Shown in pieces: positions 1 to 64,000 of a stretch of 64,000 nucleotides of DNA. Source of the DNA: a virus; the IMG/VR virus record IMGVR_UViG_3300005613_000001, positions 1 to 64,000 of that record; one strand, written 5' to 3'. The translations under genes and the position numbers were made by a program. The notes beneath the pieces are model-generated. The model saw only the letters and a program-made list of their open reading frames with translations. It did no database searches and had not been told where the DNA came from. Position 1 is the stretch's first letter. Each line of letters opens with the position of its first letter.

Positions 1-117
1 GGCTGTGTCACTCAGCCGAGAAGAATAAGGATAGGAGAAATCCGTCAAACTTCTTCTAAGCGTCTAATCAAAACAATGTTTAGTTAGACCCAAGCCACGG
101 GGCTTGCCCCGTGGTAA
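1..117 (+). mobile_element. Structured left edge, possible end of an IS200/IS605-type element
   Basis: No reading frame is convincing here. Two strong hairpins are visible: GGCTG/CAGCC at 1-17 and CCACGGGG-CTTG-CCCCGTGG at 95-114. A GC-rich hairpin with a CTT-type loop a few bases before a boundary is the usual right-end structure of IS200/IS605 elements, and the next reading frame looks like a protein that lost its N-terminus. The element identity is inference, because no transposase or TnpB is inside the window. A simple terminator is the alternative. Confidence 0.35.
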
Positions 118-618
118 GTGACGAGTTGGGATGATGACAGAACTATGATAGCTTTATTTGATATGCAGAATAAACCGCACGTAGTTGTAACATATTCCCC
201 CAATGAAAAGAGAATTAGTGGGGATGAAGGAATCGCAAGCACAGGAGTCAAATCGCAATATCATAAGTATATCTTGGATCTATCCAAAACATTAGATGCA
301 AGATTTGATACGGAAAAAACTAAATCTACATTATTGAAAATGAAGTATATGTTAAGAAATAAAGCCACTCATCTTAGGGAGTTTGGTGATTTGTATAACA
401 AAAGATTTAGTTTTAAAATGCAAGGAAAACAATTCTATTCGGATGGACATGTTGCTGTGCCAAAAGAAGATTTGGAAAGATTGAAAGTTGCAATTAAACA
501 AGGGCAAATTCAATTAAGAAATAATGGAAGTGATGTCATTCGGGGTGTGTTCAACCACTATAATCAATCCATGCTAGCTGATTTTGGGGTTCGTTATATT
601 CCTTTGAGCCATATATAG
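118..618 (+). pseudogene. 5'-truncated phage protein
   Basis: The frame opens with GTG directly after a TAA and the hairpin at 95-114. The first residues already read like the middle of a domain: W-D-D-D-R-T-M-I-A-L-F-D, then K-P-H-V-V-V. In phage proteins with a similar segment this lies well inside the protein, so I infer that the N-terminal part was lost to an insertion or rearrangement upstream. The remaining 166 residues are charged and soluble. There is no Shine-Dalgarno sequence before the GTG. Function unknown. Confidence 0.55.
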
Positions 619-622
619 TTTT

Positions 623-1762
623 ATGAATTTCAGAGAATTTCTCTATCTTGAACTTAAATCGTCCCCTGGCGTTTTACAGCAGATACGCTCAGAACTGGCG
701 GCTAAAGGCTTCGTGTCAGTTGCCGTAGATGATATGGGTAATATCTCCACAAATGACCCCAGATTTGAAAAACATGGGAAACCATTAAGGTTTAATCGGA
801 GAATGGATAGAGTTTTTCTGAGTGATAAGAAGACTATTGGAATGGATAACATAGGCTCCACTGTAAAGCCTGCCATACAAAAATTAATTAAATTTCTTCT
901 CCAAAATGGGATTATTGATAATACGTGGTCATTTGATGATGGTCGTGGTATAGGTGAATTTTTAGGGTATAAATTTACGCATTTTCCCGATGAGTTAGCT
1001 GGCAAGACACCTGAAGAAGTTGCATCTATGGAACCGTTTTCTCGCGCAATTTCTAAATTGATCCTATTTCATGGTACTTCTCAGAAGGATTGGGAGAAAA
1101 TACAACAATTTGGGGCGCTCACGCCTCTATTTGTTGGTTCTGCTCAAGCCAAAGGCTTTGAAAGTCGGTCAAAACATTGGGGTAACGAAAAGTTACTTTA
1201 TTTAGCAACTGATCGAAAGGACGCCTGGCAGTATGCTAAAACTCGCGCAAGTGACGTAATGTTGGATTTAGAAAAGCGGTTAGAAAAGCGGATTAAAATT
1301 GCTGAAGACCAGGGAGACTGGGAAAAATCGGCAAGATTGGCAAAAGAGCTACAACAGATAAGCGGATCAAGGCACGATAGCCCTTGTCACCGTCCTGTAC
1401 TTCCGGTATTGCTTCGGGTGCGAATACCTGATATAAGCAATCTCCGCGCCGATGATGATGTAGTGAATAGCAACATGCGAAAGATGGGGCGTTGGCTCTG
1501 GAAAAAGAAGCCCCAGGAAGAAAAAGAGGCGGCTATTGCTCGTATGGATAAGGCGGTAGGATTTGAGACCGCCACAATGGCGGATCACATTTGGTCAAGC
1601 ACCGAGGGTTGGGAAGAAATCTTATCCAGATTGCCCAGTCGTATATATAAAGCCTGGTATGCCAGCATTATCAGGAGTCAGCAAGTTGCCTACAAGGGAA
1701 CCATCCCGATCCGATTTATTGAGGAAGTGCCTGTTTGTAATGCGAACCAATCGGGCGAATAA
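623..1762 (+). CDS. ADP-ribosyltransferase-like protein with capsid-targeting-like N-terminus
   Basis: This 379-residue protein carries the marks of the H-Y-type ADP-ribosyltransferase / RNA 2'-phosphotransferase fold: ILFHGTS near residue 149 (NAD-binding His), LLYLAT followed by a helix with A-x-x-Y-A near 190, and QVAYKGTIPIRFI near the C-terminus, where the third motif is expected. Proteins of this fold transfer ADP-ribose from NAD+ to protein or nucleic acid. The first residues, MNFREFLYLE, resemble the T4 internal-protein targeting peptide and are shared with genes at 8344, 12291, 12879 and 15075. No Shine-Dalgarno sequence is seen. The target is unknown; the fold assignment is fairly safe, the activity is inferred. 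Confidence 0.65.
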   Translation: MNFREFLYLELKSSPGVLQQIRSELAAKGFVSVAVDDMGNISTNDPRFEKHGKPLRFNRRMDRVFLSDKKTIGMDNIGSTVKPAIQKLIKFLLQNGIIDNTWSFDDGRGIGEFLGYKFTHFPDELAGKTPEEVASMEPFSRAISKLILFHGTSQKDWEKIQQFGALTPLFVGSAQAKGFESRSKHWGNEKLLYLATDRKDAWQYAKTRASDVMLDLEKRLEKRIKIAEDQGDWEKSARLAKELQQISGSRHDSPCHRPVLPVLLRVRIPDISNLRADDDVVNSNMRKMGRWLWKKKPQEEKEAAIARMDKAVGFETATMADHIWSSTEGWEEILSRLPSRIYKAWYASIIRSQQVAYKGTIPIRFIEEVPVCNANQSGE

Positions 1763-1814
1763 CCTGTCTCATGCGAATCCCGCCTCTTTTTTTTGTCCCG
1801 AGGAATTATTGGGC

Positions 1815-1842
1815 TTTACAACCACAATAATTATGTTATGAT
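1815..1842 (+). promoter_or_regulatory. Sigma-70-type promoter
   Basis: TTTACA at 1815-1820 and TATGAT at 1837-1842 are separated by 16 bases. They lie in the 226-base intergenic space before the sigma-factor gene and upstream of two AATTGTAC copies. The same TTTACA-16-TATATT arrangement recurs at 15129-15156. Confidence 0.5.
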
Positions 1843-1871
1843 GGGAAAATAGGATGGAAAATCGTTTTTGG

Positions 1872-1879
1872 AATTGTAC
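1872..1879 (+). promoter_or_regulatory. AATTGTAC element, intergenic
   Basis: First of two copies before the sigma-factor gene. Its context GG-AATTGTAC-GGCG is nearly identical to that of the second copy at 1933. Confidence 0.55.
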
Positions 1880-1932
1880 GGCGATGGTAGCGATTAAAGC
1901 ACTCTCCACCCACCTTGGGGGGTGAAATCGGA

Positions 1933-1940
1933 AATTGTAC
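1933..1940 (+). promoter_or_regulatory. AATTGTAC element before sigma-factor gene
   Basis: This copy ends 48 bases before the chosen ATG at 1989. Seven copies in the window share a 44-55 base distance to a start codon, which supports a promoter or leader signal. Confidence 0.6.
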
Positions 1941-1988
1941 GGCGGAGCGCTCGTCGTTTATTTGTCCTATGCCATTGCGAGGGATAGT

Positions 1989-2981
1989 ATGGATATCATT
2001 CCTTTTGTTCCCATCCAAACTCCCGAATTACAAAGCTATCTTTGTGTGATGGAAACGGGAAACCGACTGATTAAGATTTGGTCGGAAAGATTTCTCGGCA
2101 AACGAAAAAGACGAACTTTCAGACAGATGTTGTTTAACGACGAGATCTGTGTAGAGAGTACGTCTTTTTGTACTTCTTGCCAGCACTATTCAATTCCCGA
2201 GCAGGACTATGAGAAAATCATGGCCGTGCGCAGAATTGAATGGGACATGATTTGTGGTTTTGCCCCTCTGGCAATTTTTCACGCGCACACTTGGAATTGC
2301 CGAATTGAGGAAGATTTATTTGAGGATTTAGCCCAAGCAGCCCATTTGGCTTTGCTGGATGCGATCTATGGGTATATTCCTGCTCGAAGTGCTGATGGTT
2401 ATAAATCGGCTAATTTCATGACTTACGCTTGGCGGGTGATTCAACGCCGTCTGCGCCGTGAGGTTGAAAATAACCAAATGCCGTTGTTGCCCCCTTCAGG
2501 TGATGGTGCAAGAGAATTAGTGAGGAAGTTTGAATTCTTCCGTCGCCACTATAACGATCATCTGACGTTTGACGCTGCGGCAGAATTAATGGGGCTTTCC
2601 CAAGAGCAGCAGAGCATTTTGTCTTCTGCGATGGTCAATGTGATGCGTGAATCCGAAATGCGGGTTTCGCTTCAAGATGATCGGGATTACGAAGATCCAG
2701 TTCGGGATGATTATACAAGCTTTGCCTCTGATTTGAATGTTGATGATCCGCTTGACAGTGGATTAATTAGAAACGTTCAACTTTGTATGAAATTGGCAAA
2801 CTTGTCTGATTTTCAAATGGATTTACTGGTCACTAGCCAAACCCCATATCATGGATGGAAAGCGGAAGTGGCACAACGTCACGGTCGCACTCGTCAGGCA
2901 TCAGCGCAAGCATTTAAAAAGGCTTGTGAACTGGTGAGGGAAAAATATTACGAACGATTTGGGAAAGATGTAGATTTCTAA
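1989..2981 (+). CDS. Sigma-70 family RNA polymerase sigma factor
   Basis: A 330-residue divergent sigma factor that would direct host core RNA polymerase to phage promoters. Region 2 is at residues 106-168 (DLFEDLAQAAHLALLDAIYG, then FMTYAWRVIQRRLRR for -10 recognition and melting). A region 3-like helix lies near 192-215 (LTFDAAAELMGLS). Region 4 lies near 262-325, with a helix-turn-helix around KAEVAQRHGRTRQASAQAFK. A longer frame begins with TTG at 1935 inside an AATTGTAC copy, but ATG 1989 has GAGGG just upstream and is preferred. Two AATTGTAC copies and a sigma-70-type promoter precede it. It is a natural candidate to recognise the repeated motif, although that is untested. Confidence 0.82.
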   Translation: MDIIPFVPIQTPELQSYLCVMETGNRLIKIWSERFLGKRKRRTFRQMLFNDEICVESTSFCTSCQHYSIPEQDYEKIMAVRRIEWDMICGFAPLAIFHAHTWNCRIEEDLFEDLAQAAHLALLDAIYGYIPARSADGYKSANFMTYAWRVIQRRLRREVENNQMPLLPPSGDGARELVRKFEFFRRHYNDHLTFDAAAELMGLSQEQQSILSSAMVNVMRESEMRVSLQDDRDYEDPVRDDYTSFASDLNVDDPLDSGLIRNVQLCMKLANLSDFQMDLLVTSQTPYHGWKAEVAQRHGRTRQASAQAFKKACELVREKYYERFGKDVDF

Positions 2982-3445
2982 TGGACTATAAATTTGTGGC
3001 TGGCGTTCCTGAGTTGAAGCCAATAAAAATTGAATCCAAAGAAGATTTGGCGAAAATAGCTAATGAAATGCGGGAGCATGCAAGAAGCATACGCCCAATT
3101 GAGAGTAAGCCAAATTATCCCCAGGATGAAGAGCAATTTGCAGAGGTAGTTAATGAAGCAACGAGTGATGCAGCCAAGCTAGCTCGCGCGATGAAGATGA
3201 ATCGTAAAATCATTCTTGGAGGCGAGTTAATTTCTGTTGCACTCTCTATAGACAAGTATCATAGCGACAGCGATCAGGAGTTTTGGCATTTATCTACAGG
3301 TTGGTTACGTCCAGCAGGGATTAAAAAAACACCAGATGAAGTCATAGAAGTTCTTTGTGAGGTATTTTTTGATAAGCCGCATGAAGAAATACCCTGTGAA
3401 GGGGTGATGATTCCAACAATTAGGCACTTCATCAGTCCAGTCTAA
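2981..3445 (+). CDS. Hypothetical protein, coupled to sigma factor
   Basis: The ATG overlaps the sigma-factor stop (TAATG), so translation is probably coupled. The 154-residue product is soluble and mixed-charge. A lysine/glutamate-rich first half leads into a segment with KIILGGELISVALSID and a tryptophan pair (FWHLSTGWLRP). I do not recognise the family. Its coupling hints at a partner or modulator role for the sigma factor, which is inference only. Confidence 0.7.
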   Translation: MDYKFVAGVPELKPIKIESKEDLAKIANEMREHARSIRPIESKPNYPQDEEQFAEVVNEATSDAAKLARAMKMNRKIILGGELISVALSIDKYHSDSDQEFWHLSTGWLRPAGIKKTPDEVIEVLCEVFFDKPHEEIPCEGVMIPTIRHFISPV

Positions 3446-3453
3446 TGGGGGGT

Positions 3454-3483
3454 TTGACGCGATCCCTACAGGGGTAATATATT
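3454..3483 (+). promoter_or_regulatory. Sigma-70-type promoter for the AAA+ gene
   Basis: TTGACG at 3454-3459 and TATATT at 3478-3483 are separated by 18 bases. The AATTGTAC copy at 3488 would fall on or next to the predicted transcription start. Confidence 0.45.
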
Positions 3484-3487
3484 TGCA

Positions 3488-3495
3488 AATTGTAC
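3488..3495 (+). promoter_or_regulatory. AATTGTAC element before AAA+ gene
   Basis: This copy ends 45 bases before the ATG at 3541. It is followed after 17 bases by GAATAT, which could serve as a weak -10. Confidence 0.55.
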
Positions 3496-3540
3496 CTAGT
3501 ATTCTGTGTGAGGAATATAAAAAGTACAAGGAGAAGCAAA

Positions 3541-5100
3541 ATGACCGACTTTTGGGATCGCGCAAGATATCATTTCGCCAAAGACAATCCTGGTTTCCGA
3601 CGTATGTTCGGTTTGACAGCGGAAACCCCGGAGCGTATTGAAGCGGAAGCAACAATTGAACGACAGAAGGCGCAAGTTAGACATCTTCAGACCGTTCCTC
3701 AAGGTCGTCTTGTCTTTAATGTTCTAGATGAACAAGTTCGTCGCAATATTCTTTTTGATTTTTCCGGCCCCAACTTATTTGCTCGTTTAATTGGAAACGA
3801 AGAAGCAAAAGAAGTGGTGGCTTGGAGTATCTTTGCTGCCCTTGGTCGTGAAGACCATGTTCTGGCTGAAAACTTCCTTCTTGCAGGCCCGGCATCGTCT
3901 GGTAAAACGATGTTTGCTCGGCTAATTGCTGAGACTCTGGGATTGCCTTTTATTGAAGTTGCTGCTTCCACTTTGGCGAAGCAACGGCAACCTTTGGAAT
4001 ATTTGCTAGACAAGATTATTGAAGTTTGTGCAAATTTCAAACCTGACGCAAACCTTAATCTGTATCATCCGAGAGTTGAGGATGCAGATGATTTAACTTT
4101 GCGACCCCGTATGTTAAACTATGATCCGCAACTTGAGAGCGGAAATTACTGTTTTAATCAATTTTCGCTTCCTCCGATGGTAGTGTTTATTGATGAAGCA
4201 CACGCATTGCCTTCGGCATTAGAGCAAGCTTTGTTGAAGGTGACGGAGCGTGGTGATGCGTTCATGACAACGGAAACAGACAGCACGGCAGATTGCAGTA
4301 AGGTTTGTTGGATTCTTGCTACAACTGAACGTGGTAAATTATTCAAGCCGTTTGATACTCGGTTTGAAAAGGTTAATCTCCGTCTTTACACTAAGGACGA
4401 AATTGCAGAGATTATTTCCAAAATTGATGAGTTTAAAGATTGGGATGGAGACACCTGCCGTTTGGTGGCTCATTATTGCAATCGCATTCCGCGAGAAGCA
4501 ATTAGTTTTGCGAGAAAAGTCCAGCAGGCGATGGTTGCCACGCCGGGCAAGTTGGAAGATGTTGCTGCTAGAGTCGCTGAGCGCAAGGGTATTGACCCCT
4601 TTGGTATGACCTATCAGCGGTTGGAAATTCTGCGTGTCCTTGGACAACGCCCCGCCTCTATTAATGCTTTGTGTGCTGCGGTGGGTTGTGAAGATGAAGA
4701 GTTGCGTAGGTTTATTCTTCCGTGGCTTATTGCTTCCACTCCCGATCAAGAGCCTTATGTGATTGTTACAAACCGGCACTACATTACGCCCGCTGGTTTG
4801 GCTGAATTGGATAAGCGGGACATTGAGCATAGGCCCGCTAAAGATATATTAACAAAAGCAGATTTTGCAGCATACTTGGACTCTAGGTATAAAGCTGTGA
4901 GTAGGTTCTATGCCGCTTTTGTGAAGGATTCGAAGACAACAGAAGAAATCCCCGGTGTTGAGAAGGCTTTGTCTGATCCTAAGAACATTGAAAACCTCAG
5001 GAGGGCGGGAAAAATTCTTGCCGCTGAGCACCCGGAAAAAGACAAGGTGAAGACGATGATGAAATGGATTGAAGAGTATCTCGATTGGCGAGGCGTTTAA
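3541..5100 (+). CDS. RuvB-like AAA+ ATPase
   Basis: A 519-residue AAA+ protein with the RuvB layout: Walker A GPASSGKT at 116-123, Walker B VVFIDEAHAL at about 214-223, sensor-1 ILATTE at about 258-263, arginine finger in DTRFEKVNL near 274, sensor-2 in IPREAISFARKV, then a winged-helix region beginning GMTYQRLEILRVLG. RuvB drives Holliday-junction branch migration; this protein is larger than bacterial RuvB, with about 60 extra N-terminal residues and a longer tail, so it may act as a replication or recombination motor or clamp-loader-like ATPase. ATG 3541 has AAGGAG 7 bases upstream; the longer TTG-type start is rejected. It opens the run that continues at 5100. Confidence 0.82.
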   Translation: MTDFWDRARYHFAKDNPGFRRMFGLTAETPERIEAEATIERQKAQVRHLQTVPQGRLVFNVLDEQVRRNILFDFSGPNLFARLIGNEEAKEVVAWSIFAALGREDHVLAENFLLAGPASSGKTMFARLIAETLGLPFIEVAASTLAKQRQPLEYLLDKIIEVCANFKPDANLNLYHPRVEDADDLTLRPRMLNYDPQLESGNYCFNQFSLPPMVVFIDEAHALPSALEQALLKVTERGDAFMTTETDSTADCSKVCWILATTERGKLFKPFDTRFEKVNLRLYTKDEIAEIISKIDEFKDWDGDTCRLVAHYCNRIPREAISFARKVQQAMVATPGKLEDVAARVAERKGIDPFGMTYQRLEILRVLGQRPASINALCAAVGCEDEELRRFILPWLIASTPDQEPYVIVTNRHYITPAGLAELDKRDIEHRPAKDILTKADFAAYLDSRYKAVSRFYAAFVKDSKTTEEIPGVEKALSDPKNIENLRRAGKILAAEHPEKDKVKTMMKWIEEYLDWRGV

Positions 5101-5756
5101 TGGATTGTAAGCACACATTTAAAAAGAGGCGGAAGTATACAAACGGTTGGAAGTATGTTTGTATTCACTGTGGTTTTAAAAGCAGAACTCTTAGAAAAAC
5201 TCTTAGAAAGAAGTCTCTTGGGATTAAAAAGAAGAAGAATTATAGACTGCTCCACAAAGATGGTATTGTTGAAATAAGAAAATATCCACCTTGTTATCGT
5301 ACACTTCTTCGGGGCAGCGGGTGCAAACCCGTTTTTGTTCCTTTGCCATATCAAGTATTCGCTGGGGTTAAATGTTCTCATTGTAGTGGTTATGGTCCTG
5401 GTCGGTTGTTCTTTGCGGCATTTGCGGGCGAGAATGATAAAGTCATTTATCCCAGCCCGTTTCGCTCATTGTCATCGCCTGTTTGTATTGATAATCAGTG
5501 GCACTACCGAGTGCCATCTAAGGCAGATTTGACAGAAGCGATTCGCAGATATTGGGGCACTTACTTTCACGATCCTCACACAATGCTTAAACGCCTCTTT
5601 AATGTAGAGACGTTGCGAGAATGGGCTAAATTATCGCCCGAAAGGGTATTGGAGATAAATTATGCAGAGAGAACTGTAGAGGGTTTTGTGGATGATGTTT
5701 TGCGGATTAAACAACGACATGAAGATCGCTATAATCGTTATAAAGGAATCTGGTAG
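5100..5756 (+). CDS. Repeated phage family, copy 1 (E2/PRTRC-B-like layout)
   Basis: First of three tandem paralogues. The N-terminus adds a small C-x-x-C/H zinc-binding-type segment (CKHTF...CIHCGF). The shared core then runs: VEIRKYPPCYRTLL, a hydrophobic LPYQVFAGV strand, RLFFAAFA, YPSPFRSLSSPVCID, VPSKADLTEAIRRYWGTYF, and a C-terminal helix with LREWAKLSPERVL. The order strand - LFFAAF - Y(P)PF/PL...VCID - ..YW.T.F resembles the PRTRC protein B / prokaryotic E2-like family, but the match is by eye and weak. Starts by TAATG overlap with the AAA+ gene. 218 residues. Confidence 0.65.
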   Translation: MDCKHTFKKRRKYTNGWKYVCIHCGFKSRTLRKTLRKKSLGIKKKKNYRLLHKDGIVEIRKYPPCYRTLLRGSGCKPVFVPLPYQVFAGVKCSHCSGYGPGRLFFAAFAGENDKVIYPSPFRSLSSPVCIDNQWHYRVPSKADLTEAIRRYWGTYFHDPHTMLKRLFNVETLREWAKLSPERVLEINYAERTVEGFVDDVLRIKQRHEDRYNRYKGIW

Positions 5757-6152
5757 GTGAAATATAAAACACTCTATCAAGATGATGATGTAGAAGTAAG
5801 GAAATATCCTCCAGTTAATCGTACACTCCTTTCTCGCAACCATAGTAAACTTATTGGTCATTTCGTTCCCTTCCCTTATCAAGTTTACACCGCAGTAAGA
5901 AGCAAAATATCGGGTGGTCGGCTTTTATATACAGCGTTTGCCAAGGCTGACGATAAGTTTCTTTATGCTACTCCTTTTAGATCCGTTGATGTCCCAGTGT
6001 GTATAGATATGCGTTGGCATGTTGTCATGCCAGATGATGTTGATATGGGCGAAGCCGTTGGCAGGTATTTATCTACTTATTTTCCCCCTTATATTGGCTC
6101 GCGTTTGCGTCATCTTTTACAAGTTGAAAGTTATCAAGAATATAGAAATTAG
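5757..6152 (+). CDS. Repeated phage family, copy 2, C-terminally shortened
   Basis: GTG start directly after the TAG of copy 1. It has the shared core (VEVRKYPPVNRTLL, FPYQVYTAV, RLLYTAFA, TPFRSVDVPVCID, AVGRYLSTYF) but stops at VESYQEYRN. Copy 1 continues at the equivalent point with the WAKLSPERVL helix and about 45 more residues. The frame of copy 3 starts inside its last codons, so a deletion appears to have fused the end of copy 2 to the beginning of copy 3 out of frame. Confidence 0.65.
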   Translation: MKYKTLYQDDDVEVRKYPPVNRTLLSRNHSKLIGHFVPFPYQVYTAVRSKISGGRLLYTAFAKADDKFLYATPFRSVDVPVCIDMRWHVVMPDDVDMGEAVGRYLSTYFPPYIGSRLRHLLQVESYQEYRN

Positions 6153-6660
6153 AAAATATCCTCCGGTTCGGCGTACACTTTTGTTAGATGCATACTCATC
6201 GCAGATGTGCGGCAACCCTGATTCTATTGTTCTTGAGTTTCCTTATCAAGTTTATGCTTTGGTGAGAAATTCGTATTGTAACGGGTATACTCATGGCTCC
6301 AAAAATGGTGCAAGATTCTTCTTTTCAGCATTTGCAAAGAGTGATGATGGATTGATATATCCCAGCCCTTTCACTGGTATAACTTCTCCAATTTGTATAG
6401 ATATGGATTGGCATTACGGTGTTCCCAATGAGATTGAAATGCCGGAAGTCATTGCAAGATATTGGGGGACTGATTTCTGGGAGCCAGGGCATAATACGCT
6501 AAGTCAGTATTTGAAAGTTGATACCCTTAAAGAGTGGGCAAAGTTGTCAAGAAAAAAGGTAATTCGTCGTTTGAAATATGGTGAGCGAACTTTAGATTTC
6601 GTTGTTGAGCGATTTCGAAAGTGTGTTCGCCACGGAGTTTTACATCAGTGGCGTGGTTAA
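6124..6660 (+). CDS. Repeated phage family, copy 3, without a clear start
   Basis: The core begins abruptly at IEIRKYPPVRRTLL and continues with FPYQVYALV, RFFFSAFA, YPSPFTGITSPICID, VIARYWGTDF and LKEWAKLSRKKVI. No ATG or GTG lies at the expected place: TTG 6124 is the nearest possibility, and ATG 6019 would lie deep inside copy 2 in another frame. Either a +1 frameshift near 6130-6150 joins copies 2 and 3, or this copy is translated poorly. Cysteine in the CID element is kept. Confidence 0.55.
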   Translation: MKVIKNIEIRKYPPVRRTLLLDAYSSQMCGNPDSIVLEFPYQVYALVRNSYCNGYTHGSKNGARFFFSAFAKSDDGLIYPSPFTGITSPICIDMDWHYGVPNEIEMPEVIARYWGTDFWEPGHNTLSQYLKVDTLKEWAKLSRKKVIRRLKYGERTLDFVVERFRKCVRHGVLHQWRG

Positions 6661-7013
6661 AAAGTCCATTCCCAGAATTCAACCAATTTTGTAGGCTTGG
6701 GCTCAACGAGACTTAAAGATTCCATTTGACGATTGTGACAATAAAGAGGCGCGTACTGTATTCTCTGAGGATTATAACTACGCCAAATTCTTAAAGGTAT
6801 GAGTTCTTGACAATCGGGGTTGGGGCATAAGTTATGTTGTATTTCACTTAAACTAAGCCCCTCTTCATATACCCGAGCGTCCTTTCCGCCAACAACTAAA
6901 ATGTTTTTCTGTACGCAGAAAGCAGCATTCGGCACAAACCCACCTGACATATATTCAAGGTGTGGGGCCGGTGTTGATAATGTTCCACAATCACTTGGAC
7001 AAGTATAACCCAT
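6657..7013 (-). CDS. Hypothetical cysteine-rich protein
   Basis: A 118-residue frame on the - strand fills an otherwise empty 398-base space between + strand genes. It has two zinc-binding-type pairs, TCPSDCGTL near the N-terminus and LCPNPDCQELIP in the middle. No Shine-Dalgarno sequence is obvious before the ATG at 7013. Its 4-base convergent overlap with the preceding gene and the sensible cysteine spacing support it; the lack of a clear start lowers confidence. Confidence 0.5.
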   Translation of the reverse strand: MGYTCPSDCGTLSTPAPHLEYMSGGFVPNAAFCVQKNILVVGGKDARVYEEGLSLSEIQHNLCPNPDCQELIPLRIWRSYNPQRIQYAPLYCHNRQMESLSLVEPKPTKLVEFWEWTF

Positions 7014-7037
7014 AATTCTATTTAGGGAAGAAATTAA

Positions 7038-7045
7038 AATTGTAC
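7038..7045 (+). promoter_or_regulatory. AATTGTAC element, start-proximal
   Basis: Ends 13 bases before the ATG at 7059, belonging to the short-distance group (10-14 bases). No Shine-Dalgarno sequence lies between it and the ATG. Confidence 0.5.
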
Positions 7046-7058
7046 GTAGTTTTAATAA

Positions 7059-7400
7059 ATGAACATTTCAGTAGAAACAGTAGGCTTTGGTCGCCATAGA
7101 ATAACAGATATTAATAAAGGCTTTTGGGATGGGTCAAAATGGACAGATAACCCCAGGAAAGCTAGACTTTACTATAAGTTTCAAGAGGCGGCAAAAGATT
7201 TAAAACAAATACAAGAAGTTACCCTAAACGGACAACCGAAAAAACGCTATCAAGCTAGGGTGGTGGTAGATGTCATTGGTGATAAGCCTATGGACCTTCC
7301 CACCTTCCTGTCAAAATCTGCAAAACTCTCTCTAACAGAGGCGGGAGAAAATCCGGTCCAATTAGAAATAGATTGGACTACCTTGGAGGAAGAGAAATGA
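7059..7400 (+). CDS. Hypothetical protein
   Basis: 113 residues, soluble, basic first half (GFGRHRI, KKRYQARVVVDVIG) and acidic tail (TTLEEEK). No recognised domain. It has no Shine-Dalgarno sequence, and its ATG follows an AATTGTAC copy closely, so it may be read from a very short leader. The next gene starts by ATGA overlap, so it opens a three-gene unit ending at the terminator at 8281. Confidence 0.65.
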   Translation: MNISVETVGFGRHRITDINKGFWDGSKWTDNPRKARLYYKFQEAAKDLKQIQEVTLNGQPKKRYQARVVVDVIGDKPMDLPTFLSKSAKLSLTEAGENPVQLEIDWTTLEEEK

Positions 7401-7879
7401 CTTTAGTGCTAGATGGCAGTAATCCGACTCTTCACGCAAAAACGTTTGGTGGGATTGGTGGGCTTGATAATTTATACCTCACGGAAGGATGGGTTGGATT
7501 GCCGTGCAAACAACAAACGTCAGAGATTGAATTTTCTATATCTGATTTTTGTAAAATCGTTAAAGGCTTCTTGTACGAGCCACAAGAATATGGTATAAAT
7601 AACCGCTATTGGGTCTTAAAAAATGATGAGGGAAAACGGTTTGTAGTTACGTTGTTTGATTTGGTGGCCCTCACTCAATATGTTTTCACCAACACAGACG
7701 TAGTGAATAATGATCCACGATTGGAGTTATTAGAAGACATAGAACAAAAACCCGAAGGGGAGTATCAGCTTCAGTTGTGGGATTGGCTTCGTTTATTAGA
7801 ACGGGTTGAGGGTTGGCCTCAATTTCCGCCTCCTAAGACCCCAACACAACGTCTTTCTCCAAAGGAGTATAAGACATGA
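7397..7879 (+). CDS. Hypothetical protein
   Basis: Starts at an ATGA overlap with GGAGG 8 bases upstream. 160 residues, soluble. Aromatic-rich in the middle (LYEPQEYGINNRYWVL) with a proline-rich tail (WPQFPPPKTPTQRL). No domain recognised. It sits between 7059 and the alpha-CTD-like gene. Confidence 0.65.
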   Translation: MTLVLDGSNPTLHAKTFGGIGGLDNLYLTEGWVGLPCKQQTSEIEFSISDFCKIVKGFLYEPQEYGINNRYWVLKNDEGKRFVVTLFDLVALTQYVFTNTDVVNNDPRLELLEDIEQKPEGEYQLQLWDWLRLLERVEGWPQFPPPKTPTQRLSPKEYKT

Positions 7880-8256
7880 TCAAAGCGCCCCCCGAATGGG
7901 AACTGCTTGAGGGTTGTTATTTAACAAAAGAAATAATGGAGGCACTTCACAGGGAGTCAGGAACTCATCTTGCTGAACTTGAGCCTGTAGGGCTTTCAGA
8001 ACGAACAACAAATGCTTTAGAGCGTGCAGGAATTCACACTTTAGGGGATTTGTTGTTTTTTGCTTGGGACGGAGAATTGGAGCGGGTTCACAACATGGGC
8101 GATGGCGCTCACCGGGAGATTTTAAAAGCTATCTCTTTACTTGATAGATTAGAAGAATTGGCCGATAAACACATGGCTAAGTTAATGCCTAATAGGGATA
8201 AAATTGAGGCGATTCGAGACTGGGGACTTGAGGCGGTACTTGCAGGAGCGTATTGA
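7876..8256 (+). CDS. RNA polymerase alpha-CTD-like protein
   Basis: Residues about 37-95 match the C-terminal domain of the RNA polymerase alpha subunit: PVGLSERTTNALERAGIHTL, then GDLL, and a helix-hairpin-helix-like MGDGAHREILKAI. In bacteria this domain binds UP elements and activators upstream of promoters. There is no N-terminal dimerisation domain, so it cannot replace alpha. It may compete with alpha-CTD, bridge a phage regulator to promoter DNA, or simply be an HhH DNA-binding protein. Strong Shine-Dalgarno AAAGGAG precedes the ATG. A terminator follows immediately. Confidence 0.68.
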   Translation: MIKAPPEWELLEGCYLTKEIMEALHRESGTHLAELEPVGLSERTTNALERAGIHTLGDLLFFAWDGELERVHNMGDGAHREILKAISLLDRLEELADKHMAKLMPNRDKIEAIRDWGLEAVLAGAY

Positions 8257-8280
8257 AATCCCCTCTAGTCTGGGTTGGCA

Positions 8281-8320
8281 GACCCCGATTTTAACAAATC
8301 GGGGTCTTTCTTATTTTTTG
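8281..8320 (+). terminator. Rho-independent terminator
   Basis: An 11-bp perfect stem (GACCCCGATTT / AAATCGGGGTC, 8281-8306) with loop TAAC is followed by a T-rich run. It ends the 7059-8256 unit. Confidence 0.85.
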
Positions 8321-8330
8321 GGAGTGTTGT

Positions 8331-8338
8331 GCTAAATA
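8331..8338 (+). promoter_or_regulatory. CTAAATAA box, possible late promoter
   Basis: GTGCTAAATAATAGC sits directly before the ATG at 8344 and just after a terminator. The same GTGCTAAATAA precedes the - strand gene starting at 15075, and TCTAAATAA precedes 12291. It resembles a T4-like late -10 (TATAAATA). If so, transcripts would be nearly leaderless. Confidence 0.4.
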
Positions 8339-8343
8339 ATAGC

Positions 8344-9396
8344 ATGATGACTTTCAAAGAATATATGACTCTGTTTGAGCAGATTAGTGAAACTGAAATT
8401 CAGCAGATTACAGATGAAATTGAGACTGCGGTAGAAAAGGTTGGGAATTACGATTTAGATAAGGTAATTCTCGCCAAGAACGTTACTACCTCGCCTCAAT
8501 TTCAAGTAATACGAGACAATGAATTACAGGGTGGGCCTGGGCGGTTTGGAGGTCAATTACATGCCCAAGATGATGTTATCAAGAATTATCGTCAGTATTT
8601 CCCAGATGCCGATACCTTTCCACACGCTGAAATATTGAAATTTGAGTTTGTGCCTAATTTCCAGTGGTTTATGTTATTAATGGGCTTTACAGACAAACTT
8701 AGATTAGCCCACATGGCATTCTCACCAGACCTTCGTAGTGCGGGTCTTATAAAAGTAGTTGGAAACGCATTAAGGAAGCATAATTTTAGAATCTTTCCAC
8801 AAGGCGGTGGTTATGAAGAGTTGCATTCGTCCACTGAGTTTCTGGATGAGCTTGTAGCTATTTTTAGGAATGTTGCAGGCATGGGGTATCAAGTGCCCAG
8901 TTCCAGTCACTCTATATTCTCAGGCGTAAAGCAGCAATATGAACAACTGAAACAAAAATACCCTCAAGAATATACTGAGTTTCTAAAACAGAAAAAGAGA
9001 TTATTGCCTAACGGTGTGTTTGCTTTTAGACGGTTGGGCAACATTCCTGCTGATTCGCAATGGGAAACACCGCAAGGACAGACAGTACCTATTTCTGAGT
9101 TGAAAGTAGGAGATAAAGCGTTTTATCACCCCGGAGGCAACAATAGATATTATTCTCAGTGGGCGGAAAAAGACAAAGCGCGTAATATGGCTGGAGTTAT
9201 ATCTAGTGATAGATTTGAGGTTGAGTGTCATATCCCCACTGAAAAAATTATTTACACAAATCAACTACTCCCCGCAGGATTTTCAACTCACGTTGGAGAA
9301 GGTGAAGTCATTGTGGAGCATCCCAATCCTAATCAATCCGATAAACAATTGGTCTGTACCGTAACGAAAAACCGTACCGCAGGAGGCGGCTGGTAA
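8344..9396 (+). CDS. Unknown protein with capsid-targeting-like N-terminus
   Basis: Two consecutive ATGs (8344, 8347) follow the CTAAATAA box; the longer frame would start inside the terminator and is rejected. The N-terminus MMTFKEYMTLFE matches the targeting-like peptide of four other genes nearby. The 350-residue body is unrecognised. Near the C-terminus, FEVECHIPTEKIIYTNQLLP and GEGEVIVEH have the look of the strand and E-x-E loop of R-S-E-type ADP-ribosyltransferases, but I cannot place the other motifs, so that is a weak suggestion. Possibly a virion-packaged effector. Confidence 0.6.
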   Translation: MMTFKEYMTLFEQISETEIQQITDEIETAVEKVGNYDLDKVILAKNVTTSPQFQVIRDNELQGGPGRFGGQLHAQDDVIKNYRQYFPDADTFPHAEILKFEFVPNFQWFMLLMGFTDKLRLAHMAFSPDLRSAGLIKVVGNALRKHNFRIFPQGGGYEELHSSTEFLDELVAIFRNVAGMGYQVPSSSHSIFSGVKQQYEQLKQKYPQEYTEFLKQKKRLLPNGVFAFRRLGNIPADSQWETPQGQTVPISELKVGDKAFYHPGGNNRYYSQWAEKDKARNMAGVISSDRFEVECHIPTEKIIYTNQLLPAGFSTHVGEGEVIVEHPNPNQSDKQLVCTVTKNRTAGGGW

Positions 9397-9402
9397 AATA
9401 CG

Positions 9403-9410
9403 AATTGTAC
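9403..9410 (+). promoter_or_regulatory. AATTGTAC element
   Basis: Begins six bases after the preceding stop codon and ends 50 bases before the ATG at 9461. TCTGAT lies 17 bases downstream. Confidence 0.55.
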
Positions 9411-9460
9411 GTAAACTGAAGAACTTGTCTGATAGTCTGCGCATACCAAAGGAGAAAAAT

Positions 9461-9643
9461 ATGCATCTATCAATCAAACAAGATGAATATGGTTACGGGT
9501 TTTATAGCGATGGAGAAATGTGGCGGTATTTTAAGCACGGTGACGATTTTGTAGGTTTTATTGAGACAGTAGTTGGCGCAGGATTTACAAGCGTGTCGTT
9601 TGACGGTCAAATGACAGAAGAAGAGTCAGAAGCCTTTTGTTAG
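9461..9643 (+). CDS. Small hypothetical protein
   Basis: 60 residues with aromatic repeats (YGYGFYSDGEMWRYF) and an acidic end. Strong AAAGGAG Shine-Dalgarno and an AATTGTAC element precede it. It lies 9 bases before the ADP-ribosylglycohydrolase gene, with which it is probably co-transcribed. Function unknown. Confidence 0.65.
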   Translation: MHLSIKQDEYGYGFYSDGEMWRYFKHGDDFVGFIETVVGAGFTSVSFDGQMTEEESEAFC

Positions 9644-9652
9644 GAAACAACA

Positions 9653-10627
9653 ATGATAAGAGATAAGATTTTAGGCATGTATTTAGGCACGCCCATTGGG
9701 GACATTCTAGGACTCCCTTTTGAAACTATGGAGTTTGGAACCTACGAGAGAGTTACGGATTATGGAGCTTGGGGAGTGCCTGTTGCGTGGTCAGATGATA
9801 CTCAATTTACTTTGGCTGTAACAAATTCTCTAATGGAATCCAGTGGGTTTGATATTAAATCACAGGCTCAATGGCATGTGAGAGCATATCAGGATACTAC
9901 TTTCGGTTGGGGCAGCACTACTAAATACTGCTGCCGGAAGTTATTAGAAGGTGTGCCCCCAACTGAAATGGAGTATGGGCAAACGAAGGGTACAGGCAAT
10001 GGAGTGGCTATGAAAATTAGTCCTATTGCTGCCTACATGCATTCCAATCGCCCAGGTCGCATTGGAATTAAAGAATATATCGTTCCTCTGGCCCAAGACA
10101 TTATTGACTTTTCTCGTATGACCCACCATTCGGCAGTATCAGCACAAAGCGGTTTAGCTCAAGTTGCTGCTGTGATGTATTGCTTATCTGTAGAGCCTGA
10201 TGAATTCTCTGCTGAGAGGTTCGTTGAAGAAGTTGTATTTGCGTCAGAGATTGGGCTTGAGCATCCTGAATTGACGGACGGCCCTGATCTTACAACAAGG
10301 CTCCGAATTGTTGACCGCCTCAAAGATTCTCCTCCTGAAGCGATTGTAGATGTATTTGGAGGCGGGACTTCATATGTTTATAATTCTTTACCTTTCAGTT
10401 ATGCGTTTTTCCTTCAGAATCCGCATAGCATTGAGAGTCTTTACGAGGTAGTTTCTGCGGGAGGCGACACAGACACTAACGGCGCTATTGTTGGTTGTCT
10501 TTTGGGCGCTCTTCACGGGAACAGAATCTTCCCAGATCATTTAATAGCTGGGATTCCATTAGCCGGTCTTGCGGAAATCAATGACATGGCTAATGCGTTT
10601 AATGATAAATTTTACAGCCGAGGCTGA
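9653..10627 (+). CDS. ADP-ribosylglycohydrolase family protein
   Basis: Removes ADP-ribose from modified proteins or hydrolyses ADP-ribose-linked substrates using two magnesium ions. The family motifs are visible: start IRDKILGMYLGTPIGDILG, metal-binding AWSDDTQFTLA near residues 43-53, GTGNGVAMKISPIAAYM, and the second metal site AGGDTDTNGAIVGCLLGALHG near 275-295. Length 324 is usual for the family. In this phage it may reverse modification by its own ADP-ribosyltransferase-like proteins or by host defences; this is inference. AATTGTAC follows its stop. Confidence 0.85.
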   Translation: MIRDKILGMYLGTPIGDILGLPFETMEFGTYERVTDYGAWGVPVAWSDDTQFTLAVTNSLMESSGFDIKSQAQWHVRAYQDTTFGWGSTTKYCCRKLLEGVPPTEMEYGQTKGTGNGVAMKISPIAAYMHSNRPGRIGIKEYIVPLAQDIIDFSRMTHHSAVSAQSGLAQVAAVMYCLSVEPDEFSAERFVEEVVFASEIGLEHPELTDGPDLTTRLRIVDRLKDSPPEAIVDVFGGGTSYVYNSLPFSYAFFLQNPHSIESLYEVVSAGGDTDTNGAIVGCLLGALHGNRIFPDHLIAGIPLAGLAEINDMANAFNDKFYSRG

Positions 10628-10634
10628 AAAAAGA

Positions 10635-10642
10635 AATTGTAC
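10635..10642 (+). promoter_or_regulatory. AATTGTAC element
   Basis: Begins 8 bases after the glycohydrolase stop and ends 44 bases before the phosphatase ATG at 10687, with CTGATTATAT in the -10 region. Confidence 0.55.
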
Positions 10643-10686
10643 GTTAAGGCAAAAGTGGGCTGATTATATGCGCATGAGGAGAACCA

Positions 10687-11466
10687 ATGGAGAAAATCAG
10701 TGGAAAAGTAGTCGCTGTGGGAGATATCCACGGTGAATATGATAAGATGAGAAGAATGCTGGCTTGTTTGGTTAGATACGAAATCTTAGATGATCGCTGG
10801 CTAGTATTGCTGGGTGATTATGTGGATATGGGACCGGACACAGCAAAGGTTATTGAATTTCTGGTTCGGTTTAAGAAAGAATATCATCCAAATACAGCAT
10901 TCATTTGTGGGAATCATGATCTAAACCTTATCAAAGCATTAGGTCTTGTTGATTCTCCCGAAGAGGTATTCTATCGTGGTCGAGTTCCTACAAGGAATCG
11001 GGATGTTCTTGTGTCATATGGTGCAAGAAATGTTGATGAATTGAAGGCCAAGATGCCCGATAGTCACAAGGAATTTCTAGCCAATTTAAATTGGGCAGTA
11101 GAACATCCTGATTATCTATTTGTTCATGTGGGGTTAGACCCAAATGAAAGTTATGAAGCCCAAGTAGAAGCTTTAGCGGAAAGAGATATGGTTCCGCACA
11201 AGCCGAAGTGGCTCTATAGAGATCATCTTTCATTTTCATCCCCGAGGACAGATAAGATTGTTGTCTCCGGTCATATGATTTTGAATGATGCTATTGGTTT
11301 CAATAACAGGCGGCTAATTGATACTGGTTGTGGCTATGGTGGTGAATTAACTGCCTTGCAATTGCCAGAAGATCAAATCATCCAGCCTGAAACCGATAGG
11401 AAGTTTGTGAGAAGCCCAATTCCAATGCGGGGAGAACCAGCAGCTTTTACTTGGGCACAGTTTTAA
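10687..11466 (+). CDS. PPP-family metallophosphatase, copy 1
   Basis: A calcineurin-like Ser/Thr protein phosphatase of the lambda phosphatase type. The metal ligands are all visible: AVGDIHGEYDKM (motif GDxHG), LLGDYVDMGPD (GDxVDxG), FICGNHDLNL (GNHD), a His in VHVGL and another in SGHMI. 259 residues, about the expected size. GAGGAG lies upstream of the ATG. A paralogue follows 11 bases later. With the kinase at 14125-15075 and histidine kinase at 17639 it could reset phosphorylation states in the infected cell, which is inference. Confidence 0.85.
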   Translation: MEKISGKVVAVGDIHGEYDKMRRMLACLVRYEILDDRWLVLLGDYVDMGPDTAKVIEFLVRFKKEYHPNTAFICGNHDLNLIKALGLVDSPEEVFYRGRVPTRNRDVLVSYGARNVDELKAKMPDSHKEFLANLNWAVEHPDYLFVHVGLDPNESYEAQVEALAERDMVPHKPKWLYRDHLSFSSPRTDKIVVSGHMILNDAIGFNNRRLIDTGCGYGGELTALQLPEDQIIQPETDRKFVRSPIPMRGEPAAFTWAQF

Positions 11467-11476
11467 AAGGTCAATA

Positions 11477-12220
11477 ATGAATGGTCCTGCGGTATTTATT
11501 GGTGATATTCATGGATATGTTGGATCGCTCCGCGCTTTGCTTGAGGCGTTGGGTGATAATCTGACAGATCGGTGGATTGTTTTCTTGGGAGACTTAGTTG
11601 ATAAGCGTGGCAATCCAAAAGAAACCATTGAAACGGTTATTAATCTTAGGGATCGCCACCCTAAAACTGTAGCTCTAGCAGGAAACCATGACCTTTCGTT
11701 TGCAAGAGCAATTGGCGTGTCTCCTGCTCCTGATAATTATTGGAAGGGAAGGTATTGCCGGGCAAGGTATAGCCGCCCCACTTTTCATTCCTATGGAGCA
11801 TCACACGGCGACTTGCATACATTGACTAGGTTGGTCCCAAAGAAGCACAAAGAGTTTCTGGCGAATATGCCGTGGTGTTTTGAACACGATGAAATTCTTG
11901 GTGTTCACGCGGGATTAGTGCCTGAAAGGCTGGTGCCCCAGGTAGAACTACCACATGGGACAACCCTGGACGAGCAATTGAGAATGTTGCGAGAACGTGA
12001 ATATTCAATTCAACGCCCGCCGTGGTTGCATTGCCAGGCGCTTTCTCACACAGATGTAAAGGAATATCCCAAATATGTAATTTCGGGACATAATACTACA
12101 TCTGAAGTTAAAATGGTAGGAAAACACATTCACGCAGATACGGGTGTAAATTATGGTGGAAAACTCTCCGCTGTGCTTTTCCCCGAGCTAACGTCAATTA
12201 GTGTTCCGCCTATCAATTAA
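11477..12220 (+). CDS. PPP-family metallophosphatase, copy 2
   Basis: Paralogue of the preceding gene: FIGDIHGYVGSL, FLGDLVDKRGNP (the usual DxG is D-K-R-G), LAGNHDLSFA, GVHAGLVPE, ISGHNTTSEV and ADTGVNYGGKL. All metal-binding residues are present. The copies have diverged strongly, so they probably act on different substrates. AAAGG precedes the ATG. A bidirectional-looking terminator follows. Confidence 0.83.
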   Translation: MNGPAVFIGDIHGYVGSLRALLEALGDNLTDRWIVFLGDLVDKRGNPKETIETVINLRDRHPKTVALAGNHDLSFARAIGVSPAPDNYWKGRYCRARYSRPTFHSYGASHGDLHTLTRLVPKKHKEFLANMPWCFEHDEILGVHAGLVPERLVPQVELPHGTTLDEQLRMLREREYSIQRPPWLHCQALSHTDVKEYPKYVISGHNTTSEVKMVGKHIHADTGVNYGGKLSAVLFPELTSISVPPIN

Positions 12221-12231
12221 GGCTAAAAGCT

Positions 12232-12267
12232 AAAAAACCTCATTTCCGATGGAAATGAGGTTTTTTT
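12232..12267 (+). terminator. Rho-independent terminator
   Basis: A 16-base stem (AAAAAACCTCATTTCC with GGAAATGAGGTTTTTT) and loop GAT, ending in seven T. The A-run on the 5' side would allow it to work in both directions. Confidence 0.9.
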
Positions 12268-12290
12268 ATTCGATTTATCTAAATAATAAT

Positions 12291-12878
12291 GTGTTAGAAT
12301 TTAAATTGTGGCTAGAGGCTGGACAAATACCCAAATGCGTTATGCTGCTGGGAGCGCCAGGGGTAGGCAAAAGTCGAATTGGACGTAGATTTGTACAACA
12401 TGGCTTCCACCACGCTTTGATTGATGATTATTTCAAAAAATTATTAGGAGGCGAAACAAAAGTCTCTTTTGGTGACCCGCAACAGAAGCAGTTATTCCGT
12501 ACTGCTACAAAGATGTTCACGCAAGATTTATATGGGAACTTAATGCCCAACAAACAGAACATTGTCACAGAAAAAACGGGGCGTAACCTTTATACCATCC
12601 AAATGACCAAAGAAAATTGTGATAAGTTTGGTTATTTGTTATATGGAATTTTAATTCTAACAAATTTAGACACAGCACTTGCCCGCAATCTAGGCAGGAC
12701 AGATCGCCAAGTGGATGCAAATGAGCTAGCAAGCGAGTACGGCCAGATTTACCAGCCTGAAAATGTAGAGGGGATGAAAAACATTTTTGGGGAGCAATTC
12801 TTTTTTACTGTAGAGAATGAGTCACCGGCTGATGAGCTTAAAATAAATCAGGTAGTACAGAAGATAGTTGGAGCATAA
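12291..12878 (+). CDS. P-loop kinase with capsid-targeting-like N-terminus
   Basis: The frame is open from an ATG at 12249, but that lies inside the terminator hairpin. GTG 12291, right after TCTAAATAATAAT, gives MLEFKLWLEAG, matching the targeting-like peptides of neighbouring genes. The P-loop is LLGAPGVGKSRIGRRF, followed by HALIDDYFKKLL (DD as in kinases of the zeta-toxin / nucleotide-kinase type) and a downstream arginine-rich lid (ARNLGRTDRQ). It likely phosphorylates a small molecule, nucleic-acid end or cell-wall precursor; the substrate cannot be read. 195 residues. Confidence 0.62.
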   Translation: MLEFKLWLEAGQIPKCVMLLGAPGVGKSRIGRRFVQHGFHHALIDDYFKKLLGGETKVSFGDPQQKQLFRTATKMFTQDLYGNLMPNKQNIVTEKTGRNLYTIQMTKENCDKFGYLLYGILILTNLDTALARNLGRTDRQVDANELASEYGQIYQPENVEGMKNIFGEQFFFTVENESPADELKINQVVQKIVGA

Positions 12879-14132
12879 ATGTTTGGTTTTAAACTTTTTT
12901 TTGAAGAATCGGGTGTCCGCACTTTTAGTGATCCCCATGTCTTAAATGATACTACCATTGAGTTCCCAGGTGGATATGATTTAGAACCACAACAATTTGC
13001 TACCTATCACATTCCCCCTGAATTTCATGGTATGGTGATTCGTGATGTGATTTTAAATCACAAAAAGGGTCCACATGGTCATGGGGAACCTCATATGCGT
13101 TACGAAGAGGAAAAGAAGAAGTGGCGTGATTTCTACGGTTCATACAGCAAATTAGAAATGCATGATATGAATTCAGATAAGTGGGTAGCTTATAATCACG
13201 GTGGTCGGGATTATAAACACGCCGAATATCGCCCTTCTTGGGAGCCCGAAACTTTACACGATTGGATTTCAGAGGTTGGTAGGATTTCGCCTGATATGAT
13301 GAAAATTAGCAACCCAGGCAATCAACGTGCTAAGACAAATCCCATAACTGGCGAAAAGGTTGATCCAAACGACAAGAGAAGCACAGTAACAATAGGACCA
13401 ATTACAATTAGTTTCTTCGGCAAACAAGCCTTTGAGAAGAAAGAATATATCCAATGGACCTATTCCCCTGGTGGTACGCACGGCTCAACTAGATTCTCTG
13501 ATCTTGACAAAGGGGACCAACCAACTTACGGCACTTTCGGCATTGGATATTACCCCGGTGCTTTAGCATTATGGACAAACAGAAATCCCATTCAACGAGC
13601 CAAACCATATCACAACCCAGCCGTTCATAGACATATGCAAATGAAGCACTCAGGGATTGAGCAGGGTCAGTTGTTTGTTCCTGGCGATTCGGGTTATTTT
13701 GTGGATCGTAATGAAAAATCTGTACTCTATAGTTTAAAATATGATCCTAACAATGGACAAGGCACACATAACGTAAGAATGAAGAGAGAGGGAAATAACT
13801 CATTTAGAATTATGTTGCCGCCTAATACTTTCGGAAAGACCCTGGCAAGCATTGAACTAATGGTTGGTAAAAATATTGCTAGACCCTCTCAAGCCCCTCC
13901 TGGTAGTCAATATGATGATGGAACAGAAATGGCTAAGGTGGGTAAGATCAATAGTTCTATCCATGCCAACGTGGAAGGAAATACTGTTAAATTTAGGGGG
14001 CGGGAACATTCTATTGGTCCGGTAATCACAACAGCCGATTATCCTGGTGTTAAGATTGCTCCTGGCGATTCTGTTAGAGTATCGTCCAGCAACACAGCTT
14101 TTATTATGGCTTGGCGACTAGGCATTAGTTAA
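12879..14132 (+). CDS. Large unknown protein with capsid-targeting-like N-terminus
   Basis: Begins MFGFKLFFEES, the same pattern as 623, 8344, 12291 and 15075. The 417-residue body is rich in Gly, His and aromatic residues (KKGPHGHGEPHMRYE, GGTHGSTRF, GTFGIGYYPGALALW) and has no membrane segment, consistent with a beta-rich protein. I do not recognise a family. It starts directly after the kinase stop with GGAG upstream, so the two are co-transcribed, and it overlaps the convergent kinase gene by 8 bases. Confidence 0.68.
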   Translation: MFGFKLFFEESGVRTFSDPHVLNDTTIEFPGGYDLEPQQFATYHIPPEFHGMVIRDVILNHKKGPHGHGEPHMRYEEEKKKWRDFYGSYSKLEMHDMNSDKWVAYNHGGRDYKHAEYRPSWEPETLHDWISEVGRISPDMMKISNPGNQRAKTNPITGEKVDPNDKRSTVTIGPITISFFGKQAFEKKEYIQWTYSPGGTHGSTRFSDLDKGDQPTYGTFGIGYYPGALALWTNRNPIQRAKPYHNPAVHRHMQMKHSGIEQGQLFVPGDSGYFVDRNEKSVLYSLKYDPNNGQGTHNVRMKREGNNSFRIMLPPNTFGKTLASIELMVGKNIARPSQAPPGSQYDDGTEMAKVGKINSSIHANVEGNTVKFRGREHSIGPVITTADYPGVKIAPGDSVRVSSSNTAFIMAWRLGIS

Positions 14133-15075
14133 AGAAGTCTGTTTTAGTCGCAATATCTTCAAGAGACATCTTTAGAAGTAACTTTTTAATAAGCCCTAGT
14201 TGCTCAAATCGCTGATATAAGGTGGCTTGAACATCCCGAACATATTTTACACTTGGACGTTCTTTTACCTCTGATATTACCTCTCTAAAGATTTCATCTA
14301 CTGCTTTTTGTTGTGATAAGATATGATCTATTTGGGTGATTAAACCTTCATTGCGTTGCGCAGGTGGTAAATCAGGATTGCCGTGCATGCCGTGATGCTC
14401 AGTTTCTCCTGTATCTTGATTAACTTGTGGACCTAGAAGTTCTTTATTGTAGCGAATAGAGTGGTACAAATCACGAAGTTTAGGACCGAACCCCTTATCT
14501 GTTGCTCTGCGTCCCTCTCCATATCCTGTTCCTACTGGGGAATGCGGCCAACGATCCGCCCCGTGTGCTGTTTTTGCTAGACCAGATATATCAATTTGAT
14601 ATACTTTGCCTGTTTCTGGATCAACAATTGTATTTCCCGCATTCTTAATATCACGACTATCAAGGAATGCGTGAGCGACAGAAGCGGCATCAATAATTTG
14701 TTTGTTGGTTTTACGGATTTGTCCCCAATTTCCTTGGTTTAATAAACTTCTTATGGTGGGGTGTTGTCCAAAATCTTCCATAACGATGTAAAGTTGCCCG
14801 CCCGCATCTACTAAAGCCATCTCGGGAGCTTGAACACCTTCCATGCTTAGAGCGTTGAACAGTTTGGTGCCTAAATACTCAGAAACCGTTGCTTCCTCGT
14901 TGCGGTTCTTCTTGACCACAACGGTTTTCCCTGGATTTGAAGCTAATGGGGCGCGATAGATCGCCTCAGAGCCCATTCCGCCCAGCCGTTGCCCCGCTTG
15001 ATGGTCAATATCTTCCCATCGGAGGCTTTTAATGCTTGATTCTGTGAGGAAATACGATTTGAAGTTCAGTTCCAT
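14125..15075 (-). CDS. Protein-kinase-like protein with capsid-targeting-like N-terminus
   Basis: Starts MELNFKSYFLTES from ATG at 15075; the upstream in-frame ATG at 15090 lies within the CTAAATAA leader and is less likely. The kinase-like fold is suggested by a glycine loop GGMGSEAIYRA, VVVKKNRNEE (ATP-binding Lys), a hinge IVMEDFG, a catalytic-loop-like DSRDIKNAGNTIV, and a metal-binding QIDISGLAK. This order fits HipA / PI4-kinase-like atypical kinases. 316 residues. Placed against the transcription direction of its neighbours, so it has its own promoter. Substrate unknown. Confidence 0.62.
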   Translation of the reverse strand: MELNFKSYFLTESSIKSLRWEDIDHQAGQRLGGMGSEAIYRAPLASNPGKTVVVKKNRNEEATVSEYLGTKLFNALSMEGVQAPEMALVDAGGQLYIVMEDFGQHPTIRSLLNQGNWGQIRKTNKQIIDAASVAHAFLDSRDIKNAGNTIVDPETGKVYQIDISGLAKTAHGADRWPHSPVGTGYGEGRRATDKGFGPKLRDLYHSIRYNKELLGPQVNQDTGETEHHGMHGNPDLPPAQRNEGLITQIDHILSQQKAVDEIFREVISEVKERPSVKYVRDVQATLYQRFEQLGLIKKLLLKMSLEDIATKTDFFN

Positions 15076-15082
15076 AGAGTTA

Positions 15083-15090
15083 TTTAGCAC
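15083..15090 (-). promoter_or_regulatory. CTAAATAA box upstream of kinase-like gene
   Basis: Reading the - strand, TTGTGCTAAATAACTCT directly precedes the ATG at 15075, nearly identical to the sequence before 8344. No Shine-Dalgarno sequence is present. Confidence 0.4.
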
Positions 15091-15128
15091 AATTTCATCT
15101 TTTTCTTAACCCCCTCTTCAGAGGTTGC

Positions 15129-15156
15129 TTTACAATAGCCGTTTGCATGGTATATT
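15129..15156 (+). promoter_or_regulatory. Sigma-70-type promoter
   Basis: TTTACA 15129-15134 and TATATT 15151-15156 with a 16-base spacer ending in TGCATGG. It lies in the divergent space between the - strand kinase gene and the SWIM gene. Confidence 0.55.
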
Positions 15157-15171
15157 GTGAATAGGAATCGA

Positions 15172-15179
15172 AATTGTAC
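15172..15179 (+). promoter_or_regulatory. AATTGTAC element
   Basis: Ends 45 bases before the ATG at 15225 and lies 15 bases after the -10 of the promoter at 15129-15156. Confidence 0.55.
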
Positions 15180-15224
15180 CGGGAAGGGCTGTACCGCTTA
15201 ATTACTCGTTAATTAGGAGCCCTA

Positions 15225-15501
15225 ATGATGGCTACTACCCTTCCTGTTGTGTACAAGCCCCCCGGAACGGTGGCACTTCCTGACAATTCCCAGTGGGAAA
15301 ATCGTTTTGAGATTCGTTCTGAAAACAGCAACCGAGTGTATATCATTGCCCAACATAAAACCACATATCATTGCCCAACATAAAACCAAGCGGCATTGGG
15401 GATGTTCTTGCCCCGGTTGGCGGCGACACCGCAACTGTAAGCATCTAAGGCAATTGCAACTTCCCAGCCATGAACAACCACATGAAGTATTGCTGAAATG
15501 A
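15225..15501 (+). pseudogene. SWIM zinc-finger protein broken by a 25-base tandem duplication
   Basis: AGGAG precedes ATG 15225. The frame reads to about 15363, then a duplicated 24-base segment shifts it into an early stop. Removing one 25-base unit restores one frame of about 83 residues. That frame ends in a SWIM-type zinc finger with C-S-C-P-G-W and N-C-K-H-L (CxC...CxH), like the one at the N-terminus of the ligase at 21137. SWIM domains bind DNA or proteins. As written the gene makes only a 52-residue stub without the finger. Confidence 0.65.
15340..15388 (+). repeat. Short tandem duplication, period 25
   Basis: ATATCATTGCCCAACATAAA plus ACCA occurs at 15340-15363 and again at 15365-15388. 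The 25-base shift is not a multiple of three and breaks the gene. Confidence 0.9.
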
Positions 15502-16133
15502 ACGAACTTGATAAAGACGCTTTTACTGAAATGTTTAAGCACTTGCCAGAAGGCAAGGGTATAAATGTTGGCAAAATGCCCGATTATAACATTTCAGTCC
15601 ATGTGTTCGAAGAAGATGAATTGCGCAGATTAGCAGACGATTCTTCACTCCTTCATATGGCTTTTTGGTTTCAACGACCGGGTGTTCATTACTTTGCCAA
15701 CTATTTAGAGCATGTTCACTTTCTGCCCGATACTCCTGTAAATGATGAATTTGAGTATCGTGTTTATAAGTGGAAAGAAATGCTTTGGGGTATCATTACG
15801 ATACCCCTGGCTAAGAAGCATTTGGCCGAAGAAGCCGCAGAAGTATCTAAAATGAGGCTTGCCAATGGGGTGCCAATGATTTCTAAAGGGCCGATAATGG
15901 CAATGATGGCAACCCGCCCTGGTGATCCTAAATTAGATGAAACAGTAGATGCCTTCCCAATGGCGACCGATAATGTTTTCACTTTGGAAAACAAAAAAGG
16001 GGATGTTCTGTATGATGGTCCTGGTGGTCGGCAAGATGCGAAAATCAGTGAAGAATTCAAGATAAAAAAGTTGTGGAAAGAATGTGGCGTTCCTAATCCT
16101 GATGATGAAGAACCTGATCCCTGGGAGACATAA
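15498..16133 (+). CDS. Hypothetical protein of a duplicated DPW-tail family
   Basis: 211 residues, paralogous to the - strand gene at 59723-60292: both start near an MFKHLPEGK/LLESMPEGK element, share YF.N.LEH.HF.P, an RVYKWK / RIVKWK segment, and end with a YDGPGG / YEGPGG turn, an EEF-K-I-K-K helix and an acidic tail with DPW. No catalytic motif is seen. Its ATG overlaps the end of the SWIM frame, and no Shine-Dalgarno sequence is seen, so it depended on coupling that the upstream frameshift would now disturb. Confidence 0.72.
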   Translation: MNELDKDAFTEMFKHLPEGKGINVGKMPDYNISVHVFEEDELRRLADDSSLLHMAFWFQRPGVHYFANYLEHVHFLPDTPVNDEFEYRVYKWKEMLWGIITIPLAKKHLAEEAAEVSKMRLANGVPMISKGPIMAMMATRPGDPKLDETVDAFPMATDNVFTLENKKGDVLYDGPGGRQDAKISEEFKIKKLWKECGVPNPDDEEPDPWET

Positions 16134-16169
16134 AATGACTAAAAGAATTCGTGGTCCGCCGCCTCTTTA

Positions 16170-16357
16170 AATTTATAAATTTAAAGTTAGAATATAATAG
16201 ATTTGATTTGAGGTTTAGGCGGCTTCTGCTGTGACACGACTTCTCCCGCAAAGGCTCAGGACGGGCAAGGTTCAGAAGTGTATCGTTACAGGGAGGCAAA
16301 TAGAGGTAGCATAGAGGTAGAATTTAGAAAGATTTGAATTTAGAGATTTTAAAAGGG
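16170..16357 (+). other. Non-coding stretch with possible structured RNA
   Basis: No convincing gene. An ATG at 16135 gives only 11 codons. Between 16215 and 16295, CTTCTG pairs with a later CAGAAG, CTGTGAC with a later GTTACAG in interleaved order, and CCCG with CGGG between them, which suggests a compact or pseudoknotted fold. It leads directly into the hairpin at 16358, so it may be a cis-acting leader of the gene at 16399. Confidence 0.3.
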
Positions 16358-16398
16358 ATGCCCCCTCCTGCAAAAGCAGGAGGGGGCATTAGTTTATT
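16358..16398 (+). terminator. Terminator or attenuator hairpin
   Basis: A perfect 14-bp stem (ATGCCCCCTCCTGC / GCAGGAGGGGGCAT, loop AAAA, 16358-16389) is followed by TAGTTTATT and then immediately by the ATG at 16399. No room for a promoter is left, so it may attenuate the next gene rather than only end the previous one. Confidence 0.7.
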
Positions 16399-16827
16399 AT
16401 GGAACAGCCTAGAGATACGCTTGGAATACGTGTTTTCACCGATGATTTTGGGAATGTTATATTAAATGATGAATTCAAACAAAAAGTTGCTACCGCTATG
16501 GTGTACAGGCATTATGACATAGCGGTGATAGTGAATCTTCAGAAAGAAGTAATGGGGGTAACAGAGTGGGAGTTTAGAAAGGATGCTCGTTACCTGTTCA
16601 AACAGTTTACTGATGAGATATTAAAGTCGTTAGATGAGTTTGATTTTGAGAAGGACATAGCTATCTTTGTCATTGAATTTGATAAGGAAACAGTTGGCGA
16701 AGATGATGAGGAGTGTGGTTTAAAAATAATGGGTTGTAGTCGTAATGGTGTTCCTAGAAGGCCACCAAAACCTGAACCTGAACTAAAAGATATTGACCCT
16801 TGGAGTAAATCATGGAATTTAAATTAG
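16399..16827 (+). CDS. Hypothetical protein, duplicated family, DPW tail
   Basis: 142 residues. Paralogous to 58179-58589 on the other strand: both have FxxDxxGxVxL, a RYDIAVI / HYDIAVI strand and a D-E-F-D-F-E / SLDFE segment leading into a hydrophobic strand. The end reads DIDPWSKSWNLN, so it also belongs to the proteins with a C-terminal DPW. The ATG follows the hairpin without a Shine-Dalgarno sequence. Confidence 0.65.
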   Translation: MEQPRDTLGIRVFTDDFGNVILNDEFKQKVATAMVYRHYDIAVIVNLQKEVMGVTEWEFRKDARYLFKQFTDEILKSLDEFDFEKDIAIFVIEFDKETVGEDDEECGLKIMGCSRNGVPRRPPKPEPELKDIDPWSKSWNLN

Positions 16828-17633
16828 AAAATTTAGTTTATCCTGGTATGTTCGCACAGGTTGAAGAAACAGGATTTGTTCATGCTTATCGCCCTACGGG
16901 TTGGGAAAACGATCAAAAGAGACAGGGTAAGGATGATGTTGTTTGCATTCGTGTAAGGGGTATGTATAACGGTCCACTTGATAAGGAATTTGATTCGTTT
17001 GAGGCTTTGCTTGAAGAGTTCCCTGAATTCACTGACTGGGAATGGATTGGCGAGTTTGTTGGCGACGGGCAGAGAAAGGAAGAATGGATAACTAAACAGG
17101 TCCAACAAATAAAAGAGGCGGTCCAGCAAGAGTATGGGGCGGAAGTATCGCCGGGCTTTGATCGCAAAAATAAAATTGAACAGGTTCGCCTCAATTTTAA
17201 ACCTGAAGTGTGGGCTGATCTTTGCAATAAAGAAGGTGAACTTTTGCCTGCCTGTTGTGCTTCTATTAGTGCTATTCGGGATGCTTTGGTTGATGCACTA
17301 CGGGAAGACTGTTGGATACGTTGTGATGGGCTTCAATTAATTGCAAACCAAAGGGATTCTCATGACTTTGAAGACCCTCATCCTGTGAAGGTGATCTTTG
17401 ACATTTGGGAAATGATTGAGCCGGTCGCTCATTTCCCATTTAACAAAGAACCGGAAGAATTTAGAAAAGAAGATGCTGAAAGATTAAGTGATGCTCTTAC
17501 GGCGCTCATTGAGGAAGCGCCAACGGAAGAGGCTAAATTTGAGCTTCGTTACGCTCGGGATAAGATAGAGGCACAGGCGGGGGTTTGTAAACCTCGTAAG
17601 GACAATACCTTTCTCGGTTTAAAGGAGGACTGA
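16812..17633 (+). CDS. Hypothetical protein
   Basis: Overlaps the previous gene by 16 bases in another frame. 273 residues, acidic, with several tryptophans in the first third (TDWEWIGEF) and a C-terminal helical part (EAPTEEAKFELRYARDKIEA). Five cysteines are spread without a zinc-finger pattern. No recognised family. It is followed after 5 bases by the histidine kinase, whose AAAGGAGG site lies in its last codons, suggesting one operon. Confidence 0.7.
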   Translation: MEFKLENLVYPGMFAQVEETGFVHAYRPTGWENDQKRQGKDDVVCIRVRGMYNGPLDKEFDSFEALLEEFPEFTDWEWIGEFVGDGQRKEEWITKQVQQIKEAVQQEYGAEVSPGFDRKNKIEQVRLNFKPEVWADLCNKEGELLPACCASISAIRDALVDALREDCWIRCDGLQLIANQRDSHDFEDPHPVKVIFDIWEMIEPVAHFPFNKEPEEFRKEDAERLSDALTALIEEAPTEEAKFELRYARDKIEAQAGVCKPRKDNTFLGLKED

Positions 17634-17638
17634 TTAGG

Positions 17639-18697
17639 ATGGACCTAAAACAATCGCTAGAAGAATTAACAGAGCGATATCATTTAGCGGTTTCAGGCAC
17701 GGATGCTGGCATATGGGATTGGGATTTAAGAAATAATGAAGTTTTCTTTTCTGATCGTTGGAAAACAATGATCGGATTTGAACCTAATGAAATTGGCGAC
17801 ACCTACATGGAGTGGGAGTCGCGTGTACATCCTGATGATTTGCCTGCCTGTTTGGCGGCAATTGATAATTACCTTGATGGGAAAACCAAAGAATACCACA
17901 TAGAGCATAGATTGCTATGCAAGAATGGGCATTATATTTGGATTTCTTCAAGAGGCGCAGCGCAGAGGGATGAAAATGGAAAACCCTACCGTTTTGTAGG
18001 CTCTCATCTTGATATTACAAAAGAAAAAAAGGCAGAGAGGGATTTGAAGGAACAGCATCATAGGCTACAACGTCTCTTGGAAGTGCAGGATAAAGAGAGG
18101 AAATTAGTTTCATATGAAATTCATGACGGGCTGGCGCAAGATCTGGCTGGTTTGCTGATGCAGCTAGAAAATATTGTGGGGAAGTGTAAAGGCTGTGAGG
18201 CTTATACATTGGTGCATAGTGCGAGAGACTTAGCCAAGAAGGCTTTTACAGAAGCAAGACAATTGATAGGTGATTTAAGACCACCTGTTTTAGATGATGG
18301 TGGTGCGATTCCCGCCATTTTGCAGGTTGTGGAAAATTTGCCTCTTGATGTTGAATTGAAACATAATTTTAATGGTGCTCGATTTGAGCCTATTTTAGAA
18401 AATAGCATCTTTCGCATAGTTCAAGAGGCAATACAAAATACAGCACAACATAGTGGTAGTAAGCATGCAGCCGTAGAATTGAATTTAGAGGGCGAAATTA
18501 TCATCATTAAAATCATGGATTGGGGCAAAGGTTTTGATGTAGAGGCAGAAGCAGATGGTCATTTTGGATTGATAGGCATTCGTGAAAGGGTAGAATCTTT
18601 CAGTGGTCAATGCAGTATTATGAGTAGCGAAAATGGAACCGGCATTACGATTACCCTTCCAGCATTAGGAGTTAAAAATGGAATATCCAAGGATTGA
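17639..18697 (+). CDS. PAS-domain sensor histidine kinase (HisKA_3 type)
   Basis: A soluble 352-residue histidine kinase. Residues about 12-127 form a PAS_3/PAC domain (AGIWDWDLRNNEVFFSDRWK ... WISSRGAAQRDENGKPYRFV). A coiled coil leads to a HisKA_3 dimerisation region with phospho-acceptor His162 in YEIHDGLAQDL. The ATPase domain has an N-box QEAIQNTAQHSG (Asn267), G1 MDWGKGFD and G2 HFGLIGIRERV, ending GTGITITLP. All catalytic residues appear intact. There is no membrane segment and no response regulator in the window, so it may phosphorylate a host regulator. Kinases of this kind are common in bacteria but unusual in phages. Confidence 0.88.
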   Translation: MDLKQSLEELTERYHLAVSGTDAGIWDWDLRNNEVFFSDRWKTMIGFEPNEIGDTYMEWESRVHPDDLPACLAAIDNYLDGKTKEYHIEHRLLCKNGHYIWISSRGAAQRDENGKPYRFVGSHLDITKEKKAERDLKEQHHRLQRLLEVQDKERKLVSYEIHDGLAQDLAGLLMQLENIVGKCKGCEAYTLVHSARDLAKKAFTEARQLIGDLRPPVLDDGGAIPAILQVVENLPLDVELKHNFNGARFEPILENSIFRIVQEAIQNTAQHSGSKHAAVELNLEGEIIIIKIMDWGKGFDVEAEADGHFGLIGIRERVESFSGQCSIMSSENGTGITITLPALGVKNGISKD

Positions 18698-19151
18698 TGT
18701 TACTGTAGATTTGGCTCTGTTTTCGCTAAACGAAAATGGGGATGTTCAAGTTTTGCTGATACGACGGGGCAAGGAACCGTTTAAAGGCTATTTGGCTATA
18801 CCGGGGGGATATCTCAATCCCAATGAATCACTTAAACAGGCGGCAGAACGGGAGTTATATGAAGAAACTCACACCGTCGCTGAGTGGGGGGCTGGAAAAA
18901 ATAAAGGAGGCGAAGTTTTTTATGTTGGGGTCTATGATGATCCCGACCGCGATCCTAGAGGCCGAGTAATTTCCCACCTTTTTGCCGCTTTCACAAAGGA
19001 GCAATTACCCGAAGCTGGTGATGATGCGGAAAAAGATTCTGCGCATTGGGCAAAATGTCCCATTGAAGAACCGATGGCGTTTGACCACCAAGATATGATT
19101 GGAAAAGCGTATCTTACACTTTTGGAGGCGGGGCAAGTTCCCGCAGGATAA
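18678..19151 (+). CDS. Nudix hydrolase
   Basis: The Nudix box is clear: GGYLNPNESLKQAAERELYE followed by ET, fitting Gx5Ex7REUxEExGU except that the last positions read EETHTV. Start MEYPRIDVTVDLALFSLNEN resembles ADP-ribose / NrtR-type Nudix proteins. It would hydrolyse a nucleoside diphosphate linked to another group, plausibly ADP-ribose, which would fit the NAD-related genes around it. 157 residues. It overlaps the histidine kinase by 20 bases. Confidence 0.85.
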   Translation: MEYPRIDVTVDLALFSLNENGDVQVLLIRRGKEPFKGYLAIPGGYLNPNESLKQAAERELYEETHTVAEWGAGKNKGGEVFYVGVYDDPDRDPRGRVISHLFAAFTKEQLPEAGDDAEKDSAHWAKCPIEEPMAFDHQDMIGKAYLTLLEAGQVPAG

Positions 19152-19462
19152 TGATTAATCAAGAGCATGTTAGAGTTGTAAAGTTGGCTGCTGAAGAACT
19201 TATCGCAGAGGTTGATCTTGATGTAGAAGGTGATGTACTTATTTTGAAGAATCCTGTGATTATACAAATGGAGCCCACTGAGGAAGGCAGTGTGGTTTTG
19301 CGAATGTATCCCTGGTTAACTATGACACACGATGCTGAATATCCTGTTCGTAAAGATCATGTGATAACTACGGCTACAGCGCTTCCTAAGTTAGTAGAAG
19401 CGTATGTTAGGGAACATAGTAACATTGAGCTACCAGCGAATCCCGGTTTGGTAATGCCGTAA
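19151..19462 (+). CDS. Small conserved phage-type protein, possibly Sm-like
   Basis: ATG overlaps the Nudix stop. 103 residues with alternating hydrophobic strands: HVRVVKLAAEELIAEVDLD, LILKNPVIIQMEP, VVLRMYPWLTM. This pattern (LxNPxxI...W) appears in small phage proteins with a likely Sm-like barrel; the assignment is low confidence. Probably co-translated with the Nudix protein. Confidence 0.65.
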   Translation: MINQEHVRVVKLAAEELIAEVDLDVEGDVLILKNPVIIQMEPTEEGSVVLRMYPWLTMTHDAEYPVRKDHVITTATALPKLVEAYVREHSNIELPANPGLVMP

Positions 19463-19467
19463 ACGCA

Positions 19468-19475
19468 AATTGTAC
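19468..19475 (+). promoter_or_regulatory. AATTGTAC element, start-proximal
   Basis: Begins 6 bases after a stop codon and ends 10 bases before the ATG at 19486, leaving room only for a weak AAAGG. Confidence 0.5.
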
Positions 19476-19485
19476 CTCCAAAGGT

Positions 19486-19824
19486 ATGAAAAGCACCACA
19501 AAAAAACCGAAAAAGGGATTCCTTGACGGGTATAAGACCTATGACCCTTCCAAGGAGGGGTTTGGGTCTCCCGCTCAATGGAGGGAGGCGTTTTACGAGC
19601 GCCTCGGATTTGAAAAAGCACAAGAGGTTTTAGGTGACGAAAATCCCTATTTCGTCTTGGGCTTTGCTTCTGAAAATGTCACTTGGCCTGAAATCCAACA
19701 GGCTTATCGTGATTTGGCTAAAAAGTGGCACCCCGACATGAATAAGGGGAATGAAGAAGAAGCCAAAAAGCAATTCCAGCGGATTCAAGCTGCATTTGAA
19801 ATTTTGGAGGCGAGATATGGGTAA
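19486..19824 (+). CDS. J-domain (DnaJ-like) protein
   Basis: 112 residues. Residues about 48-110 form a J domain: PYFVLGF, then EIQQAYRDLAKKWHPDMNKG with the obligatory HPD, then a FQRIQAAFEILEARYG helix. J-domain proteins stimulate Hsp70 ATPase, so this probably redirects host DnaK to phage substrates. The N-terminal 45 residues are lysine-rich and unique. No zinc or substrate-binding domain is present. Confidence 0.88.
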   Translation: MKSTTKKPKKGFLDGYKTYDPSKEGFGSPAQWREAFYERLGFEKAQEVLGDENPYFVLGFASENVTWPEIQQAYRDLAKKWHPDMNKGNEEEAKKQFQRIQAAFEILEARYG

Positions 19825-20185
19825 ATTCACCCAACATATCCCGAATTTCGCAGATGGTATTGAACCCGCAACGGCTGAGTTCACCACTACGGAAGACCTA
19901 GTTAACCTAGAAGTTGTCCAGCGATACGTTGATGATCGTTTTTCGCATTTTGCGATGGATGATAAAATGTTGCTGGTTATTAAAGACGATGGATTCTATT
20001 GGTGGGTTGTTGGTTATGTTGAGAGTGATACGCCCATTGACCTCCCTGAGTGGGATCATGGAAAATATCGTGTGCAACTGGAAAACGGAGAGAATGTTGT
20101 AATGCAAGGATCGGAAATTATGTCTTCGTGTGGTGATGTAATAACATTATTGGATGGAAGTAAGGCCAAGTGGATAAGGGAGTAA
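19817..20185 (+). CDS. Hypothetical protein
   Basis: ATG 19817 lies inside the end of the J-domain gene, with GGAGG just upstream. 122 residues, probably beta-rich (DGFYWWVVGYVES, KYRVQLENGENVVMQGSEI), with a late-barrel feel. No known domain. Probably co-translated with the J-domain protein. Confidence 0.65.
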   Translation: MGKFTQHIPNFADGIEPATAEFTTTEDLVNLEVVQRYVDDRFSHFAMDDKMLLVIKDDGFYWWVVGYVESDTPIDLPEWDHGKYRVQLENGENVVMQGSEIMSSCGDVITLLDGSKAKWIRE

Positions 20186-20188
20186 ATT

Positions 20189-20590
20189 ATGGAATATATT
20201 GATGTAGCTGAACTTCGAAGAATGACTAAAACTGCACAAGAACGGATTCAGGCAGAAGAAGAGCGTATGCAACAGGAAATTGCAGAAAAAGAGGCGGCAC
20301 AACGGAAAATGGAGGAAGCGAAAGCAGAAGCTATTCTAAGTCAAGTGCTTTCTCGCTGCCAAAAAGAGGCGCACGCTGGACGACGACATGCAATTGTTAT
20401 GAGTGTTGGTTGGGACGATTGGAAGCGCCCCCCGCACTCTACCAATGCAACTTGCAGACCGGAATACTTAATCGGTGCTTGCCGCCTCGTTTTTGATAGG
20501 TTGGCAAAGTGTAATCTTAATCCCGCTTTGGAAGATTGGCATGATGGTATTGGCATGCAAAGCGGTTATAACATTGTAGTGTGCTGGTGA
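20189..20590 (+). CDS. Hypothetical coiled-coil protein
   Basis: 133 residues. The first 60 form a charged helix likely to be a coiled coil (QERIQAEEERMQQEIAEKEA). The second half is globular with several tryptophans and cysteines (MSVGWDDWKRPP, NIVVCW). Its first half resembles phage proteins with an N-terminal helical arm. No function recognised. Confidence 0.65.
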   Translation: MEYIDVAELRRMTKTAQERIQAEEERMQQEIAEKEAAQRKMEEAKAEAILSQVLSRCQKEAHAGRRHAIVMSVGWDDWKRPPHSTNATCRPEYLIGACRLVFDRLAKCNLNPALEDWHDGIGMQSGYNIVVCW

Positions 20591-20594
20591 AATT

Positions 20595-20702
20595 ATGAAA
20601 TTCTTCTTGGTATTAGTTGTAATTGTCCTTGTAATTGTCCTTTTGGCTGTAGTATTGGCGTGGTTATGCCCGAGTAGTCGTAGTGGGACAGGGAGAAGGT
20701 AA
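20595..20702 (+). CDS. Very small single-pass membrane protein
   Basis: 35 residues: MKFFLVLVVIVLVIVLLAV followed by WLCPSSRSGTGRR. One membrane helix with a basic tail. A 12-base unit GTAATTGTCCTT is duplicated in frame at 20619-20642. It fits exactly between the flanking genes, with the stop and the next ATG overlapping (TAATG). Confidence 0.5.
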   Translation: MKFFLVLVVIVLVIVLLAVVLAWLCPSSRSGTGRR

Positions 20703-20929
20703 TGAAACTTCCAACAGTAAATTGTCCTTTTTGTCACAAACCAGCGACCATTCTACAGGTTATTCAAGGCGAAGAGCCACAAAAGGTAGATGATATAACT
20801 TTGTTTGGTGGCAATTTAAAATTCTATTGCTGTTGTAATACGCTCAACTGTGTCCATAAAAAATTCACTTTTGTTCCTTCAAAGGAAGAGCAAGAAAAAA
20901 TTCTTAATGATGAAGAGGTAGTGGTATGA
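20702..20929 (+). CDS. Small zinc-ribbon-like protein
   Basis: 75 residues with NCPFCHKPA and, after 30 residues, YCCCNTLNCVHKKFTF. Two cysteine pairs with an intervening hydrophobic stretch form a zinc ribbon. Probably binds nucleic acid or protein. Starts by TAATG overlap. Confidence 0.65.
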   Translation: MKLPTVNCPFCHKPATILQVIQGEEPQKVDDITLFGGNLKFYCCCNTLNCVHKKFTFVPSKEEQEKILNDEEVVV

Positions 20930-21132
20930 TTGAACACACAAAAGAACTTGGCATTTATCATTGGGACACCTTTGATAACGAAACCCTCCTGGTGGATGAA
21001 GCTGATACATTAAATGAGGCGGTAGAGAAGGTGGAAACCCGATATAAGGGCCGCATTCGTGACGACGGAGCGGATCAAGTGGATATTGTGAATAGCAAAG
21101 GTGATATTGTTCGGAAATTCAAAGTAGGATAA
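20926..21132 (+). CDS. Small acidic hypothetical protein
   Basis: 68 residues, ATGA overlap with the zinc-ribbon gene. Acidic, with one helix (TLNEAVEKVETRYKGRI) and a strand end (VDIVNSKGDIVRKFKVG). No family recognised. Confidence 0.6.
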   Translation: MIEHTKELGIYHWDTFDNETLLVDEADTLNEAVEKVETRYKGRIRDDGADQVDIVNSKGDIVRKFKVG

Positions 21133-21136
21133 TAAA

Positions 21137-22129
21137 ATGCCTGATATTAAAGACGGCGAAGTTGTATATGTTCAAGGTTCAGCTAAAAAACCCTATGAAC
21201 TCAAGAATGTTGCAGGCGTATATAGTTGTTCGTGTATGTCTTGGCGAAACCAATCTCTGCCCATTGAGCGTAGAACTTGCAAGCATCTAAAGAAATATCG
21301 GGGCGAACAAGTTGAGTTTGCGCGGGTAGGCTCACCCCCTCCTAAAACTGCCAAAGTCAAGAAAAAAGAGAAGCCTCCGGTACTATTGGCTCACGTTTGG
21401 GAGAACGATATTGATTTAGATGGGTGGTGGATTAGTGAAAAACTTGATGGTGTAAGAGCATATTGGGATGGAGAGCAATTCTTGTCCCGAAATGGCAACG
21501 TCTATCACGCGCCTGATTGGTTTATTGCTAGTTTGCCAAAAGAGCCTCTTGATGGTGAATTATGGATGGCAAGGAAGTCATTCCAACGAACATCTGGAAT
21601 TGTACGGCGACATGACAAGAGCGAGCAGTGGCGGGAGATTAAATATCGTGTGTTTGATGTACCTGCGCAAGCTAATCCTTTTGAAGAGCGACAGAAGTAT
21701 CTTCATGAAATATTAGTTGGGCAAGGTTCGCACATTGATGTTTTGGAACAAATACAGTGTAGAGGTTTAGACCATTTGAGGGCAGAATTAGAAAAGGCAG
21801 AAGCGTTGGGTGCCGAAGGCTTGATGCTTCGCCAGCCCGCCTCTTTATACGATGTTGGGCGATCTAATACTTTGCTCAAGGTCAAGAGTTTCTATGATGC
21901 CGAAGCAACGATTATGGAGTACACAAGGGGTCGTGGTCGGCACAAGGGAACTGTTGGCGCATTGGTTTGTGTGGATTGCGAGACAGGTGTAGAATTTAAG
22001 GTAGGAACTGGTTTAAGTGATGCTGTGAGAAGGAATCCTCCTGCTGTTGGTACTAAAATTACTTACCGTTTCCAAGAATTAACGGATGGCGGAAAGCCAA
22101 GATTCCCCTCTTTTGTGAGGGTTGCGTAA
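21137..22129 (+). CDS. SWIM zinc finger fused to ATP-dependent DNA ligase
   Basis: 330 residues. The N-terminus has a SWIM finger, YSCSCMSWRNQ then TCKHLKKY (Cys31, Cys33, Cys48, His50). The adenylation domain follows with the lysine motif SEKLDGVRAYWDG (Lys102), SRNG, LDGELWMAR, GAEGLMLRQP and LLKVKSF. A C-terminal OB-like part has EYTRGRGRHKGTVGALVC and TYRFQEL. It seals nicks in DNA using ATP. One AATTGTAC occurs inside its coding sequence at 21598. The SWIM part may target it to DNA or a partner. Confidence 0.88.
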   Translation: MPDIKDGEVVYVQGSAKKPYELKNVAGVYSCSCMSWRNQSLPIERRTCKHLKKYRGEQVEFARVGSPPPKTAKVKKKEKPPVLLAHVWENDIDLDGWWISEKLDGVRAYWDGEQFLSRNGNVYHAPDWFIASLPKEPLDGELWMARKSFQRTSGIVRRHDKSEQWREIKYRVFDVPAQANPFEERQKYLHEILVGQGSHIDVLEQIQCRGLDHLRAELEKAEALGAEGLMLRQPASLYDVGRSNTLLKVKSFYDAEATIMEYTRGRGRHKGTVGALVCVDCETGVEFKVGTGLSDAVRRNPPAVGTKITYRFQELTDGGKPRFPSFVRVA

Positions 22130-22145
22130 GAAAGGATGAAAAATC

Positions 22146-23378
22146 ATGTCTGTAGGCAAAGGTTTTGCTTCTGGTTTTGGTGGTTGCCTGGGTGTGGGGT
22201 TTGCCATATTTTTTGTGGTAGTGATTTTGCCTATTGGGTGCTTAATGATAGTGGGTTCAAAATCGCAAAAACAATCAACACCAAAATTAGAGAAAAACGA
22301 AACCCCCGCCACCCTCCCCCAGCCGCGATTGAAGGTTTCAAATGATAAAACAGACGAAAATCCTGTACCGCTTCCTAAACATAAATATGTTGCATCATTT
22401 TCTGGAAGAAGTCAAATTAGGGCTGTAATTGATGATTACCCTTTGCGTGAACAGCAATGGAAAGAAATAGCGGTAAATTTATGTCACAATCGAGAACCTC
22501 ATGTTTTGGTGATGTTCTTTGATAATGAAACGGTTTTAAATGAGTGGGATGGATCGGGTTTATTAAAAGATCAAGATTGGAAATATTGGCTTTGTCGTAT
22601 TGCGGTTGATAATGGTGTTGCTGGAGATGTCAAAGTAGCCCAAAAAGAAGATGGAAACTTTCGTGACGATATAATTAAACAGAGTGATGAGGCTGACGTA
22701 AGCCGGAATGAAAGTGAATTATCTCAACCGGAACATGATTATCTTTCTTATCGTTTGCAAAATACTGGGAAAATACCACTTTTACATACAGGGGTAGTTG
22801 GTCGTCCTATTCAAATTGGAGATATAGGCGTTTTAACAAGGAATTCATCAGAACACACTTTCAGGGTAGACCAAATTATAGATAATGATGAAATGTTAAT
22901 TTTTGGTAATGAGTTTTGGATTAAAGGGGTGCGGACAACAAACCTAGTTGATAATTCCACGGTGGATTTGGGAAGTATAGTTTTCGTAGTGACGCAAAAC
23001 AAACAATACGCCACCGTGCTAGGTGCGAGTAAAACAGTTAGGTGTTTAACTGTATTGGACACTGATAACGCTGATCGGGCTTTTGAGGAAAAGTGGAGCG
23101 AAAAGGAAGAACAAGAGAGAAAAGCCGAGGAAAAAATAAGAAAGTTAGAACAAGAAAGATTAAAAAGAGAAGAAGAAGAGAGAATAAGACGAGAATCTGA
23201 AATTGAGGCGGCTAAATGGAGAATATGGACGAGCGTTGATGGCAAATATACAATTGAAGCAAAATTTCTAAAATACACTTTTGGCGAGGTACATCTTGAA
23301 AAGAAAGATGGAAGTGTGATTTCCATTAAGAAGGAACAACTTTCTAGTCAAGATTGGGAGTGGATAAAAAGACGATAA
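22146..23378 (+). CDS. Membrane-anchored protein with C-terminal SHD1-like domain
   Basis: 410 residues. A glycine-rich start leads into one membrane helix near residues 10-35 (GFAIFFVVVILPIGCLMIVG). A long middle part contains a thermonuclease-sized globular region. A glutamate/lysine/arginine coiled coil lies near 315-345. The end matches the SLA1-homology domain SHD1: RIWTSVDGKYTIEAKFLKY, EVHLEKKDGSVISI, QLSSQDWEWI. SHD1 is widespread in planctomycetes and rare in other bacteria, making it a host clue. Function unknown; likely an envelope protein. Confidence 0.7.
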   Translation: MSVGKGFASGFGGCLGVGFAIFFVVVILPIGCLMIVGSKSQKQSTPKLEKNETPATLPQPRLKVSNDKTDENPVPLPKHKYVASFSGRSQIRAVIDDYPLREQQWKEIAVNLCHNREPHVLVMFFDNETVLNEWDGSGLLKDQDWKYWLCRIAVDNGVAGDVKVAQKEDGNFRDDIIKQSDEADVSRNESELSQPEHDYLSYRLQNTGKIPLLHTGVVGRPIQIGDIGVLTRNSSEHTFRVDQIIDNDEMLIFGNEFWIKGVRTTNLVDNSTVDLGSIVFVVTQNKQYATVLGASKTVRCLTVLDTDNADRAFEEKWSEKEEQERKAEEKIRKLEQERLKREEEERIRRESEIEAAKWRIWTSVDGKYTIEAKFLKYTFGEVHLEKKDGSVISIKKEQLSSQDWEWIKRR

Positions 23379-23379
23379 C

Positions 23380-23412
23380 TTCACGACTTTTCCAAAGAAA
23401 TAAAGTCGTGAA
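23380..23412 (+). terminator. Hairpin after SHD1 gene
   Basis: TTCACGACTTT and AAAGTCGTGAA form a perfect 11-bp stem with an 11-base loop, two bases after the stop codon. There is no T-run, so it may stabilise or terminate the upstream message, or mark the edge of the inserted HNH gene. Confidence 0.5.
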
Positions 23413-23414
23413 TT

Positions 23415-23446
23415 CCCATATATAATCGTGGAGGATTATATATGGG
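23415..23446 (+). promoter_or_regulatory. Hairpin occluding the ribosome-binding site of the HNH gene
   Basis: CCCATATATAATC (23415-23427) is the exact reverse complement of GATTATATATGGG (23434-23446). The loop GTGGAG holds part of the Shine-Dalgarno sequence GGAGG, and the ATG at 23442 lies inside the stem. Messages that include the 5' arm would be translated poorly. Confidence 0.7.
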
Positions 23447-24167
23447 AAGAAGAAAAAAATTATCTAAAGGGCCGTGTGAAAATTGTGGGCTACGAGACCA
23501 TTTGCCTTGTTCATCTTTATGTCAAAAATGCAAAACCGAAAATATACGCAATTTTAGAAAAAATAGACTATCTCAAGGACTGTGTGCCGAGTGTGGTAAG
23601 TATCCACATTTACAGAAAAGGGTCAGGTGTCAAGTCTGTGCTGATAGATTAAAACAAAAAGATGCAATAAGGAGGGCTGAATGGATTGCCAAAGGGGTTT
23701 GCAAGAAACGCGGGTGTAATAATCCAATTGAAGACAATGTTCTGTGTAATGATTGTCGTGAAAAACAAAACAGCTATGTTAGACGCAGAAGAAAAAGGTT
23801 AAAAAATGAAGGGCTTTGTGAATCATGCGGTCAAAATACGGCTACAGGAAATCATTTGTGTGAGACTTGTTGGTTAAAGAAAGTCGCAGATAGACATTTG
23901 GGTAATAAAGACAAGTGGGTATTGTTAAAGGAAAAATTTGAATTACAAAATGAAAGTTGCCCATACACGGGAATTAAATTGGTTATTGGTGAAAATGCTT
24001 CTATAGATCATATTGTTCCTAAATCTTTGGGCGGTGCTAAAACGCTTGATAATATCCAATGGGTGCATATTTGGATTAATTTGATGAAATTTAACCTCAA
24101 GCATGAGGATTTTGTTGTAAAGTTTAGAGAGTTCATTCAATTGGTAAAGGAGTTTGAAAGTGACTGA
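23442..24167 (+). CDS. HNH homing endonuclease with zinc-finger array
   Basis: 241 residues. The N-terminal two thirds hold repeated CxxC pairs (PCENCG, LCQKCK, LCAECG, RCQVCA, LCNDCR, LCESCG, LCETCW). The C-terminus is an HNH nuclease: CPYTGIKLVIGENASIDHIV followed by PKSLGG and LDNIQWVHIWINLMKF. A free-standing mobile endonuclease that cuts DNA, probably to spread its own gene. It shows higher A+T and lysine use than its neighbours and sits between complete genes, so it is an intergenic insertion rather than intron-encoded. Confidence 0.85.
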   Translation: MGRRKKLSKGPCENCGLRDHLPCSSLCQKCKTENIRNFRKNRLSQGLCAECGKYPHLQKRVRCQVCADRLKQKDAIRRAEWIAKGVCKKRGCNNPIEDNVLCNDCREKQNSYVRRRRKRLKNEGLCESCGQNTATGNHLCETCWLKKVADRHLGNKDKWVLLKEKFELQNESCPYTGIKLVIGENASIDHIVPKSLGGAKTLDNIQWVHIWINLMKFNLKHEDFVVKFREFIQLVKEFESD

Positions 24168-25566
24168 AAACATTCTCTTACGGAGCGATAGTTACAAAGT
24201 AACCCACTGGCGGCAGTATCCGCCCGGTGCGGAGACTATTTATAGTTATTTTGAATCTCGGGGCGGGCGTTTTCATGATGTGGTGTTTTTTGGCTTGCAA
24301 TATTATCTTAAGCGTTATCTTCAAGGACAGGTTGTGACGCAAGAGAAAATCGAACAGGCTGATGAACTTTTCCGTCTGCACTTCGGGGATAAAGATGGAT
24401 ATTTGTTTAATCGTGCAGGTTGGGAAGATATACTTAATAGGTTTGGCGGTCGTCTTCCTGTTTCTATTAAAGCCCCGCTGGAAGGTTCGGTTATTCCTAA
24501 TCACAATGTTATGATGACTATTGAAAATACCGATCCTGCTTTCTATTGGCTTCCTAATTACTTAGAAACGCTACTTGTACAGACGTGGTACGCTTGTTCG
24601 GTTTCGACGCAATCGAGAGAAATGAAAAAGCTAATTCTTCGTTATCTTCGTAGTACCGGCGATCCTGAACAAGTTGGATTTAAGTTATGTGACTTCGGAT
24701 TTCGTGGAGTATCTTCTGTTGAAACTGCTGGTGTAGGTGGGGCCGCTCACCTTCTTAACTTCATGGGTACTGATACTTTTGAAGGAATTATGGTGGCGAG
24801 AGATTTTTACGGCGAACCAATGGCCGGATTCAGCATCCCAGCCGCCGAACACTCCACAATTACTTCGTGGGGTAGAGAAAATGAAATGGATGCGATGGAA
24901 AATATGATTACCCAGTTTCCGGCTGGTTTGGTTGCTGTGGTAAGCGATTCCTTCAATATTTATGAGGCGTGTCGAGATATTTGGGGCGACAAACTCCGCG
25001 ATAAGGTAATGGAGCGTAATGGTACGCTTGTTATTCGCCCCGATTCCGGTGATCCTGCTGGTGTTATTTGTGAGATTCTTCCCATCCTTGGGGAGAGGTT
25101 TGGATATGCAGCGAACGCAAAGGGTTACAAAGTTCTTGATCCTCACGTTCGGTTGATCCAAGGCGATGGCATTGATTTTGATATGTTAAATGCCATTCTT
25201 AAAGCAATGAAGCGGGCCGAGTGGAGTGCCGACAACATTGCTTTCGGTTCGGGCGGCGGTTTGCTGCAAAAACTAGACCGAGACACTTTGAAGTTTGCTT
25301 TCAAGTGTTCCAACATTCGGGTTAATGGTGAAGACCGCCCCGTTTATAAATCTCCCATTACGGACAGGGGCAAGCAGTCCAAGCAGGGACGATTGAAGTT
25401 GGTGAAGCTTACGGGATCGCACGGTTGGGTATATCACACTGTTCCCGAAGATGATCCTCGCCCCGATGAAATGGTAGAGGTTTTCCGTGACGGAGATATT
25501 CTAGTAGATCAATCATTTGCGGATATTCGGAAACGAGCGGAAATCCATGAGAGGGAATTAGGATGA
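24160..25566 (+). CDS. nadV: Nicotinamide phosphoribosyltransferase (NAMPT/NadV)
   Basis: Makes nicotinamide mononucleotide from nicotinamide and PRPP. About 468 residues, the family length. Motifs: SDSYKVTHWRQYPPG near the start, FKLCDFGFRGVSSVETAGVG, GTDTFEGI, SIPAAEHSTITSWG with the active-site His, TLVIRPDSGDP, LIQGDGID and AFGSGGGLLQKLDRDT. GTG 24160 is chosen because AAAGGAG lies 7 bases upstream; TTG 24154 is too close to it. With the CinA-NMNAT fusion at 27170 it completes a two-step route from nicotinamide to NAD+. Confidence 0.93.
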   Translation: MTENILLRSDSYKVTHWRQYPPGAETIYSYFESRGGRFHDVVFFGLQYYLKRYLQGQVVTQEKIEQADELFRLHFGDKDGYLFNRAGWEDILNRFGGRLPVSIKAPLEGSVIPNHNVMMTIENTDPAFYWLPNYLETLLVQTWYACSVSTQSREMKKLILRYLRSTGDPEQVGFKLCDFGFRGVSSVETAGVGGAAHLLNFMGTDTFEGIMVARDFYGEPMAGFSIPAAEHSTITSWGRENEMDAMENMITQFPAGLVAVVSDSFNIYEACRDIWGDKLRDKVMERNGTLVIRPDSGDPAGVICEILPILGERFGYAANAKGYKVLDPHVRLIQGDGIDFDMLNAILKAMKRAEWSADNIAFGSGGGLLQKLDRDTLKFAFKCSNIRVNGEDRPVYKSPITDRGKQSKQGRLKLVKLTGSHGWVYHTVPEDDPRPDEMVEVFRDGDILVDQSFADIRKRAEIHERELG

Positions 25567-25763
25567 AATTCAGGATGAATGTGAGAATCAAGGATTGTGA
25601 TAAGCAATTCCATGAAGATTTTCCGCCCGGTGTTATTGCTACACAGGATGTAGAATTAGAAGGCACAGAGGGCGCTTCCGAAACTCAATTGGCGATGGCT
25701 GTTATGGGACATTCAGAGCGTTTTCTTAATGAAACTGTAACTGTTGATATAATGGAGAGATAA
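25563..25763 (+). CDS. Small hypothetical protein
   Basis: 66 residues, ATGA overlap with nadV. Beta-type start (MKFRMNVRIKDCDKQF) and a helical middle (ASETQLAMAVMGHSERFL). The tight overlap suggests it is expressed with nadV. No family recognised. Confidence 0.6.
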   Translation: MKFRMNVRIKDCDKQFHEDFPPGVIATQDVELEGTEGASETQLAMAVMGHSERFLNETVTVDIMER

Positions 25764-25764
25764 A

Positions 25765-26225
25765 ATGCTTTGTTGTAGCGAACAAGAAGCCCCAATGGGT
25801 CTTGCGCGTTTCCCTAAGCAGCAAGTAATTGATGCTTGTAGGCACATGTTGAAGCATATTGCTGACACTCGTAGGAAAAAGCAGCGAAGGTCTATTAACC
25901 AAGAATTAGAAAAGCAATTACGGTCGTGGAAGCGTTTCTGGCGATGGCTTGGCATTCCTAAACCTACAAGAAGGAATGCAATTGACTGTTATCGCAATGC
26001 AAGACCAGCCGCACTGGGGTTCATTGTGATCTTTTCACTGACGGTTCGGGCAAATTTATAGTTGAAGCTCAAACTCTTTCAAACCGCCAAGATAGTCCTA
26101 CTGAAATATTAATCGCGTCAATTTTCACTGTTGAGTATAAATTTGAATTTAATTCTTTTGATGAAATTGAAGACGCATTTCAACGCGCACTAACGCATAG
26201 TCCAACACACCCAGAGTTATCATGA
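25765..26225 (+). pseudogene. Hypothetical gene split by a frameshift near 26016
   Basis: The first frame (25765-26061) gives a basic helical protein with RRKKQRRSINQELEKQL and WKRFWRWLGIPKPTRR, then ends in unrelated-looking residues. The following 160 bases hold an open frame without a start codon, in frame 0, reading CDLFTDGSGKFIVEAQT to its TGA at 26223, which overlaps the next ATG exactly as real genes do here. A single-base change in the GGGG run at 26016-26019 would join both into one protein of about 150 residues. It could be a programmed -1 shift, a mutation or a sequence error. Confidence 0.5.
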
Positions 26226-26545
26226 ACGATTTGCCCGAAAAAGAACTGAGAAAGATTGCCTTGGGCATCGCAGAGGGGAAGATTTTAACTTCCTCGCAAG
26301 TTGATGAAAACTCAATGACAATGGTGTTTATGCCTATCCTGTTTGGTGCTTTTGATGATATGTCAGAAGACGAGAGAATGAGGATCGGTTTCATTTACGA
26401 ATACATTGATAAAGCCGGTCCCCGTAGTATCAATGGCTATCCTATCTTTTGGAGTTTTGGGATCGTAAATCGCCCTGATGCTGAACGTATTGGGGAAATG
26501 GTAAAGGAAATTAGTGAGGCGAGAGAGGCTTATTTGGAGGGTTAA
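26222..26545 (+). CDS. Hypothetical protein
   Basis: 107 residues, mostly helical and acidic. Begins MNDLPEKELRKIALGIAEGK and has a hydrophobic centre (MVFMPILFGAFDDMSEDERM). The start overlaps the stop of the open frame ahead (ATGA). No recognised domain. Confidence 0.65.
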   Translation: MNDLPEKELRKIALGIAEGKILTSSQVDENSMTMVFMPILFGAFDDMSEDERMRIGFIYEYIDKAGPRSINGYPIFWSFGIVNRPDAERIGEMVKEISEAREAYLEG

Positions 26546-26547
26546 AT

Positions 26548-27093
26548 ATGGCTTGGATAATTCAATCTGCTGATGGGAAATCTTTTTGGGCTGGGAGGTA
26601 TTGGTACACGGACAAGAGTAGAGCAAAACGATGGAAGACTGCAAAAGGGGCAATCAACGCTAAAGTAAAATTAGTTTTGGACTCCCAACAACGTGACGTT
26701 TATTTCCGACGCCAGCAAGCTGAGGTAGATTTCCTAGAAGGTTTGACGGTAGTTGAAGTGCCTGATTTGGAAAAGAAGTTTAAGAAGAAGAAATTAACAA
26801 GTGAAGAGTGTACCGCTGTAAGGCGGAAAATAGCAGAAACCCTTGTAGCTCGCGGTTGGAAACCAAATAGGAAGTATGATAAAGAGATTGATGATTTAGG
26901 TTTTAGCCATAGGTGGTCGGAACATGGGTATTTGATTGACCCCGATGATCGCTTTGCTATCACTCTAAAATCACAAGTTCTGACTGTTCATGACGGGAGT
27001 AGGCAATTCTGTAAGGTCGTGGGAATGGGGTATAATGAAATCAAAATTAGGAAAAATGAGCTAGTATGTGGTAGGGTGGCTCTAAAGTTATGA
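26548..27093 (+). CDS. Hypothetical basic protein
   Basis: 181 residues, basic, with a lysine-rich linker (LEKKFKKKKLTSEE) between an N-terminal strand-rich part (AWIIQSADGKSFWAGRYWY) and a C-terminal part. Possibly nucleic-acid binding because of its charge. GGAGG lies upstream of the ATG. No family recognised. Confidence 0.65.
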   Translation: MAWIIQSADGKSFWAGRYWYTDKSRAKRWKTAKGAINAKVKLVLDSQQRDVYFRRQQAEVDFLEGLTVVEVPDLEKKFKKKKLTSEECTAVRRKIAETLVARGWKPNRKYDKEIDDLGFSHRWSEHGYLIDPDDRFAITLKSQVLTVHDGSRQFCKVVGMGYNEIKIRKNELVCGRVALKL

Positions 27094-27173
27094 AAACTCT
27101 AATTGAACTTATTTTCTTTTGCGGTGATATAGCTTTATTCATTATAGCCCTATGGGTCTTGGAAGTAATATGA
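27090..27173 (+). CDS. Very small membrane peptide
   Basis: 27 residues, MKTLIELIFFCGDIALFIIA followed by LWVLEVI, a single membrane helix. It overlaps both neighbours by four bases (ATGA at each end), which is the standard junction in this genome and supports it. Confidence 0.5.
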   Translation: MKTLIELIFFCGDIALFIIALWVLEVI

Positions 27174-28285
27174 ACAATCCCTTTGATGATATCCACGAAA
27201 GCCCCTACCGTGCTGTGATTGCTATTACAGGCGGCGGCAGCGAGGCTATCGGACGACTCCTACAATATGGAAACGCCTCTAAAACTTTATTAGAGGCGGT
27301 TGTGCCGTATCATCCTGGGGCTATGGATTCATTCTTAGGTTTCACCCCTAAGAAGTATTGTTCGGAAGAAGTGACTCGCCAATTAGCCGTTGCCGCTTAT
27401 CGTCGGGCAATGGAGCTAACAGGTGAAGATAATGATAATTATTTGTGTGGGCTTGCGCTAACAGCAAAGTTGGTGAAACCCGATGGAGAACGAGAAGGTA
27501 GAGTGCATGAGATTCACGTTGCCTTCCACAATTGTTATAAAACTGTCTATCAAAAACTCACACTGACAGTCCCCAGAATTCGCTTCTTTGAAGAGCAAAT
27601 TGCCTCTACGATGTTGTTAAATCTATTGAGGCGGGAGACTACAGGCGTTGAGGAAATTTTGGATATTGAGGAAAACATTGAAGAAATCAGCAAAGGCCCT
27701 GATTCTACAGAAACTTGGCTCAAATTTGACAGTAAGCCCAAATCCGATTGGGCTATCCCATCGGAAAAAGAAACTACTTTAATTTTCCCTGGTTCATTCA
27801 ATCCCTGCCATAAACAGCATGTGGAGCTTGCTAAAGTAGCATTCAAAGCAACAGGGCAGCCAGTACGGTTTGAAATTGCTCTAAAGAATGCAGCAAAGCC
27901 GCCTCTAGATCATATTGATTTAGCAGAACGGGTTGAAACATTGCGATCTTATCAGGATGAAGAGTGGTTTGGTGGCGTTGTTACAACTAATACGCCTCTT
28001 TTTAAAGAGAAAGTAGTATTATTCCCCGGATGTACCTTTATTGTTGGTTCGGATACGATTAATCGTATTGCTGACCCCATTTATTATCGCACAAAACTTG
28101 AGGCGGTTGCGATAGCACAGTTCTTTGTAGAACACAAAATTAAATTTTTGATTTATCAGCGGAAGGATGTTCCTATCTCGGACGCTGTGTTAGCCAATAA
28201 GAATTTTGAGGCGTGTTGTCAGATTGTGGAAGGGTATGAAGACGACGGTACTTCAAGCACGGAGATTAGAAATGGCGTGGACTAG
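27170..28285 (+). CDS. CinA-like domain fused to NMN adenylyltransferase
   Basis: 371 residues. Residues 1 to about 165 form a CinA/PncC-type domain (AVIAITGGGSEAIGRLL, ASKTLLEAVVPYHPGAM, YCSEEVTRQLAVAAYRRA). The second half is a nucleotidylyltransferase: LIFPGSFNPCHKQHVELA with the GxFNPxHxxH signature and GTSSTEIRNG with the ISSTxxR-type motif near the end. The latter would join NMN and ATP to NAD+. The CinA half may deamidate NMN or bind ADP-ribose, but catalytic residues cannot be confirmed by eye. ATG 27170 overlaps the upstream stop (ATGA). Confidence 0.87.
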   Translation: MNNPFDDIHESPYRAVIAITGGGSEAIGRLLQYGNASKTLLEAVVPYHPGAMDSFLGFTPKKYCSEEVTRQLAVAAYRRAMELTGEDNDNYLCGLALTAKLVKPDGEREGRVHEIHVAFHNCYKTVYQKLTLTVPRIRFFEEQIASTMLLNLLRRETTGVEEILDIEENIEEISKGPDSTETWLKFDSKPKSDWAIPSEKETTLIFPGSFNPCHKQHVELAKVAFKATGQPVRFEIALKNAAKPPLDHIDLAERVETLRSYQDEEWFGGVVTTNTPLFKEKVVLFPGCTFIVGSDTINRIADPIYYRTKLEAVAIAQFFVEHKIKFLIYQRKDVPISDAVLANKNFEACCQIVEGYEDDGTSSTEIRNGVD

Positions 28286-28592
28286 AGCAGAAGAAGAGGC
28301 GTGGGTTGAACAACATACAGATGAAGATGATCGTTATGTGTTTCAACCAGGTGAATTGTCATTTAATATCATAGCTCCTTGTGAATTGACTGGGGCTGAT
28401 GTAGCCATTATTACTCCTACTGTTTATCGGCAGCAAACGGGATATTGTTTCGATCAAGAAATTGTCTGTGTTGGTTTAGATTGGTTTGAATTAATGGAAG
28501 GACATTTTGAGATTGAAGGGGATAATCCAAGGCAGTTCCTACTTGATTTAGGATTAACAGAAGATCCTACTATAAGATTTGATGAGGATTAA
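28272..28592 (+). CDS. Hypothetical acidic protein
   Basis: 106 residues beginning MAWTRAEEEAWVEQHTDEDD. Strongly acidic with cysteines at IIAPCELTG, YCFDQEIVCVG. The start lies inside the end of the NMNAT gene, so it is co-translated. No recognised domain. Confidence 0.65.
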   Translation: MAWTRAEEEAWVEQHTDEDDRYVFQPGELSFNIIAPCELTGADVAIITPTVYRQQTGYCFDQEIVCVGLDWFELMEGHFEIEGDNPRQFLLDLGLTEDPTIRFDED

Positions 28593-28593
28593 A

Positions 28594-28752
28594 ATGGAAG
28601 ATCAAATTAGACAGCGATACACTCGCCAGGGTCAGGTTGTAAAGTCCGTTAACAAGGATGAATCGGGCTATATTGTGGTTGTAGAAACGGAAATTGGGGA
28701 TAGAACGATTTTGTTAGATGAAAATGGGGAAATGTTTGGAGCGCAGGGATGA
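28594..28752 (+). CDS. Small hypothetical protein
   Basis: 52 residues, MEDQIRQRYTRQGQVVKSVN start, then a beta-hairpin-like segment (SGYIVVVETEIGDRTILLDE). Fits exactly between flanking genes, and its TGA overlaps the next ATG. Confidence 0.5.
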   Translation: MEDQIRQRYTRQGQVVKSVNKDESGYIVVVETEIGDRTILLDENGEMFGAQG

Positions 28753-29174
28753 AATTTAGAGAACTTGCTGTTGGCGATATGTTCAACACAAAGCCTGCTA
28801 GGTTTGTTAAAATTAACGAAACCGAAGCTATTGTGGTAATGTCTAGTGTTTGGCCGGTGGGTGAGATAATTTCTCATGAGAATGATGATCATGATTTGGT
28901 CGTTTTGTACTCTGCGAAACAAAGACAGCCAAATCAATTCATACAGGAAATAGGAACTGTATCTTTATTGCGCGATTTAAAATACCCTGAAGATTATGTA
29001 GCTCGGGGGTTTAGGGTGCCACAACCGGGTGAAGATGAAGAGGACGAGAATAATCACGAACACTTTGTTTGCAAAGCTTGTGATACTAAGATTTTCCTCC
29101 ATTTCCATGAAATCATTGATGAATATGTGTTGCAAAAAGAAGCCGGTCTTTGTATCGAATGTGACCAAATGTAG
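28749..29174 (+). CDS. Hypothetical protein with C-terminal zinc ribbon
   Basis: 141 residues. N-terminal beta-type domain (KFRELAVGDMFNTKPARFVK), an acidic linker GEDEEDENNHEH, then FVCKACDTKIFLHFH and GLCIECDQM, which form a four-cysteine zinc site. The same beta-type N-terminus is common in small phage proteins. Role unknown. Confidence 0.65.
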   Translation: MKFRELAVGDMFNTKPARFVKINETEAIVVMSSVWPVGEIISHENDDHDLVVLYSAKQRQPNQFIQEIGTVSLLRDLKYPEDYVARGFRVPQPGEDEEDENNHEHFVCKACDTKIFLHFHEIIDEYVLQKEAGLCIECDQM

Positions 29175-29183
29175 GAGAAAATT

Positions 29184-29708
29184 ATGAAAAGCCTTTTAAT
29201 TCTTTGTGTTTTAGCTACCGCTGCAAGTGCGGCTGAAGTTGATACTAGCGGCCTGACTGATAAACAGGTGGCAGAATTAGCACTTCAAGCAGAACAGATG
29301 AAGTCCAATATTCCCGGCGACCTACAGGATGCAGAAGAGTGGGTTGATTGGGGCACAGGAATTGGCAAAGCAATTTCAGCTACGGCAGCGGAGTTAGGGG
29401 TTGCAGTTGATGATTTCTCTCGCACTGGTGTTGGTAAGATTACCATTGGTGTGATTGTTTATAAAGTCATTGGTAAAGAGGTTGTGAGATTCTTCTCTGG
29501 GATCTTCCTGTTTTTCATGGTCATTATCATTTGGGCAAAATATTTGAGGCGACCATTTGAAGAATTAGAGTATCACGAAAATGGGAAATTAAAATCTAGG
29601 AAGTGGAAAAAGCCTGTATCGGATGGTGAGTGGGCTACTTTCTGGATTATGAATTGGGGCAGTCTGGTTGTTGGCATTGCACTCTCATTTGTGGTAGCTC
29701 TAGCATGA
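29184..29708 (+). CDS. Exported membrane protein with signal peptide
   Basis: 174 residues. A signal peptide MKSLLILCVLATAASAAEVD with an Ala-Ser-Ala cleavage site is followed by a helical periplasmic part (LTDKQVAELALQAEQMKSNI). Two membrane segments follow (SGIFLFFMVIIIWAKYL and GSLVVGIALSFVVALA). AGGAG lies upstream. It may act at the envelope, for example in lysis or exclusion, but there is no diagnostic motif. Confidence 0.68.
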   Translation: MKSLLILCVLATAASAAEVDTSGLTDKQVAELALQAEQMKSNIPGDLQDAEEWVDWGTGIGKAISATAAELGVAVDDFSRTGVGKITIGVIVYKVIGKEVVRFFSGIFLFFMVIIIWAKYLRRPFEELEYHENGKLKSRKWKKPVSDGEWATFWIMNWGSLVVGIALSFVVALA

Positions 29709-30121
29709 TTCCCGATTCAGTAACACAAGCTGATTTAGAGCGGTGGCGAGAGGATTTTGAGCGCACGCTGGCAACTGATCCTGCCCCTGCAACAGCATTA
29801 CAGACATTTTCTTTGATGAGTCAATTGTTGCCCGGTGGTTTTACGAGCCCGCCTATGGAAGAAATTCACATGGCAGGTTGTTGGCTTGGAGAACAATTAG
29901 AAATTGCTGGTGCTGGTGCTGATATGGAGCCGGTTATTGTTGCTAATGGGCAAAAGACCGTGTTCGCTCATATAGAACAAAAAGATGCTTGGGATATTGC
30001 TCAAGAAACACTAGAGTCATACAAAGCTGGAAATTGGGATCGTCCTGGTCCTGAATTAGCAGACCAACTCAATGATAAGTTCCTAAGAGTGGCAATTGAT
30101 AATTCAAAAAGGAGAAATTAA
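29705..30121 (+). CDS. Hypothetical protein
   Basis: 138 residues, soluble, helical. MIPDSVTQADLERWREDFER starts it; the rest has ALQTFSLMSQLLPGGFTSPP and EQKDAWDIAQETLESYKAG. ATGA overlap with the exported protein. No known family. Confidence 0.65.
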   Translation: MIPDSVTQADLERWREDFERTLATDPAPATALQTFSLMSQLLPGGFTSPPMEEIHMAGCWLGEQLEIAGAGADMEPVIVANGQKTVFAHIEQKDAWDIAQETLESYKAGNWDRPGPELADQLNDKFLRVAIDNSKRRN

Positions 30122-30400
30122 ATGCCATTTACAGATTTTAAGCCTCACCCAAAAGAAGACAGGTGCATCCATCCCGAACACGATCCTCCTGGGATGATTG
30201 TATTGGAACCCGGCACACACACTTACGAGTGTCCTGGTTGCGGGGCGAAACAGACATTTACTGTGCCTCCCCGACCCACTTGTAATTTCCGTCAGGAGGA
30301 TTTATTTCCCAAAGATTTCACTTCGATGACAACGGCAACGGCAAAACCGGGAGATTTTACTCTTGGCGCTGGTCCCTTGCCTGGCAATCCTGCTGGATAA
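30122..30400 (+). CDS. Small zinc-binding protein
   Basis: 92 residues. CIHPEHDPPGMI and YECPGCGAKQTF give a Cys-His / Cys-Cys zinc site. The C-terminus is rich in Gly, Pro and Thr (TTATAKPGDFTLGAGPLPG) and probably disordered. Similar zinc-ribbon genes recur at 20702, 28749 and 43659. Confidence 0.65.
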   Translation: MPFTDFKPHPKEDRCIHPEHDPPGMIVLEPGTHTYECPGCGAKQTFTVPPRPTCNFRQEDLFPKDFTSMTTATAKPGDFTLGAGPLPGNPAG

Positions 30401-30410
30401 AGGAAGTAAA

Positions 30411-30977
30411 ATGAGCGGACTATACAATATGTTGATGGGGAACAATCCTTTCATTCCTTATCTTTTGGGTTGCATTGGGATTACGGAAGAAACAAAGGAT
30501 CAATACCCTTTGGGTCGTTTTCGTGATGTTGGTGTGAGTGAAGATGGTAAGACTGTTTTCGTTTTGACTCGTAATTACGGGGAAGAATGGGAGCATGTAG
30601 ATGAAGCACTGGCGACCAACCCTAATTTTAGAGAAAAGGTGGCTGAGTCTGACGAAACGTATTCAACATACCTTTTTGATACTCCCACCGAAACCCTTGA
30701 AGTTACGCAGAAGATTGCTGAATTGTCTGACACAGGAAGTCCATTTGAGCGATATCTAAAAGCAATTAAGGATTTTGGCGAAGGTAAGGAAAACGAACAA
30801 ACCAAACACATGATGGAGGTTGGCAAGAAAATTGTTGAGCCTCTTGTAAAAACAATTCAAGATGGTGAGAACACTTCCGAAGTAGTTGAAAGTGGCGGTG
30901 GTGCTGTGCATATTATAGGTATGAAGGGTGGTAAGACCGCTGCGCTTGACGAAGATATTGGGCCGAAAGATGAATGA
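30411..30977 (+). CDS. Hypothetical protein
   Basis: 188 residues, acidic. Starts MSGLYNMLMGNNPFIPYLLG. The rest includes RFRDVGVSEDGKTVFVLTRN and a glycine-rich tail VVESGGGAVHIIGMKGGKTA. No membrane segment and no recognised domain. GGAAG upstream. Confidence 0.65.
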   Translation: MSGLYNMLMGNNPFIPYLLGCIGITEETKDQYPLGRFRDVGVSEDGKTVFVLTRNYGEEWEHVDEALATNPNFREKVAESDETYSTYLFDTPTETLEVTQKIAELSDTGSPFERYLKAIKDFGEGKENEQTKHMMEVGKKIVEPLVKTIQDGENTSEVVESGGGAVHIIGMKGGKTAALDEDIGPKDE

Positions 30978-31191
30978 AAAACTGCAACAATTTGCAAGAA
31001 GTGAATTGAAAAAGGGACTTGCACAACTACCATTGGGATGGCAACAAAAATTCTGTCTCTTGTACGCTAATAAGCATGCTCCTGTGGATGAGGTAGTGGA
31101 TAATTTGCCTGAAAGTAAGTTAGATTGGGCAATGCAGCAAGTGGAAAATTCTTTGCGCAAATTAAGCCGGGAAAAACCGAATTGTACCTAA
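30970..31191 (+). CDS. Small helical hypothetical protein
   Basis: 73 residues, all-helical pattern (NEKLQQFARSELKKGLAQLP, LDWAMQQVENSLRKLSREK). ATG lies just inside the end of the previous gene. Its last codons carry an AATTGTAC copy. Confidence 0.65.
   Translation: MNEKLQQFARSELKKGLAQLPLGWQQKFCLLYANKHAPVDEVVDNLPESKLDWAMQQVENSLRKLSREKPNCT
31180..31187 (+). promoter_or_regulatory. AATTGTAC element over a stop codon
   Basis: Overlaps the last codons of the gene ending at 31191 and ends 46 bases before the ATG at 31234. Confidence 0.55.
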
Positions 31192-31233
31192 TTGACTGGA
31201 AACAGCGGAAATATACCCCAGATAGGGAGAAAA

Positions 31234-32079
31234 ATGATGGCGAAAAAGCAGAAACCAGATGATCTATTGGGTGCCCTTAATGCCCAAATTGGGGGGGATA
31301 GCAAGCCCAAAGGTAAGGCAAAGCCTGCCCGTCCTGAACTCAAATTGCTTGAAGCTACCCAAGATTTGCTTATCGAATTGGCGGGTATTACTGAAGTCTA
31401 TAATATTGTAGAACAGCGAAAATCTGTTCTTTCTGACGAATTCAAGTCTCAAACCTGGGAACAGTTTACCGATCATTGGTTTGCTGTTGGTTCTCGCCCC
31501 AAAAATCCCAAGGTTCAACACGAAGATTCTCAAGGCATCTTCCAACTGAAAGCCATGTTTAAGGTAGTCGTGCCTGAAGATGGTGATGTTGATGATGCTC
31601 TCAAAGCTGCTGGTTTTGAGGAAAAAGTCCGAGATAAGATCATTGAAGAAAACGTGGATCATGTGACTGAAACTGGTCCCCGCCCCTTTAATGAACTTCT
31701 GCACGGTCATTACATTTCGGGTGAAGGTGGTCGTCAATTTATTGAGGCGAACGAAGTGGAGCAATCCGCTGCGAAAAAGATTCTCGCTTTCATGACTGCC
31801 GATGGTGGTAAGAAGGTTTCTGTAGAGCCTCTTACTGCGGAAGAGCGTATGGCAGCGATTACTAAGAGTGAAAAGTACGTTGTCAAAGCAGGCTTTATGG
31901 AGCGTGCTGCGGCTTATTGTAAGAATGCGGCGCAACTCCGTGCCCTTCTTACAATCATTAAGCCTCAAGTTGCTGTGTCGCATATGAAGTTTGCCGAGAA
32001 AGCAAGCGGACGCGAAAAGATTGAAAGGATTCAGGCGGTGTTCAATGCCCTCTTTGATCCCGTTGCAGGTGAATTCTAA
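31234..32079 (+). CDS. Hypothetical protein, 282 residues
   Basis: Two ATGs (31234, 31237) follow GGGAGAAA. The start MMAKKQKPDDLLGALNAQIG is lysine-rich and probably disordered (KPKGKAKPARP). The rest is a mixed alpha/beta body with ATQDLLIELAGITEVYNIV, a GPRPFNELLHGHYISGEGG loop and a helical end (KASGREKIERIQAVFNALF). Codon use (CGT, GGT, CGC) is richer in preferred-looking codons than neighbouring unknown genes, as also seen for the AAA+ and nadV genes. This suggests high expression. Family not recognised. Confidence 0.7.
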   Translation: MMAKKQKPDDLLGALNAQIGGDSKPKGKAKPARPELKLLEATQDLLIELAGITEVYNIVEQRKSVLSDEFKSQTWEQFTDHWFAVGSRPKNPKVQHEDSQGIFQLKAMFKVVVPEDGDVDDALKAAGFEEKVRDKIIEENVDHVTETGPRPFNELLHGHYISGEGGRQFIEANEVEQSAAKKILAFMTADGGKKVSVEPLTAEERMAAITKSEKYVVKAGFMERAAAYCKNAAQLRALLTIIKPQVAVSHMKFAEKASGREKIERIQAVFNALFDPVAGEF

Positions 32080-32276
32080 TGAGCGACTACCCTTTCCGAC
32101 CACCCGATTCAGCACCCACTCCTGGTGGCTGTCTGTTTAAACTGGCAGGCATTGTCATACTTGGGGCGCTTGTATATTTCCTACTTCCGGCAATTATTTT
32201 GTTTTGCATTGGATTTGGGATTTATTTGTTGTGGGCTTGGGCTTGGGCTATAGCAAAAGCCTCAACAGAGAGGTAA
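32079..32276 (+). CDS. Small membrane protein
   Basis: 65 residues with a proline-rich start (YPFRPPDSAPTPGG) and two adjacent membrane helices (LAGIVILGALVYFLLPAIIL, FCIGFGIYLLWAWAWAI). TAATG overlap with the previous gene. Confidence 0.65.
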   Translation: MSDYPFRPPDSAPTPGGCLFKLAGIVILGALVYFLLPAIILFCIGFGIYLLWAWAWAIAKASTER

Positions 32277-32280
32277 TAGA

Positions 32281-33072
32281 ATGAGAAGAGGCACACAAGA
32301 CGTTTGCACTTATACAGACGACGATGGCAATTTTGTTGGCATCTGTTGTGGCTGGGATTATACAGCCGAACATGAGTGGGGAATTAAGGGAATTCAACGA
32401 CAATTAGGGATACGATGGGAAGAGGAAGGTCTTTTTGGCTTAGACCGTCGTAAAATCAATAATCCCCCGCCTAATTTGTCGCTTACTAAAGTTGGCGACA
32501 CCACTTATCTTGTTTGTCATTCAGACAATTGGGATGGTTCCCTTTGCTCACACGATAAGGAAGAATTAAAGATTTATGATTTTGAGGGAGCTAAACCCAA
32601 TGCGGGGGCATGGGATGCTGATGCTTGGGGATTTGCAACGACTGTCCCTGAAGTCGCGGAACAATTAAAAGAACTTGCAGAGGCATTACAACAGGGTGAC
32701 GGGGCAGTTTATTTGGGTGGCATGTCGGATAATCCTTTTGCGAGAAATGGTTTGTGTATTGTTATAGCCTCTCGTCTTCCACAAGATGTTATTGAGTGTA
32801 TGTCTAAGGTTGATGAAACCCAATACAAACTTGAAGAGGCGGTAAAGAAAACAGGGATAGAAGATCAATTAAAAGAGGCGGGCTTACGTTATTATGCCTT
32901 AAAGCCTGCTTGGAAGACAGAGTTAAAAAGGACAAGCTTGGAAGACACCGAGCATCCTGTTGTATTCTTCCTTAACCCCCATGAACAAAAGCAATATGCT
33001 GCTGGTTGGTTTACGGTAGAACAGTTGCAAGAGTGGATCAGGGGAGAAGGGCCGGTGATTAAAAGTGAGTGA
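32281..33072 (+). CDS. Hypothetical phage protein
   Basis: 263 residues. N-terminal region VCTYTDDDGNFVGICCGWDY and WGIKGIQRQLGI, of a type I associate with conserved uncharacterised phage proteins. The middle is Gly/Asp-rich (SDNWDGSLCSHDKEE), with an end reading PVVFFLNPHEQKQYAAGWFT, often seen where the chain closes a beta sheet. Function unknown. Confidence 0.65.
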   Translation: MRRGTQDVCTYTDDDGNFVGICCGWDYTAEHEWGIKGIQRQLGIRWEEEGLFGLDRRKINNPPPNLSLTKVGDTTYLVCHSDNWDGSLCSHDKEELKIYDFEGAKPNAGAWDADAWGFATTVPEVAEQLKELAEALQQGDGAVYLGGMSDNPFARNGLCIVIASRLPQDVIECMSKVDETQYKLEEAVKKTGIEDQLKEAGLRYYALKPAWKTELKRTSLEDTEHPVVFFLNPHEQKQYAAGWFTVEQLQEWIRGEGPVIKSE

Positions 33073-33322
33073 CCAATCAGGTTTTGGTAATGGGCCTAAA
33101 AAGCCAAAGATGGTACGCAAAGAGGAATTGCGCAAGAAACCATCTAAATTAAAAAAAGATGATACGACAACTTGGAGAGCAACCGAATACAACAATCGTC
33201 AAGAGGGCTGGTTTGATGGCCCCGATGGTTGCTTAAATGGTTGTTTAGTTTTTGTTTGTTGTTTTATTTTATTTGTTGTTTTGATAGCTTTTTGTGGTGG
33301 TGCCGGTAGCGGCTCATTTTAG
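33065..33322 (+). CDS. Small tail-anchored membrane protein
   Basis: GTG start overlapping the previous gene. 85 residues, basic N-terminal half (KKPKMVRKEELRKKPSKLKK), then one cysteine-rich membrane helix (NGCLVFVCCFILFVVLIAFC) and a short glycine-serine end. Confidence 0.6.
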   Translation: MSDQSGFGNGPKKPKMVRKEELRKKPSKLKKDDTTTWRATEYNNRQEGWFDGPDGCLNGCLVFVCCFILFVVLIAFCGGAGSGSF

Positions 33323-33330
33323 GAGAAATC

Positions 33331-33681
33331 ATGAGTTTGCATTTATCTACTTCAATCGGTTTCGTTTTAACTTTTGTCTTGTTATTTATGCTTTCGCCTA
33401 CTGTGCGAAAAGAGGCAAAAGCAACTATTAGTGAGTGGGGCGATGCTTGGGCTAGGGCTTTTAAGCGCCGATCACCCACGGTGTATCGAAGGCAATCATC
33501 TACCGAACAACTTCTTAATGAATTCGTGGCGTTGGTGGACAAGTATGATGTAGAATCTCCTTATGTGACGGCATTTCTTGAAGAGCATAAGGAAAACGAA
33601 GCATTTATTCAGCTTACTGGGAAAGCTGAACTACTTCAACAGGCTGTGGAATTGCGAAAACCCGGTGCCGACAAGAGTTAA
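33331..33681 (+). CDS. Small N-anchored membrane protein
   Basis: 116 residues. A membrane helix at residues 8-25 (IGFVLTFVLLFMLSPTVRKE) is followed by a soluble helical part (TEQLLNEFVALVDKYDVESP). AGGAG lies upstream. Role unknown. Confidence 0.65.
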   Translation: MSLHLSTSIGFVLTFVLLFMLSPTVRKEAKATISEWGDAWARAFKRRSPTVYRRQSSTEQLLNEFVALVDKYDVESPYVTAFLEEHKENEAFIQLTGKAELLQQAVELRKPGADKS

Positions 33682-33689
33682 AGAAAGCA

Positions 33690-34346
33690 ATGAAATTATA
33701 TCATGGGACCGCTTTACGTTTTAAGGATGGCATTCTACAAGACGGGATAGAACCCCGAGGCGATGTAGATAGTAACTGGGATGCGCACCCAAGTAGGCCG
33801 GATTTGGTTTATTTGACTGTGGCGTATCCCTTTTATTTTGCGCTCTGTGCCGCCGAGAAAGAGCCTTTGTTGGTATTTGAGATTGATAGTGAGAAATTAG
33901 ATCAATCTCTTTTCCTCCCCGATGAAGACTTTATCGCACAAGTTATCTCCCAACAACAGAAAAAGCCTTTGGAAGAGATTCATCCGAGAGTGGTAGAATC
34001 TTTAGAGAGTTGGCAAGATCTTTGGGAAAAGAGCTTAGAGGGATTGGGAAATTGCTCTTACAAGGGCAGGATTCCGGCTGAAGCCATTACACGATATTGT
34101 GTATTTGACACTAAAGAGAGGCCCGAGATAGCACTGATGATGGCTGACCCATCTATCTCTATTATGAATTATTTCTTTGTTGGTAAAAGGAAGTATGTGC
34201 CTTTGGTAGAGTGGATGTTTGGTGATAGAGAGTCTATTCCTAATGAGTTTGAGGGGTTTGATCTTGTGGGAGTAATGGAAGACCAAATTAAATTTTGGCA
34301 GGAGGAATCTAAAAAGCGTAATGGGATCACAGTATGTACCGTATAA
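33690..34346 (+). CDS. ADP-ribosyltransferase / KptA-like protein
   Basis: 218 residues. MKLYHGTALRFKDGILQDGI carries the His-Gly-Thr motif, DLVYLTVAYPFYFAL the Tyr-containing strand with its following helix, and CSYKGRIPAEAITRY the third motif region (S-Y-K-G-R-I-P). This is the same plan as 623-1762 but without the extra N-terminal part and without the capsid-targeting-like peptide. It would use NAD+ to modify protein or nucleic acid. Activity inferred from the fold. Confidence 0.65.
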   Translation: MKLYHGTALRFKDGILQDGIEPRGDVDSNWDAHPSRPDLVYLTVAYPFYFALCAAEKEPLLVFEIDSEKLDQSLFLPDEDFIAQVISQQQKKPLEEIHPRVVESLESWQDLWEKSLEGLGNCSYKGRIPAEAITRYCVFDTKERPEIALMMADPSISIMNYFFVGKRKYVPLVEWMFGDRESIPNEFEGFDLVGVMEDQIKFWQEESKKRNGITVCTV

Positions 34347-34951
34347 TCCAAAAACACAAACATAGAGCTACAATGGTGGAATATGCGCCCGCCTCAAGAA
34401 ATGTAGTGTATATTGAGCGGGATGATGAGGGCCACATGCGTGATTCGCACATTTTAAATCTTCCGTTTCCTACTACTATATTTTTTCGATCTCCGGTTGA
34501 TCCTAGATTGTTTGTAGCATTTGCGAAGGAACCTGTTAAATCTATTGATGATCCTTTGTATTGTCCTCCTCTTCCTAATATGTATAACCAATGGAACATG
34601 TGTGGTTGTGATTGTAAGAATTTGACTCAGGGCATTGAGCTATTTTGGCAGGTTGGATTTAATTCAGATGGAGGCACGGGACATACTACGCTATGGAAGA
34701 TGATGGGGGAATCCACTACGTCAGAAGCTTTACAGATATGGGAAGCATACTCGCTGGATGGATTTGTTGAGAGGTTAGTTGAAAAGGCGGAAATGCGACC
34801 ATTTTGGATGTTTGCTAGTCGTCAATTGCCCGAAAGATTTAATCGTGGCATACCTAAGAAACCCGAACCCGGCCATTTGAGTATGTCGGGATTTAATTTT
34901 GAGGCGGAATATCCTAAAGTTAAATCTTTAGAGGCGTTGAAAGATGCGTAG
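34334..34951 (+). CDS. Repeated phage family, distant copy (E2/PRTRC-B-like layout)
   Basis: 205 residues with the same order as 5100-6660: LPFPTTIFFRS strand, RLFVAFAKEP, DPLYCPPLPNMYNQWNMCG (cysteine at the place of VCID), then NLTQGIELFWQVGFNSDGG and helices LQIWEAYSLDGFVERLVEKA. It is closer to the LY-PPLPN-Y form seen in E2/PRTRC-B-like proteins. Overlaps the ADP-ribosyltransferase-like gene by 13 bases. Confidence 0.6.
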   Translation: MYRIIQKHKHRATMVEYAPASRNVVYIERDDEGHMRDSHILNLPFPTTIFFRSPVDPRLFVAFAKEPVKSIDDPLYCPPLPNMYNQWNMCGCDCKNLTQGIELFWQVGFNSDGGTGHTTLWKMMGESTTSEALQIWEAYSLDGFVERLVEKAEMRPFWMFASRQLPERFNRGIPKKPEPGHLSMSGFNFEAEYPKVKSLEALKDA

Positions 34952-35339
34952 AGAATTAGCAAAAAACGTGTGGGAATATCCACCTGTCAGGCGGTCTATT
35001 TCATATTCGTATTACAAAGATGAACGAAAGGTGCATCATACTGTTAATTTGTGGTTTCCAACTACAATATGGTCATTCAGGGCATCGAAATTTACGTGAA
35101 ATCGTAGGAGAGGTCTTGAAGGTTTACGAAAGTGGTCAGAACTGTCACTAGAAGAAGTGCAAAAGAAGTTTTTTGATACACGGAACCTTCCCCTTTGGGT
35201 GTTCGCAACAGGACAAGATTCGACGATGAGTTATAATGAAGACAATGTAGAATTACATATTCGTGGTCCTAGCCGTGGTTCATTTAATTTAAATTTTGAC
35301 GCGGAGTATAAAAATGGCAACAGTAATAACGACAGTTAA
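34944..35339 (+). pseudogene. Degenerate copy of the repeated family
   Basis: Reads VWEYPPVRRSISYSYYKDE then LWFPTTIWSF (the N-terminal part of the family), hits TGA at 35097, and continues in the same frame with GLEGLRKWSELSLEEVQKKF (the C-terminal helix). The central LFFAAF / VCID / YW.T.F part is missing. An internal deletion plus an in-frame stop is the simplest reading. The second part might still be translated from GTG or ATG codons near 35157. Confidence 0.6.
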
Positions 35340-36048
35340 CGGCGAAAAATCAGAACACCAAATTGATGGTAATTTTACTGTACTTGTCCACAAACAAGGG
35401 ATTAAGGTAGATGTTCCTGAGTTTGTGGAAATCAACCCTCGTAATACGCTCCGTTGCATGGAAGATATGACGCAATCGCAATGGTTGTGGCTTAGCGGTG
35501 GAGAATTGTTCCAAGCCCTTTTTAGGTTGGCATTTCAAGATCAAGAAGAAATAACCGTACCTCCAACAATCCAAGAATTAAATGATGGAGATATGGGGAT
35601 TGCGCACGTAGCTGGCATGATTACTTTGGGCTGTGAGGCTTTGTTTGCAAATAAAAACATCTTTGTGCGCAATCCTGAAACCTATCTGCACCCAAAAACA
35701 GAACGATGTATTATGACAATGTTCCAAGCCATGATGAGGCTTCTAGGTACAAAAGGTGTCATTACCGATGAAATTAATCCCGATGATCCACCTGAAAAGA
35801 TTGATAGTTATTTAGAAAACAATATCAAAGAAGCATTTGAGGCGGTTAAGAGAGAACCAGAATCCGATAAAGAAGAAGTTTTGCGGTGGCTGCGTCTTGT
35901 GGGTGATGAAAAGGGGATGGATAAAGAGTTTTTACAAATTGGCGATGTACGATATACTATCGCTGACTTGATTCTTGAGATTCAAGGAGATACAGAGGCG
36001 GCGGCGAGAATGATTGAGAAGTACCTTGAAATGAAAGGTACGCCATGA
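35314..36048 (+). CDS. Protein with ABC-type signature but no Walker A
   Basis: 244 residues. LWLSGGELFQALFRLAF near residue 60 matches the LSGGE signature of ABC/SMC/RecF-type ATPases. ALFANKNIFVRNPETYLHPK matches the following Walker B / D-loop stretch (...NPE.YLHP). No GxxGxGKS/T precedes them. It may be the C-terminal lobe of a split ATPase that works with another subunit, or a degenerate nucleotide-binding protein. Starts within the previous frame, with GAGTATAAAA before the ATG. Confidence 0.6.
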   Translation: MATVITTVNGEKSEHQIDGNFTVLVHKQGIKVDVPEFVEINPRNTLRCMEDMTQSQWLWLSGGELFQALFRLAFQDQEEITVPPTIQELNDGDMGIAHVAGMITLGCEALFANKNIFVRNPETYLHPKTERCIMTMFQAMMRLLGTKGVITDEINPDDPPEKIDSYLENNIKEAFEAVKREPESDKEEVLRWLRLVGDEKGMDKEFLQIGDVRYTIADLILEIQGDTEAAARMIEKYLEMKGTP

Positions 36049-36356
36049 ATTTGCAACAATTTAAAGTAGATGTTGATGGTTGGCGACAGATTGATCTTTT
36101 CCCTGACCAATTAGATTTCTTCAATCAGGAATATGGGATTAGTCTTCACATATCAATCAAGGAAGCTGATCTTCTTCATGTTTCTATCGGTCCAGTTAGA
36201 CAAGGTAGAGAAGACTCCGAAGAAGAACACGCCTCTTTTATATTGAAGAAAACTCCAGAGATTTTAAGAGCATTTTTTGGGGAGCGATCATTTCGGCGTA
36301 TGGCTCCCCATCCTAGCAAACCGGACGTTAACCATTATTTTAGTGCTTTGCCGTGA
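36045..36356 (+). CDS. Hypothetical protein
   Basis: 103 residues, ATGA overlap with the ABC-like gene, so possibly its partner. Alternating strands (GISLHISIKEADLLHVSIGP) and a basic end (RSFRRMAPHPSKPDVNHYF). No recognised domain. Confidence 0.62.
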   Translation: MNLQQFKVDVDGWRQIDLFPDQLDFFNQEYGISLHISIKEADLLHVSIGPVRQGREDSEEEHASFILKKTPEILRAFFGERSFRRMAPHPSKPDVNHYFSALP

Positions 36357-36368
36357 TTATATACCTAT

Positions 36369-37061
36369 ATGGTCACTTTAATCACCCAACACTATATTCC
36401 TGACGATTTAATAAGGCAATCTGAATTAAATTTGGCTCTACTCCAAAATCTAAGAAATCCCTTAATCCAAGAAATACATCTTTTAAATGAAGCCGAGTGT
36501 GATTTGGGTGGTTTTGACCGTAGTAAGATAACTGAACATATAATAGGGGATAGAATTACTTACGAGTCGGCTTTTGATTATGCGTCAGAGAGGTTGTCTG
36601 ATAGGGTTTGTGTGCTTGCTAATTTTGATATCTATTTTGATGAAAGTTTGATGGAGTTGGACAATCAGGAATGGGAAGACACGATTGTTTGTGTTAGCAG
36701 GCATGATTTGGAAATTTCCGGCGAGATTGTGCCACTTGGAAGATTCAGGATAAAAAAGAGAACAGGGTGCATAAATCCCCATCGTTCTCATGATGCTTGG
36801 TTTTTCAAGAGTCCATTAAAGAAGTTTAATTGTGGATTTCAATTGGGGGTGGGGGGTTGTGAAACTAATATGGTTTATTGGGCTACCCAGGCAGGTTTAA
36901 AGTGTTTAAATGGGTTTCCATATGTAAGAGCTATCCATGCACATTGGTCACAACAACGCACTTGGAAACGCGGTTATCCTTTTGCAAAAGAGTTAGGTCC
37001 AAAAGACGCTTTACTGCGTGAAGATATTCGTGGAAAAAAGATTAGGTGGAAAAAAAATTAG
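36369..37061 (+). CDS. Glycosyltransferase-like protein
   Basis: 230 residues. Begins MVTLITQHYIP; RQSELNLALLQNLRNPLI and then VCVLANFDIYFDESLMEL give the nucleotide-sugar / metal site of GT-A-like enzymes (ANxDIxFD). Later parts include WFFKSPLKKFNCGFQLGVGG. Probably transfers a sugar to DNA bases, envelope or virion components; the acceptor cannot be seen. Confidence 0.6.
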   Translation: MVTLITQHYIPDDLIRQSELNLALLQNLRNPLIQEIHLLNEAECDLGGFDRSKITEHIIGDRITYESAFDYASERLSDRVCVLANFDIYFDESLMELDNQEWEDTIVCVSRHDLEISGEIVPLGRFRIKKRTGCINPHRSHDAWFFKSPLKKFNCGFQLGVGGCETNMVYWATQAGLKCLNGFPYVRAIHAHWSQQRTWKRGYPFAKELGPKDALLREDIRGKKIRWKKN

Positions 37062-37069
37062 GTGTTGTC

Positions 37070-37318
37070 ATGACACACAAAAAACCGCCTCAAGGCACTC
37101 ATTCTATTGTAAGTAAGAATCGTGAAGATCGTGGTCGTGCTGCGGCTGAGGTTATTTTGGATGATTGTATGTGTTATAACGTATTGCAAGGCGATGAAGA
37201 TTTTGATAAATTAATATCCACTTCCACTCCCGATCCCGAGTTATGGAAATTATTGGTAGCTCGGCATGGAAAAAATTTAGTGGGGCGGGCTTACCGATTT
37301 GCTAGGCGAACCCCCTGA
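37070..37318 (+). CDS. Small basic hypothetical protein
   Basis: 82 residues from ATG 37070; an earlier in-frame start at 37046 would overlap the glycosyltransferase-like gene. Basic, with VSKNREDRGRAAAEVILDDC and a basic end (HGKNLVGRAYRFARRTP). No domain recognised. Confidence 0.55.
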   Translation: MTHKKPPQGTHSIVSKNREDRGRAAAEVILDDCMCYNVLQGDEDFDKLISTSTPDPELWKLLVARHGKNLVGRAYRFARRTP

Positions 37319-37337
37319 ATTGACTAGCTTAAAACGA

Positions 37338-37345
37338 AATTGTAC
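37338..37345 (+). promoter_or_regulatory. AATTGTAC element
   Basis: Lies in the 90-base gap before the LemA-like gene, 63 bases ahead of its ATG at 37409. Confidence 0.5.
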
Positions 37346-37408
37346 CCCAATGTTCGTGAGTTTCAACCGAATTACTAGAGGCACTGAACCCGAAATAGGA
37401 GAAGTAAC

Positions 37409-38023
37409 ATGAGTCCTGGTAAAGCTGTACTTTTGGCTGTTGTTCTAATTGGTGGTCTTATTTGTGTTAGCACTATTGGCTGTGTTGTCGGCACAGTTAA
37501 TGACGAAGTGAGGCTACAAAAGGCCGTTAAAGCTAAATCAATTTCAAATGAGGCGAGTCTTGATACCATGTGGAAGGTTATCAAGCAGAAGGCCAAGATT
37601 TCTGAAAAAGCGGTCAGTGACATTAAGGACATGAACCAGATTTATGAGGAACTTGTTGAAGGTCGTACTGGTGGCATGTTGTTTAAGATGGTCACAGAAT
37701 CTTATCCTGATTTGGGACAGGAGCAAGTTACTTCGCTGTATAAAGAGGTTATGGCTTCTGTAGAGGCAGAACGGAAGGTGTTTAAGCGGGACCAACAGGC
37801 TTTGGTTGACCTTGTGCGGGAACGAGAAGTGTTGATTTCAACCATTCCTAGCAAGTGGGTTTTGGGGATGTTTGGTGACACCACTCCGTTTTATCGCAAG
37901 GGTCATGCGGAAGTCCCCGAACTTCATCCCGAGAGTTATACTTATGTTTTCGTAACCGCCAAGGCTACTAAAGAAATGGCTGAAACTGGCGAAGAAAACG
38001 AAATTGATCTGTTTGAGGAATAA
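37409..38023 (+). CDS. LemA-like membrane protein
   Basis: 204 residues. One N-terminal membrane helix (AVLLAVVLIGGLICVSTIGC) is followed by a long helical domain: LQKAVKAKSISNEASLDTMW, KVIKQKAKI, DQQALVDLVREREVLIS. This helical-bundle plan is that of LemA-family proteins, which occur in several large phages. Its exact job is unknown. Preferred-looking codons suggest good expression; AGGAG and AATTGTAC lie upstream. Confidence 0.6.
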   Translation: MSPGKAVLLAVVLIGGLICVSTIGCVVGTVNDEVRLQKAVKAKSISNEASLDTMWKVIKQKAKISEKAVSDIKDMNQIYEELVEGRTGGMLFKMVTESYPDLGQEQVTSLYKEVMASVEAERKVFKRDQQALVDLVREREVLISTIPSKWVLGMFGDTTPFYRKGHAEVPELHPESYTYVFVTAKATKEMAETGEENEIDLFEE

Positions 38024-38024
38024 A

Positions 38025-38219
38025 ATGCGAAAAATCCTCAAGCGATTGCATCTAACGACAATATCAGCGGAAGATGAAACTCCGCAGGTTTTAATTCTTG
38101 GCCCATCTAGTAGTCCCAATGTTGAACACGCCTCTGAAATTGTACTAGACATTGAGACGAACGATGGGCGGTGGCAAGTGCCTTTAGATAAATTAAAAGA
38201 AGAATGGTTGATCCCCTAG
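38025..38219 (+). CDS. Small hypothetical protein
   Basis: 64 residues, basic start (MRKILKRLHLTTI) and a beta-type end. An AATTGTAC copy at 38138 lies inside its coding sequence. Start after TAA of the LemA-like gene. Confidence 0.55.
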   Translation: MRKILKRLHLTTISAEDETPQVLILGPSSSPNVEHASEIVLDIETNDGRWQVPLDKLKEEWLIP

Positions 38220-38380
38220 ACATAGTGAATGAATTTACTACTTGCCCTCCGGGTCAACAACCATATCCTGTTTTTGACGATTATTGGTTGAAAAAGTTAT
38301 GCGCACTGGCTGAACGGTGTGCCGAAGCAGAAAATGAAAGGGATGAATTATGCCGTCAAGCGAAGAAATTAACGGGCTGA
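38204..38380 (+). CDS. Small hypothetical protein
   Basis: 58 residues: MVDPLDIVNEFTTCPPGQQP, then a helix LKKLCALAERCAEAENERDE. The first of three linked small frames that fill 38204-38693 completely with overlaps, which supports all three. Confidence 0.5.
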   Translation: MVDPLDIVNEFTTCPPGQQPYPVFDDYWLKKLCALAERCAEAENERDELCRQAKKLTG

Positions 38381-38514
38381 TTACTGTCCTAGAGACAGCC
38401 AACAGTCAGAGTGAGGAAGATAAGATTCAAGCTGCCCTTTGGTTGCACGATCATATTGAAAATGCCGTGAAGAGGGCAGTTGCCAAAGAACTGGAAACCG
38501 TAGAAAGTTTCTAA
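38350..38514 (+). CDS. Small helical hypothetical protein
   Basis: 54 residues, helical (LITVLETANSQSEEDKIQAA, HIENAVKRAVAKELETV). Overlaps the previous frame by 31 bases and the next start by one base (TAATG). Confidence 0.5.
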   Translation: MPSSEEINGLITVLETANSQSEEDKIQAALWLHDHIENAVKRAVAKELETVESF

Positions 38515-38693
38515 TGAAAGTTGGGAAAAAGACTGCGGTGAGTCGTTCGCCTGTTGGGGTGATAATTTATGCTACCAACATGGTTCCCAAAATCCTTAAC
38601 AGGCCCGTCACAGAGGTAGAAATAGAAGAAGCTGTGGCTGACTATGAGGCAAAAAGGAAGAAACAAGCCGCTGAATTTGGAGAGCTAGAGTGA
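38514..38693 (+). CDS. Small basic hypothetical protein
   Basis: 59 residues beginning MKVGKKTAVSRSPVGVIIYA and ending in a charged helix (EEAVADYEAKRKKQAAEFGE). TAATG start. No recognised family. Confidence 0.5.
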   Translation: MKVGKKTAVSRSPVGVIIYATNMVPKILNRPVTEVEIEEAVADYEAKRKKQAAEFGELE

Positions 38694-38705
38694 AAGGTTA
38701 ATAAT

Positions 38706-39884
38706 ATGGCTATTTGGTCGGCACTTTTAATACCCCTCGCTACAGCACTTGTGCTTTATTTCTTTTTTAAGCACAAGTTGGTGTGGTGGGAAGTCCTAAT
38801 TCCATTCGGAGTTAGTTTAATTTTAATTGTGATCGCTAAATACGCCGTTGAAGCCACACAGACGAACGATACAGAATATTGGACCGGATGGATTACTGAG
38901 GCGCGATATTATGAGCCTTGGACCGAGGAATGGGATGAGTGGGTGCCAGAGACTACGGATTCCGATGGAAATGTAATTACTCCGGGCCATTGGGAGCATC
39001 ATGTCAGACACCACCCGCCTCAATGGAATATGTACGATAATAATGGGCTTTCATTTGGCATTACAAGGGAAGCGTATGAGAAGTTTGTAAAGCGATTTGA
39101 AAACCATGCTGAAAAGAATCTGCACCACACTAATCAGACTTCTTGGGGTGATGGAGATATGTGGTACACCAAATGGCCCCGCCGACAAGAAACTATGGTG
39201 ACTTGCACTTCCAAGCATACCTACGAAAACAGGGTGCAAGCATCTAAATCAGTCTTTAAATTCCCAGAAGTTGATCCCGAAGGGCTGTTTGAATACCCTG
39301 AAATCAAAGATCGTACCAATCATCCTTCAATTTTAGGAGGCGGGACACCAGCGGAAAACCGTCTTTTGACTATTAAGAATGCTGAACTTGGCGCACAAAA
39401 GCAGGTTCGTATGTGGATTTTGCTTTTCAATGACGCCCCTCTTCAAGCTGGTTTAGATCAGGAATCTTACTGGCAGGGCGGTAATAAGAATGAATTCGTG
39501 GTGTGTATTGGCTTAAAGGACAATTTAATTCAATGGACTCACGTTTTCTCTTGGACAGAGGTTGAGCGCCTCAAAATTGATGTAAGGGATTTTGTTCGTC
39601 GGCAAGAGGAACTGAATCTAACTGAAATCGTCAATTTTATGTCAAATGAGGTTAAGGGTAATTTTATTCGCAAGCAATTTGCTGATTTCTCATATTTGAC
39701 CGTTACGCCTCCATTTGGTGCCGTGATGGCGGTTTTTATTATTACCATTCTGGTCAATGCTGGTTGTGCTGCATTTGCCATTTTCAATCAATTTGATGCG
39801 GAGAATCCAACCGGGGTGCCTCGTTGGCGAAGGCAATTCAGGGAGGTTTATCGTCCAAACATTTATCGTAGAACCAGACTTTAG
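38706..39884 (+). CDS. Integral membrane protein with large soluble domain
   Basis: 392 residues. Two N-terminal membrane helices (LLIPLATALVLYFFF, VLIPFGVSLILIVIAKYAV). A soluble region then follows with many Trp and His (EEWDEWVPETTDSDG, HWEHHVRHHPPQWN), and a third helix lies near residue 340 (AVMAVFIITILVNAGCAAF). The His/Trp-rich part could bind metal. Looks like a conserved large-phage membrane protein; function unknown. A terminator follows. Confidence 0.7.
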   Translation: MAIWSALLIPLATALVLYFFFKHKLVWWEVLIPFGVSLILIVIAKYAVEATQTNDTEYWTGWITEARYYEPWTEEWDEWVPETTDSDGNVITPGHWEHHVRHHPPQWNMYDNNGLSFGITREAYEKFVKRFENHAEKNLHHTNQTSWGDGDMWYTKWPRRQETMVTCTSKHTYENRVQASKSVFKFPEVDPEGLFEYPEIKDRTNHPSILGGGTPAENRLLTIKNAELGAQKQVRMWILLFNDAPLQAGLDQESYWQGGNKNEFVVCIGLKDNLIQWTHVFSWTEVERLKIDVRDFVRRQEELNLTEIVNFMSNEVKGNFIRKQFADFSYLTVTPPFGAVMAVFIITILVNAGCAAFAIFNQFDAENPTGVPRWRRQFREVYRPNIYRRTRL

Positions 39885-39910
39885 TGAGATCTTGATGGTT
39901 CGTATGGATC

Positions 39911-39937
39911 AAAGCCCCCTTTTTGGGGGCTTTTTTT
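39911..39937 (+). terminator. Rho-independent terminator
   Basis: AAAGCCCCC / GGGGGCTTT stem with a five-T loop and seven T at the end. It closes the unit ending at 39884. Confidence 0.92.
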
Positions 39938-39941
39938 ATGG

Positions 39942-39949
39942 AATTGTAC
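39942..39949 (+). promoter_or_regulatory. AATTGTAC element directly after a terminator
   Basis: Five bases after the terminator's T-run and 55 bases before the ATG at 40005. Position immediately behind a terminator argues for a promoter role. CACTAT lies 17 bases downstream. Confidence 0.6.
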
Positions 39950-39952
39950 GTC

Positions 39953-39980
39953 AGTTTCCGTTGCTTCACTATATGGTATA
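39953..39980 (+). promoter_or_regulatory. Sigma-70-type extended -10 promoter
   Basis: TTTCCG, 16 bases, then TATACT preceded by TATGG. The 16-base spacing and the ATGG before the -10 match the promoter at 15129-15156. Confidence 0.45.
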
Positions 39981-40004
39981 CTGATAGTAGGGAGGGTTTG
40001 TGCT

Positions 40005-40274
40005 ATGGCTAAGGTCTTTCACGCTGTGAACCCCACTTTTGGGTTTGGAGAAACCCCCCAATGGCCGGAAGGATATCGGCAGGTGGCGGAAACCGAAACT
40101 GATGAATTGGGTAAGGTTTTTGAGCTAACCAATACGATTGATTCAGATTGGTGGCTCAATGAAGGGGTGAAATCCCTTGTTGGTCCGTGTCGGTCAAGTT
40201 CGGTAGGTGATGTTGTAGTCACTTCCGATGGTAAAACTTGGCGTTGTGAAATGGTAGGATGGGAGGAATTATGA
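40005..40274 (+). CDS. Small conserved protein
   Basis: 89 residues. FELTNTIDSDWWLNEGVKSL and RSSSVGDVVVTSDGKTWRCE match a small family found in plasmids and phages (F..TN.ID..W...., RS.SVGDV). Likely beta-rich. No known function. It is the first gene after a terminator and a promoter, so it opens a transcription unit. Confidence 0.68.
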   Translation: MAKVFHAVNPTFGFGETPQWPEGYRQVAETETDELGKVFELTNTIDSDWWLNEGVKSLVGPCRSSSVGDVVVTSDGKTWRCEMVGWEEL

Positions 40275-40387
40275 AGGGTAAAGTTAAAAGCTTGGAAAAA
40301 GTTCCGGCTCCAAGATGGTTTGATATTTTGTCTCTGATTGTCATGCCGACTGCAATTTTAATGTTTTTAGAATTGAAAGTCACGTAG
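40271..40387 (+). CDS. Very small membrane protein
   Basis: 38 residues: basic start (MKGKVKSLEKVPAPRW) and one membrane helix (FDILSLIVMPTAILMFLEL). ATGA overlap with the previous gene. Confidence 0.5.
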   Translation: MKGKVKSLEKVPAPRWFDILSLIVMPTAILMFLELKVT

Positions 40388-40398
40388 AGGAAAATTAA

Positions 40399-40701
40399 AT
40401 GGATGCAAAAGTGCCTTTTTCCAGAATTTGTCTCGGCACTCGATTTCGTTATGACCCCGACAAGTATCCTGAAGTGGATACAGTGTGGGTTAAAATTGGG
40501 CACAATGAGATTGCTGAGTGGGATGCAAGTCAAATTGATACAAATTGGGTTGGGCAAAGAATTTGTTGTTTTTCCGACAAAGAACAGGAAATAGTGAAAT
40601 TTGATCCAGCTTTACATACACAGTTTGAACAAGATCTACAGGAAGAGGTTTTGATTTGCGAAGATGATGTTGACGAATTGTACGAGGACGACGACAAATG
40701 A
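40399..40701 (+). CDS. Hypothetical acidic protein
   Basis: 100 residues. N-terminal beta-type part (PFSRICLGTRFRYDPDKYPE) resembling other small phage proteins with an FRY/F start, very acidic end (VDELYEDDDK). An AATTGTAC at 40676 lies in its last codons, 14 bases before the next ATG. Confidence 0.65.
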   Translation: MDAKVPFSRICLGTRFRYDPDKYPEVDTVWVKIGHNEIAEWDASQIDTNWVGQRICCFSDKEQEIVKFDPALHTQFEQDLQEEVLICEDDVDELYEDDDK

Positions 40702-40982
40702 GTGTTTGGGATCAGACATATACTGAAGTTAATTTCTATGATGAAGTACAAAAGGCTAAGGATATTGTCGAAAGGGTGAAGCTGGCAATCTGTTGTTGGG
40801 CTTTTATTCATCCAAATGAACTTAATGAAAATGCTTCCCTAGCACAACTTCGCCCCGAATTTGGTGTGGATAGCAAAATGGCGATGTTGGTGGGTCTCGA
40901 TGAGTTTTATCCTATGGCAAGGAAGGTGCTTGACCCAACTGATTCTCGTTATGATAGAGGCAGAATTGATACCACTGGATAA
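40698..40982 (+). CDS. Hypothetical protein
   Basis: 94 residues, helical (FYDEVQKAKDIVERVKLAIC), with PMARKVLDPTDSRYDRGRID near the end. ATGA overlap. No recognised domain. Confidence 0.62.
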   Translation: MSVWDQTYTEVNFYDEVQKAKDIVERVKLAICCWAFIHPNELNENASLAQLRPEFGVDSKMAMLVGLDEFYPMARKVLDPTDSRYDRGRIDTTG

Positions 40983-41021
40983 TGTTAAACAATTCGTTGA
41001 TTTTATAAAGGCCCATCAAGT

Positions 41022-41210
41022 ATGAAACTAACTTTTAAAACACCCGTTGCTGAACCGCCTAAACCCGCTGTTGATGAAATGAATCAAGAACAATTAATTG
41101 AGGCGTTGGAGGCATTGGGCGAAGGGGATCATGTCGCTGCATATATCGCTGCATATAGTTGGCACGATAATTTTGAGAAAGCTGCCCGCGATCATCTAAG
41201 GAAGAAGTGA
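41022..41210 (+). CDS. Small helical protein
   Basis: 62 residues, MNQEQLIEALEALGEGDHVA helix and basic end. A 12-base unit TCGCTGCATATA is duplicated in frame at 41134-41157, giving the repeat AAYIAAYS. Confidence 0.58.
   Translation: MKLTFKTPVAEPPKPAVDEMNQEQLIEALEALGEGDHVAAYIAAYSWHDNFEKAARDHLRKK
41134..41157 (+). repeat. 12-base tandem duplication, in frame
   Basis: Two adjacent copies of TCGCTGCATATA. It lies 100 bases before the 16-base duplication at 41257. Confidence 0.9.
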
Positions 41211-41402
41211 TGTTAAATACGGTCATTTGGCAAGATGATAATGGATTTATCCATACCATGCATTGCCACGACCATGCATTGCCACGACGATGTAAAGCGG
41301 GCAGAGGAAATGCGGGATGTGGCTCTAACCTGCGGATACGCTGTTACCATTGCTCATACCATTACCGAATGGGACCAATTTATTGAAAGTTTAGAACAAT
41401 GA
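41210..41402 (+). pseudogene. Small gene broken by a 16-base tandem duplication
   Basis: From the ATG at 41210 the frame reads 16 codons and then meets two adjacent copies of CATGCATTGCCACGAC. With one copy removed, the frame runs on as HCHDDVKRAEEMRDVALTCG and ends in WDQFIESLEQ at the TGA that overlaps the next start, about 58 residues. As written it ends elsewhere after an unrelated basic tail. The restored protein looks like a small phage gene with a conserved D-D-V-K-R-A helix. Confidence 0.6.
41257..41288 (+). repeat. 16-base tandem duplication, frame-breaking
   Basis: Two perfect copies of CATGCATTGCCACGAC, 41257-41272 and 41273-41288. Confidence 0.92.
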
Positions 41403-41563
41403 AATGGATTTTATTGGCACTAATGGTGCTACCCTTTACAGGATGTAAAGTAATATTGAGTTTGGGAGTTCATAAGGATTGGGCGATTGATTCGCCTCAT
41501 ATTTATCAACCGGACTGTAAAACCAATGCAGAAATAAGGTTTGAAAAGGAATTCAAAGAATGA
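41399..41563 (+). CDS. Small lipoprotein
   Basis: 54 residues. MKWILLALMVLPFTGCKVIL has a lipoprotein signal peptide with lipobox F-T-G-C (Cys16). The mature part is about 39 residues with a second cysteine. It overlaps both neighbours by four bases. Likely attached to the envelope; a small lipoprotein could act in superinfection exclusion or lysis, which is inference. Confidence 0.55.
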   Translation: MKWILLALMVLPFTGCKVILSLGVHKDWAIDSPHIYQPDCKTNAEIRFEKEFKE

Positions 41564-41847
41564 TGGAAATATTTTTCTATATGTACCCTGGCGAAACAAT
41601 GATCCGTGCTACCTCAAGGATTCTCTTTTGGTCGGCATTTATAATCTTTGGCATTGCCCTTACTCGTTTAGGCATGAACACACCTGCGATGCTTTGGTTT
41701 GAATTCGGCAAACTGACTTTGATGGCATCATTTAGTTTTAGAATAGCTTGCTTCTTAGAGGTTAAAGATGAAAAGGCACATAAGGATAATTGGCGATGTC
41801 CACGGCTGGATATCAAGCAAAAGCCGTTTGAGGGGGCGTACATATAA
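41560..41847 (+). CDS. Small membrane protein
   Basis: 95 residues (or 94 from the second ATG). Membrane helix near residues 24-42 (ILFWSAFIIFGIALTRLGMN) and a second hydrophobic stretch. Its last 80 bases overlap the phosphoesterase start in another frame, an unusually long overlap here. Confidence 0.58.
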   Translation: MMEIFFYMYPGETMIRATSRILFWSAFIIFGIALTRLGMNTPAMLWFEFGKLTLMASFSFRIACFLEVKDEKAHKDNWRCPRLDIKQKPFEGAYI

Positions 41848-42475
41848 AAATCTACTGGCAAAAGCGAACTACAGCGTCCAGTTAGGCGACCTTACCATTG
41901 ATGATTACACTACGCGATTGGAGCATGTTGATCCCGAGCGACACAAAGTAGTTTTGGGCAACCATGAAAATTATGATGCGCCTCCTGTTCATTCATTAGG
42001 AGATTATGGCACTCATAGTTTTCCTCTTGCTAATGGAGATGAATTTACATTCTTCTATGTTCGTGGTGCATTTAGCATCGATAAAGCGAGGCGGCAGACT
42101 TTTGGCACATTTGAAACTGGCAAAAGTTGGTGGGAAGAGGAAGAATTAACTTGGGAGCAAGGTTACGCAGCAATAGAAGCCTTCAAGGAGGCCAAACCGA
42201 GAACGGTATTCACGCATACTTGTCCGATGGAATTGCGCCATCGGCTTGCGAGGGATCACCGATTTTTAGTACCGGAACAGTTGGGGCCACCTTGTAGGAC
42301 TGAGGCGTTACTTCAATCTTGTTTTGAGGCTCACCAACCCGAGTTGTGGGTTTTTGCTCACTGGCACATGAATTGGGCATACCGAAAGGATCGCACTTTA
42401 TTCATGTGTTTAGACGAATTGAGTTACCTTGATTTTGACGAGAACGGACATTTGTTAACCCCGAGGCCACAATGA
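41768..42475 (+). CDS. Calcineurin-like metallophosphoesterase, copy 3
   Basis: 235 residues. IRIIGDVHGWISSKS, YSVQLGDLTIDDYT, VVLGNHENYDAPP, a His in TVFTHTCPME and LWVFAHWHMNW supply the metallophosphoesterase ligands. It is closer to the general phosphoesterase group than to the two PPP phosphatases at 10687 and 11477. Substrate unknown. Start chosen at ATG 41768, with GAGG upstream. Confidence 0.8.
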   Translation: MKRHIRIIGDVHGWISSKSRLRGRTYKNLLAKANYSVQLGDLTIDDYTTRLEHVDPERHKVVLGNHENYDAPPVHSLGDYGTHSFPLANGDEFTFFYVRGAFSIDKARRQTFGTFETGKSWWEEEELTWEQGYAAIEAFKEAKPRTVFTHTCPMELRHRLARDHRFLVPEQLGPPCRTEALLQSCFEAHQPELWVFAHWHMNWAYRKDRTLFMCLDELSYLDFDENGHLLTPRPQ

Positions 42476-42789
42476 GAATTAAGCCGCAATTATACGTTCA
42501 CTTTGAAGATGGACGATATGAGCAACAAACCATCGCAGGTAGGGAACTTCGATATGAAGATGCTGCCGATAAGTTTAGAGAAATCCTTGGGGGTGATTTT
42601 AAAGTCTTTTGCTGGGACTATCGGAATTGTACCTACTACGTCATGTTAGACCCGGATACCCAAAAGTTCAAAGATGCAATTGAGAATAGGTCTTTGACTG
42701 GCACTCTACGGAATCCCATTAGAGGTAAAGTGGTTTTCTTCTATGGATTTAATGAACACGAATATGCTAATCCACCGGGAGATTTCTAG
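42472..42789 (+). CDS. Hypothetical protein
   Basis: 105 residues, ATGA overlap. Beta-type (KPQLYVHFEDGRYEQQTIAG) with a central Asp/Tyr-rich part (FKVFCWDYRNCTYYVML). One AATTGTAC (42625) lies inside. No recognised domain. Confidence 0.62.
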   Translation: MRIKPQLYVHFEDGRYEQQTIAGRELRYEDAADKFREILGGDFKVFCWDYRNCTYYVMLDPDTQKFKDAIENRSLTGTLRNPIRGKVVFFYGFNEHEYANPPGDF

Positions 42790-43067
42790 TGTATGAATGG
42801 CAACAGTATGATGTTGGTGAGAAAGTTGATATTGTCGTAATACGAAGTTCGGGAGAACCCAACTTTGACCGGGCTTGCGAACAAGCATATCACCAAGCCT
42901 TAATGCGATTTGGCTGTGATGATTGTGGGCATTTAAAAAATGTCAATGACTCTGAACGATCAACAGATGCAGTAATTGTTGAATTTAAAGGATATAGGCA
43001 TTCAGGTGGCATGGGTGGTCAAGAATGTTGCTACACATTTCAAGCCTGGGTGGAAAGGAATGAGTAA
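42789..43067 (+). CDS. Hypothetical protein
   Basis: GTG start overlapping the preceding TAG. 92 residues with four cysteines including FGCDDCGHL and QECCYTF, perhaps binding zinc. Strands KVDIVVIRSSGE and DAVIVEFKGYRH. Unknown. Confidence 0.6.
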   Translation: MYEWQQYDVGEKVDIVVIRSSGEPNFDRACEQAYHQALMRFGCDDCGHLKNVNDSERSTDAVIVEFKGYRHSGGMGGQECCYTFQAWVERNE

Positions 43068-43106
43068 AACTATCATTACGATAGCTGAAGCCTGCGGAGA
43101 AAGAAA

Positions 43107-43373
43107 ATGAAAATTAATGATTTTGTATTTTGGGTTGTTCCAAATGGGTCAAAATTTTGGGGTATCCTAGCAAGTTTTATGGAAGATGGTAACCCCTATA
43201 TCATCTCTGATTGTTCTGGCTCCGACCACCCCCCAGAGCAGGTAAAAGTAACAACCCTTCAAGAAATTATTGACTACAATGAACAAGAGTGGGGTTGGAG
43301 CGAACAACGAACTCGTAATCAGGTAAAAGTAGCGCAAAGAACGGTAGAATCTGTATTTCAAATGGAGGGATAA
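43107..43373 (+). CDS. Hypothetical protein
   Basis: 88 residues, MKINDFVFWVVPNGSKFWGI start of beta type, helical second half (TLQEIIDYNEQEWGWSEQRT). Preceded by a short CTATC/GATAG hairpin. Unknown. Confidence 0.6.
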   Translation: MKINDFVFWVVPNGSKFWGILASFMEDGNPYIISDCSGSDHPPEQVKVTTLQEIIDYNEQEWGWSEQRTRNQVKVAQRTVESVFQMEG

Positions 43374-43374
43374 A

Positions 43375-43662
43375 ATGAGAAAAGCCTTTACGTTGGTTGA
43401 ATTGTTAATTGTTCTTGCAATCCTTGGAATTTTGATTTCATTGATTGCTACGGGTATTGCAAAATTCAGCGGGGCAGAAAATCCCGCCGTTCAAACAACG
43501 CCAAATTATCAGGAAACACCCCAACAGCCCCCTCAATACCAACCGCAACCGCCCCAATTTCAAGCATCTGACATGCAAGATATCCCAATTGTAATCAATG
43601 GGGATAACTTTATGATTAAATATCGGGGGCGGGATAACGTGTCAATTGAAAGAGTACAATGA
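43375..43662 (+). CDS. Prepilin-like protein
   Basis: 95 residues. MRKAFTLVELLIVLAILGIL is the classical type IV prepilin N-terminus: a basic leader, then F-T-L-V-E-L with Glu5 and a membrane helix. The remainder is short, Pro/Gln-rich (QQPPQYQPQPPQFQ) and ends in a small strand region. It could be processed by the host prepilin peptidase and enter pilus or secretion pseudopili. Planctomycetes have very many such proteins, so it may have been taken from the host. Confidence 0.65.
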   Translation: MRKAFTLVELLIVLAILGILISLIATGIAKFSGAENPAVQTTPNYQETPQQPPQYQPQPPQFQASDMQDIPIVINGDNFMIKYRGRDNVSIERVQ

Positions 43663-43826
43663 CAGATAAAAGACTTGATGAAGCAACAGCGGAAGAGTTG
43701 CGAGAGGCGTTAAGAGAAAAGTGCGAACACAAAAACTCATTCGTAAGACATGAGGGCATCACTGGTATGCTTGGAACAGTGATTTGTCTTGATTGTGGAT
43801 ACGAGAGAGAGTGGAACGCTTATTAG
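43659..43826 (+). CDS. Small zinc-finger-like protein
   Basis: 55 residues: helix TAEELREALREKCEHKNSF, then MLGTVICLDCGYERE. Cys/His pair plus C-L-D-C form a likely zinc site. ATGA overlap with the prepilin-like gene. Confidence 0.55.
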   Translation: MTDKRLDEATAEELREALREKCEHKNSFVRHEGITGMLGTVICLDCGYEREWNAY

Positions 43827-43834
43827 GAAATAAA

Positions 43835-44413
43835 ATGAGCAACAGAACAAGATTAGAAGCGTTTCGTACTGCGCGAGATGTTGCATGGAAAGAGCAACGT
43901 CGCCTTCAGGTTCAGTTTGATAAGGCTGCGCGATTGGTCATTCAAGAAGAAAAAATGCTTGGAGCCGCCCCTTGGGAATATGTTACAATGTCGGGCGGCG
44001 AACATCGTTCATTTTATCTTCATTGCACTGAAAGTTGGGATAGTTTTGCTGAAGTCCGCGAGTTATTAAAGCCCGACTACCATTCTACTATTGGATTGGT
44101 GATAAAGCCAGCCGCCGATTACACCGAACAAGATCAACTTGCTCAAATGCGCTATCTTGAACGAAACCCAGATAGCGAATACGAAATCACGGTAGCTACT
44201 TTATATTTCAATGATGGAGATATGGATTTAAGATTCCACTCAGACGCAGATGGAATTAAGTTTATTAAAGATTGGGGAATTCCAGTAGACTTTTCCAGGT
44301 TGGAAACTGAACTGACAAGATCAGAACAAAGGGTTGCCACTTTGAGGGCATTACTTGACGAAGCTAAGGAAAATATCGATGAACCTGAAAAGAGTGACGA
44401 TAACGGGCGCTGA
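43835..44413 (+). CDS. Hypothetical protein with coiled-coil ends
   Basis: 192 residues. Helical start (EQRRLQVQFDKAARLVIQEE), globular centre (HRSFYLHCTESWDSFAEVRE) and a C-terminal coiled coil (LETELTRSEQRVATLRALLD). No recognised family. Confidence 0.65.
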   Translation: MSNRTRLEAFRTARDVAWKEQRRLQVQFDKAARLVIQEEKMLGAAPWEYVTMSGGEHRSFYLHCTESWDSFAEVRELLKPDYHSTIGLVIKPAADYTEQDQLAQMRYLERNPDSEYEITVATLYFNDGDMDLRFHSDADGIKFIKDWGIPVDFSRLETELTRSEQRVATLRALLDEAKENIDEPEKSDDNGR

Positions 44414-45119
44414 TGATAGCGTCAAACAAGATGATTTGCTTGAATTAACAAAGCGATACCCCTTTGTTGAGTGGGGTATTTTGCTTTCGAAAAATGCCGA
44501 AGGTGGTTACGCAAGATTTCCTACGAGGGAGTGGATTAACAATCTTGTGACAGGCTATGAACATTTGAAATACAAACCCCAACTCTGCGGGCACTTATGC
44601 GGACGTTGGGTTAGAGATGTATGCGCCGGTCTTTGGACGTTTGTTGACGACCGCCCCGATTTTTGTAATTACTTTGGGCGATTTCAACTAAACTTCCATG
44701 CATACCGACACAAAATTGAGCCGGATCGGTTTTTGATGGGTATTAAAGAGGCGTGGGGAGAAAATGCGCCTCAACTTATCTTCCAGAGTGACGGCGTTAA
44801 TGAGGATTTGCTTATTGATGCTAGGGAGGCGGGTGTTGACGCAGTATCTTTGTTTGATCTTTCTGGTGGTGCTGGCATTTTGCCCGAAGAGTGGCCTAAG
44901 CCCACTTACAGGGGTTTTGCTGGTTATGCTGGGGGTTTATCTCCCGAAAACCTCCAAGAACAATTAGAAAAGATTGATGAAATCTGTGGTGACAATCCTA
45001 TTTGGATTGATGTAGAAACAGGAGTCAGGACGAAAGAAATTTTTGACTTAGGAAAAGTCACAGAGTTTCTTGAAGTCGCTAATCCGTGGGTCGAAAAATC
45101 CAACATTCGTACTATATAG
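44379..45119 (+). CDS. Phosphoribosylanthranilate isomerase-like TIM-barrel protein
   Basis: 246 residues. A beta/alpha barrel is indicated by RVTITGADDSV, VEWGILLSKNAEG, QLCGHLCGRWVRDVCAG, RFQLNFHAY, LIFQSDGVNEDLL, AVSLFDLSGGAGILPEEWP, FAGYAGGLSPENL and PIWIDVETGVRT. The last elements form the phosphate-binding end of TrpF-like barrels. It is not necessarily in tryptophan synthesis; phages and bacteria carry related barrels of unknown role. ATG 44379 lies within the end of the previous gene. Confidence 0.7.
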   Translation: MNLKRVTITGADDSVKQDDLLELTKRYPFVEWGILLSKNAEGGYARFPTREWINNLVTGYEHLKYKPQLCGHLCGRWVRDVCAGLWTFVDDRPDFCNYFGRFQLNFHAYRHKIEPDRFLMGIKEAWGENAPQLIFQSDGVNEDLLIDAREAGVDAVSLFDLSGGAGILPEEWPKPTYRGFAGYAGGLSPENLQEQLEKIDEICGDNPIWIDVETGVRTKEIFDLGKVTEFLEVANPWVEKSNIRTI

Positions 45120-45136
45120 GATAGTACGAATGTTGG
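45100..45136 (+). promoter_or_regulatory. Perfect hairpin before the LAGLIDADG-like gene
   Basis: CCAACATTCGTACTA (45100-45114) pairs with TAGTACGAATGTTGG (45122-45136), loop TATAGGA. The 3' arm overlaps the GGAGG (45135-45139) of the next gene, and the 5' arm is in the coding end of the barrel gene. It could both end the upstream message and limit translation of the mobile gene. Confidence 0.65.
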
Positions 45137-45144
45137 AGGTTCGA

Positions 45145-45870
45145 ATGTTGCCTAAATTAGAAGAACAAAAAAAAGCAGTAGAATTAAGAAAAACAGGAGA
45201 GTCAATTAAAAACATCGCCAAGATTCTAGGAGTTTCCCCTTCTTCTGTTTCTTTGTGGACAAAAGATATAACACTTAATGATGACCAAAAAGCTAAATTG
45301 TTGGCAAAAAATGGAGCCGCTTATTTTACATTTACAAAAAATGCTTCACTAGCATCGAAGGCAATTCAGAAAAAATGCAAGGAATTAAGAGAAAGCTATC
45401 AAGAACAAGGGCGAGAAGACGCTAAGCATTTTGATCCACTTCATATACAAGGGTGCATGTTGTATTGGGGCGAAGGGGGAAAGAATGCAAATGTAGCATG
45501 TTTGGATAATACTGATGTCCATTTATTAAAGTGTTTTGTAAGATTTTTAAAGCATTGCTATCATATAAAAAATTCAGAAATAAAAGTTAGTGTGCGAGCA
45601 CACGCTAATGGTAAGACACTTGATGAGATTCAAAAATACTGGCTTGATGCATTAAATCTGCCTCATGAATCACTTACAACTGCTAGCTTTTATTACGACG
45701 GGCAGCAAAAAAAAGCAAAAAGAAAGAAGAATAAACACATTTATGGTGCTTGCCGCGTCTCAGTAAATAGCACAGAAATTGTTCAACGGATATATGGTGC
45801 AATTCAAGAATATGGAGGATTTTCCAGCGAGGAGTGGTTGGAAACAAATTATTCTAAACGCAAAAGGTGA
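45145..45870 (+). CDS. LAGLIDADG-like homing endonuclease with HTH
   Basis: 241 residues. The N-terminus is a helix-turn-helix (VELRKTGESIKNIAKILGVS, PSSVSLWTKDI). The centre, GCMLYWGEGGKNANVACLDN then DVHLLKCFVRFLKHCY, matches the WGEG-type LAGLIDADG-like family of mobile phage genes, and ACRVSVNSTEIVQRIYGAIQ fits its second half. High A+T and lysine content, unlike the neighbours. ATG 45145 is favoured over 45130 by GGAGG 5 bases upstream. Probably a free-standing homing gene inserted between intact genes. Confidence 0.7.
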   Translation: MLPKLEEQKKAVELRKTGESIKNIAKILGVSPSSVSLWTKDITLNDDQKAKLLAKNGAAYFTFTKNASLASKAIQKKCKELRESYQEQGREDAKHFDPLHIQGCMLYWGEGGKNANVACLDNTDVHLLKCFVRFLKHCYHIKNSEIKVSVRAHANGKTLDEIQKYWLDALNLPHESLTTASFYYDGQQKKAKRKKNKHIYGACRVSVNSTEIVQRIYGAIQEYGGFSSEEWLETNYSKRKR

Positions 45871-45876
45871 AGCCAA

Positions 45877-46089
45877 ATGACACACGGCACTATTAGAGTG
45901 AGGGATGCTGAGGGCAAAGAGATTATTCTTTATGCTTGGCATGACGGTCATACAACAGAAGCTATTAAAATGCTTGCTGATTTGCCCTTCACGATCTTTG
46001 ATGCGGCAAAACAAGAGGCACATAATACATTTGTTAAAGACAAGCATTCTGGTGGGTTGTGGTGGTATTGGCACGTTATAAAGTTGTGA
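45877..46089 (+). CDS. Small hypothetical protein
   Basis: 70 residues: MTHGTIRVRDAEGKEIILYA, then helical and ending with GGLWWYWHVIKL. Resembles small phage proteins in size and context only. Its TGA overlaps an AATTGTAC. Confidence 0.6.
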   Translation: MTHGTIRVRDAEGKEIILYAWHDGHTTEAIKMLADLPFTIFDAAKQEAHNTFVKDKHSGGLWWYWHVIKL

Positions 46090-46358
46090 ATTGTACCAAA
46101 TGTGGGGGGGGTACACCGCCAAATGAAGTTGCCCTTCGGTTTAATGGCATGATTTCAGATGAAGGCATAGAGGATAAGTGGAGGGGCGAAGAGAATTATT
46201 GCTTGACATATCAAGAATACGCTCAAAAGATGGTAGCCCACGTTCCTAATAAGCAAATGCAAACGGCTCTCTTGCAAGAAGATCAAAGATTTGCCCCATC
46301 GGCTTTCCGAGTTGATTTAGGACCAGAAATACAGTTGCAGATGGATGTACCAGGATGA
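46086..46358 (+). CDS. Hypothetical protein, start uncertain
   Basis: The open frame runs back to 46059, but GTG 46086 overlapping the previous stop is the most typical junction, giving about 90 residues beginning MNCTKCGGGTPPNEVALRFN. One CxxC pair; an AATTGTAC (46089-46096) lies in the first codons. Unknown function. Confidence 0.5.
   Translation: MNCTKCGGGTPPNEVALRFNGMISDEGIEDKWRGEENYCLTYQEYAQKMVAHVPNKQMQTALLQEDQRFAPSAFRVDLGPEIQLQMDVPG
46089..46096 (+). promoter_or_regulatory. AATTGTAC element overlapping a stop codon
   Basis: Its first base is the last base of the preceding TGA. Same placement as the copies at 47855 and 31180. Confidence 0.45.
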
Positions 46359-47137
46359 GAATAGTTAGCCCATTTCACGATTATTACGATGTTATCCAAG
46401 GTCAGGGACAAGATCTGACGTTGGTGTATCCTCGTATCCCCGAAGAGGTTCCAGCGGGCTATCGTGATCCGCGCCGAGCATTTCAAGTGGTGGCAGAGCG
46501 TGGAGAAGAAACTAAAACTGAGAAGAAAGAGAGAATTCCCAGTTTTCCTATTGGTCCTCATCATTATCAGTGGCGGCAGTGCAAACTACATGCAGACACC
46601 TATGTTGTGGGGTTCTGCGGTAAAATTTATCCTGTAATTAAATTGGCTGTCTGGGTTCCTGGGCAGGATGCAGAGGCATTTTGCTTTAACTTGGAACACG
46701 TAGATAAATTTATTGAGGCGAACTTCCACAAAAAGGAAATTGAAGGTTATCATCGCTCTAATCGACGGGGTAAAAGGTATTGGCGACATAGAAGCCCTTG
46801 GAATAATGAAGTTTCACGCAGAACCTTTCGGAAAACCTTTGAAGCATTTGCGGAGAAGCAAGATGCTTATGCCGATTTCTTTGAAAAGAAAAAGTGCCCC
46901 GTCTTTGTGCGTGATTACCGTCAAGAAATTATTACCTATCACGCTTGTCTTAGGGAATTAGAATTTTATAGGGTCATTGAACCCTATACTGCCTTTCAAG
47001 AACTTTCAATGTATTGGGGCGGTTTGGCACAACCTAGTCGCCCCATCCCCGAAGTGACAGATAAAGATATGGTCACTGCTAAGGGGTTTGATAAATATAG
47101 CTTCCGAAAAGAGAAGAAGAAGAAGAAGAAGAAATGA
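46355..47137 (+). CDS. Conserved phage protein (FHDYYD family)
   Basis: 260 residues beginning MRIVSPFHDYYDVIQGQGQD and containing VVGFCGKIYPVIKL, a start and core I recognise from uncharacterised proteins of many phages. Basic C-terminus ends in a run of lysines encoded by an AAG microsatellite (about 47113-47133), whose length may vary. Unknown function. Confidence 0.7.
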   Translation: MRIVSPFHDYYDVIQGQGQDLTLVYPRIPEEVPAGYRDPRRAFQVVAERGEETKTEKKERIPSFPIGPHHYQWRQCKLHADTYVVGFCGKIYPVIKLAVWVPGQDAEAFCFNLEHVDKFIEANFHKKEIEGYHRSNRRGKRYWRHRSPWNNEVSRRTFRKTFEAFAEKQDAYADFFEKKKCPVFVRDYRQEIITYHACLRELEFYRVIEPYTAFQELSMYWGGLAQPSRPIPEVTDKDMVTAKGFDKYSFRKEKKKKKKK

Positions 47138-47301
47138 TACAATTGTGGTTACAACGGATTGTATTTAACTCTTTAATTGTATTTTTCATTATCGCACATT
47201 TTACCCTTTGTACGTTGTTGTGGGTATTTGTGCAGGACGCTGAAGAATGTAGGAAGATTCACGAATATTATACTCCTTTTGGGAGAGGGTTTTGGAAATG
47301 A
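47134..47301 (+). CDS. Small membrane protein
   Basis: 55 residues with one membrane helix (FNSLIVFFIIAHFTLCTLLW) and a soluble tail. Overlaps both neighbours by four bases. Confidence 0.52.
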   Translation: MIQLWLQRIVFNSLIVFFIIAHFTLCTLLWVFVQDAEECRKIHEYYTPFGRGFWK

Positions 47302-47513
47302 GACCACTTACAGACTTTTTATCACTCATTGGAATTCCTGGCGCTATTGTCGCTACCTTTATTGGTATTGGGCTTAAAAAGCTTGGGATTTATAAACCGA
47401 AACATAGGGAAGGTTTTGCGGACCTTGGACATTTCACTTCGGTTTGTTTCTTTTCAGGTATTGGTACAGTTGTTGCCGCAATTATTATCCTTGTTTTTTG
47501 GTTGTATCCATGA
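47298..47513 (+). CDS. Small two-helix membrane protein
   Basis: 71 residues from ATG 47298, with hydrophobic segments FLSLIGIPGAIVATFIGIGL and SGIGTVVAAIIILVFWLYP. ATGA overlaps at both ends. Confidence 0.58.
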   Translation: MRPLTDFLSLIGIPGAIVATFIGIGLKKLGIYKPKHREGFADLGHFTSVCFFSGIGTVVAAIIILVFWLYP

Positions 47514-47854
47514 AGAAAATAAATCAAACCCAGGCTATTCGTTTAATTGCTGCTGGTGAGGCAGGATATTATGCGGCATCGGCTAATCCTCCACTTCGCC
47601 ATGATAAACAAATAGCGGTGGAGTGTTCTGGGGAGTGGTATCTTTGTGCTGTGCCTGACGAAATATCTATTGAATTGAAAGAGGCAATTCCGACAAGCGA
47701 CACCCACGGCAAGGGGATATTTGCAGTTAAATCCTGTGACGAACTAGGACATATGGTGCAGGCTGAGATAGACAAGCTACAGAGGGGTCCAGATATAGCA
47801 GGAGTGCCTACCTACGTTCAGGGGGGTGGCGACCATCCCGATCTAAGGAACTGA
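47510..47854 (+). CDS. Hypothetical protein
   Basis: 114 residues, starts MKKINQTQAIRLIAAGEAGY. Three cysteines without a finger pattern; Gly-rich end (VPTYVQGGGDHPDL). ATGA overlap. An AATTGTAC directly abuts its stop codon. Confidence 0.6.
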   Translation: MKKINQTQAIRLIAAGEAGYYAASANPPLRHDKQIAVECSGEWYLCAVPDEISIELKEAIPTSDTHGKGIFAVKSCDELGHMVQAEIDKLQRGPDIAGVPTYVQGGGDHPDLRN

Positions 47855-47862
47855 AATTGTAC
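47855..47862 (+). promoter_or_regulatory. AATTGTAC element between stop and start
   Basis: Starts at the base after TGA and ends 11 bases before the ATG at 47874; no Shine-Dalgarno sequence lies between. Confidence 0.5.
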
Positions 47863-47873
47863 TGGATGAAAAT

Positions 47874-48059
47874 ATGACTAATAGGCAAATTTTCAATATG
47901 TGGAAAAATGGCGAGGATATTGCGGCAATTCCTACCAAAGACCTCTATCGCGCACTTGAAGTGAATTGGATGCAGGTCTTTATGGTAACAGATTGTCACT
48001 TTCAAAAAAGGATTTGGGTTTATATTCCCGAAGATAACAAAATGACACTTGTTCGCTAG
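47874..48059 (+). CDS. Small hypothetical protein
   Basis: 61 residues: MTNRQIFNMWKNGEDIAAIP, TKDLYRALEVNWMQVFMV, ending with KRIWVYIPEDN. Its ATG is close behind an AATTGTAC. Unknown. Confidence 0.6.
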   Translation: MTNRQIFNMWKNGEDIAAIPTKDLYRALEVNWMQVFMVTDCHFQKRIWVYIPEDNKMTLVR

Positions 48060-48069
48060 GAGATTTCAA

Positions 48070-48693
48070 ATGAAGTTAGTTCCCCGCCCCAATAATGAAG
48101 GTACATTTGATTGGGTTGATGATACAGGCCGACCCATTGCTACTATTACGCTGTATGAAGATGGTTTGGTTGAATTTAACAGCCAAAATAGCAAATTAGA
48201 GTTAATGATTGAACGCATTGGGACGGAAGAAGAACAGGTAGTTATCAACAAGGATGATCATGTGGCTACCGTAGATCAAGCAACTATTACTGTTGCTCGC
48301 CCTTCGCTAGATGATCGCTTTGCCCGTTGTTTAGAAGAGGATTTTATAGAGTTAGATGATGATGGCATTTATCTCTTCAAGATTGACGACGGCAGTGTTG
48401 ACAAAGATGGCAAGTCTAATGCTCTTTATCTAGTCTCATGCAAAGCCTCAAAAAATGCTCTTAGGGGAGAAATTGGCAATCAAGATCATGGTGGTATGCC
48501 CTATGAAGATTGGGACAGGGTGATTGATAATGGCGAGATTACGGTGGTGAAATCATTAGATGATATTCCCCCGGAGTCCTATGGCTTTTACCCCTATGAA
48601 TACGGCGGGCGAATGGAAGACATGATGTGCCCCATTAGTCAGATTTGTCAATGGATGGATAACCAAGGCAAAATTACAGTACCCGAGGATTAA
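48070..48693 (+). CDS. Hypothetical acidic protein
   Basis: 207 residues, acidic and beta-rich (FDWVDDTGRPIATITLYEDG, GIYLFKIDDGS), with a C-terminal MCPISQICQWMDNQG. AGGAG upstream. No recognised family. Confidence 0.65.
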   Translation: MKLVPRPNNEGTFDWVDDTGRPIATITLYEDGLVEFNSQNSKLELMIERIGTEEEQVVINKDDHVATVDQATITVARPSLDDRFARCLEEDFIELDDDGIYLFKIDDGSVDKDGKSNALYLVSCKASKNALRGEIGNQDHGGMPYEDWDRVIDNGEITVVKSLDDIPPESYGFYPYEYGGRMEDMMCPISQICQWMDNQGKITVPED

Positions 48694-48695
48694 AA

Positions 48696-48956
48696 ATGCC
48701 TGGGATTTTGGGCATAATTGTAAGTTCGGTCACAATAGCATGTCTATTCCTATTGCCGAGGGATTATAATTCCCGCTTTGTAATTGTAGGTGGTCACGCT
48801 GCTGTTGCTGCGGCTCATTGCTTAGTGGGCAATTACAGCATTACTGTTATGTGGGTGATTTTAACTATAGCCTGGCTTGTTATGGCTAATCTGCTCAAAT
48901 ATAGACCTTATCAACACCGAGAGTTGAATTATGAACGAGACACGATCTTTGGATAA
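48696..48956 (+). CDS. Small polytopic membrane protein
   Basis: 86 residues with three likely membrane helices (IIVSSVTIACLFLLP, FVIVGGHAAVAAAHCLVG, VMWVILTIAWLVMANLL) and a charged end. Overlaps the next gene by 26 bases. Confidence 0.62.
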   Translation: MPGILGIIVSSVTIACLFLLPRDYNSRFVIVGGHAAVAAAHCLVGNYSITVMWVILTIAWLVMANLLKYRPYQHRELNYERDTIFG

Positions 48957-49317
48957 GACGATTGATCTAGCTCAAGTTCGTAAGGTCTTAGAGGCTGGAA
49001 AACAACAAGATATTAACAAGGGCGGGTATTTTGATGCCCGCTCTGGTTGTGTTAACATTTGGTGTGGTCCTGACGATAAACCTGAGTGTTGGGAAATTGA
49101 AGTACGACCAGGCGCATTGAATTATCCGAGGGCATTTTGTGGAACTTTAAGATGGGATTGGGATGATGAAGTCCGAATACCCAGCAAAGCAAAATTGTAC
49201 CTAGAGTGCCAACCCTACGAACTGTTAGAACATTTGGGGCGGGGGGTAGAACCAAATTGGGATAGTCTATTTGAGTGGTTAAATGAAAAAGCTAATAGTC
49301 TATTGGAGGAATTATGA
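48931..49317 (+). CDS. Hypothetical protein
   Basis: 128 residues, with VRKVLEAGKQQDINKGGYFD at the start and EWLNEKANSLLEEL at the end. Contains an AATTGTAC at 49193. Unknown. Confidence 0.62.
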   Translation: MNETRSLDKTIDLAQVRKVLEAGKQQDINKGGYFDARSGCVNIWCGPDDKPECWEIEVRPGALNYPRAFCGTLRWDWDDEVRIPSKAKLYLECQPYELLEHLGRGVEPNWDSLFEWLNEKANSLLEEL

Positions 49318-49535
49318 GAGAGTTTTATCGCACGGTAGTTCATGTTGAGGTTTTATCCGAAGGTCCGTTTAACACTACGGATTTGGGTGAAATTAATTCT
49401 GCGATTACCGATGGAGATTGCAGCGGCAAGGTAGAAATTGTACGAAGTGAGCAAGTATCAGAAGATTGTATGGCTGAACTTCTGACAGCACAAGGCTCCG
49501 ATCCTGCTTTCCTCTTGGGAGAAAATGATGAGTAA
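49314..49535 (+). CDS. Small acidic protein
   Basis: 73 residues, ATGA overlap, acidic (GENDE end). Contains an AATTGTAC at 49436. Unknown. Confidence 0.58.
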   Translation: MREFYRTVVHVEVLSEGPFNTTDLGEINSAITDGDCSGKVEIVRSEQVSEDCMAELLTAQGSDPAFLLGENDE

Positions 49536-49863
49536 ATTTATTGCTTACATTCAAGGCGCTGGTGAAGGTTGCGATTATACCATTGGTTGTAATCTTTCTG
49601 TCTATTTTTTGCCCGACCACATTGAAACAATGGAACAAGCAGTAGAGTTTTGTGGTACGCCTCAAGATGAAGATGATTTCTTGGGGTGTAGCTCCGAAAT
49701 GGTATCTCAAATTACAGTTTTTGAAGTAATTAACTTTGAAAATGTTGATGTGGGTGCAGTTAAAGCAGCACGAAAAGCAGATAGAAGACGGATTGCCAAC
49801 GAGAGGAAGGAACAACAAGAACGAGCAGAATTAGAAAGATTGAAAGCACGGTATGAAAAATGA
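49528..49863 (+). CDS. Hypothetical protein with helical tail
   Basis: 111 residues from ATG 49528 (49525 is also possible). N-terminal KFIAYIQGAGEGCDYTIGCN with cysteines, C-terminal charged helix (AARKADRRRIANERKEQQER). Unknown. Confidence 0.62.
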   Translation: MSKFIAYIQGAGEGCDYTIGCNLSVYFLPDHIETMEQAVEFCGTPQDEDDFLGCSSEMVSQITVFEVINFENVDVGAVKAARKADRRRIANERKEQQERAELERLKARYEK

Positions 49864-50231
49864 GGTTGTTAATTGAACATAATGAGGCGGGATTTAAGGG
49901 AGAGTGGTTAAATGCTACTGAACTCACCGAAGATACTGCGCAAATTGATGCTATCCCAATGACTACTAGGGAAGTTGGGAAAGGCGATGTTGTGCGTTTT
50001 GAGGGAGATAAAATCGTAGAGGTTATAGAAAAGAATGGCGTAGTCTTCCATGCAAAAACCACCTACGATTGGGATTCCCCGGAATGGGCTGAAATTGAAC
50101 AGCAACTAACCGAACAAGGGATTCAAGTAGAGCGATTTCTTCCCTGTAATTTTGGTATGGTCGTTCCTTTGGATAAGGAAGAAAATGTAGATTTTATCTT
50201 AGCCGAATGTAATGGAGTAGAATTGCTATGA
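49860..50231 (+). CDS. Hypothetical protein
   Basis: 123 residues, ATGA overlap. MRLLIEHNEAGFKGEWLNAT start, beta-type (GDVVRFEGDKIVEVIEKNGV). No recognised family. Confidence 0.62.
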   Translation: MRLLIEHNEAGFKGEWLNATELTEDTAQIDAIPMTTREVGKGDVVRFEGDKIVEVIEKNGVVFHAKTTYDWDSPEWAEIEQQLTEQGIQVERFLPCNFGMVVPLDKEENVDFILAECNGVELL

Positions 50232-50941
50232 TCCAACTAACTCGCTCGCCTCTAATTAATGATGTATCCCCTGTAGAGGTAGAGAATCCAGAAGAGGTAC
50301 AAGACAAGATACAAGAAATTACCTCTGCACTAGCCTTTTTGATGGATTTAGTTCAACGAGGCGAGTTGAAGGTTCAAAACCGCTTCTCAATCATGGCGGC
50401 AACTGAGGGATATATCCGAGACTTATCTAAGATTTTAGGATATGACAGCGATATTGAGAAAGAAAAAGTGGCGCAGCATGCCGATTTGAGGACTGCCAAC
50501 ATAGAGATTCGTCGTCTTGAAGAATTAGTTGGTAGTGAGCGTGGATTAGATGGGATTGCTGAGAAATTATCTTTATTGAGGGAGAATTTCTATAATTTCT
50601 GGAAAGAAATGGGATTCTCACTTGTTTATGACCATCATTCTCATCCTGATAAGCCGGGTGGATTTTCTGCGGGACACGGCAACATTTCATATTATGCCTA
50701 TCTTTCTACGCTGCTGCTCGATGCACCCGAAGATTTGAATACTGAGCTAGAAGAGGGAGATATTCACCACCCGCAACTTTTGGATACGCCTGAAAATAGG
50801 GAAATCATTACAAGCCAATTACAGGAGAAATACCCTTCTTTGGAAGTTTTGTCGTGGGATATATTTAGATGCCATCGTAGCCCCTCTATGCAGATTAGAG
50901 GCATGGACATTCACATTCTAGACATTCGGGAGATGGAATAG
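50228..50941 (+). CDS. Hypothetical protein, helical then globular
   Basis: 237 residues. The first 130 are helical (NPEEVQDKIQEITSALAFLM; RTANIEIRRLEELVGSERGL); then YDHHSHPDKPGGFSAGHGNI and a C-terminal strand region. Tight ATGA overlap. Unknown. Confidence 0.62.
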   Translation: MIQLTRSPLINDVSPVEVENPEEVQDKIQEITSALAFLMDLVQRGELKVQNRFSIMAATEGYIRDLSKILGYDSDIEKEKVAQHADLRTANIEIRRLEELVGSERGLDGIAEKLSLLRENFYNFWKEMGFSLVYDHHSHPDKPGGFSAGHGNISYYAYLSTLLLDAPEDLNTELEEGDIHHPQLLDTPENREIITSQLQEKYPSLEVLSWDIFRCHRSPSMQIRGMDIHILDIREME

Positions 50942-51234
50942 TGGACAAAGCAGTTCTTTGGATCGTTGTGATCGGGCTTATCCTTTTAGTTTCCAGTTGC
51001 AGTAAAGGCTGTGGGGACAGTTCCAACGATAGTGGTAAGCCTGATGATTTCTCATTAAAGTATGCTGGTCGGGAGCGATTGGAAGCCCAGTTAAAAGACC
51101 CTGGTTCTCTTGAAATTATCAGCGAGAGACTTGTGCGACCGGGGAAATATGGTGGCGACGTAGGCTATGAATGTAAATACCGAGCCAAGAATTCTTTTGG
51201 TGGTTATGTAGTGGATACATTTTATACGGAGTGA
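50941..51234 (+). CDS. Small lipoprotein
   Basis: GTG start overlapping the preceding TAG. MDKAVLWIVVIGLILLVSSC has a lipobox L-V-S-S-C (Cys20) followed by a Ser/Asp-rich linker. The mature part carries further cysteines and a strand-rich end. Second lipoprotein in the window after 41399. Confidence 0.62.
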   Translation: MDKAVLWIVVIGLILLVSSCSKGCGDSSNDSGKPDDFSLKYAGRERLEAQLKDPGSLEIISERLVRPGKYGGDVGYECKYRAKNSFGGYVVDTFYTE

Positions 51235-51554
51235 CTATGTTCCAATATAGACTTAAAACGCTTCTGATTGTTGTAACTCTCTTTGCGCTACTTATCTGCG
51301 TGCCTTTAGCATATTGGGCAATAGAGAGACAGCGACAAATTGATATGTGGGGACCAAACCCCGGTTGGGTTGAATATCATTGTGTTGGTGCTGGACATGG
51401 ACAAATGATGGTGCGAGATGTTGAAAATGCAGAAGATGAAGTGCGTAAACAAATAGAGGCGGATCGGGAGTGGATTCGCAATTCTGAAAACTTTGAAATC
51501 ATAGGCGAATGGCCCCCAATTGAATTCACTAAATTTGAGGTAATGAAAAGATGA
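51231..51554 (+). CDS. Planctomycete-type RLKTLL membrane protein
   Basis: 107 residues. The start reads FQYRLKTLLIVVTLFALLIC, one membrane helix right after a basic RLKTLL segment. This precise type of N-terminus is abundant in planctomycete genomes and I do not know it elsewhere. The rest is a short soluble tail. Suggests gene exchange with a planctomycete host. Function unknown. Confidence 0.65.
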   Translation: MTMFQYRLKTLLIVVTLFALLICVPLAYWAIERQRQIDMWGPNPGWVEYHCVGAGHGQMMVRDVENAEDEVRKQIEADREWIRNSENFEIIGEWPPIEFTKFEVMKR

Positions 51555-52381
51555 GTACAAAAATCTTCAACGGATATAAACTGCCGCCTCTTAGTTTTTT
51601 AGAACTTCAAGAGTTTGTACGAGGTTTCCAGAGGCAGGTGCGTGAGGAAGGTCACAATTTATATTCTAAACTTTTGGTAGATATTGCTACTACACACTTT
51701 GATTTAGCCACACTAGGCAAAGGCCCCGAGGACAACGACGCGACGGCAGCATATTTGGCTTGGAATGAGATTGCAGAAAAACAGAGGAAGATTGAAAAAA
51801 CTGGGCTCCGCGATCCTGCGTTTGATTTTCATTGTGAGATTTGTTTTATCCCCTTTGAAGATTGCATTCTTGCGATACTTTTCACAGAGCAGCAAACATA
51901 TACCGAGATTTGGGAGTCATTGCCGGAAGTGGAGAGTTATGGCTATTGGAATAATACTGACCCACCGGATGATGTAACGGATGAAGAGTGGAAAGAACGC
52001 GAGAAGAAATGGGATGAGGCGTTGGGCGAATTCTATATCCCAGCAACCGCAGCATTTACAATTCAATGCTTGGGGAAATATGAATCGCTTGACGGAGATT
52101 GGCAGAGTGAATTAGATCAATTTGCTGTTCCTTTTAAAGATCGGGTGAGAAAACACGCCCACGATAAATTCTTCACAGAATACATGCACAAGCGAAAGTC
52201 CGAAGAAGATGATGAAGATGATAGCACCTTCCGTTTTATGGAAGGGTTGCGGGCATTCTCGGATTGGCTTGAAAACGAAGGGAAAGAAATATTTGAGGCG
52301 GGGAAAGAGGAAATAGCTGCAATTCTGAAGCCTAAATTGACAAAGGCTGATCTTTGTACAACTAAATTAGGGAGAAATTAA
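51551..52381 (+). CDS. Conserved phage protein (STKIFNGY family)
   Basis: 276 residues. MSTKIFNGYKLPPLSFLELQ is a start I recognise from conserved uncharacterised phage proteins. Helical, acidic, with IWESLPEVESYGYWNNTDPP and a long charged C-terminal helix. AATG-type overlap with the next gene. Confidence 0.7.
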   Translation: MSTKIFNGYKLPPLSFLELQEFVRGFQRQVREEGHNLYSKLLVDIATTHFDLATLGKGPEDNDATAAYLAWNEIAEKQRKIEKTGLRDPAFDFHCEICFIPFEDCILAILFTEQQTYTEIWESLPEVESYGYWNNTDPPDDVTDEEWKEREKKWDEALGEFYIPATAAFTIQCLGKYESLDGDWQSELDQFAVPFKDRVRKHAHDKFFTEYMHKRKSEEDDEDDSTFRFMEGLRAFSDWLENEGKEIFEAGKEEIAAILKPKLTKADLCTTKLGRN

Positions 52382-52995
52382 TGGGAACTAGAAGCCTGAC
52401 AATTGTGAAAGAGGGCGGTAAAGACAGCGATGATATTTGCGTCCTTTATGGTCAGATGGACGGATACCCTGATGGCTTGGGGGCTATAATTAAGAGATTG
52501 TTTGGTGACTTTGTGATTGTGAATGGTCTTCAAGGCAAAAGTCCGCAAGTCGCTAATGGCATGAGTTGTTTTGCGGCACAGTTGATTACGCAATTAAAAA
52601 ATGAGCATGTCAAACAAAGACAGAAAACCCGAGACATAATGAAGGCAACGCCACACCCATTTGCCGAAGCGGGTGGCAATTGGGATTGGGATGATGGAAT
52701 GGCAGGACAATATTATCTGTATCCTGCCGGAACAAGGGATTGTGGTGAAAGCTATCTTTATACCCTCTACCTAGATGAATCTAAAGAGGCGGAACTTCGA
52801 AAAGAGTATGATGAAGCCGTTATGAAGTGGCGAGTTGAAGGTGATCGTTCGGATTTAGATAAACTTATCCCTCCTGCGGGAATTTTATGCTTGATGGTAG
52901 AATATGCTTATGGTGACAAGGTAGTATATGATGGTCCGCTTGCTGACTTTGATCCCAAAGCACGCGACCCTAATTTGGAGGATGATGATGAGTGA
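52381..52995 (+). CDS. Conserved protein (MGTRSLT family)
   Basis: 204 residues. MGTRSLTIVKEGGKDSDDIC then VLYGQMDGYPDGLG is the hallmark of a widespread phage and bacterial family of unknown function. Typical length. The end is strongly acidic (PNLEDDDE). TAATG overlap. Confidence 0.75.
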   Translation: MGTRSLTIVKEGGKDSDDICVLYGQMDGYPDGLGAIIKRLFGDFVIVNGLQGKSPQVANGMSCFAAQLITQLKNEHVKQRQKTRDIMKATPHPFAEAGGNWDWDDGMAGQYYLYPAGTRDCGESYLYTLYLDESKEAELRKEYDEAVMKWRVEGDRSDLDKLIPPAGILCLMVEYAYGDKVVYDGPLADFDPKARDPNLEDDDE

Positions 52996-53236
52996 ATTAG
53001 CAGAAATATTTCGTAAATTAGCCACACGATTCCACGTTAGCGGGGAGAAAACCGTGAGTGGAGCGTCTGCTATTATTTCCCGCCTCTTTGTTCATACTGA
53101 AGTTGGAATGATTTATTCCAACACCACAAAAGGCATTTGTGTATATTATTTGGAACGACCTAAGATTCTTGAGTGCCTAGTAGGAACTGAACAAGATTTC
53201 TGGGATGATATGGAGGAATGGCATGTCAAACCCTAA
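52988..53236 (+). CDS. Hypothetical protein
   Basis: 82 residues from ATG 52988, 8 bases after TTGGAGG; two further in-frame ATGs lie just upstream. MSELAEIFRKLATRFHVSGE and IYSNTTKGICVYYLERPK. Unknown. Confidence 0.58.
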   Translation: MSELAEIFRKLATRFHVSGEKTVSGASAIISRLFVHTEVGMIYSNTTKGICVYYLERPKILECLVGTEQDFWDDMEEWHVKP

Positions 53237-53792
53237 TAGAGAATCAGGAAATCCCGCTGATTGGGCTTATTGGGCGACGTTAGGGCCTAATGGGAAAACC
53301 TATTTTAGTTTTGCGCCAGTGGAGGGAGAGTATGCAGAGCCCCAAGGTGTGGCGCAAACTATGATTAGGCAGGCAGTACAAGGTTTGTCTGAGATTGTTG
53401 AATGGGTTTATCAAGTCCCAAAGAAATGGGAAGCTAAGGATATTATTGCTCGCTTTGATGCCTATGGTTTCAAGCAGGATGAAAAGGCAAATCATCTTCT
53501 AAAATTCTGTTTGGAACATGGATATTTTGAACCTGATGAGTTTGATGATTCCCCGCCTCTTGAAAAAGATCATGAACGGCACCCAAAAGACCCTGATATG
53601 TTGCTTGGCGTTTATTGTGCTAAGTGTGATGGCGTAATCCCTGGTAAAATTATTTGTTGGAATACCAATCTCTGCCCCACTTGTTCTGACAATTATGAAC
53701 CATTTGTGCCTTGGGAAGAATTGGGAATGACCAAAGAGGAAGTCATGGCATTTAAGCCAACGGAGTTTAGAGAGGACAGGGGGAAGTTTTAA
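53223..53792 (+). CDS. Hypothetical protein with zinc ribbon
   Basis: 189 residues. Helical first half (QTMIRQAVQGLSEIVEWVYQ) and a four-cysteine site, GVYCAKCDGVIPGKIICWNT then NLCPTCSDNY. GGAGG upstream. Unknown. Confidence 0.65.
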   Translation: MSNPNRESGNPADWAYWATLGPNGKTYFSFAPVEGEYAEPQGVAQTMIRQAVQGLSEIVEWVYQVPKKWEAKDIIARFDAYGFKQDEKANHLLKFCLEHGYFEPDEFDDSPPLEKDHERHPKDPDMLLGVYCAKCDGVIPGKIICWNTNLCPTCSDNYEPFVPWEELGMTKEEVMAFKPTEFREDRGKF

Positions 53793-54217
53793 TGTTCTTT
53801 GATGATGATAGTGATGGCTACGAGTTTGATGTTCCCGATGAATTAAGAGAGTGGATTGAATACCAACAATCCAAGAGTGAAGAATTCAGTCGGCTGCGCT
53901 TGGGGTACGTACTTGAACGGGGGAAAATTAAACAAATAGATTGGCTAAAAGCCGCTATATGGTGGGAAACCCATCCCGATGAAAAACGGGTGGATCAGAC
54001 AATTATAAAAGGAACGGAGGAAGAGAGAGAAATTTGGGTTTCAACCGTATTCCTGTTCATAGATCATAATTTTTGGGGAGAAGGACCACCTGTTTTATTT
54101 GAAACAATGGTGTTTGGTGGGGAACACAATCAATATTGTCGTCGGTATTCGTCTTTTGGTGAAGCGAAAACTGGTCATTGGGAAACTGTGGAGATGGTAA
54201 AAAATGGAAGCGACTGA
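53792..54217 (+). CDS. Hypothetical protein
   Basis: 141 residues, TAATG overlap, acidic start (MFFDDDSDGYEFDVPDEL). Contains DWLKAAIWWETHPDEKRV and strands around IWVSTVFLFIDHNFWGEG. Unknown. Confidence 0.62.
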   Translation: MFFDDDSDGYEFDVPDELREWIEYQQSKSEEFSRLRLGYVLERGKIKQIDWLKAAIWWETHPDEKRVDQTIIKGTEEEREIWVSTVFLFIDHNFWGEGPPVLFETMVFGGEHNQYCRRYSSFGEAKTGHWETVEMVKNGSD

Positions 54218-54437
54218 TGTAATCGACGGACCCAGTTTTGATGCTTGGGTTGAACAAACGAAAGTGAGACTAGAAGAGAAGGGGAAATTCAACCCCGACA
54301 CAGAGGCGGCACTTGAGAAGTTCGCCCGAGTGGTAAGAGAATGCGCAGATGAATTAGAGGGTCAAAGCGAAATTGTACATTCCATCCAACGTATCAGGGT
54401 CAAGATTGTTGCTTGCGTCGGGAACAATTATTCTTAG
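54204..54437 (+). CDS. Hypothetical protein, convergent overlap
   Basis: 77 residues, helical acidic (NPDTEAALEKFARVVRECAD). Its last 84 bases overlap the - strand gene 54354-54833, the longest convergent overlap in the window. Contains an AATTGTAC at 54371. The C-terminal end may therefore be a read-through tail. Confidence 0.55.
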   Translation: MEATDVIDGPSFDAWVEQTKVRLEEKGKFNPDTEAALEKFARVVRECADELEGQSEIVHSIQRIRVKIVACVGNNYS

Positions 54438-54833
54438 AACGGGGCGATCATTTTCGGTAGCAGCTACAAATTTAAGAGAGTATCCACCTTGGATAAGATC
54501 ATCTACAACATCGCCATCCTCATAAACTGTGCCTTCTTTGATCTTTTCTACTATACCATGCACAACATTGTGAATCACATTGGGATTCATCGGTAAAACA
54601 ACCTGAAGATCAGGGTGTTGAAAACTGTGAGGCATACCATGCGTATGATAGTTGGCTAAATCGCCTTCTTTTTCAGCTACTACAATATGTGCGTACCACC
54701 CCTCTTGCTCCATTGCTTCTCGTTCGCGGGCCTCCAATTCTTCTATGCTGTGTGTGCAAGCAAAACAAGCTGGGTCAGCACATTTCTCCCTGAGTTTTTG
54801 GGCATAAGGGGATTCCCACGGGTCTTTTGACAT
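54354..54833 (-). CDS. DUF4262-like protein
   Basis: 159 residues. LANYHTHGMPHSFQHPDLQV matches the core of DUF4262 (Y..N.HTHG..E...HPDFQ), followed by helices. A cysteine pair lies near the N-terminus (CADPACFACTHS). AAGGTG lies upstream. The function of the family is not known. Confidence 0.72.
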   Translation of the reverse strand: MSKDPWESPYAQKLREKCADPACFACTHSIEELEAREREAMEQEGWYAHIVVAEKEGDLANYHTHGMPHSFQHPDLQVVLPMNPNVIHNVVHGIVEKIKEGTVYEDGDVVDDLIQGGYSLKFVAATENDRPVLRIIVPDASNNLDPDTLDGMYNFALTL

Positions 54834-54834
54834 T

Positions 54835-55053
54835 TTACACCTTCGCTATCGTTTTATGGGTATCCGCATTCATAATAAAATCACACACACCACTTTTCCA
54901 CGGTTCAAATGAAACCTCATACTTGCCATAAAGAAAAATTGGAGGCGCACGATACTTCCTTGAGCCAGTTGCTTTAGCATCCGGCTCCCCGAGAAGTTCT
55001 ATTACTTCTTCTCGCGTCTTCCCAAGTGCATGTTTAACTTTAAATTCATTCAT
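54835..55053 (-). CDS. Small hypothetical protein
   Basis: 72 residues. KTREEVIELLGEPDAKATGS resembles the SmpA/BamE-like helix-turn found in many small proteins (GxTxxEVxxLLGxP), then strands (YGKYEVSFEPWKSGVCDF). No signal peptide, so not a lipoprotein. Directly follows the tRNA in transcription order. Confidence 0.62.
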   Translation of the reverse strand: MNEFKVKHALGKTREEVIELLGEPDAKATGSRKYRAPPIFLYGKYEVSFEPWKSGVCDFIMNADTHKTIAKV

Positions 55054-55058
55054 CTTAG

Positions 55059-55131
55059 TAGGCCGAGAGGGATTTGAACCCCCGACCCAGGGATTATGAG
55101 TCCCCTGCTCTCACCACTGAGCTACCGGCCC
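55059..55131 (-). tRNA. tRNA with anticodon CAU (Met or Ile2)
   Basis: On the - strand a full cloverleaf is visible: acceptor GGGCCGG with TCGGCCT and discriminator A, D arm GCTC/GAGC, anticodon stem GGGGA/TCCCT with loop CTCATAA, and T arm GGGGG-TTCAAAT-CCCTC. The 3' CCA is not encoded. The anticodon region (GACTCATAATC, followed by GGGTC) resembles bacterial tRNA-Ile2, whose CAU is converted to read AUA, more than initiator tRNA, but elongator Met cannot be excluded. AUA is used regularly in this genome. Confidence 0.93.
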
Positions 55132-55139
55132 TACCACAA

Positions 55140-55571
55140 TTACCCCAATTCGGCGGCAATTGCATCAAGTTCCATTTGCGCCCGAAGTTCGGGACTAACG
55201 ATTTTGTTCAATCGGTTCTCCAACGTTTCCAGTTTCTTCTTTTTACTCTGGATTTGGAGTTTGTCAATACGGGTCTTAATGTCTTCCAACCAATCTTTAA
55301 CACTAAAACCAGTCCATTCAAATGGCGGGGATTCTACCTGAAGTTGTTTAGCCGCCTCAATATATGCTTGTTCCCGAGCAATCAGGAATCCTGCAATATC
55401 AATCAGCTTACGAATATCCGCTTCTACATGGATATTAACAGGCTCCCTAAAGCCCGAGAAGGAAAACGTACAATTGGTTTTCCATTGGGGCTTTTCCAAC
55501 TTGGCAATTTCTTCCTTTCGCTTCTTAACTTCCCCAATCAAAGCAAGAGTCTTTTCATCAGTTTTCGCCAT
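55140..55571 (-). CDS. Hypothetical coiled-coil protein
   Basis: 143 residues. Helical ends (VKKRKEEIAKLEK; IKTRIDKLQIQSKKKKLETL) around a small globular part. It carries one AATTGTAC (55468-55475) in the sense direction. Unknown. Confidence 0.62.
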   Translation of the reverse strand: MAKTDEKTLALIGEVKKRKEEIAKLEKPQWKTNCTFSFSGFREPVNIHVEADIRKLIDIAGFLIAREQAYIEAAKQLQVESPPFEWTGFSVKDWLEDIKTRIDKLQIQSKKKKLETLENRLNKIVSPELRAQMELDAIAAELG

Positions 55572-55572
55572 T

Positions 55573-56724
55573 TTAATACCCTCCTCTACAAGTTAGTTCA
55601 GTTACTCTAAATTCAGCACCACTTTCAAGTCGTGCGTACAAAACAAGGTTTGTGGGTTCCACCCAAGCCATAGTATCTTGTGCGTATCTACCGCAACTCC
55701 ATGAATGCCTGTGTTGGTTTTTCTCTCTGTATTTCTTACTAAAGCATTGACCACTCCGCCGTTCTTTAACCAGACGCCCTTTATCGTCAATGTGATAACA
55801 ATAATTCGCCTGGATATGTTCAATTAACGACGGCTCACGATAATCACAGCGATCATAACACTGCACCCAAGCACCATCAGCATCCTGAAAATACCAATCA
55901 GCACGGGTACGAGGATCACGCGACTTATTATCTTCATCTTCTTTTGCAAACAATTCAACAACTGGCGTACCGTGCTTGGATTGATAATACTGATCTACCA
56001 ATTCAGCGTAATTGGGGGCAACAGCATCAGATTGCAGAACAGCAATGCTCTTTACATCGTTTGTAAATTCAAAATCATTTCCATTCCACCACACATACTT
56101 TCTCTTGTGAACACCCTCTTCATCTTTCTTGGGATTGAAAGTGCGCCCATTTGGATGAACGACAAAATGGTACTCTCGCCGCCCCATGAAAACCAGGGTT
56201 CTTTGGTCTTTGGTAGTGTAAGAGGCTCCTTCGATCAAATCCTTAGACATGACCTTTTTGGCTTTTAGGTCGGTGAATTCGACGGAGTTTTTATAATCTT
56301 CGCAACCAGTGGGCAACAGGACAAGTTCGGTGCCTTCCCAAGCATAAACAAATTCTCCCTCTAGTCCCTTACCCCGACTACAATCGCACTCCCTAAGGAT
56401 GAAGAGAAGATTCGCCACAGAGATTTCAAATTCAAAATCCCTTGGATCATAAACACGGATGTATTCATTGCGGGCATTCCACCCATATGACCGACGCGCA
56501 CCACCAACACCCTTGTTGAGAACAAACCCCGACAGAGGTTCATTCTTTAATTCTTGTGACCCAAGTTCTTCTTTACACCAACTTCGCCACGATTTCTCTT
56601 TGCGAAGTTTCCCTTTTTGGTCAAAATAAATTACATAGGCGAGTTTGCCTGTGTATGTATCTCCACGTTCTTGGAAGCCCACATTGATTCGGTCGGGAAT
56701 AAACAATTGCTTTGCTTCACTCAT
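55573..56724 (-). CDS. Hypothetical protein, 383 residues
   Basis: Rich in Tyr, Trp, Arg and charged pairs. Repeats of a theme are visible: KLAYVIYFDQKGKLRKEKSW..., YCYHIDDKGRLVKERRS..., each followed by a tyrosine/arginine-rich stretch (SYGWNARNEYIRVYDPRDFE; HSWSCGRYAQDTMAWVEP). This suggests an internally duplicated module. No recognised domain. GGAG is upstream of the ATG. Confidence 0.68.
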   Translation of the reverse strand: MSEAKQLFIPDRINVGFQERGDTYTGKLAYVIYFDQKGKLRKEKSWRSWCKEELGSQELKNEPLSGFVLNKGVGGARRSYGWNARNEYIRVYDPRDFEFEISVANLLFILRECDCSRGKGLEGEFVYAWEGTELVLLPTGCEDYKNSVEFTDLKAKKVMSKDLIEGASYTTKDQRTLVFMGRREYHFVVHPNGRTFNPKKDEEGVHKRKYVWWNGNDFEFTNDVKSIAVLQSDAVAPNYAELVDQYYQSKHGTPVVELFAKEDEDNKSRDPRTRADWYFQDADGAWVQCYDRCDYREPSLIEHIQANYCYHIDDKGRLVKERRSGQCFSKKYREKNQHRHSWSCGRYAQDTMAWVEPTNLVLYARLESGAEFRVTELTCRGGY

Positions 56725-56726
56725 AA

Positions 56727-57065
56727 TTATCTCCTCATAACAACATTTGTCTTGTGGGCAGCATTAAACAGAGAATTGCAAATATCACGAATTTTCTGAA
56801 GTCCATTACTTGTAAGCACTTTATCTTTCAACTCATCAAAGGTATGAGCTATGAAAACGACGCCCTCATTAATATAAAGCGTCCATGTTTCATCTTCATC
56901 ATCATAAAAGATTGAAACGGGCCATTCTTCGCCGGGGGTGCAAGAAGAGAATACTATTCCCCAATCAACGTCCTCTATTGTGGTTTCAGGGTCAGTAACA
57001 CTCCAATAATCTGCTTTTAATTCTCGGCTGATATCAAGCAAAAGTGAGCGAATTTTAACGTCCAT
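56727..57065 (-). CDS. Hypothetical protein
   Basis: 112 residues, acidic; SLLLDISRELKADYWSVTDP then WGIVFSSCTPGEEWPVSIFY and a helical end. Its start lies just within the upstream gene. Unknown. Confidence 0.62.
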   Translation of the reverse strand: MDVKIRSLLLDISRELKADYWSVTDPETTIEDVDWGIVFSSCTPGEEWPVSIFYDDEDETWTLYINEGVVFIAHTFDELKDKVLTSNGLQKIRDICNSLFNAAHKTNVVMRR

Positions 57066-57189
57066 TTTCTGTCTCCCAAATTATTTTACGAATACAGTGT
57101 TCTGCTGCTTCCTTAACCTCATCATCCGTGAGTTTAGGATTCCACGCCTTAATGCTGTGTAGATAAAGCGCAACCGAAACATATTTCAT
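57055..57189 (-). CDS. Small hypothetical protein
   Basis: 44 residues from ATG 57189: MKYVSVALYLHSIKAWNPKL, then a helix with EAAEHCIRKIIWETENG. A GAGGT site lies upstream, which favours this start over the longer open frame beginning inside the PHP gene. Confidence 0.5.
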   Translation of the reverse strand: MKYVSVALYLHSIKAWNPKLTDDEVKEAAEHCIRKIIWETENGR

Positions 57190-57193
57190 TTCA

Positions 57194-58177
57194 TTACCTC
57201 GGCTTAAACCAGATAGGTGCAGACCAAATTTTATCTCCGTCACTTTGAGTTACTTTAACATAAAAGAATGTTTCTTCTTTGCGAGCATGATGGATATGGA
57301 CACTAGTAGAAACATTAACATTTTTCCCATAAGCACCAGGAATCGTTTTTGTTTGTGTATATCCACCAATTAACTTCACTTCTCTCACTGTATCACGCGA
57401 ATCAGGATCGTTGATAGTAAGTTCTAAATGAAGCGTATTAACAGGCGTAGAAATAACATCACCCATCACCGCCCCATTTATTTTAAATGATAGACGGCAA
57501 TTCCTGTCATATGTTGCATAACAATGCCGACTCTTGATTGCCTCCCAAATTGAACGTCTATCCAAACGAGGCGAGAGAATACAAGTCCATGTATGTCGTG
57601 GCGTTCGATTTCCCCAGTATGCCTTATGACTATCGGTAGAACCATCGGGAGCTACATGCCAGCCCAATTTCAACATTTTCAGATATGACGTTTCCTCTAG
57701 GTCTGACCTTACTTCCACTAAAGATGTTGTTGCATCCCGAATTTGACTATAAGCTAGTCCATTAAAGACTTTCCCATCCCCAGGGTGGCATATTTTAAGA
57801 ATGGAGCCAGAACTATATACAGCGGGAAATATATTGCCAGTATCTCGGGGCCACTTTTTCGTTGGGGGATTAAAAAAGCAAGCATGACCGCCCTTGGTAG
57901 TCCATTCCATTCCCGCGAAAGTGACAAATCTACCTGTTTGATTGTATCTTTCCGCCACCGCTCTCGTTGCTTGCCACTCGCTCTGACTAAGTTGCTCTAA
58001 ATGATCTGTTAAAATAAAAACATCAAGCCTCGCTACATCCCTTGCATATCTATAAGCCTGTTCTGGTGTTCCCGCTCCATCTGAGTATGAAGTGTGCCCA
58101 TGCATATCCGCAAAATAATGATTCAATTCAGAGGCGGATACAGAATTGGCTAACAGCAATAAAAGCAAAACTCTCAT
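57194..58177 (-). CDS. Secreted PHP-domain phosphoesterase
   Basis: 327 residues. A signal peptide (MRVLLLLLLANSVSASELNH) starts at the second ATG. The PHP metal motifs follow: ADMHGHTSYSDGAG, FILTDHLEQ, TFAGMEWTT, GHACFF, KICHPGDGK and STDSHKAYW. Enzymes of this superfamily hydrolyse phosphoesters with a trinuclear metal site. The C-terminal part looks like a beta-sandwich. Export implies action in the periplasm or outside the cell, which is unusual for a phage gene; similar secreted PHP proteins occur in environmental bacteria. Confidence 0.78.
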   Translation of the reverse strand: MRVLLLLLLANSVSASELNHYFADMHGHTSYSDGAGTPEQAYRYARDVARLDVFILTDHLEQLSQSEWQATRAVAERYNQTGRFVTFAGMEWTTKGGHACFFNPPTKKWPRDTGNIFPAVYSSGSILKICHPGDGKVFNGLAYSQIRDATTSLVEVRSDLEETSYLKMLKLGWHVAPDGSTDSHKAYWGNRTPRHTWTCILSPRLDRRSIWEAIKSRHCYATYDRNCRLSFKINGAVMGDVISTPVNTLHLELTINDPDSRDTVREVKLIGGYTQTKTIPGAYGKNVNVSTSVHIHHARKEETFFYVKVTQSDGDKIWSAPIWFKPR

Positions 58178-58178
58178 A

Positions 58179-58589
58179 TTAATTATCCACAATTTCTATT
58201 CCATATCGGGGACGATTTCTTTTCATATCATGAAGAACACAAAATACAGCATCTTCTTCTTCATCCACTTTCCCCGACGTAACACAAAAGAAATTCTCTT
58301 CAAAATCCAATGAACGAATACGGTCTACCAACCCTTGAAAATGAATGGGCATTGGCCCACCTTCTTCTACCACACACGCTGTCTTGCACCCCCTTATCAA
58401 ACCTTCAATGAAATCTTCTACATCACAAAGCATAACGCCTTCAATTGCTGGCGATTTATAAATCACAGCAATGTCGTATCTATCTGCAACCTCTTCAGTC
58501 AATCGTTTCTTAAGTGATTCAGTAAGGGCTACTTGTCCCGTTTCGTCTCTTTCAAAGACAATATCTGATATGTAATGGCGATTTCTCAT
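58179..58589 (-). CDS. Hypothetical protein, paralogue of 16399-16827
   Basis: 136 residues from ATG 58589 (ATGA overlap with the upstream gene). Shares FERDETGQVAL, ADRYDIAVIY and SLDFEENFFCV with the + strand gene at 16399, but lacks the DPW tail. A small disulfide or zinc site is not seen. Role unknown. Confidence 0.65.
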   Translation of the reverse strand: MRNRHYISDIVFERDETGQVALTESLKKRLTEEVADRYDIAVIYKSPAIEGVMLCDVEDFIEGLIRGCKTACVVEEGGPMPIHFQGLVDRIRSLDFEENFFCVTSGKVDEEEDAVFCVLHDMKRNRPRYGIEIVDN

Positions 58590-58783
58590 TGGCTTAAGCA
58601 AATCTTTACGGGGAACCCACACCAATGGGAAGGTATAGTTTTTTCGGCATATTCACCACGCTCAACATGCACACAAACACAAGGAGTCCTATCCTCCAAT
58701 TCCCCAGCACAAATTAGGAGGCGGGGGCCAACTAATCGTTTTGTCAAAGACAACACGGCAGAATTCAATTCATCATTCATCAA
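58586..58783 (-). CDS. Small hypothetical protein
   Basis: 65 residues. LVGPRLLICAGELEDRTPCV, with four cysteines. Overlaps the neighbour on either side by four bases (TGATG, ATGA), which supports it. Unknown. Confidence 0.58.
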   Translation of the reverse strand: MMNDELNSAVLSLTKRLVGPRLLICAGELEDRTPCVCVHVERGEYAEKTIPSHWCGFPVKICLSQ

Positions 58784-59109
58784 TTGTTGCTACGCGCCCA
58801 AGGATCATGCTCCGTCACTCGTTCTACTTCCACATGGTCAGCCTCCACAGGTGACCACCATACTTGACACCCATATACTGTTCTGCCCGAATCTAAAACG
58901 ATTTTGGGGTTATTGTCCGTCTTCTGAACTCTTGCTCCGGGGGGAACTTCATCTTCCGAGGGTGGTTCTTCTGCATTTCTATTTGATCGCAACGATCCAT
59001 CAGGCATCACAATAAAATATACCGTAACATCACCTACATAAGTTCCAAAACCCAAATGCTCGGACTGGTCGCCGTTCCAAACATCAACTCGCATACCTTT
59101 TACATTCAT
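58780..59109 (-). CDS. Hypothetical protein with DPW tail
   Basis: 109 residues. Begins MNVKGMRVDVWNGDQSEHLG, strand-rich with GTYVGDVTVYFIVMPDGSLR, and ends VTEHDPWARSNN. One of five proteins here with a C-terminal acidic-DPW sequence. Confidence 0.65.
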   Translation of the reverse strand: MNVKGMRVDVWNGDQSEHLGFGTYVGDVTVYFIVMPDGSLRSNRNAEEPPSEDEVPPGARVQKTDNNPKIVLDSGRTVYGCQVWWSPVEADHVEVERVTEHDPWARSNN

Positions 59110-59110
59110 T

Positions 59111-59419
59111 TTAATTCTCGCTAAATTTAATTTCGCCCCTTGGGGGTTTGGGTGACAAGCCCATCTTTCCTTCCAATTTCACCATGCCTTGTACGGCTTT
59201 ATCAAAACATTCTCTCATCTGTGGGTTTAGATTGTCCGACTCCAAAACCCACAATAACACTTCAATTGTTCGCATAATCCCGCTGAGGGCGATTTTCTCT
59301 TCTCGGTCTGTTAGATTATCAAACCCTTCAATATCTAACCCTATCTTTTTATCCTCCATCTCTTTTATGTTAAGCCCAAATGCAGCCAATAATCGCCTAA
59401 TATCATTATCATCTTTCAT
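59111..59419 (-). CDS. Hypothetical helical protein
   Basis: 102 residues, helical (DIRRLLAAFGLNIKEMEDKK; EKIALSGIMRTIEVLLWVLE). Begins a - strand unit divergent from the PMP3-like gene. Unknown. Confidence 0.6.
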   Translation of the reverse strand: MKDDNDIRRLLAAFGLNIKEMEDKKIGLDIEGFDNLTDREEKIALSGIMRTIEVLLWVLESDNLNPQMRECFDKAVQGMVKLEGKMGLSPKPPRGEIKFSEN

Positions 59420-59460
59420 GTTATTAAACCTAAATACAGATAGCTTATAGGAGGAACCTA

Positions 59461-59697
59461 ATGAAGTTAAACACAGGAATGAAAATCGGTGTGAAGTTGA
59501 TTGCGGCTGTTATTGCTTTCTTTCTTCCACCACTTGCCGTCTTAATCGTTAGAGGTTCAATAAACTCATTGATACTCAACATTATCTTGACATTTTTCTT
59601 TTGGATTCCAGGTATAATCCACGCATTATATGTTATCTTTCGTGATGATGCGGGTAACCCATTTAACCTCAAAAAAGAAAAAGACGACAAAAAATAG
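59461..59697 (+). CDS. PMP3/UPF0057-like membrane protein
   Basis: 78 residues. LIAAVIAFFLPPLAVLIVRG, then LNIILTFFFWIPGIIHALYV, are the two membrane helices and signature of the PMP3/YqaE family (F.PP..V, L.NI.LT...WIPG.IHA.Y). The family is linked to membrane potential and stress response. It is the only + strand gene in the - strand block, with AGGAGG upstream, so it has its own promoter within 59420-59460, a 41-base divergent space. Confidence 0.82.
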   Translation: MKLNTGMKIGVKLIAAVIAFFLPPLAVLIVRGSINSLILNIILTFFFWIPGIIHALYVIFRDDAGNPFNLKKEKDDKK

Positions 59698-59713
59698 GGG
59701 ATCTCATTCCCAG

Positions 59714-59721
59714 GTACAATT
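59714..59721 (-). promoter_or_regulatory. AATTGTAC element on the - strand
   Basis: Begins right after the stop of the - strand gene 59723-60292, oriented with it, and ends in the convergent gap to the PMP3-like gene. Here it precedes no gene, so a role at the 3' end of transcripts must be considered. Confidence 0.5.
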
Positions 59722-59722
59722 T

Positions 59723-60292
59723 CTATTTCCAGGGATCATCGGTGTCCAAACCCTTTTCTTTGAGATATTTTTGAACTCTAAAGCGTTCGCTGATTTTCTC
59801 ATCTTGGACACCACCCGGTCCCTCGTAGATTTGACTACCATCACCACTAATTAATACGGCAACGGAATCCGTTACCATAGGAAACGTCTGTATTTCACCC
59901 TCACCTAAAAGAACAGGAACGTGACCCTCGGGTTCAAATCTCATCTTTGTCTTCTTTGCAGCCTCGTAGCACAAATGTCTCTTGTGGCGGGGGATGCTTA
60001 TTACAGTCCAATGCAATCCCTTCCACTTGACAATGCGATATTGCATTTCATCGTTTAAATCACTTTCAGGAGGGAAATGCTCATGTTCTAAAACGTTCTC
60101 AAAATAACCAGCACCAGGACGACTCGATTGAATAATTACATGAAATAACTCGGGATCATTCGCCAATTCCTGTAACTTGCTGACATCTTCTGCTTTACCC
60201 CGTATATCATCTGGACCACAAAATATAAAAAGAATCTTCCCTTCTGGCATCGACTCTAACAATTCAAAAAAATCGCCTTCAGACAGGGGCAT
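59723..60292 (-). CDS. Hypothetical protein, paralogue of 15498-16133, DPW tail
   Basis: 189 residues from ATG 60292, with AGGGA upstream. PLSEGDFFELLESMPEGK, YFENVLEHEHFPPESDLNDE, YRIVKWKGLHWTVISIPRHK and YEGPGGVQDEKISERF match 15498-16133 step by step. Ends LDTDDPWK. Unknown function. Confidence 0.7.
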   Translation of the reverse strand: MPLSEGDFFELLESMPEGKILFIFCGPDDIRGKAEDVSKLQELANDPELFHVIIQSSRPGAGYFENVLEHEHFPPESDLNDEMQYRIVKWKGLHWTVISIPRHKRHLCYEAAKKTKMRFEPEGHVPVLLGEGEIQTFPMVTDSVAVLISGDGSQIYEGPGGVQDEKISERFRVQKYLKEKGLDTDDPWK

Positions 60293-60293
60293 T

Positions 60294-60602
60294 TTAATTC
60301 CCTTCATTCCAGGGGTCGTCTGTTGGGTCAAGGTCAAAATACTCTGCCGCCTCTTCCATTGGAATGATCTTTATGTTCTCGGGTAAATCCTCTCCTTTTA
60401 AGACCCTTCCAACAATCTCCGCTGCGCCTGCTAATTCTTGGAAAACGTCACCAGGGCCTTGCCCGCAACAATGCATAAGCGTGGCATCCTTTGGCTCTGG
60501 TTCGTCCTCCACCTTGCTAGGAGGCAGCAACAAAATGAACGGCTTATCACGTTTCACCAATTCATAAACAATCTGATTGGTGGTAGCTAATTCTAATTCC
60601 AT
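60294..60602 (-). CDS. Hypothetical protein with DPW tail, tandem duplicate
   Basis: 102 residues. LELATTNQIVYELVKRDKPF, then ILLLPP, matches the next gene upstream (LELATTDQIWQELTRRPEPF). Ends DPTDDPWNEGN. Contains a CCGQGPG turn. Unknown. Confidence 0.65.
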   Translation of the reverse strand: MELELATTNQIVYELVKRDKPFILLLPPSKVEDEPEPKDATLMHCCGQGPGDVFQELAGAAEIVGRVLKGEDLPENIKIIPMEEAAEYFDLDPTDDPWNEGN

Positions 60603-60604
60603 TT

Positions 60605-60967
60605 TTATGCCTCCTCATGTAGATTACCAGACCAACCATCATCGCCATCAAAAGACTTCAAAGTAACAGATAATACTTCTCTTGCAGCATCATGAGGAAT
60701 TCCAGCAGCACGAACAGACACCCCTACGCACTCACGCTCTTCATCACTTATCTCCTTCACTTTTGGAAAGATAACAATGAATGGCTCGGGGCGACGAGTC
60801 AATTCTTGCCAAATCTGGTCAGTGGTCGCCAACTCCAAATCTAGCTCGGTAGGGTTTCTGTTCCTTATTGATTTGTTTTCCCTTCTCATATTCGCATTTT
60901 CAAAAAGCGCGTTGATGAGAGCAAAAAACAAGATTAAAAATATAAGCCCAGCGAAAATGTACGGCAT
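60605..60967 (-). CDS. Membrane-anchored paralogue of 60294-60602
   Basis: 120 residues. One N-terminal membrane helix (IFAGLIFLILFFALINALF), then the LELATTDQIW core shared with the downstream gene. This one has no DPW tail. The pair looks like a soluble and an anchored version of one protein. Confidence 0.65.
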   Translation of the reverse strand: MPYIFAGLIFLILFFALINALFENANMRRENKSIRNRNPTELDLELATTDQIWQELTRRPEPFIVIFPKVKEISDEERECVGVSVRAAGIPHDAAREVLSVTLKSFDGDDGWSGNLHEEA

Positions 60968-60978
60968 GAATTCCTCCC

Positions 60979-61617
60979 TTAATTATCAAACCAAAAAATG
61001 AATCGTGACGCATTTCCCGCCTCATTTAAAGCCTTCATTGCCGCAATAGCAGCAACAATTTCAGGAGGCGGCACTTTGTTAATCGGCTCGTCGGAAACAA
61101 TCATTTTATGTCGAAGCCTAGACAAGTCCTCTAAGCATTGCGGGTGTAGGTGGAAACCATCAGGAATTGGTTCTAACTTCTCAATATATTTAACGACTTC
61201 TTCTTTTGTCTCCGTGTATTTTTCAACAACCCTTTCTAGCTCATCAACTGTAAGCCAAGAGTGGGTGTGCCAATCAGGGTGCCACACCTGAGTTTTTGAT
61301 TCATCCACATAACCATAAACAGCGCCAGGATTGTTGCGCCTCCACTCCTCGCCATCCCATCCATCTGCGTCGGCTCGGGTGCAACAATGATAACTTCCAG
61401 GCGGCAAGTTAACATCATCCATCACCATAAGGATTGCATCATATTTAACCCTCCATGATACTGCATCTGGCAATCCTTTTGGTTCAATTACAGCAGGGCC
61501 TCCCCGTACATCTGCTAAATATCCAAATAATAAATAATTCCTACAAATGTCAATTTGTCCAAAACATTCGACTGATCGCTCTCCATAGTCAATATATGCA
61601 TGAATATCACAACCCAT
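60979..61617 (-). CDS. Conserved phage protein (MGCDIH family)
   Basis: 212 residues. Starts MGCDIHAYIDYGERSVECFG, the hallmark of a widespread phage family of unknown function, with the usual SWLTVDELERVVEKY segment in the second half. Length typical. Confidence 0.78.
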   Translation of the reverse strand: MGCDIHAYIDYGERSVECFGQIDICRNYLLFGYLADVRGGPAVIEPKGLPDAVSWRVKYDAILMVMDDVNLPPGSYHCCTRADADGWDGEEWRRNNPGAVYGYVDESKTQVWHPDWHTHSWLTVDELERVVEKYTETKEEVVKYIEKLEPIPDGFHLHPQCLEDLSRLRHKMIVSDEPINKVPPPEIVAAIAAMKALNEAGNASRFIFWFDN

Positions 61618-61620
61618 TAC

Positions 61621-61923
61621 TTACTCCCTTTTTTCCAAAATCTGTTTTATATCTTCTTCATAAATTTTCCGTAATGATGGGCTAGGCGTTAGTTTAACCA
61701 GCCTAAATAACTCTTGAGCCTGCTTGTGCCATTCTTCTTCTCGATGAAAGCAACGAAAAAAGTCATGGGGGCGAGAAGTGTGAGCTAAAGCCGAAGTAAA
61801 ATTCGTTGGACCATTGACATCTCTTGTTACGAGCATCAAATCACCACAAACCCCACAAGACGCTTCATCTACAGTACCGGGTGGGGGGAAATATGTATCT
61901 TGCCCAGGCGATAACTTAGCCAT
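61621..61923 (-). CDS. Hypothetical protein with cysteine pair
   Basis: 100 residues. SCGVCGDLMLVTRDVNGPTN and a later FRCFHREEEWHKQAQELFRL give C-x-x-C plus Cys/His, a likely zinc site. GKATAA overlap with its neighbour upstream. Unknown. Confidence 0.62.
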   Translation of the reverse strand: MAKLSPGQDTYFPPPGTVDEASCGVCGDLMLVTRDVNGPTNFTSALAHTSRPHDFFRCFHREEEWHKQAQELFRLVKLTPSPSLRKIYEEDIKQILEKRE

Positions 61924-62161
61924 GAATTAACCCCTCATAATGTTTCAACATCTCAATGAGTAGAGTTATCTTTTCATCGCCAGGGGTTACCGTGTGATGG
62001 GAAGTAAGTTGAGCCAACCTCAATATCGCTTCTGCCATCAATTCCCGATTAGCCTCTACACCAAAATGATCTAATGTAGAATGTAGAGCATCTAATTGAA
62101 ATCTTTGAGTGATGTTATCCCCGGCTTCATCCTGAAGTTGAGTATAAAGAACAGCGGGCAT
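61916..62161 (-). CDS. Small helical hypothetical protein
   Basis: 81 residues from ATG 62161, with AGGAG upstream; the longer open frame overlaps the next gene and is rejected. MPAVLYTQLQDEAGDNITQR, then helical. Unknown. Confidence 0.6.
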   Translation of the reverse strand: MPAVLYTQLQDEAGDNITQRFQLDALHSTLDHFGVEANRELMAEAILRLAQLTSHHTVTPGDEKITLLIEMLKHYEGLIHG

Positions 62162-62162
62162 C

Positions 62163-62444
62163 TTAATCTCCTGTTTCGGAGAAAACCTGTTCTGTAATGT
62201 CTTCCTTTCCAGAAAACTTGAACACACGAATTGTTTTGCCCGTTTCTTTTTCCATGTTCTTAGCATGAGGAATAAGGGATTGCACCCTGTCCCAATCAGC
62301 CCCAACAAACGGCATCATTACCTCCCTACCATTGGGGAGGGGCATAGTTTGGGCGATTAAGCCTTCGCCGTTCTCATCTACCGCAACAAACGCATACAGT
62401 GCCTCAATCTTCAGATCGGGGCCTTTACCTACAACAGTTGCCAT
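62163..62444 (-). CDS. Hypothetical protein
   Basis: 93 residues from ATG 62444, with GGAG 7 bases upstream; the TTG at 62456 is inside the ribosome site region. KIEALYAFVAVDENGEGLIA, AQTMPLPNGREVMMPFVGAD resemble small phage proteins of beta type. First gene after the ClpX terminator. Confidence 0.62.
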   Translation of the reverse strand: MATVVGKGPDLKIEALYAFVAVDENGEGLIAQTMPLPNGREVMMPFVGADWDRVQSLIPHAKNMEKETGKTIRVFKFSGKEDITEQVFSETGD

Positions 62445-62509
62445 TTCATTCTCCAATTAGAGGATTTCGCTACCCTATCTTCATTCTAACATGAATTTGG
62501 AGAATGGTA

Positions 62510-62543
62510 AAAAGAAACCGCCCCCTCTAAATGAGGGGGCGGT
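62510..62543 (-). terminator. Rho-independent terminator after clpX
   Basis: ACCGCCCCCTC / GAGGGGGCGGT stem with loop ATTTA on the - strand, followed by TTTCTTTTT. Ends the clpX transcript. Confidence 0.9.
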
Positions 62544-62714
62544 GTTGTTGTCTAGGGGTCAGTCTTAATGTGCCCTGTGAAGATAGTGGAAACGGAACCC
62601 ATCTGACCCCTTCCCCTACTAGTTCTAAGCTAGTCAAGGGCTCTTATTGGATAACCAATCGGGTGGTTTCTTCCTATCAGGCTTACCCTTTATATATGCA
62701 ATTACACCCAAATT
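62544..62714 (-). ncRNA. Structured 3' region of clpX, possible non-coding RNA
   Basis: 171 bases without a gene. On the - strand three stems can be drawn: GATTGGTTATCCAATA near 62650; CCCTTGACTAG / CTAGTAGGGG near 62615-62642; and AGGGGTCAG paired with CTGACCCCT enclosing about 40 bases (about 62554-62613). They are followed by the terminator. This could be a stable 3'-UTR-derived small RNA or a processed message end. Confidence 0.35.
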
Positions 62715-63998
62715 TTATGCAGCCGCTTCCGCCTCAAATAACTTCTTTTTACCCTTCACGATGCAACTTGTTATAACATGACGCTTGCCTTGGTTTTGCT
62801 CAGGCAATTCATACATTATCTCTAACATTAAATCTTCTACAACCGCTCGCAAGGCCCGAGCGCCGGTTTTTCGTTCTTTTGCCAGGACGGCCAGTTCTTT
62901 AATGGCATCTTCTGTGAATTCTAAATCACATTTATCCATTTTGAAGAGTTTTTGATATTGTTTTAATAAAGCATTCTTTGGTTCCAACAATACTTTAACA
63001 AGATCATCTACAGCCAATTCATCCAAGGAAACTTGAACGGGCAATCTGCCTATTAATTCAGGGATTAAACCATACTCCTGTAAATCGTCACTCGTAACCT
63101 GACGCAATAGATCATTCTTTTCTTGAGCGTCGTCCATCTCTCCTTTATGAACAAATCCAATTTGTTTTTTACCAACACGACGACCAACAATATCTTCAAT
63201 GCCCGTGAAAGAACCCCCGCAGATGAAAAGGATGTTAGAAGTGTCTAGCTGAATATATTGTTGCTCAGGATGTTTGCGTCCACCTTGGGGCGGTATGTTG
63301 GCAACCGTTCCCTCTAACATTTTCAACAAAGCCTGCTGCACGCCTTCGCCGGAAACATCTCTTGTAATGGATACATTCTGATTTGTCTTGCCGATCTTAT
63401 CAATTTCATCAATATACACGATCCCAACTTGTGCCGCCTCAATATTAAAATCGGCTGCATGAAGGAGTTTAAGCAGCAAGTTCTCTACGTCTTCCCCAAC
63501 GTAGCCCGCCTCCGTTAACGTGGTGGCATCACCTATAGCAAATGGAACATCTAGCATATGAGCTAACGTTTTTGCCAAAAGCGTTTTACCGCAACCCGTG
63601 GGACCAACCAGCAGCACATTTGACTTATCTAGAACGATATCGTCCAACTCGGCACAAGACACCTTCAAATCAAAGAGTCGCTTGTAGTGGTTGATAACAG
63701 ACACGGCAAGGATTCTCTTGGCACGGTCCTGGCCGATTACGTGTTGGTCTAAATACTCTACTATCTGTCGGGGCTTGGGCAGCACAAGAGTCTCGCCATC
63801 AACATTGAAATTTAGGGGAGACCACCCATGCTCATCTACGATTTTGTGGCATCTTTTAACACAGGTAGAGCAGATAAAAACGTACTCTTTCCCGGTTTTT
63901 ACGAGACGATTATCCGCACAACCCGGCCCCTTGAAAAGAGGACCAGCCTGGTGTGTTGGTCGTCCACAAAAGTCGCAATGCTGTCGTCGCTCTGCCAT
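62715..63998 (-). CDS. clpX: ClpX-like AAA+ unfoldase
   Basis: A complete 427-residue ClpX. N-terminal zinc domain (CDFCGRP at Cys8/Cys11, ICSTCVKRC at Cys43/Cys46), Walker A GPTGCGKT at 132-139, pore loop GYVG at 165-168, Walker [10 protein letters not shown] at 193-201, RKH loop GGRKHPEQQ at 239-247, and KKQIGFVHK with the IGF tripeptide (280-282) that docks on ClpP. Sensor-2 [11 protein letters not shown] is near the end. It unfolds proteins for degradation by ClpP. The phage would rely on host ClpP while changing which substrates are chosen. Phage-encoded ClpX is uncommon. Confidence 0.94.
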
Positions 63999-64000
63999 AC

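Follow-up and report, generated by a model that had tools for sequence, protein, structure and literature searches.

Results

A sensor kinase gene within a tight gene run

The window analysed here, a stretch of 64,000 nucleotides (64 kb), is the start of the 527,112-base IMG/VR virus record IMGVR_UViG_3300005613_000001, and it carries an open reading frame (ORF) in which a PAS domain is followed by the HisKA_3 and HATPase_c domains of a sensor histidine kinase (Table 1). Judged by their scores the three Pfam matches are not chance, with PAS_3 at 9.2e-26 (90.4 bits against a Pfam cut-off of 25.6), HisKA_3 at 2.1e-11 (44.6 bits against 24) and HATPase_c at 1.6e-7 (32.2 bits against 26.4). Thirteen NCBIfam families are also matched, including MctS, UhpB, LiaS, NarX and NarQ, the transmitter giving values of 9e-32 to 1.5e-18 against the MctS, UhpB, LiaS and NarX models, and the PAS domain model TIGR00229 is matched over its cut-off. 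As the scores fall far under every NCBIfam equivalog cut-off, the protein is a HisKA_3 kinase but no orthologue of a named kinase.

The kinase gene is part of a closely packed run of genes on one strand, 5 bases after the preceding ORF, and the likely ribosome-binding site ends 10 bases 5' of its ATG. The hairpin in front of the run is the probable terminator of the preceding unit. The upstream ORF at 16812 has no relative in a single-protein scan of the viral_contigs collection. The initial annotation placed the kinase in one operon with a Nudix hydrolase, and this agrees with what we see, as the two genes share a strand and overlap.

Table 1. Features of the kinase gene run and of the second signalling cluster. 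Positions count from the first base of the window, which is also that of the record.
Feature	Position	Strand	Basis
15-pair hairpin, weak T-rich tail, just 5' of the gene run	16357..16390	+	
ORF opening the gene run, 142 aa, no Pfam match	16399..16827	+	
ORF immediately 5' of the kinase, 273 aa, no Pfam match	16812..17633	+	
AGGAGG, likely ribosome-binding site of the kinase	17623..17628	+	Consensus match only
PAS-HisKA_3-HATPase_c sensor histidine kinase ORF, 352 aa, ATG start	17639..18697	+	ORF list, Pfam
PAS_3 domain, putative sensor, aa 35-122	17741..18004	+	Pfam
HisKA_3 dimerisation/phosphotransfer domain, aa 153-218	18095..18292	+	Pfam
His162 and DxxxQ motif (H162-D163-G-L-A-Q167)	18122..18139	+	Alignment
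HATPase_c catalytic/ATP-binding domain, aa 254-342, with N box, G1 and G2	18398..18664	+	Pfam, alignment
Nudix hydrolase ORF, 157 aa, 20-base overlap with the kinase	18678..19151	+	Pfam, NCBIfam
ORF after the Nudix gene, 103 aa, sub-threshold DUF6561 match	19151..19462	+	
ORF with DnaJ domain, 112 aa	19486..19824	+	
REC-PAS protein without kinase domain	record 375,218-376,099	-	
CHASE3-HisKA-HATPase_c membrane kinase	record 376,123-377,652	-	
Rcp1-like response regulator	record 377,636-378,055	-	

Active site, fold and sensor domain

Alignment of the phage transmitter with 12 planctomycete transmitters, to which its mean identity is 36.7%, shows that it keeps 23 of the 25 columns that are invariant across the planctomycete kinases, differing only at L172 and F249. 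The retained columns include the active-site residues H162, D163 and Q167 of the H-D-x-x-x-Q motif, N267 and H271 of the N box, D294, G296 and G298 of G1, and G310 of G2. Conservation at this degree of divergence resembles the pattern that selection on a working enzyme would leave, although it is no proof of activity. The H-D-x-x-x-Q sequence is treated in PMC3510030 as the phosphatase motif of HisKA_3 kinases, and PMC5231405 describes the role of its glutamine in DesK.

The highest Kyte-Doolittle mean over 19 residues is only 1.0, compared with 2.9 for the CHASE3 membrane kinase encoded elsewhere in the record, and we therefore regard the protein as cytosolic and lacking a membrane helix. With the domains over cut-off and the residues kept, the description of an intact cytosolic HisKA_3 kinase with His162, N box, G1 and G2, made at the outset from the letters of the window, stands.

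An AlphaFold2 model built from an alignment of 23 sequences has a mean pLDDT of 87.4 and a pTM of only 0.54, so that the arrangement of the domains is uncertain; the predicted structure is that of a normal PAS-DHp-CA kinase. The top Foldseek matches of the model are whole-length PAS/LOV kinases (4gcz, 2.9e-18), and searches of the PDB by sequence match VraS (7.7e-13) and DesK (8.8e-13). For the PAS domain the nearest solved structure is 3mr0 both by sequence (2.4e-26) and by fold (Foldseek TM-score on target 0.87, 37% identity), and the CA domain superimposes on VraS 4gt8 with a TM-score on target of 0.80 (Foldseek). DesK is matched with 0.54. The FixL chain is matched within its first PAS-like domain and the LOV kinases mostly outside the LOV core; by eye no LOV cysteine motif is seen.

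Phage context of the gene

A Terminase_6N match lies at 438,123-438,554 of the record within a 626-aa ORF that matches the phrog_2 terminase large subunit (9.4e-45). A family of head-tail adaptors is matched (9.3e-15) by an ORF at about 367-368 kb. The terminase, which by its sequence is of the T4 type, is 93% identical to that of a 20.6-kb IMG/VR contig and 50% identical to that of the 595-kb uncultured phage LR756511.1. Among the 55 window ORFs compared with PHROG there are matches to a virion structural protein, a clamp loader, DNA and RNA ligases, and others. The GC content of the window is flat (0.407-0.436 per 4-kb step); the kinase gene has 0.406, with a GC3 of 0.334 against a window median of 0.376, and in codon-usage distance it ranks 20th among the 52 genes of the window. 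Six planctomycete loci that we measured have 61-62% GC. By these measures the composition is fully phage-like and the gene fits in with the rest of the phage DNA. That it is phage-borne and does not stem from a host contig, as first proposed, is thus borne out by the terminase and head-tail adaptor on the record and by the match in composition and codon usage.

Several other genes of the window deserve mention in their own right. A sigma factor family of RNA polymerase (phrog_351, 4e-5) is weakly matched at 1935-2981, where there is no Pfam match; a 95-aa ORF at 43375-43662 has a type IV prepilin N-methylation motif (PF07963, 5.7e-7), which is odd in a phage; and an ATPase resembling ClpX, with the ClpX zinc finger domain, is encoded at 62715-63998 (- strand). 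Calcineurin-like phosphoesterases (PF00149) account for 3 of the 55 scanned window proteins, at 10687-11466, 11477-12220 and 41768-42475, these positions being assigned by eye. A regular-expression scan, which carries no statistics, finds the N-terminal pattern M-x-T/N-F-x-E/D/K-W/Y/F-L/M in several unrelated proteins, namely those at 623-1762, 8275-9396 and 14125-15090 (- strand) and, in the region of the record with the second signalling cluster, L006:4451-4747 and 4738-5208. We take this pattern to be reminiscent of the capsid-targeting peptide of the internal head proteins of T4.

A putative set of genes for NAD+ and ADP-ribose

Besides the Nudix gene the window contains a Nampt gene (24154-25566), an ADP-ribosylglycohydrolase gene (9653-10627) and a gene (27152-28285) whose product has a cytidylyltransferase-like, NMNAT-like C-terminal domain. 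The Nudix protein resembles the Nudix half of the NadM-type NMN adenylyltransferase/Nudix proteins, and a relative of it occurs in 8 of the 10 other phage loci with Nampt whose flanks were examined. As Nampt and an NMNAT-like gene are also present on the phage, the Nudix gene probably belongs to NAD+/ADP-ribose metabolism, and the set as a whole may be a salvage route against NAD+-depleting defences. The kinase-Nudix run together with Nampt and the NMNAT-like protein suggests, as a side idea, that there may be a link between NAD+/ADP-ribose state and signalling.

Origin of the kinase

The PAS half of the protein is 46-54% identical to PAS domains from metagenome-assembled genomes (MAGs) of Planctomycetaceae, Rhodopirellula, Isosphaeraceae, Latescibacterota, Armatimonadetes and Nitrospira, and the transmitter finds its best matches in two planctomycete MAGs (36-42% identity, E down to 9e-44). 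Of 199 Planctomycetota genomes searched, 18 match the transmitter at 1e-20, and 3 have a match with an E-value of 1e-30 or lower; the best match among 36 genomes from other records, chosen by PAS similarity, is 6.5e-29. There are several relatives per bacterial genome, one genome having 8 matches at E <= 1e-30.

We built a maximum-likelihood tree of transmitters with 50 rows, in which other phyla are represented by 42 genomes picked on PAS similarity and from which two sequences (L184 and L061) were left out as their match was too short. The phage transmitter and 12 planctomycete rows from four genomes form a clade of 13 rows with support of 100/99, so that the kinship with planctomycete kinases suspected at the start is upheld by the phylogeny; a fifth row from one of these four genomes (L181) falls outside. 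Within the clade the placement of the phage is poorly supported (64/58), and its branch is long (1.4). From its low identity to these kinases combined with its phage-like composition, we read the kinase as a probable old capture from a Planctomycetota-like bacterium, in a tree that samples other phyla thinly, and closer relatives in those phyla, sampled through the 42 PAS-picked genomes, are possible. A planctomycete as the host of the phage is suggested by the kinase gene alone.

The 12 planctomycete PAS-HisKA_3 orphan kinases of the clade (L053, L054, L058, L059, L062, L161, L162, L178-L180, L182 and L183) have in common with the phage kinase the transmitter clade and the HDGxAQ motif, and by eye they too have at least one PAS domain ahead of the transmitter. 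The phage kinase differs from them in being short, AT-rich and phage-borne, with a single PAS domain and the low mean identity given above.

An orphan kinase in an orphan subfamily

The kinase does not form a classical two-component pair with an adjacent response regulator, as Pfam profiles find no receiver domain in the 64-kb window; to this extent the statement that no response regulator lies nearby is correct. However, the lack of an adjacent regulator, for which the gene had been called an orphan, is not peculiar to the phage. A separate receiver gene is found beside none of 8 planctomycete relatives (six frames, 1.5-4.3 kb of flank on each side), a weak receiver match at one of them (L070, E 0.097) lying inside its own kinase frame. 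With the same profile, receivers do turn up in the DNA flanking the Nitrospira and Latescibacterota relatives (L075 and L076) and in L011, and HisKA_3 relatives of other phyla adjoin NarL-type regulators (L055, L056 and L063). The orphan state thus appears to be inherited from the bacterial subfamily, and since it is usual in the nearest bacterial relatives it is by itself no sign of a viral strategy, nor can the cognate regulator be read from gene order. NarL-type targets do exist in such bacteria, as each of four planctomycete genomes searched has 6-20 GerE matches.

A second signalling cluster

In the whole record there are two Response_reg and two HATPase_c matches, both receivers and the additional HATPase_c falling at 375.8-378.0 kb. 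The claim that the kinase is the only two-component gene seen is therefore true for the window and fails for the record. These domains belong to a three-gene run on the - strand (375,218-378,055), about 360 kb from the HisKA_3 kinase and closely preceded by an HSP20 gene and a strong hairpin. The stand-alone Rcp1-like regulator shares 54-57% identity with three such regulators from bacteria, those of the loci L200, L202 and L204 compared below, and the receiver of the REC-PAS protein has the acidic pocket, phosphoacceptor Asp and Lys all present. Neither receiver protein has a DNA-binding domain, and no protein joining a receiver to a GerE/HTH output was found in the whole record. A 363-aa protein at 80,016-81,107 (- strand) has two GerE (LuxR-type) domains, apparently from a tandem duplication, and no receiver match.

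At 3 of the 5 bacterial loci viewed (L200, L202 and L204; domains assigned by eye) a REC-(PAS)-kinase is encoded next to a kinase and an Rcp1-like regulator. The phage cluster resembles these in that its three parts adjoin, but its order is RR-HK-REC-PAS, its kinase has a CHASE3 domain, and its third protein has lost the kinase domain present in the bacterial counterparts. The CHASE3 kinase has no relative in a single-protein scan of viral_contigs. In PMC7824862 and PMC9503650, the receiver-like cRec domains of jumbo phages are linked to NAD+ processing and are 'never' associated with a histidine kinase; in the phage described here, by contrast with those accounts, one receiver adjoins a histidine kinase.

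Rarity among phages

A single-protein scan of viral_contigs (2.9 million contigs) found no relative of the kinase, and a scan with the transmitter alignment matched 43 stretches, none of which was confirmed by tblastn; the DNA ligase of the phage likewise has no relative there in a single-protein scan. Among 50,697 phage records there are 22 with a partial match to the kinase (24.7-33.7% identity), none covering 80% of it, and several of the 22 look to us like bacterial contigs. We also assembled 50 records with a related terminase, comprising 48 of 77 IMG/VR loci (the other 29 being mostly short, duplicate or distant) and 2 phage records, with a total of 4.86 Mb; 6 are at least 200 kb and 25 are under 50 kb. 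No recognisable histidine kinase was found in these 50 records, an absence that is only indicative as most of them are fragments. The HATPase_c match in one of them (L159) was considered as a second histidine kinase and rejected; the frame reads like what we take to be a GHKL protein of the T4 rIIA type. One record, the 225-kb G012, has a Response_reg match (L160:1375-1839, - strand), a stand-alone receiver that is probably a pseudo-receiver because Ser replaces the phosphoacceptor Asp. The kinase is also absent from the 10 other phage loci with Nampt.

The PHROG family phrog_10776 (674 positions, function unknown) matches residues 131-338 of the kinase (3.6e-11), and transmitter-like proteins are thus already known in phage or prophage sequence, although this family and phrog_5982 both give partial matches only. 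DesK, NarX, UhpB and LiaS/VraS have the same DHp and CA class. Each of these has a NarL-type regulator encoded next to it, and most are membrane proteins; the phage kinase, unlike them, is cytosolic and unpaired, and the equivalog scores set it apart. In the open-access literature we found no account of a huge phage that encodes a histidine kinase.

Discussion

The gene, carried by a huge T4-related phage, almost certainly encodes a cytosolic HisKA_3 sensor kinase of bacterial type. We propose that this phage long ago took it from a Planctomycetota-like bacterium and kept it intact. In this model the kinase would be made in the host cytoplasm during infection and would then dimerise, its PAS domain would read a small-molecule or redox cue, and it would autophosphorylate on His162. 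The phosphate would be passed to a response regulator of the NarL/FixJ type, or removed by way of D163xxxQ167, with the outcome that part of host transcription is reset for infection. The host is the likeliest source of the partner regulator, because none of the phage proteins found joins a receiver to a DNA-binding domain and because the phage receivers belong to a separate HisKA-type unit. That the kinase acts on a host NarL/FixJ-type regulator is, on the sequences compared here, a proposal to which we would give an even chance. Phages do inhibit host two-component systems, PIT4 being an example (PMC10714779).

The same components allow other arrangements. The kinase might exchange phosphate with the two phage receivers at 375-378 kb, replacing the kinase half that is missing from the REC-PAS protein, and it is in keeping with this that both receivers look intact and that 3 of the 5 bacterial loci have a REC-(PAS)-kinase where the phage copy stops short of a kinase domain. 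However, the second cluster has its own HisKA-class kinase, the usual partner of an Rcp1-like regulator in the bacterial clusters, and the HisKA_3 kinase is of a different lineage and far away in the record, so that such a circuit within the phage seems unlikely. It is also conceivable, if improbable, that the protein acts chiefly by dephosphorylation or, as a decoy, by entering mixed dimers with HisKA_3 kinases of the host, and shuts down a host stress or defence response instead of signalling a cue. The complete DxxxQ phosphatase motif would suit such a role, as would the fact that the nearest relatives are host-type kinases of which there are several per genome, but all of the autokinase elements, which would be superfluous for a pure phosphatase or decoy, have been retained as well.

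Of the remaining explanations, one is that the gene is a captured bacterial passenger with no selected role in the phage, and its sporadic occurrence (absent from viral_contigs, from the 50 records with related terminases and from the 10 other Nampt loci) is what might be expected of it. We doubt this explanation, given that the reading frame is open and the active site kept after long divergence, that the composition is phage-like and that the gene sits in a tight run and shares bases with the one after it. Lastly, a piece of host chromosome may have been joined to a phage contig during assembly, for the record is a metagenome contig with no end repeats reported and its terminase lies outside the window, elsewhere on the record; the flat GC content of the window, a codon usage like that of the neighbouring genes and planctomycete kin at about 61% GC make such an artefact very improbable.

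Beyond the action of the HisKA_3 kinase on a host regulator, which we prefer, we have considered whether the CHASE3 kinase with its response regulator and REC-PAS protein, the PAS-HisKA_3 kinase, which has a different source, and the double LuxR-type protein without a receiver make up a signalling network of the phage's own. We hold this to be a long shot; if true, the network would sense conditions both at the surface and inside the infected cell and would set the timing of the phage programme, which would be more than nudging a single host regulator.

What will surprise the specialist is that one phage combines a response regulator with two sensor-kinase units that are unrelated to each other. 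An apparently intact sensor kinase together with a second signalling set suggests that the phage may tap the control circuits of its host, and the question this touches is how huge phages keep track of their host cell while a long infection runs its course. If so, a phage equipped with intact sensor kinases and with its own response regulator would take an active part in bacterial signalling.
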